From NCBI GenBank assembly GCA_002494215.1, contig DLBF01000096.1, forward strand, positions 1 to 11,811: a stretch of 11,811 bases of DNA, read 5' to 3'. Numbering within the stretch: position 1 is the first letter of the stretch; every line of letters begins with the position of its first letter. Positions 1 through 11,811 of the stretch are shown piece by piece. The position numbers were made by a program, and so were the translations under genes. The stretch is from Prevotellaceae bacterium UBA7028. Its GTDB lineage: Bacteria > Bacteroidota > Bacteroidia > Bacteroidales > Bacteroidaceae. The notes under the pieces were generated by a model, which was not told the DNA's origin, did not search any database, and saw only the letters and a program-made list of their open reading frames with translations.

Positions 1-265
1 TGAGATTGACTGGAAGCGTCTCGAGACTGTTGAAGAGGCTGGTATCAAGGAGGGTGACAAGCTAAAGGTTAAGCTCCTGGAGATTGATCCCAAGACTGGC
101 AAGTTCAAGCTCTCTCGTCGTGTTCTGTTAGAGAAGCCCGAGGGTTATGTAGAGCGTGAGCGTCGTCCCCGTCCCGAGCGCGGCGAGCGTCGTCCCCGTC
201 CTGAGCGCGGCGAGCGTCGTCCCCGTCCCGAAGGTGATGCTCCTGCAACAGAAAGTGCAGAATAA
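1..265 (+). CDS. pnp: Polyribonucleotide nucleotidyltransferase (PNPase), C-terminal end
   Basis: Only the last 87 codons are present, read in the frame starting at base 2 and ending with TAA at 263-265. The residues [20 protein letters not shown] followed by [18 protein letters not shown] are the end of an S1 RNA-binding domain as found at the C-terminus of bacterial PNPase, the 3'-to-5' phosphorolytic exoribonuclease. Known family members end shortly after this domain. Here it continues into a tail of about 35 residues rich in Arg, Pro and Glu, built of a repeated RRPRPERGE unit, and ends in the acidic stretch [10 protein letters not shown]. Such basic tails probably add RNA or protein contacts, which is inference. 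The gene is incomplete because it begins before the window, and a strong terminator follows 28 bases after the stop. Another S1-domain protein is a weaker alternative. Confidence 0.85.
158..231 (+). repeat. 27-bp in-frame tandem repeat in the pnp tail
   Basis: About 2.7 copies of a 27-bp unit lie at 158-184, 185-211 and 212-231. Each encodes ERRPRPERG, and the copies differ by single third-position changes (CCC to CCT). The period is a multiple of three, so copy-number change would keep the frame and only alter the length of the Arg/Pro-rich tail. Confidence 0.85.
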
Positions 266-293
266 GTAATAGACTTATTTCACTATATTATAT

Positions 294-333
294 ATATAAG
301 GTGTGGTCCGATTGGACTGCACCTTATATTTTT
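294..333 (+). terminator. Rho-independent terminator after pnp
   Basis: A perfect 10-bp stem (ATATAAGGTG with CACCTTATAT) is topped, after a TG/TG mismatch, by a second stem GTCC/GGAC around the loop GATT. Five T residues follow at 329-333. It lies 28 bases downstream of the pnp stop and upstream of the GH115 promoter, so it should separate the two transcription units. The stem is nearly symmetric, but only the plus strand has a good T tract. Confidence 0.85.
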
Positions 334-424
334 CTGTATGTATAGAATCTGACGCCTATGATACTTTTTTGTTATTTTTATGTAGAATTTTGCATGTTTT
401 TACTGCACTTTATAAAATATTTGA

Positions 425-432
425 TACTTTTG
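425..432 (+). promoter_or_regulatory. Predicted Bacteroidota -7 promoter element for GH115
   Basis: TACTTTTG matches the Bacteroidota -7 consensus TAnnTTTG exactly and lies 33 bases before the GH115 start codon, giving a predicted leader of roughly 25-30 bases. No convincing -33 TTTG was found at the usual distance. The surrounding 334-465 region is AT-rich and holds no gene that I can support. Confidence 0.5.
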
Positions 433-465
433 TGACCAAAATAATGAATTTAAGCCTAAAAACAG

Positions 466-3400
466 ATGAAAATTTATCTTTCCACATTACTTTTCCTTAT
501 AGCCGGTTTCCTGCAGGCTGATGAGCTTAGTGTTCTTACAGCGCCCCAGGATGATTGCTTTACCATTTGCAGCTCCGTAAGCGCGGACAAGTGCGTAATT
601 GTCAGCGATGCCAATGATGCCGAAGTAGTCTCCACTGTTGTGGCATGCCTGAAGTCGGACCTTAAGGCAGTGACCCGTAAGACCTTTTCCAGTTATAATG
701 CCGTTCCCGAAGGAAAGAACCCCATCTTGGTGGGTACCATAGGGAAGAGCTCTTTTATCGACCAGCTTATAGCCGACGGAAAGATTGACGTCAGCGATGT
801 TCAGGGAAAATGGGAGGCCTTTGGAATCCAGGTGGTGGATAATCCCATGGATGGTGTCTCTAAGGCACTGGTTATCTTTGGTTCACAGCCTCGTGCTACT
901 GCTTACGGTATGTTCGAGCTGAGTCGCATGATAGGTGTCTCCCCTTGGATTTGGTGGGCGGATGTAGCTCCTGCCATCAAGTCTCAGCTCTATGTCACCC
1001 AGGGTAGGAAAGTGTGTGGTTCACCCTCGGTGAAGTTCCGTGGTATCTTCCTGAACGACGAGGACTACGGTCTGCGTCCCTGGGCAGCCAAGAATATGGA
1101 TAAGAACCTGAATAACTTTGGTCCCAATACCTATGGTGCCATCATGGAGTTGCTGCTTCGTTTACGTGCCAATACGCTATGGCCTGCCATGCATGCGGGT
1201 AGCCGTGCTTTTTGGTACGAGAAGACCAACATCCCCCTTATCATGAAGTATGACATCTATATGGGCTCCAGCCACTGCGAGCAGATGTTGCGTGACAATG
1301 AGTACGAATGGGGCAGGAACGGTGACAAGTTTGGTGGTCATTATAATGACGACTGGGTATGGCATTCCAATAAGGAGATGATTAAACGTTACTGGGCTAT
1401 TCGGGTAGGGGAGAGCAGGGGTAAGAATGCCATCTATACCCTTGGTATGCGAGGCGTACACGATACTGGTATCAACGGCTACAATAGTACAGCCGAGCGT
1501 GTAGCTGCCCTGACCGAGATTATCGCTTATCAACGTCAGCTGTTGGCCGACAGTATTGGCGACCCCACCAAAATTCCCCAGATATTCATCCCTTATAAGG
1601 AGGTGCTCGACTGCTACAATGCCGGTCTGAAGGTTCCCGAGGATGTTACCCTGATGTGGGTGGATGACAATCATGGCTATATCCGCCAGATGCCTACGCT
1701 GGCCGAGCAGGCACGATCCGGTGGCAATGCCATCTACTACCACGTATCTTATTGGGGCTCACCCGATTCCTATCTGTGGCTTAGCACCATATCTCCCAGT
1801 CTTTGCTGCTACGAGTTGAGCAAGGCCTATGACCAGGGCGTGCGCGACCAGTGGATTATCAATGTAGGCGATATCAAGCCTGCCGAGGAGGAACTGGAGT
1901 TCTGTATGGATTTGGCTTGGGATATCAATAGCTGGACACCGGAGACGGCCTATCTGTACTCACGCGACTGGGCTGCCCGTACCTTTGGCGAGGATTATGC
2001 CGATGCCATCCAGGAGATCAAAATGGAGTACTACCGTCTGGGTATTGCTTCTAAGCCCGAACATGTGCATCTCTGCCACTTCGATTTCTCTAACGAGCAG
2101 ATCGAGGAGCGTATCGGGCAGTACAAGGAGTTGGTCGAAAAGATGCAGACACTCAAGAGGCGTATTCCTACTACGCTCAAGGATGCCTTTTATCAGTTGA
2201 TAGAATATCCTGTTATTGGTTGTTATGATATGAACGTCAAGCACTTGCGAGCCCGCCAGAGCTTCCTGTATGCTCGTGCCGGACAAGGTGATTTGGCACT
2301 CTCTTACTCCAGGCAGGCACAGACAGCCTTCAACGAGATTGTTTCTTCTACCACCAAGTATAATACGGGTATTTCTTCCGGCAAATGGAATGGTATGATG
2401 GACTACAAACCTAACAACTGGAGCTACCATCTGATGCCTGCTGTGGCTTCGTCCTCTGATGTAGGTCAGATAGAGAGCTCTATTCTGCAGCCTCGAATTA
2501 CCTTTGTGGCTGGTGGCGACTACAATGCATCCTCTGGTACTGTTAAGGCTATTCAGGGATTAGGTATTCGTGGCACCAGTGCCACCGTATGGCCTTTGGA
2601 TATGACGGCTTACAGCAATGCCGCCCAGGCTCCTTATGCCGAATATACCCTGCCTGTGCAGAAGGGTCTGAATCTCATTCAGGTTCGATGCCTGCCCACG
2701 TTCCCCATCAATACGTCTTACGACCTTCGTGCGGGCATCTCCGTTGATGGTGCTACGCCATCCATCATTTCCATTAAGACAACGGCCATGAGTGCTACAT
2801 GGGACGAGACCGTTGCCCAAGGCTACTTCCCCGCAGCTGTTCATTATACCAGCGACGAGGACAAGACCGTTACCGTCAAGGTATCCTTCATGGATCCCGG
2901 CCTTACCGTCAGTGCCGTGGCAAGCATTCCTTTCAGCGCTGGTATGGAGGACCTGACTAACGTGCTGCTCACCAATGCCGATATGGAGTACACCTTTGCT
3001 AATGACCTTAACAAGCAGGGTGTTACCTCGCGTGGATATCCGCGTGGTTGGCGTAATACGGGAAAATTGAGCGGTAATTCATGGGGTGTCAACAGCGATG
3101 CCAAGCACATCTATGGTACCAGTTGCTTCTGGGCTTCTGCCAGTCCGATGCCCAACACCTTCGAGCTCTATCAGACCATCCCTGCCAGCAAGATCGAGCC
3201 TGGAACCTATCTGGTAACATGTAACCTGGGTGTTTTCAAGGAGAAACTGGCTACCTGCCGTCTCTTTGCCAATAAGAACGTGCAGTATTATGGTGCCGAG
3301 GGTGATTATCTGACGTCTATGCTCACATCTGGCGAGAACAACACCTTTGCCGGTTATGGTGGTAGCGGTTCGGGTAAGATGACGCTGAACCCCATGCAGG

Positions 3401-3711
3401 TGATTGTCACGGTCAAGGAGGGCGAGAGCTTGAAACTTGGTATCCGCACCAGCAACTATATGCCTGACGGAACCCGCTCTACCAACGATAACCATGGTTG
3501 GTTCAAGGTCGATCACTTCCGCATCCAGAAGGTGAATGCCGTGGATGATGAGACAAAGATTTCTGAAATTCAAAATTCAAAATTCAAATTTCAAAAGGAG
3601 GGAGCTGTTTACGACCTTGCAGGACGTAAACTTAATTCAAATTTCAAAATTCAAATTTCAAAATTGCCGAAAGGAATTTATCTTATTAATGGACGCAAGG
3701 TGGCGTTATAA
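466..3711 (+). CDS. Secreted GH115 xylan alpha-1,2-glucuronidase with CBM-like and C-terminal sorting modules
   Basis: GH115 enzymes remove (4-O-methyl)glucuronic acid from glucuronoxylan. The 1081-residue protein starts with a signal peptide (cleavage probably after LQA, residue 18). It then has an N-terminal alpha-glucuronidase-like domain (about 30-180), a catalytic barrel opened by FRGIFLNDEDYGLRPWA (191-207), a helical region (about 500-650) and a GH115 C-terminal beta domain (about 675-825). E379 (IPYKEV), N402 (DDNHG) and H426 (YYHVSYWG) fall where, from memory, residues needed for activity lie in Bacteroides ovatus BoAgu115A. Residues about 833-1022 look like an extra jelly-roll carbohydrate-binding module (NADMEY, GWRNTG, LYQTIP, GTYLVT, KVDHFRI). 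The tail VYDLAGRKL...LPKGIYLINGRKV resembles a Por/T9SS sorting signal. Codons around this tail are made of 7-bp repeats. The ATG at 466 gives a clean signal peptide and a predicted promoter lies just upstream. The family is clear; the exact substrate is inferred. Confidence 0.93.
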   Translation: MKIYLSTLLFLIAGFLQADELSVLTAPQDDCFTICSSVSADKCVIVSDANDAEVVSTVVACLKSDLKAVTRKTFSSYNAVPEGKNPILVGTIGKSSFIDQLIADGKIDVSDVQGKWEAFGIQVVDNPMDGVSKALVIFGSQPRATAYGMFELSRMIGVSPWIWWADVAPAIKSQLYVTQGRKVCGSPSVKFRGIFLNDEDYGLRPWAAKNMDKNLNNFGPNTYGAIMELLLRLRANTLWPAMHAGSRAFWYEKTNIPLIMKYDIYMGSSHCEQMLRDNEYEWGRNGDKFGGHYNDDWVWHSNKEMIKRYWAIRVGESRGKNAIYTLGMRGVHDTGINGYNSTAERVAALTEIIAYQRQLLADSIGDPTKIPQIFIPYKEVLDCYNAGLKVPEDVTLMWVDDNHGYIRQMPTLAEQARSGGNAIYYHVSYWGSPDSYLWLSTISPSLCCYELSKAYDQGVRDQWIINVGDIKPAEEELEFCMDLAWDINSWTPETAYLYSRDWAARTFGEDYADAIQEIKMEYYRLGIASKPEHVHLCHFDFSNEQIEERIGQYKELVEKMQTLKRRIPTTLKDAFYQLIEYPVIGCYDMNVKHLRARQSFLYARAGQGDLALSYSRQAQTAFNEIVSSTTKYNTGISSGKWNGMMDYKPNNWSYHLMPAVASSSDVGQIESSILQPRITFVAGGDYNASSGTVKAIQGLGIRGTSATVWPLDMTAYSNAAQAPYAEYTLPVQKGLNLIQVRCLPTFPINTSYDLRAGISVDGATPSIISIKTTAMSATWDETVAQGYFPAAVHYTSDEDKTVTVKVSFMDPGLTVSAVASIPFSAGMEDLTNVLLTNADMEYTFANDLNKQGVTSRGYPRGWRNTGKLSGNSWGVNSDAKHIYGTSCFWASASPMPNTFELYQTIPASKIEPGTYLVTCNLGVFKEKLATCRLFANKNVQYYGAEGDYLTSMLTSGENNTFAGYGGSGSGKMTLNPMQVIVTVKEGESLKLGIRTSNYMPDGTRSTNDNHGWFKVDHFRIQKVNAVDDETKISEIQNSKFKFQKEGAVYDLAGRKLNSNFKIQISKLPKGIYLINGRKVAL
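3567..3594 (+). repeat. 7-bp repeat array inside the GH115 reading frame (first)
   Basis: Four units in register: AATTCAA three times, then ATTTCAA. They encode the residues IQNSKFKFQ just before the VYDLAGRKL motif. The same unit family fills intergenic DNA nearby, so this looks like intergenic repeat captured by the gene. Confidence 0.85.
3634..3661 (+). repeat. 7-bp repeat array inside the GH115 reading frame (second)
   Basis: Four units in register (AATTCAA, ATTTCAA, AATTCAA, ATTTCAA) followed by a decayed AATTG. They encode NSNFKIQISK between the YDLAGRKL and PKGIYLINGRKV halves of the sorting tail, so the repeat sits inside the tail rather than beside it. Confidence 0.85.
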
Positions 3712-3721
3712 AAGACCCTCT

Positions 3722-3751
3722 CCCCGCTCCCCCAAAGGGGCGGGTTTTTTT
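3722..3751 (+). terminator. Terminator after GH115, formed by a GC-rich repeat hairpin
   Basis: CCCC (3729-3732) pairs with GGGG (3737-3740) around a CAAA loop. The stem continues as CCCG (3723-3726) with CGGG (3741-3744) across a two-base bulge, and seven T residues follow at 3745-3751. It starts 10 bases after the GH115 stop and is well placed to end that transcript. It is also a member of the GC-rich hairpin repeat family seen five more times in this window. Confidence 0.75.
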
Positions 3752-3821
3752 GTTGAAAATTGAAAGTTGAGAATTGAAAATTAATCCTTCTCTCTTAATT
3801 CCTAATTATGAATTGTGGATT
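3752..3821. repeat. 7-bp repeats and shared blocks between convergent genes
   Basis: Two runs of 7-bp units flank a shared block. Units GAAAATT, GAAAGTT, GAGAATT and GAAAATT occupy 3755-3782; CTTAATT, CCTAATT, ATGAATT and GTGGATT occupy 3794-3821. The reverse complement of 3784-3801 is GAATTAAGAGAGAAGGAT, identical to 7073-7090. The reverse complement of 3752-3768 is AACTTTCAATTTTCAAC, 16 of 17 identical to 7099-7115. Together with the hairpin at 3722-3751 this makes one copy of a composite element. Confidence 0.8.
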
Positions 3822-3823
3822 AA

Positions 3824-4651
3824 TCAGAAAGCTACTTTACGTCCTTCTTTAATGTAAATACTTTTTGAGGATTTTGAATTAAGTCTACGACCACTCATGT
3901 CATAAACCTCTCCCTCCCATTTGGGGGAGGGGTGGGGAGAGGGGCGACTAATGGCGGTTTCATTCTCCGTTACCTCTATTTGGCAAGCTAAGTTGGTGGC
4001 CTTGTTCTCAATATACGAGTTGTTGACCGTTCCCACGTGGAAGAGTCGGGAGCTCTTGGCATCCGTGTAGCTGCTATATTTGTCTATGCCGGCATCATCC
4101 TCTTCGTCGCCCCCAATGAAGTCGATGGTATATTTGCCAGGCTTGGCATCCTCGGGGATAGTAACCAGGAAGGTTATCTTGATGGAGTCGCATCCGTTGC
4201 GCCAGCAGGCAGAGATATTCTTGGGCACCTTTTTCTGACTTTGGAACCCGTGCCAGGTATAGCCACTCTTCTTGCAGGCAGCATTGTAGAACTCCGTCAG
4301 TTTGTCGCAGGCAATCATGTTATGCTGGCTGTTCACCTTGCTGCCATCGCTGTAATATACCCAATCCTCCGCAAATTGTTGGTGTGCACCCTGGGGTACC
4401 GTCACTTCCCATCCGCTGGGTACACGTATGCCGGCATACGACCAGTCAGTGACAAAGTTCTGCGTGTCCGAACCATCGTCTACCACGGTAAAGCTCACCT
4501 CGATGGTAGAGCCAGCCTCTGCCGTCTTAGGTGCCACCGTCCTGATAATCTTATAACATGAGGTCAGTAGGAATAAAACAAATAATAAAGCACACAAGCC
4601 TCCCCCGGCCCCTCTCAGGGAGGGGAGAATTGATTGATAATTATTTTTCAT
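3824..4651 (-). CDS. Lipoprotein of unknown function with a T9SS-like C-terminal tail
   Basis: This 275-residue protein begins with a hydrophobic segment ending in the lipobox LLTSC (Cys31), so signal peptidase II processing is predicted. The mature part opens with an Ig-like strand pattern (PKTAEAGSTIEVSFTVVDDG). It continues with a Trp- and Cys-containing region (SGWEVTVPQG, GYTWHGFQ, CWRNGCDSIKITFLVTIPED) and a final beta segment (KPGKYTIDFIGG), suggesting an all-beta envelope protein. I do not recognise a named family with confidence. The last 30 residues (VYDMSGRRLN...SKSIYIKEGRKVAF) match the tail type seen in GH115 and the hydrolase of this window. Residues 9-18 (LPSLRGAGGG) and 234-242 (RPSPHPSPK) are translations of the GC-rich hairpin repeat. 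The ATG at 4651 is chosen because no later in-frame ATG precedes the hydrophobic segment. It lies 75 bases after the upstream gene on the same strand and is probably cotranscribed. Confidence 0.75.
   Translation of the reverse strand: MKNNYQSILPSLRGAGGGLCALLFVLFLLTSCYKIIRTVAPKTAEAGSTIEVSFTVVDDGSDTQNFVTDWSYAGIRVPSGWEVTVPQGAHQQFAEDWVYYSDGSKVNSQHNMIACDKLTEFYNAACKKSGYTWHGFQSQKKVPKNISACWRNGCDSIKITFLVTIPEDAKPGKYTIDFIGGDEEDDAGIDKYSSYTDAKSSRLFHVGTVNNSYIENKATNLACQIEVTENETAISRPSPHPSPKWEGEVYDMSGRRLNSKSSKSIYIKEGRKVAF
3907..3944. repeat. GC-rich hairpin repeat inside the lipoprotein gene (C-terminal linker)
   Basis: CCTCCC (3913-3918) can pair with GGGAGG (3925-3930), flanked by CCTCTCCC and GGGGAGAGGGG-like sequence. 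Read on the minus strand it encodes RPSPHPSPKWEGE, the linker just before the VYDMSGRRLN tail. It belongs to the same family as the intergenic hairpins at 3722, 4692 and 6077. Confidence 0.75.
4598..4627. repeat. GC-rich hairpin repeat inside the lipoprotein gene (signal-peptide region)
   Basis: CCCCTC (4609-4614) pairs with GAGGGG (4620-4625) around TCAGG. On the minus strand it encodes LPSLRGAGGG, the segment between the start codon and the hydrophobic core of the signal peptide. Confidence 0.7.
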
Positions 4652-4682
4652 TTTCTATATATCATTTTTTTCTTTTCACTCT

Positions 4683-4722
4683 TCCCTTTCTCCCTCTCCT
4701 TTGGGAGAGGGTTGGGGTGAGG
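4683..4722. repeat. GC-rich hairpin repeat between lipoprotein and propeller genes
   Basis: CCCTCTCC (4692-4699) pairs perfectly with GGAGAGGG (4704-4711) around a TTTG loop, followed by TTGGGGTGAGG. There is no T tract on either strand beyond it, so it is unlikely to be a classical terminator. It may act as an RNA processing or stability hairpin between two minus-strand genes, which is inference. Confidence 0.8.
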
Positions 4723-4726
4723 CTTC

Positions 4727-6052
4727 TTATTCTTCAAACACTGCTTTCCAGTTATACACCCTGAAGAAGAAGGGACGGTAGAAGTCGGCAGAGCCCGTAG
4801 CATTGAAGTTATCGTTGAAATCCTTGCAGTCCGTATTGGTCGAGAATACCAGTTCCCCTTCGCGCGAGAGCGTCTGGTGCAGATGAGGCATATAGAAGTT
4901 CTGGTACGTGCGTGTACCTTTCTTATCCAATACCCAAGGCATTGTCCACAACTGGTGACATTCCTCGAAGGGGCCCCATGGGTTCTTGCTGCGCATGATG
5001 TACAGCTGTTTGCCGAATACATAGCCCTGAGCTGTCATGTAGTAATAGTCGCCGTCCTTGAAGACCCATGCCGTCGAAACGGAGCGGCTCGAGATAGCCG
5101 AGCGGTTCACTTCGGTTGCTGTGGGATAGGTCTTTTGCCAACTGAAATTCCCCTTTTCATCGGCGATATAGTATTCCCATTCCGAACGTAGATCATGTGT
5201 AGTGCTGCGAGCTACAACAGGAGATGAGGTATTCATAACATCGCTTTCATTTTTCTTGTACTGGTTGCAAGAATACAGATAGGTGTGCCCGTCCTCATCC
5301 TCCCAGAGTGTCTGTCCGTAGCCTATGGGATCTTTCTCGAAGAAGTTATGGTCAACGCTCAGTAGCTTCAGGTATGTGTCATCGCCAGGCTTCCCCTCAA
5401 GCGAATAGATAGCCAGAGCGCGGTTGTCGCTCTGCATCAGGTTTTCCGTTCCGTTATAGACGCCAGCCCAAAGCATCTGCAGCTGTCCGTCAACTACCGT
5501 AGCATCGCCTGCCCAGTAAAGCCACTGCTGGTCAATCTCGCCCGCCTTTATTTGTGCCTCCGTCTTCTCCCCCTTGGGGTGGCGCAGGTGCGTGCGGCAG
5601 GTTCCTTGTGCTTTGCTTATCCAGTCGGCCAGCCATACCAGGTTGCTGCTCTTGGTGCCAGGCAGTCCGTCCTCGCCTGGTGTCTGAACCATAATACTGT
5701 TACGTGGGAAGGTACAGTTGCCTCGGGCACGGGTAGTACCGTTGACAATGCCATAGAAGCTGTCGTTGAACGACCAGAACACGTTGCCGTCAGGCAGCAT
5801 GGTTGTCTCTACGCCATCGCCGCCGTTCCAGCCGCGTGTACGGGTGAACAGAGCGTCGTAGAGTTTATCCTTATAGACATATACATTGTGATTAGCATTG
5901 TTGTGGGGCATATACTCCAGTTTCCATTCCTCTTTTACCGATGGAACGGGCCATTTCAATGTGTCTGCCTCAACTTCGTGTGTAAGGTCTTGTGCCGAAC
6001 AGGTTAGTGTCAGCCATAGGGCTGTAAGCAATAGATGTGGACTCGGTTTCAT
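4727..6052 (-). CDS. Secreted DUF5005-like protein, probable beta-propeller
   Basis: The 441-residue protein has a signal peptide (MKPSPHLLLTALWLTLTCSA, cleavage probably before QDL). Its recurring motifs are those of a beta-propeller: VYVYKDKLYDALFTRTRGW (57-75), GNVFWSFNDSFYGIV (89-103), YWAGDATVVDGQLQMLWAGV (179-198), DGHTYLYSC (254-262), FKDGDYYYMTAQG (331-343) and SREGELVFSTNTD (396-408). Sequence style and length resemble DUF5005 proteins of Bacteroidota; the name is from memory. An acidic/aromatic pocket and the location next to GH115 make a carbohydrate-active or glycan-binding role plausible, but no catalytic set can be assigned. The start at 6052 is preferred over an in-frame ATG at 6076. 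The upstream ATG lies inside a GC-rich repeat and would add MGRGFNFN before the signal peptide. The gene follows the nitroreductase fusion on the same strand after 67 bases and has no recognisable promoter of its own. Confidence 0.8.
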   Translation of the reverse strand: MKPSPHLLLTALWLTLTCSAQDLTHEVEADTLKWPVPSVKEEWKLEYMPHNNANHNVYVYKDKLYDALFTRTRGWNGGDGVETTMLPDGNVFWSFNDSFYGIVNGTTRARGNCTFPRNSIMVQTPGEDGLPGTKSSNLVWLADWISKAQGTCRTHLRHPKGEKTEAQIKAGEIDQQWLYWAGDATVVDGQLQMLWAGVYNGTENLMQSDNRALAIYSLEGKPGDDTYLKLLSVDHNFFEKDPIGYGQTLWEDEDGHTYLYSCNQYKKNESDVMNTSSPVVARSTTHDLRSEWEYYIADEKGNFSWQKTYPTATEVNRSAISSRSVSTAWVFKDGDYYYMTAQGYVFGKQLYIMRSKNPWGPFEECHQLWTMPWVLDKKGTRTYQNFYMPHLHQTLSREGELVFSTNTDCKDFNDNFNATGSADFYRPFFFRVYNWKAVFEE

Positions 6053-6076
6053 ATTAAAATTAAAGCCTCTCCCCAT

Positions 6077-6110
6077 CCCTCTCCTAAAGGAAAGGGTGAA
6101 GTTTTTTTTT
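6077..6110 (+). repeat. GC-rich hairpin repeat with T tract, antisense to the local genes
   Basis: CCCTCTCC (6077-6084) pairs with GGAAAGGG (6089-6096) around TAAA with one mismatch, and nine T residues follow at 6102-6110. On the plus strand this has terminator form, but no plus-strand gene ends here and both neighbours run on the minus strand. I therefore list it as a repeat, in the same order (hairpin, T tract, 7-bp units) as at 3722-3782. Confidence 0.75.
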
Positions 6111-6119
6111 GAATTGTTG

Positions 6120-6989
6120 TTAATTTTGAATTTTGAATTTATAAATTTTGATTTTATCAGTATATTTGGGGTAGTTGAATGCGGGCATGCCCAGAGCCAT
6201 TATGGCAAACGGCTTGTGCCCTGGTGGCAGATGCATGAGCTTCTCCGTTCGGCGCTGTCCAATAAACTTAAACGCCATCTGCACCAATCCCATGTAGATT
6301 TGCGAAACGCCGTGAGCTTCTGCCATCAGCGAAGCATTCTGGTATGCCAGGTTGCAGTCCTGCCATCCAAAGTCGTATCCCTTGGGAGTGCTGAATACCA
6401 AAAGTGCCGTTCCGTTGCAGGTGCAGGGACGTTTTCCCGCGCGCCATTTACGTTCGAAGCGGAACAGTTCGGCAGCCTCGTTGTATAAACTGCGCATGAA
6501 CAGCTTGGTCAGTGGTCGTATTGGCTTCGACATTAGCACGTGCGCCAGACTCAGGTAGAACTTCATGGTGGCATCTTCCACCGCTTGAATATCCTCGCCT
6601 TGCAGCAGGGTTACTACCACCTTGCGTGCATTCTCGGCTGTTGGTGCGGTGTAGGCAGCCTCTATGATATCCGACAGCGCCTCAGGGGGGATAGGCTTCT
6701 CTGTGATGGTGCGGTTAGAGCGGCGGCTTTTCATCAGTTCCATCAGCGATTCTGGCGATGGAATCAGTTCTTTCCGTATCTGATGGATATGCTCGGCAGG
6801 GAACGCAGAGTGCTGTATGGCATCCGCCTCGCATACATCCACGCAGTGTCCGCACAGAATGCAGTTCTTCGCCTTCCGCACCGTGGGTACCTCACCCTTC
6901 TCCTGTATATAAACAGCAGAGGGGCAAACCCGTGCGCAGCGTCCGCAACGCTTACACTTATCGGGGGATATTTTTAATTCATAATTCAT
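6120..6989 (-). CDS. Ferredoxin-nitroreductase fusion (2x[4Fe-4S] plus FMN nitroreductase domain)
   Basis: The 289-residue protein has two complete [4Fe-4S] motifs, C12-x2-C15-x2-C18-x3-CP and C43-x2-C46-x2-C49-x3-C53. A nitroreductase domain begins at MELMKSRRSNRTITEKPIPP (83-102), where the Arg/Ser cluster is the usual FMN phosphate contact, and runs to about residue 278. This architecture is common in anaerobes; electrons from reduced ferredoxin probably reach FMN, but the substrate is unknown. It is cytosolic, with no signal peptide or membrane segment. Both ends are made of 7-bp repeats. The start codon is the second AATTCAT unit on the opposite strand (MNYEL), and the last residues YKFKIQN plus the stop lie in the array at 6122-6142. 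Family members usually begin close to the first Cys motif, so little is lost at the N-terminus. The C-terminus may have been replaced. It is likely the first gene of a three-gene minus-strand run. Confidence 0.88.
   Translation of the reverse strand: MNYELKISPDKCKRCGRCARVCPSAVYIQEKGEVPTVRKAKNCILCGHCVDVCEADAIQHSAFPAEHIHQIRKELIPSPESLMELMKSRRSNRTITEKPIPPEALSDIIEAAYTAPTAENARKVVVTLLQGEDIQAVEDATMKFYLSLAHVLMSKPIRPLTKLFMRSLYNEAAELFRFERKWRAGKRPCTCNGTALLVFSTPKGYDFGWQDCNLAYQNASLMAEAHGVSQIYMGLVQMAFKFIGQRRTEKLMHLPPGHKPFAIMALGMPAFNYPKYTDKIKIYKFKIQN
6122..6142. repeat. 7-bp repeat array at the nitroreductase 3' end
   Basis: Units AATTTTG, AATTTTG and AATTTAT lie in register and are followed by a related AAATTTTG. 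On the minus strand they encode the last residues and stop of the ferredoxin-nitroreductase. Confidence 0.75.
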
Positions 6990-7080
6990 AATTCACAATT
7001 CACAATTCATAATTCATAATTCACAATTCACAATTCACAATTCATAATTCATAATTCATAATTCATAATTAAGAATTAAG
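6976..7080. repeat. Long 7-bp tandem repeat array (15 units)
   Basis: Fifteen uninterrupted 7-bp units: AATTCAT twice, AATTCAC twice, AATTCAT twice, AATTCAC three times, AATTCAT four times, AATTAAG twice. Only T/C variation at position 7 distinguishes the first thirteen. The first two units overlap the start of the ferredoxin-nitroreductase, and the second supplies its ATG. The rest forms the gap to the CPBP gene. No promoter motif is visible on the minus strand in this gap. Confidence 0.95.
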
Positions 7081-7154
7081 AGAGAAGGATGAAGAATTAA
7101 CTTTCATTTTTCAACTAAATCCCTCTTCCCCGTCGGGGAAAGATAGAGGGATTT
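7073..7154. repeat. Composite element: shared 18-mer, 17-mer and palindrome
   Basis: GAATTAAGAGAGAAGGAT (7073-7090) has an exact inverted copy at 3784-3801 and a 14-base partial copy at 11529-11542. AACTTTCATTTTTCAAC (7099-7115) matches the inverted 3752-3768 at 16 of 17 bases. A perfect 10-bp inverted repeat follows (AAATCCCTCT at 7117-7126 with AGAGGGATTT at 7145-7154), with an inner TCCCC/GGGGA stem. Block order is the same as in the 3722-3821 copy. The palindrome lies within the 3' end of the CPBP gene and has no T tract on either side. Confidence 0.8.
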
Positions 7155-7901
7155 TAACAGATACCCACACAGGGCTAATCCTACTACGATGCAGATGATG
7201 GCGATGGTGTTGCCGCCTACCCATTCCACCATGCTAAAGTCCTTGGCCTTTTCGCCCATCACATTCATCTGGATGAGGGCAATCGAGTTGTTCAGAATGT
7301 GTATGATGCTGGTCAGCACGACGTTGCCTGTCTTAATGTATATCACGCCCAGGATGATGCCTATTATCATGGCAACGACCACCTGAGCGGGGTTCATGTG
7401 TATGATTCCGAACAGGACGGCCGAAACCCAGATGGCTTTCCAGGGCTTGGCGCCGTTACGTGCCAGGTATCCGCAGACACCCTCGCGGAACACCAGTTCC
7501 TCGGCTATCGGACCCACGATGGCTACGGTGAGTATGCCCCAGAAGCTGTAGGACAGTTGTTCCATCATCGTATCCTCGATAAAGTTGGGCATGTTGGTTA
7601 TCTCTACCAACAGGTCACCGGCGAAAGCACCCGAGAAGGCAGCCACGAGGGCCATCAGCACCCAACCCACGCTCATTTTGGAAGCCTTGAATGTGGCGGG
7701 TATCTCCATCACCTTCAGCGCCTTCCAGCAAACGAGCACACCTGTTATCATAAAATATATGTACGCGATGGTCATTACCGTTATGATGGGGCAATCAGCG
7801 CCGGCTAATTTGCATAACACTGCTACTACGCCTATTACAATGGCTGTCAATATCTGCGAAATCAAGAAGTACGTCAGTACAGACAATAATGCTCTTTTCA
7901 T
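7104..7901 (-). CDS. CPBP family intramembrane metalloprotease (CAAX protease-like)
   Basis: The 265-residue protein has multiple hydrophobic spans (about 6-30, 38-60, 78-98, 120-133, 156-168, 174-190, 195-212, 230-250). It carries the CPBP/Abi motifs: EE134-135 with R139 (AEELVFREG), FGIIH168 and H201-x3-N205 (HILNN). These residues form the active site of this membrane protease family, whose bacterial substrates are mostly unknown. The start at 7901 is preferred over an upstream in-frame ATG at 7949, because a perfect -7 promoter element lies between them and the shorter form begins at MKRALLSV. The final ten residues (PTGKRDLVEK) and the TGA come from the composite repeat element, so the native end of the family probably lies just before. 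The gene is divergent from the hydrolase gene, with 147 bases between the start codons. Confidence 0.88.
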   Translation of the reverse strand: MKRALLSVLTYFLISQILTAIVIGVVAVLCKLAGADCPIITVMTIAYIYFMITGVLVCWKALKVMEIPATFKASKMSVGWVLMALVAAFSGAFAGDLLVEITNMPNFIEDTMMEQLSYSFWGILTVAIVGPIAEELVFREGVCGYLARNGAKPWKAIWVSAVLFGIIHMNPAQVVVAMIIGIILGVIYIKTGNVVLTSIIHILNNSIALIQMNVMGEKAKDFSMVEWVGGNTIAIICIVVGLALCGYLLKSLYLSPTGKRDLVEK

Positions 7902-7927
7902 ATTCTTCTTCTTTGTTATTATTGCTG

Positions 7928-7935
7928 CAAAGTTA
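7928..7935 (-). promoter_or_regulatory. Predicted -7 promoter element for the CPBP protease
   Basis: On the minus strand this reads TAACTTTG, an exact TAnnTTTG match, 26 bases before the chosen ATG at 7901. Transcription would start near 7921, excluding the upstream ATG at 7949. No clear -33 box was found. Confidence 0.6.
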
Positions 7936-8002
7936 GCAATAAATTCCATATTCGAGCATTGTTTTGTGTATTTCTGTTATTTATGGTGATGGTATCTATG
8001 AT

Positions 8003-8018
8003 TATTTTTGTATTTTTG
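8003..8018 (+). promoter_or_regulatory. Tandem predicted -7 promoter elements for the hydrolase operon
   Basis: TATTTTTG occurs twice back to back (8003-8010 and 8011-8018), each an exact TAnnTTTG match. The nearer copy lies 30 bases before the ATG at 8049. Both lie within the longer upstream open frame, which argues for the 8049 start. Confidence 0.6.
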
Positions 8019-8048
8019 CCACGGAAAACAAACCGCTTAAATCTGAAT

Positions 8049-9593
8049 ATGAGACGATTTCTACTTTCTACTGTCGTTTTTCCTCTCTTTGCCTTTGTGC
8101 TGAAGGCTCAGACAGCCGAGGTGTCGGAAAGCCTGACACAGGTGTATAGTTCCACTTGGTCGCGTTTCTATTCATACAACTATCCGTCCAAGAATGCTGC
8201 GGGCGAGGACGTTGTTCTCTCTTCTATGCTCATAGCATGGAGCCCGTTGTTTCCCTCCGCTACAGACAGCATCGAGTCCCTGCATATCTATAGCCACTAT
8301 ACGATAACTGCCAACAAGCAGTCTCCTACCTCCAGCGATAATACGCAGGACAAGTTACTGTTCGGTATGCTCGTAAAGAACTCCTATGATACCAGCCATA
8401 CCTGCGACTACGTTTCCCGTTGTGTGGTTATTGCACCTGATTATCAGGGTTATGGCGTAACGCGAGACCAGAGCCATCCCTATCTGGCGCAGGCATTGAC
8501 GGCCCAGCAGGTGATGGATGGTGTAAGGTATGGCATGGAGTTGTACCAAAAGCTTGTTGCCGACAAACAGGCACTACCCATTAAGAGTGACTGGCGCACG
8601 TTTGCCTATGGCTATTCTCAGGGAGGAGCTGTGACGCTGGCGGTGCAGCGATACATAGAGCAGAACAATCTCTCGGACGAGCTTCATTTCCGTGGAAGCA
8701 TCTGCGCTGACGGGCCTTACGACCTTTTGGCTACCTTGCGATATTATCTGGATGATAATGGCGACAGCTATGGTGTCTCTACGGCTCATCTTAAGGGGCT
8801 GAGCACCATGCCTATGGTCATTCCTATGATTATTAAGGGAATGTTGGATTCCCATCCCGACATGAAGGACCATTCCATCGCGGACTATCTTTCCCAGCAG
8901 TTCCTCGATACGGGTATTATGGATTGGCTCTCGAGCAAGGATCTCTCTACCAACGATATCTCCGAAAGGTGGTATAGCCAGGTGCAGGAAGGCCTGGAGG
9001 CCAACGGACATTGTTATTCCCCAGAGCAGATGGCGGAGCTTTTCCTGGCTAAAGGGAAGAGTCAGGTTTGGGCCCGACTGGAGAAAGTCTTTACCCCGGG
9101 TCTTTATGAATACCTGACGAATCCTGAGAATTTTGATAATGTTCCCACAGAAAAAGGCGATGCATGCCAGGATTTGCATCGCGCTTTGGCCGATAACAGC
9201 GTTGTGACGGGCTGGGAGCCGCAGCATCGCATACAGTTTATCCATTCCAAGGGAGATATGGTTGTTCCCTATGCCAACTACCTTTCTTTCCTTGATGCTC
9301 ATTCCGCTGCCAACGAGACGCTTTTCCGTGTCGATGACAGTTCAACGTCAGACCATACGGCGGTTGGCACCTCCTTTTTCTTAAGTCTCACAGCCATGTC
9401 CGGATTTGGTGATTATTTCCGCTGGCTTGACGAACCGCTGGATGCGACGGGAATAATAAGTCATCAGTTCGGGGATGGCGATCATGGTGCTTCTGGTGAG
9501 TGGTATAGCATAGACGGACGCCGTCTGAGCGGTCATCCTGCCCAGAGGGGAGTCTATATCCGCAACGGCAAGAAAATGTTATTCAATAAATAA
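8049..9593 (+). CDS. Secreted alpha/beta hydrolase (secretory-lipase-like esterase) with C-terminal sorting tail
   Basis: The 514-residue protein starts with signal peptide MRRFLLSTVVFPLFAFVLKA, cleaved before QTAEV. The fold shows VVIAPDYQGYGVTRDQSHPY (126-145) and the nucleophile elbow GYSQGG with Ser190. It also shows the acid strand FIHSKGDMVVPYANY with Asp403 and the His motif SDHTAVG with His436, so a complete Ser-Asp-His triad is visible. The GYSQGG elbow and long cap insertion (about 225-345) resemble secretory lipases and related esterases; the ester substrate is not evident. The end, WYSIDGRRLSGHPAQRGVYIRNGKKM (485-510), is a Por/T9SS-like tail, so export across the outer membrane is inferred. 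Unlike GH115, this tail carries no repeat insertion. An upstream in-frame ATG at 7959 is rejected because it would run through the promoter and spoil the signal peptide. Only ten bases separate it from the next gene. Confidence 0.88.
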   Translation: MRRFLLSTVVFPLFAFVLKAQTAEVSESLTQVYSSTWSRFYSYNYPSKNAAGEDVVLSSMLIAWSPLFPSATDSIESLHIYSHYTITANKQSPTSSDNTQDKLLFGMLVKNSYDTSHTCDYVSRCVVIAPDYQGYGVTRDQSHPYLAQALTAQQVMDGVRYGMELYQKLVADKQALPIKSDWRTFAYGYSQGGAVTLAVQRYIEQNNLSDELHFRGSICADGPYDLLATLRYYLDDNGDSYGVSTAHLKGLSTMPMVIPMIIKGMLDSHPDMKDHSIADYLSQQFLDTGIMDWLSSKDLSTNDISERWYSQVQEGLEANGHCYSPEQMAELFLAKGKSQVWARLEKVFTPGLYEYLTNPENFDNVPTEKGDACQDLHRALADNSVVTGWEPQHRIQFIHSKGDMVVPYANYLSFLDAHSAANETLFRVDDSSTSDHTAVGTSFFLSLTAMSGFGDYFRWLDEPLDATGIISHQFGDGDHGASGEWYSIDGRRLSGHPAQRGVYIRNGKKMLFNK

Positions 9594-9603
9594 TATAATT
9601 GGT

Positions 9604-11463
9604 ATGAAAAACAACGTTGGAATCAGGGTTTCTTCCTTTGTTGCCCTGATGGTGAGTATGGCCTTATCGGCCTTCGCCCAGAACCAGCCGGGTAAGCCTT
9701 GGCAGGTAAATGTGATGAGTTATAATGTACAGCATTGTGCTGGTGTCGAGATGGACATCAACTACGATCGAACGGCGGATATCATCTGGCGGCAGCAGCC
9801 CGATGTGGTAGCCCTGCAGGAGTTGGACAGCGTTACCACCCGCAGCGAGGGACTTAACCAGATCGAGGAACTGGCACGTCGTACCCTCTACTATCCCGTC
9901 TATGCCAGTGCCATCGACTACAAGGGTGGCAAGTATGGCGTCGGCATCCTCACACGCGAGCGTCCCCTAAGTGTTACCCGCACCCCTTTGCCTGGCAAGG
10001 AGCCCCGTGTGCTCTTGGTGGTAGAGCTGGAGAACTATGTGATGGCATGTGCGCATCTCGACCTCATGGAGGAGAACCGTTTGGCATCCATTCCCATCCT
10101 TGTCCGCGAGGCAAAGAAGTGGCAGAAGCCCTTCCTTATAGCAGGCGACTGGAACGATACACCAGACTCTAAGACGATGAAGGAGATAGGTAAGTTCTTT
10201 ACGGTGAATTCGGGTAAAAAGCCTACTTTCCCTGCTCAGGAACCCAAGGATTGTATAGACTATATCGCTTCCTTCAATGCCTATCCTGCCGTAGGCTTGA
10301 AGAGCTGGGTGCTGGACGAGCCTACTGCCTCAGACCATCGTCCCCTTATGACCACCCTGCGTTTGCCCATCAAGGCCGACAAGCTGATGCCCCTCAAGCC
10401 TTATCTGCAGGACCCACACCCTACGCAGATGACCGTGATGTTCCAGACAACGGCTCCTGCCCATTGCTGGGTGGAGTACGGAACAGACCCTAACAACCTG
10501 CAGCAGAAGCATGCCCTGTTGGACGGACAGGAAATATGCTTCGATATCGAGAACCGCATCACCCTCGACAACCTGCAGCCCGGACAGAAGTACTACTACC
10601 GCGTCTGTGTGGTGGATCTGATGATGAAGCATGCCTATGAGTTCCATACGGGTGATACCTTGCGTACCCAGTTCTATCAGTTCACTACGCCACAGGTGAA
10701 TAGCACCGACTTCACCTGCGTTATTTTCAACGACCTGCACGACCGTCAGAGTACCTATAAGATGCTGCGTGATACCTTGCGTGTGGAAGGTATTTCTCCC
10801 GATTTCATCGTATTTAATGGTGACTGCCTGCCCGAACCTTACGACCGCGAGCACGCCATCCGTATGATTCACAGTCTGGCAGACCCCATTGGTGGTGCTG
10901 AGACGCCCATCTTCTTCATCCGAGGCAATCACGAGATTCGTAACTTCTACTCGGCTGGCATGCACAGCCTGATAGGTTATCCTGGCGATAAGACTTACGG
11001 CGGTATCAGTTGGGGCGATACCCGTTTCATGGTACTGGATTGTGGCGAGGATAAGCCCGATGACGATCGCGAATATGCCGGTTTCAACGACTTTACTCAG
11101 CTTCGTGCCGAGGAGACCGACTTCATCAAGCAGGAACTCAAGAGCCCTGCTTTCAAGAAGGCCAAGCGTCGCATCCTGCTCAGCCACATCCCCGTCTTCG
11201 GTAACGACGATAAGTACCAGCCCTGCCGTGATGCCTGGGCTCCTCTCCTTCAGTCACAGCCCTTTGATGTAGCCATCTTTGCTCATACGCACAGGTTCAA
11301 CTATGCTCCTCAGGGCTTGGGCGGTGCCACCTATCCCGTAGTGAACGGTGCAGGTCCTAACATTCAGCGTGCCTCTGTCATCATCCTGCAGAAGCGTGGC
11401 AAGTCCCTGCACCTTCGAACCCTGAGCCGTAAGTCCGAAAACTGCATTGATGTAGAGCTTTAA
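9604..11463 (+). CDS. Secreted two-domain phosphoesterase: EEP domain, FN3-like linker, calcineurin-like domain
   Basis: The 619-residue protein has a signal peptide (cleavage about AFA-QN, residue 26). Residues about 34-255 form an endonuclease/exonuclease/phosphatase domain with N41 (SYNVQH), E73 (LQELD), H151 (CAHLD), D182 and N184 (GDWND), and D244-H245 (SDH). Residues about 270-362 resemble the fibronectin-like domain before purple acid phosphatase domains (HCWVEYGTD, LDNLQPGQKYYYRV). Residues about 370-600 form a calcineurin-type metallophosphatase with D377 and H379 (NDLHD), D407 (NGDC), N442-H443 (GNHE), H528 (LSHIP), and H561 and H563 (AHTH). Both metal centres look complete, so this may hydrolyse two successive phosphoester bonds, for example a diester and the resulting monoester. 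That is inference. It lacks the sorting tail of its neighbour and follows it by ten bases, so the two are probably one operon. Confidence 0.9.
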   Translation: MKNNVGIRVSSFVALMVSMALSAFAQNQPGKPWQVNVMSYNVQHCAGVEMDINYDRTADIIWRQQPDVVALQELDSVTTRSEGLNQIEELARRTLYYPVYASAIDYKGGKYGVGILTRERPLSVTRTPLPGKEPRVLLVVELENYVMACAHLDLMEENRLASIPILVREAKKWQKPFLIAGDWNDTPDSKTMKEIGKFFTVNSGKKPTFPAQEPKDCIDYIASFNAYPAVGLKSWVLDEPTASDHRPLMTTLRLPIKADKLMPLKPYLQDPHPTQMTVMFQTTAPAHCWVEYGTDPNNLQQKHALLDGQEICFDIENRITLDNLQPGQKYYYRVCVVDLMMKHAYEFHTGDTLRTQFYQFTTPQVNSTDFTCVIFNDLHDRQSTYKMLRDTLRVEGISPDFIVFNGDCLPEPYDREHAIRMIHSLADPIGGAETPIFFIRGNHEIRNFYSAGMHSLIGYPGDKTYGGISWGDTRFMVLDCGEDKPDDDREYAGFNDFTQLRAEETDFIKQELKSPAFKKAKRRILLSHIPVFGNDDKYQPCRDAWAPLLQSQPFDVAIFAHTHRFNYAPQGLGGATYPVVNGAGPNIQRASVIILQKRGKSLHLRTLSRKSENCIDVEL

Positions 11464-11592
11464 TGGTATCTCTATATTCCTCTCCTAAAAGTGATGAGTA
11501 CGAATAACTGCTTGCAAACTTAAATATAGAATTAAGAGAGAAAAAAAGAAGTGGAATCTTCATCTATCATCGCTTACGGTTTGGCGAATAAG

Positions 11593-11629
11593 AAAAAGGA
11601 GTTGCGCGATCGCGTAACTCCTTTTTTTT
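11593..11629. terminator. Strong, near-symmetric rho-independent terminator
   Basis: AAAAAGGAGTT (11593-11603) pairs with AACTCCTTTTT (11616-11626). The stem continues through a G-T pair and CGCG/CGCG to a very small loop, and eight T residues run 11622-11629. The A run at the other foot makes it usable on both strands. It would end the hydrolase-phosphoesterase transcript 130 bases after the stop, and also a tRNA transcript coming from the right. Confidence 0.9.
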
Positions 11630-11634
11630 CAACG

Positions 11635-11676
11635 TGGACCAGCTTGGGCTTGAACCAAGGACCTCCAGATTATGAG
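11635..11676 (-). pseudogene. 3' half of a tRNA-Met(CAT) gene, probable integration-site scar
   Basis: Read on the minus strand it has anticodon loop CTCATAA (11676-11670, anticodon CAT), 3' anticodon-stem strand TCTGG and variable loop AGGTC. A perfect T arm follows (CTTGG, TTCAAGC, CCAAG), then acceptor strand CTGGTCC and discriminator A at 11635. CCA is not encoded. The 5' anticodon-stem strand should be CCAGA, but the sequence is TTGGT, and no D arm or 5' acceptor strand (GGACCAG) follows. Homology therefore stops exactly at the anticodon loop. This is the expected scar when an integrase uses the 3' half of a tRNA as its attachment core. Confidence 0.75.
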
Positions 11677-11739
11677 ACCAATTTAGTGATATTCTGCGAT
11701 AGTCTATGATTTGTAACTATACTGATGGTCAATAAGTTA

Positions 11740-11747
11740 TATCTTTG
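11740..11747 (+). promoter_or_regulatory. Possible -7 promoter element pointing off the right edge
   Basis: TATCTTTG matches TAnnTTTG exactly, with a TTTG at 11710-11713 that is somewhat too far upstream for a normal -33 box. It would drive a plus-strand gene beginning beyond the window, possibly the integrase of the element; that gene is not visible. Confidence 0.35.
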
Positions 11748-11790
11748 CGATTTTCACTGAAACTCACAAAATACCCCTAACTGAAATAGT

Positions 11791-11811
11791 TTGTTTACGC
11801 ATTGTTTACGC
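11791..11811 (+). repeat. Direct repeat TTGTTTACGC at the window edge
   Basis: TTGTTTACGC occurs at 11791-11800 and again at 11802-11811, one base apart, giving an 11-base period (about one helical turn). Such paired sites beside an attachment core can be arm-type recombinase or regulator binding sites. More copies may lie beyond the edge. Confidence 0.6.

Follow-up and report, generated by a model that had tools for sequence, protein, structure and literature searches.

The apparent composite repeat element of the window (the whole stretch analyzed, positions 1 to 11,811 of the Prevotellaceae bacterium UBA7028 contig DLBF01000096.1) is probably two largely independent dispersed repeat families that accumulate at shared permissive sites. 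One would be a heptanucleotide repeat whose arrays are degenerate and consist mostly of T[GC]AANNN-type units, with the 18-mer and 17-mer blocks of the initial annotation as ordinary members, and the other a pyrimidine-left GC hairpin family (CCTCYCC...GGRGAGG). The array words would have expanded within one Bacteroidaceae clade, and operon junctions, 3' ends, and protein linkers would be the places where both families were gained, as mostly neutral insertions filtered by selection.

Heptamer arrays and hairpins in the window

Three copies (A to C) and several lone blocks were delimited:

6976-7066, plus strand: clean part of copy A, 13 heptamers AATTCAT/AATTCAC (TGAATTA/TGAATTG on the opposite strand)
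7067-7115, plus strand: degenerate continuation of copy A, units AATTAAG, AATTAAG, AGAGAAG, GATGAAG, AATTAAC, TTTCATT, TTTCAAC
7117-7154, unstranded: copy A hairpin (-20.4 kcal/mol, z -4.07), within the 3' end of the CAAX-protease gene
3723-3751, plus strand: copy B hairpin and T7, terminator-like (fold of 3723-3744, -15.9 kcal/mol, z -1.89)
3752-3821, minus strand: copy B degenerate heptamer array
6066-6155, plus strand: copy C, with a GC stretch (6066-6100), T9 (6102-6110), and degenerate TTTTGAA units (6111-6155)
3566-3596, plus strand: heptamer array of TTCAAAA units, in frame in the GH115 linker preceding the C-terminal VYDLAGRK module
3634-3665, plus strand: second GH115 heptamer array, in frame in the VYDLAGRKL/LPKGIYL interval
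3907-3942, unstranded: pyrimidine-left GC hairpin (z -1.51), within the linker of gene 3824-4651 (minus strand) and in frame
4598-4627, unstranded: GC hairpin-like stretch (z -0.36, no better than shuffles), in frame near the N terminus of gene 3824-4651
4692-4711, unstranded: pyrimidine-left GC hairpin CCCTCTCCTTTGGGAGAGGG (z -1.71), where the DUF5005 gene meets gene 3824-4651

As initially annotated, copies A and B share the exact 18-mer GAATTAAGAGAGAAGGAT (7073-7090, plus strand; 3784-3801, minus strand) and a 17-mer pair, AACTTTCATTTTTCAAC (7099-7115, plus strand) and AACTTTCAATTTTCAAC (3752-3768, minus strand). Their reading as separate blocks turned out to be a misparse: both stand in the 7-bp register of the neighboring AATTCAT units, which in copy A runs unbroken from the clean part into the degenerate part containing them, so that each copy amounts to a single degenerate array of heptanucleotides accompanied by a GC hairpin. 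The minus-strand units of copy B are AATCCAC, AATTCAT, AATTAGG, AATTAAG, AGAGAAG, GATTAAT, TTTCAAT, TCTCAAC, TTTCAAT, and TTTCAAC. Outside the clean AATTCAT array, lag-7 identity was 0.63 in copy A (7060-7117) and 0.61 in copy B (both P < 0.001 in 2,000 mononucleotide shuffles; gene control, 0.25), and a heptanucleotide repeat test found a tandem 7-nt unit beyond chance, clear in copies A and B and weak in copy C. Positions 3760-3822 and 7052-7114 form an inverted pair of 63 nt with 81% complementarity. Copies A and B agree at 32 of 35 positions across five consecutive units, which bears out the initial view that the repeats are not local drift.

The longest exact repeat in the window was 18 nt, versus 12 to 16 nt in 60 window-length sequences from a first-order Markov model, and AATTCATAATTCATAATTCA (at most 1 mismatch) was found in 9/9 separately assembled relatives, with 0 matches in the reversed control. 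Both results argue against an assembly artifact or plain low-complexity noise, which we consider extremely improbable despite the low complexity of the sequence and the draft metagenomic nature of the data.

Copy C, initially annotated as a partial copy, does keep the order of GC stretch, T9, and 7-bp units, but its GC stretch folds no more stably than shuffled sequence (z 0.09) and the units are weakly 7-bp periodic (P = 0.048 at lag 7 and 0.029 at lag 8). The lone units or hairpins listed at 3567, 3634, 3907, 4598, and 4692 were all found, although the fold at 4598 is no more stable than shuffles. A further partial 18-mer (GAATTAAGAGAGAAAAAA) begins at 11529. Rfam at the gathering threshold gave no match in the window, and a plasmid search with 6900-7200 returned weak matches only (14 records; best E value, 0.3).

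The nitroreductase ATG (6987-6989, minus strand) and the codons for MNYELK consist of clean copy A heptamers, the final codons of the same gene fall inside copy C, and the copy A hairpin is translated within the CAAX-protease gene (...SLYLSPTGKRDLVEK). The copy B hairpin sits between two convergent genes, GH115 and gene 3824-4651. The stretch at 4598-4627 encodes SILPSLRGAGGGL, signal-peptide-like by eye, and is missing from the L006 orthologue (MKKKLYILVMLCLLTSC); the L006 GH115 orthologue has an 18-mer variant at the linker matching the array site 3566-3596. Reading frames stay open despite the hairpins and arrays inside the GH115, 3824-4651, and CAAX genes. A few copies may have been put to use, 3723-3751 as a putative GH115 terminator and array units as start and terminal codons.

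Association of hairpins with arrays

Among hairpins with stems of at least 7 bp, 102 were pyrimidine-left and 1 was purine-left, a bias indicating a family rather than random palindromes. The fixed composite unit of the initial annotation did not hold up. The 18-mer family gave 42 matches (at most 2 mismatches) in 8/9 relatives, all draft MAGs, versus 2 in the reversed control. In the 30 matches whose loci were read, only 1 of 26 distinct places had a hairpin, defined as an exact pyrimidine-left stem of 6 bp, no more than 120 nt away; several of these loci (e.g., L041, L043, L046, and L048) are coding and look like chance matches. Across 198 Bacteroidia genomes the families were largely decoupled: 28/39 genomes with at least 10 hairpins had no AATTCAT array, 22/33 genomes with such arrays had fewer than 10 hairpins, and the association was weak (odds ratio, 2.4; P = 0.052), with reversed controls nonzero in 6 of the 198 genomes (1 to 6 matches). 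Judging from these comparisons, the hairpin seems to lie outside the array unit, and the two seem mostly to come and go independently.

Against the two-family reading stands a twofold excess of hairpin-array neighbors, the co-occurrence that the initial annotation had implied: 23 of 211 pooled hairpins lay within 30 nt of an array versus 11.25 expected, a value reached in 0/500 permutations (open reading frames here and for gap placement came from a crude caller of at least 120 amino acids). Per genome, the counts were 11 versus 3.5 (G001), 5 versus 3.0, 6 versus 3.1, and 1 versus 1.6 (G008). The joint presence of both families at two window junctions also counts against it, as does a shared unit grammar beyond what slippage alone explains.

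This excess would suit a single nonautonomous composite element (MITE- or REP-like) of hairpin, T tract, and array, mobilized by a host transposase or RAYT, as would the block order common to copies A and B, their 32/35 agreement, and the presence of hairpin plus array at junctions J1 and J2, which in most relatives contain neither of them. We nevertheless regard it as improbable. In addition to the rarity of hairpins at the 18-mer places and the weak association among Bacteroidia, copy A has no terminal inverted repeats (a MITE test found no inverted repeat linking its two ends), and for direct repeats the GC-hairpin flanks scored little above random sites (z 3.3 beside the stem and 2.1 farther away, versus 1.9). 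REP/BIME sequences are short GC-rich intergenic palindromes that occur in many copies together with RAYT transposases, and the hairpins resemble them in being short, GC-rich, palindromic, intergenic, and multicopy. Unlike what is known for REP/BIME, Y1_Tnp matches were found in 5/9 relatives and in none of G003, G004, G005, and G008, an absence that is soft because the relatives are draft genomes; these four include the two richest in AATTCAT arrays. Moreover, the flanks of three RAYT-like loci (L183, L184, and L185, read by eye) held a ACAGGTACC-type palindrome and no CCTCYCC hairpin. On these two grounds, RAYT mobilization was judged improbable, and the initially proposed REP-type mobility found no support.

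Orthologous junctions, apparent copying, and placement

The comparison of empty with filled orthologous sites that had been proposed at the outset showed the blocks to be missing at J2 in 7/7 relatives having that junction, and 6/8 relatives to be without the hairpin and AATTCAT array at J1; at one junction, two relatives had other blocks of this kind. By eye, the "empty" J1 sites of L005 and L006 have short tandem tracts of their own, and J1 in L001, L003, and L008 contains a coding tract with a 9-nt period; since J1 has been rewritten on both sides, its insertion ends are not definable. The hairpins and arrays of the copies were gained at junctions that are without them in most syntenic relatives. 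At one junction, L003 differed from L001 by a block of hairpin, T tract, and array-like sequence, a difference that also counts against the two-family reading, though in a poor alignment. Between G001 and G003 (about 95% identical), a 127-kb alignment contained 17 indels of at least 12 nt, 10 of which were by eye 7-/8-mer units, GC-hairpin pieces, or two structured elements (two of the ten being pieces of a single poorly aligned block). Whole-unit indels of 21 and 42 nt show that unit number differs between these close relatives; the arrays would grow and shrink by 7-nt steps, presumably through slippage.

Among 996 tandem arrays in four relatives, period 7 was the commonest (330), compared with 30, 48, 94, 89, and 109 arrays of periods 6, 8, 9, 12, and 14, respectively. 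Eight syntenic loci contained 23 period-7 arrays in 150 kb versus 0 in the more distant loci (442 kb), though the genome of one of the latter (L019, G217) has 98 pattern matches elsewhere. Degenerate 7-periodic 24-mers made up 6 to 27% of dispersed exact repeats versus about 1% of background, a class that includes some GC-hairpin words and, in G008, comes partly from a longer duplicated stretch (L044/L055). Since degenerate array words occur at unlinked loci of the relatives, in species-specific forms, copying among loci seems to be involved beyond slippage alone, and its route within a genome may be ectopic gene conversion or template switching. Among the papers listed in searches of one open-access library, none dealt with 7-bp repeats in Prevotella.

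In all, 287 of 481 arrays lay in gaps of up to 1.5 kb. Per kilobase of gap, array density was 1.75 in same-strand, 1.52 in convergent, and 0.68 in divergent gaps, and that of hairpins was 0.36, 0.74, and 0.10, respectively; scarcity in divergent, promoter-bearing gaps is expected for mostly neutral insertions under selection. Shine-Dalgarno signals are generally missing in Bacteroidetes. A preference for unstructured 5' untranslated regions in this phylum, described in PMC3155529, fits the idea that the blocks are selected regulatory cassettes, the hairpin a terminator or mRNA stabilizer and the AT-rich array an unstructured leader ahead of the following start codon. Consistent with that idea, an array unit supplies the nitroreductase ATG, and 3723-3751, a GC stem followed by a T tract, is a predicted terminator, the only one listed among the hairpins of copies A to C. 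The cassette reading is nonetheless improbable: terminator-like matches in 3500-7300 were no more frequent than in shuffles (5 versus a mean of 4.0), block presence varies among relatives, and the array can itself fold (-10.7 kcal/mol, z -1.25). Arrays were evenly spread across same-strand gaps (63, 49, 54, and 43 by quarter from stop to start) and not clustered at start codons, and a role as translation leader was not favored.

The 74-nt element, the unit grammar, and known systems

A covarying element of 74 nt occurs in relatives, in many cases between 7-nt direct repeats that follow the T[GC]AANNN grammar. The window has no copy (best E value, 0.66). Rfam at the gathering score, run on six element-holding relative loci, returned only a cobalamin riboswitch and no match to the element, and a permissive search with one element cluster yielded nothing but matches that scored well short of the gathering cutoff. 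Loci were retrieved for 30 of 154 element matches. In the 37 copies found by a seed-and-end pattern in the examined loci, flanking 8-mers matched at 5.73 of 8 positions on average versus 4.49 when permuted (0/5,000), the local match z was 9.8 versus 1.9 at random sites, and 19 copies had 7-nt direct repeats (at least 6/7, 1-nt offset allowed; consensus AANNNTG). About half of the period-7 arrays (163/329) fit AANNNT[GC], versus 58.8 when shuffled (z 14.7), and an 80-nt indel between G003 and G001 consisted of the element plus a copy of the adjoining AATTGTG unit.

These data raise the possibility, to which we give little weight, that this separate element duplicates a 7-bp target and that the arrays represent its landing sites or the multiplied remnants of such duplications: insertion at T[GC]AANNNT[GC]AA would duplicate 7 bp, and loss and slippage would leave varied words at a constant period. 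In its strongest form, which is unlikely, the arrays would be made by a mobile, structured 74-nt element whose integration recognizes a pair of T[GC]AA half-sites spaced by 7 bp and duplicates the intervening 7 bp; through recurrent insertion, loss, and slippage, those duplications would have become the (T[GC]AANNN)n arrays at 3752-3821 and 6976-7115. Opposed to this are the 18/37 copies lacking clear direct repeats, the absence of the element from the window, and the location of its clusters, 9/43 of which lay within 30 nt of a TRF array versus 7.8 for random intergenic places. The grammar test is partly circular, as some direct repeats sit in arrays; the grammar pattern in G001 gave 142 matches versus 140 in the reversed control, and among the 6 TRF arrays of the G009 lineage, 1 follows it (1.3 expected). 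By pattern, G009 is without the element and does have arrays, and G219, G222, and G223 have at least 51 to 83 element matches (lower bounds, with 150 candidates scored per genome) and only 4 or 5 array matches. A causal link between element and arrays is possible and is weakened by such genomes having one alone.

Rickettsia palindromic elements are palindromes in frame inside protein-coding genes. The present blocks are alike, by description, in their in-frame insertion into otherwise intact proteins, and differ in their unrelated taxon and in having heptamer arrays at sites of the same kind. Heptanucleotide long simple sequence repeats (LSSRs) are known (Mrazek et al. 2007, as cited in PMC4679880 and PMC4692102), with TAACTGA repeats in Beggiatoaceae, Cyanobacteria, and five Bacteroidetes and GGGNATC in Xanthomonas and Nostoc. 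As described there, they share with our arrays the 7-bp unit, the mostly intergenic or gene-end location, sometimes within open reading frames, and a patchy distribution with absence from some close relatives. Unlike those one-word repeats, ours have many unit words, about half with the common T[GC]AANNN grammar, dispersed as degenerate species-specific forms, with GC hairpins at the same junctions. BrickBuilt of Porphyromonas gingivalis, a minisatellite within a MITE, is likewise a dispersed tandem-repeat element of Bacteroidales and is thought to be mobile, but PMC4596501 gives it a 23-nt unit and a leader and tail with terminal inverted repeats, as against 7-nt units and no terminal inverted repeats found here. 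The telomerase-like reverse transcriptase DRT10 makes tandem-repeat DNA of constant short period, from one templated motif per system (9 nt in Eco3DRT10) according to PMC12632851. The 329 period-7 arrays fall into 78 distinct unit classes, which a single template would not give, and DRT10-like synthesis was rejected on this diversity.

Most likely, heptanucleotide repeats, which are of a known kind, have expanded across the clade beside an independent hairpin family, both building up at places that spare promoters; less ordinary are the common T[GC]AANNN grammar and the covarying 74-nt element in the relatives. The case shows how what looks like one composite mobile element can break down into distinct repeat families at shared permissive sites. 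With its filled and empty orthologous sites, its unit grammar, and a candidate 7-bp-duplicating element, the clade is suited to the long-standing question of what makes tandem repeats of bacteria favor 7 bp, and, if that element did make the arrays, the dominant 7-bp period would have a mechanistic cause other than polymerase slippage.

Heptamer register of the window copies

The genes of the window are listed below; ahead of them lies a gene end that we take from its sequence to be PNPase-like, although a Pfam search of it gave no match.

Genes of the window
466-3711, plus strand, GH115
3824-4651, minus strand, small lipoprotein-like gene (by eye)
about 4727-6052, minus strand, DUF5005 protein
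6120-6989, minus strand, ferredoxin-nitroreductase
7104-7949, minus strand, CAAX protease
about 8049-9593, plus strand, gene without a Pfam match
9604-11463, plus strand, endonuclease/phosphatase-type gene

The PNPase-like gene carries at 158-231 a 27-bp tandem repeat encoding an Arg/Pro-rich tail (RRPRPERGE). The stretch 11590-11811 holds a terminator-like palindrome and, by eye, a tRNA-like remnant (ARAGORN found no tRNA in the window), and closes with an 11-bp direct repeat, TTGTTTACGCA; it may mark the margin of an integrated element.

The 18-mer pair, the 16/17 match, the hairpins, and the partial copy of the initial annotation were all found where it had placed them, and the exact 18-nt repeat exceeds the longest repeats (12 to 16 nt) of 60 Markov sequences. 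Its division into separate 18-mer and 17-mer blocks did not hold, since copies A (6976-7154) and B (3722-3821, inverted) both read in sevens, which makes the two blocks members of one degenerate heptamer array.

Units of copies A and B, read in sevens
Copy A: 13 x AATTCAT/AATTCAC, then AATTAAG AATTAAG AGAGAAG GATGAAG AATTAAC TTTCATT TTTCAAC
Copy B: AATCCAC AATTCAT AATTAGG AATTAAG AGAGAAG GATTAAT TTTCAAT TCTCAAC TTTCAAT TTTCAAC

Outside the clean array, lag-7 identity was 0.63 in copy A and 0.61 in copy B (P < 0.001, 2000 shuffles each), against 0.25 in a gene control; the periodicity of the partial copy C (6066-6155) was weak (P = 0.048). Copies A and B agree at 32 of 35 positions across five units, which implies either descent of one from the other or a shared source. 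The sole hairpin of the three copies listed as terminator-like is 3723-3751, in copy B. Array units also encode the nitroreductase N-terminus, MNYELK (start codon, 6987-6989), which recurs in P0002, a relative's nitroreductase (83% identical), whose gene, judging by this sequence, may start in a heptamer array too. A third partial 18-mer (GAATTAAGAGAGAAAAAA) lies past the last gene, at 11529-11546, with no array of this kind adjoining.

Arrays and hairpins in related genomes

Relatives were represented by 35 loci, mostly from Bacteroidaceae/Prevotellaceae metagenome-assembled genomes, many of them ruminant-gut by title. Period 7 accounted for 330 of 996 TRF arrays in 2.1 Mb of four relatives (period 6, 30; 8, 48; 9, 94; 12, 89; 14, 109). 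There were 23 such arrays in 150 kb of loci L001 to L008, 6 in 76 kb of the lineage of genome G009, and none in 442 kb of L009 to L027 plus L029 to L034. The grammar AANNNT[GC], read circularly as T[GC]AANNN, fitted 163 of 329 period-7 units in any rotation or strand, versus 58.8 after shuffling of the letters (z = 14.7, compared with 0.7 to 3.6 for non-nested alternatives). On the minus strand of the window, copy A has 13 and copy B 3 occurrences of T[GC]AA spaced at 7 nt. Runs of four such words at this spacing occur 107 to 474 times per genome in the nine near relatives (reversed pattern, 20 to 140), with no excess in G001 (142 versus 140); in the G009 lineage the grammar fitted 1 of 6 TRF units, 1.3 being expected.

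With one mismatch allowed and overlapping matches counted, AATTCATAATTCATAATTCA was present in all nine near relatives (5 to 67 matches each; reversed control, 0). A wider set of 198 Bacteroidia genomes contained it in 33 cases, including G008 (6 of the 198 gave a nonzero reversed control). The 18-mer family takes species-specific forms, such as GAATTAAGAGAGAAGAAT in G008 and GAATTAAGAGTGAAGAAT in G004. Degenerate 7-periodic words make up about 1% of all 24-mers in G001, G003, G004, and G008; among 24-mers at two or more places they are 204 of 2085, 81 of 843, 142 of 2220, and 128 of 469, respectively, some being GC-hairpin words and the G008 count stemming partly from a longer duplicated stretch. 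Slippage would yield perfect local arrays; identical degenerate words at dispersed places require copying. The proposal of a unit that spreads or is copied is supported for the array words, but the hairpin is not part of that unit.

Hairpins with stems of at least 7 bp had a pyrimidine 5' arm in 102 cases and a purine one in 1 (four relatives), and CCTCYCC(2-7)GGRGAGG occurred in 111 of the 198 Bacteroidia genomes, with as many as 164 places in a single genome; the reversed control never exceeded 3. A fixed composite of hairpin and array was not supported: a hairpin lay within 120 nt of only 1 of 26 distinct 18-mer places (30 loci fetched), and 28 of 39 genomes with at least 10 hairpins lacked the AATTCAT array, while in 22 of 33 array-bearing genomes the hairpin count was below 10 (odds ratio, 2.4; P = 0.052). 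The hairpins are a separate family, though full independence is opposed by an excess within 30 nt of period-7, -14, or -21 arrays (stems of at least 6 bp; 23 of 211 versus 11.25 expected; 0 of 500 permutations), carried mainly by G001. By crude ORFs, 287 of 481 arrays lay in gaps, at 1.75, 1.52, and 0.68 per kb of same-strand, convergent, and divergent gap (hairpins, 0.36, 0.74, and 0.10), without concentration at start codons; this placement fits insertions tolerated where promoters are spared.

Filled and empty orthologous sites

The nitroreductase neighbours keep their order across L001 to L008, so that sites could be compared, by eye, as filled or empty. Empty sites do exist; in some relatives the sites hold different blocks. 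At the CAAX protease/nitroreductase junction, the window has a hairpin, degenerate units, and 13 heptamers; L001, L002, L003, L005, L006, and L008 have neither hairpin nor AATTCAT array, and the genes abut or overlap. Two TTGA-type units are retained in L005, and a coding tract is present in four others, short and 7-periodic in L006 and of 9-nt period in L001, L003, and L008. L004 carries a hairpin other than the window's, a stretch rich in A (AAAAGAGA), and 8-mers of AAGCTACT, and L007 has two further hairpins that the window lacks. The parts at the nitroreductase/DUF5005 junction are confined to the window, being absent from all seven relatives with the junction. Between DUF5005 and the gene at 3824-4651, L006 is empty (stop and start codons overlap) and the remaining six relatives with the junction have hairpins, some 3' of the start codon. 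The GH115 linker bears TTCAAAA arrays in the window and L004 and an 18-mer variant in L006. These comparisons indicate that the same sites were filled repeatedly, by blocks that differ from one another yet belong to the same kinds. L004 to L007 have GH115 as two neighbouring paralogues, just one of which is in the window.

Other elements of relatives and class assignment

Indels between G001 and G003 traced a 74-nt structured element (AGGCTGCGATTRAGYGAGAG...GAGCAGGCTCGACCGNAGGTC), with copies at L085:4070-4143, L095:16563-16636, L136:2774-2844, and L156:9255-9328, among others. Matches to its pattern numbered 154 and came from 8 of the 9 relatives, against 0 in the control, and 13 of its 18 predicted pairs show two-sided changes (36 sequences). 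Model matches occurred in 18 of 26 further genomes, at least 104 of them in G217; six loci searched against Rfam yielded no match for it at gathering score, and no copy was found in the window. A possible causal link to the heptamer arrays is the boldest reading. The flanking 8-mers resemble each other beyond permutation, 19 of 37 copies have 7-nt direct repeats whose consensus, AANNNTG, is that of the array grammar, and one 80-nt indel (G001 versus G003) equals the element plus a copy of the adjoining array unit. It is not our verdict, because clusters of the element showed no closeness to arrays beyond chance expectation (9 of 43 versus 7.8) and some genomes have it with few arrays, others arrays without it by pattern.

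Five adjacent AT-rich copies of the element (spacing, about 83 nt) lie at L111:1320-1734, with an rplQ-like gene end on one side and a Wza/Wzc-like operon on the other (both named by eye), adjoined by a TATCAAT-type heptamer array. A 71-nt palindromic element (core CCACTGAATGTGGC) is nested in GC hairpins at L089:663, in L136, and near the DUF5005 junction in L001 and L003; at one site G003 carries it and G001 does not. A 205-nt insertion at L092:16151, in G001 and not G003, contains GC palindromes, five units of GAAGTTAAAAGG type, and TAACTTC units in inverted orientation. In L183, L184, and L185, a ACAGGTACC-type palindrome adjoins RAYT-like genes and is plausibly their cognate REP.

Filing the arrays as REP-type was rejected, since the RAYT flank test was negative and RAYT presence is inconsistent among relatives, as was MITE-type, the TIR test being negative. 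Two reports (PMC4679880, PMC4692102) describe TAACTGA arrays from five Bacteroidetes, at times inside ORFs, with some close relatives having shorter, repeat-free intergenic regions. The arrays of the window and its relatives belong with such heptanucleotide repeats, as a further, new case.
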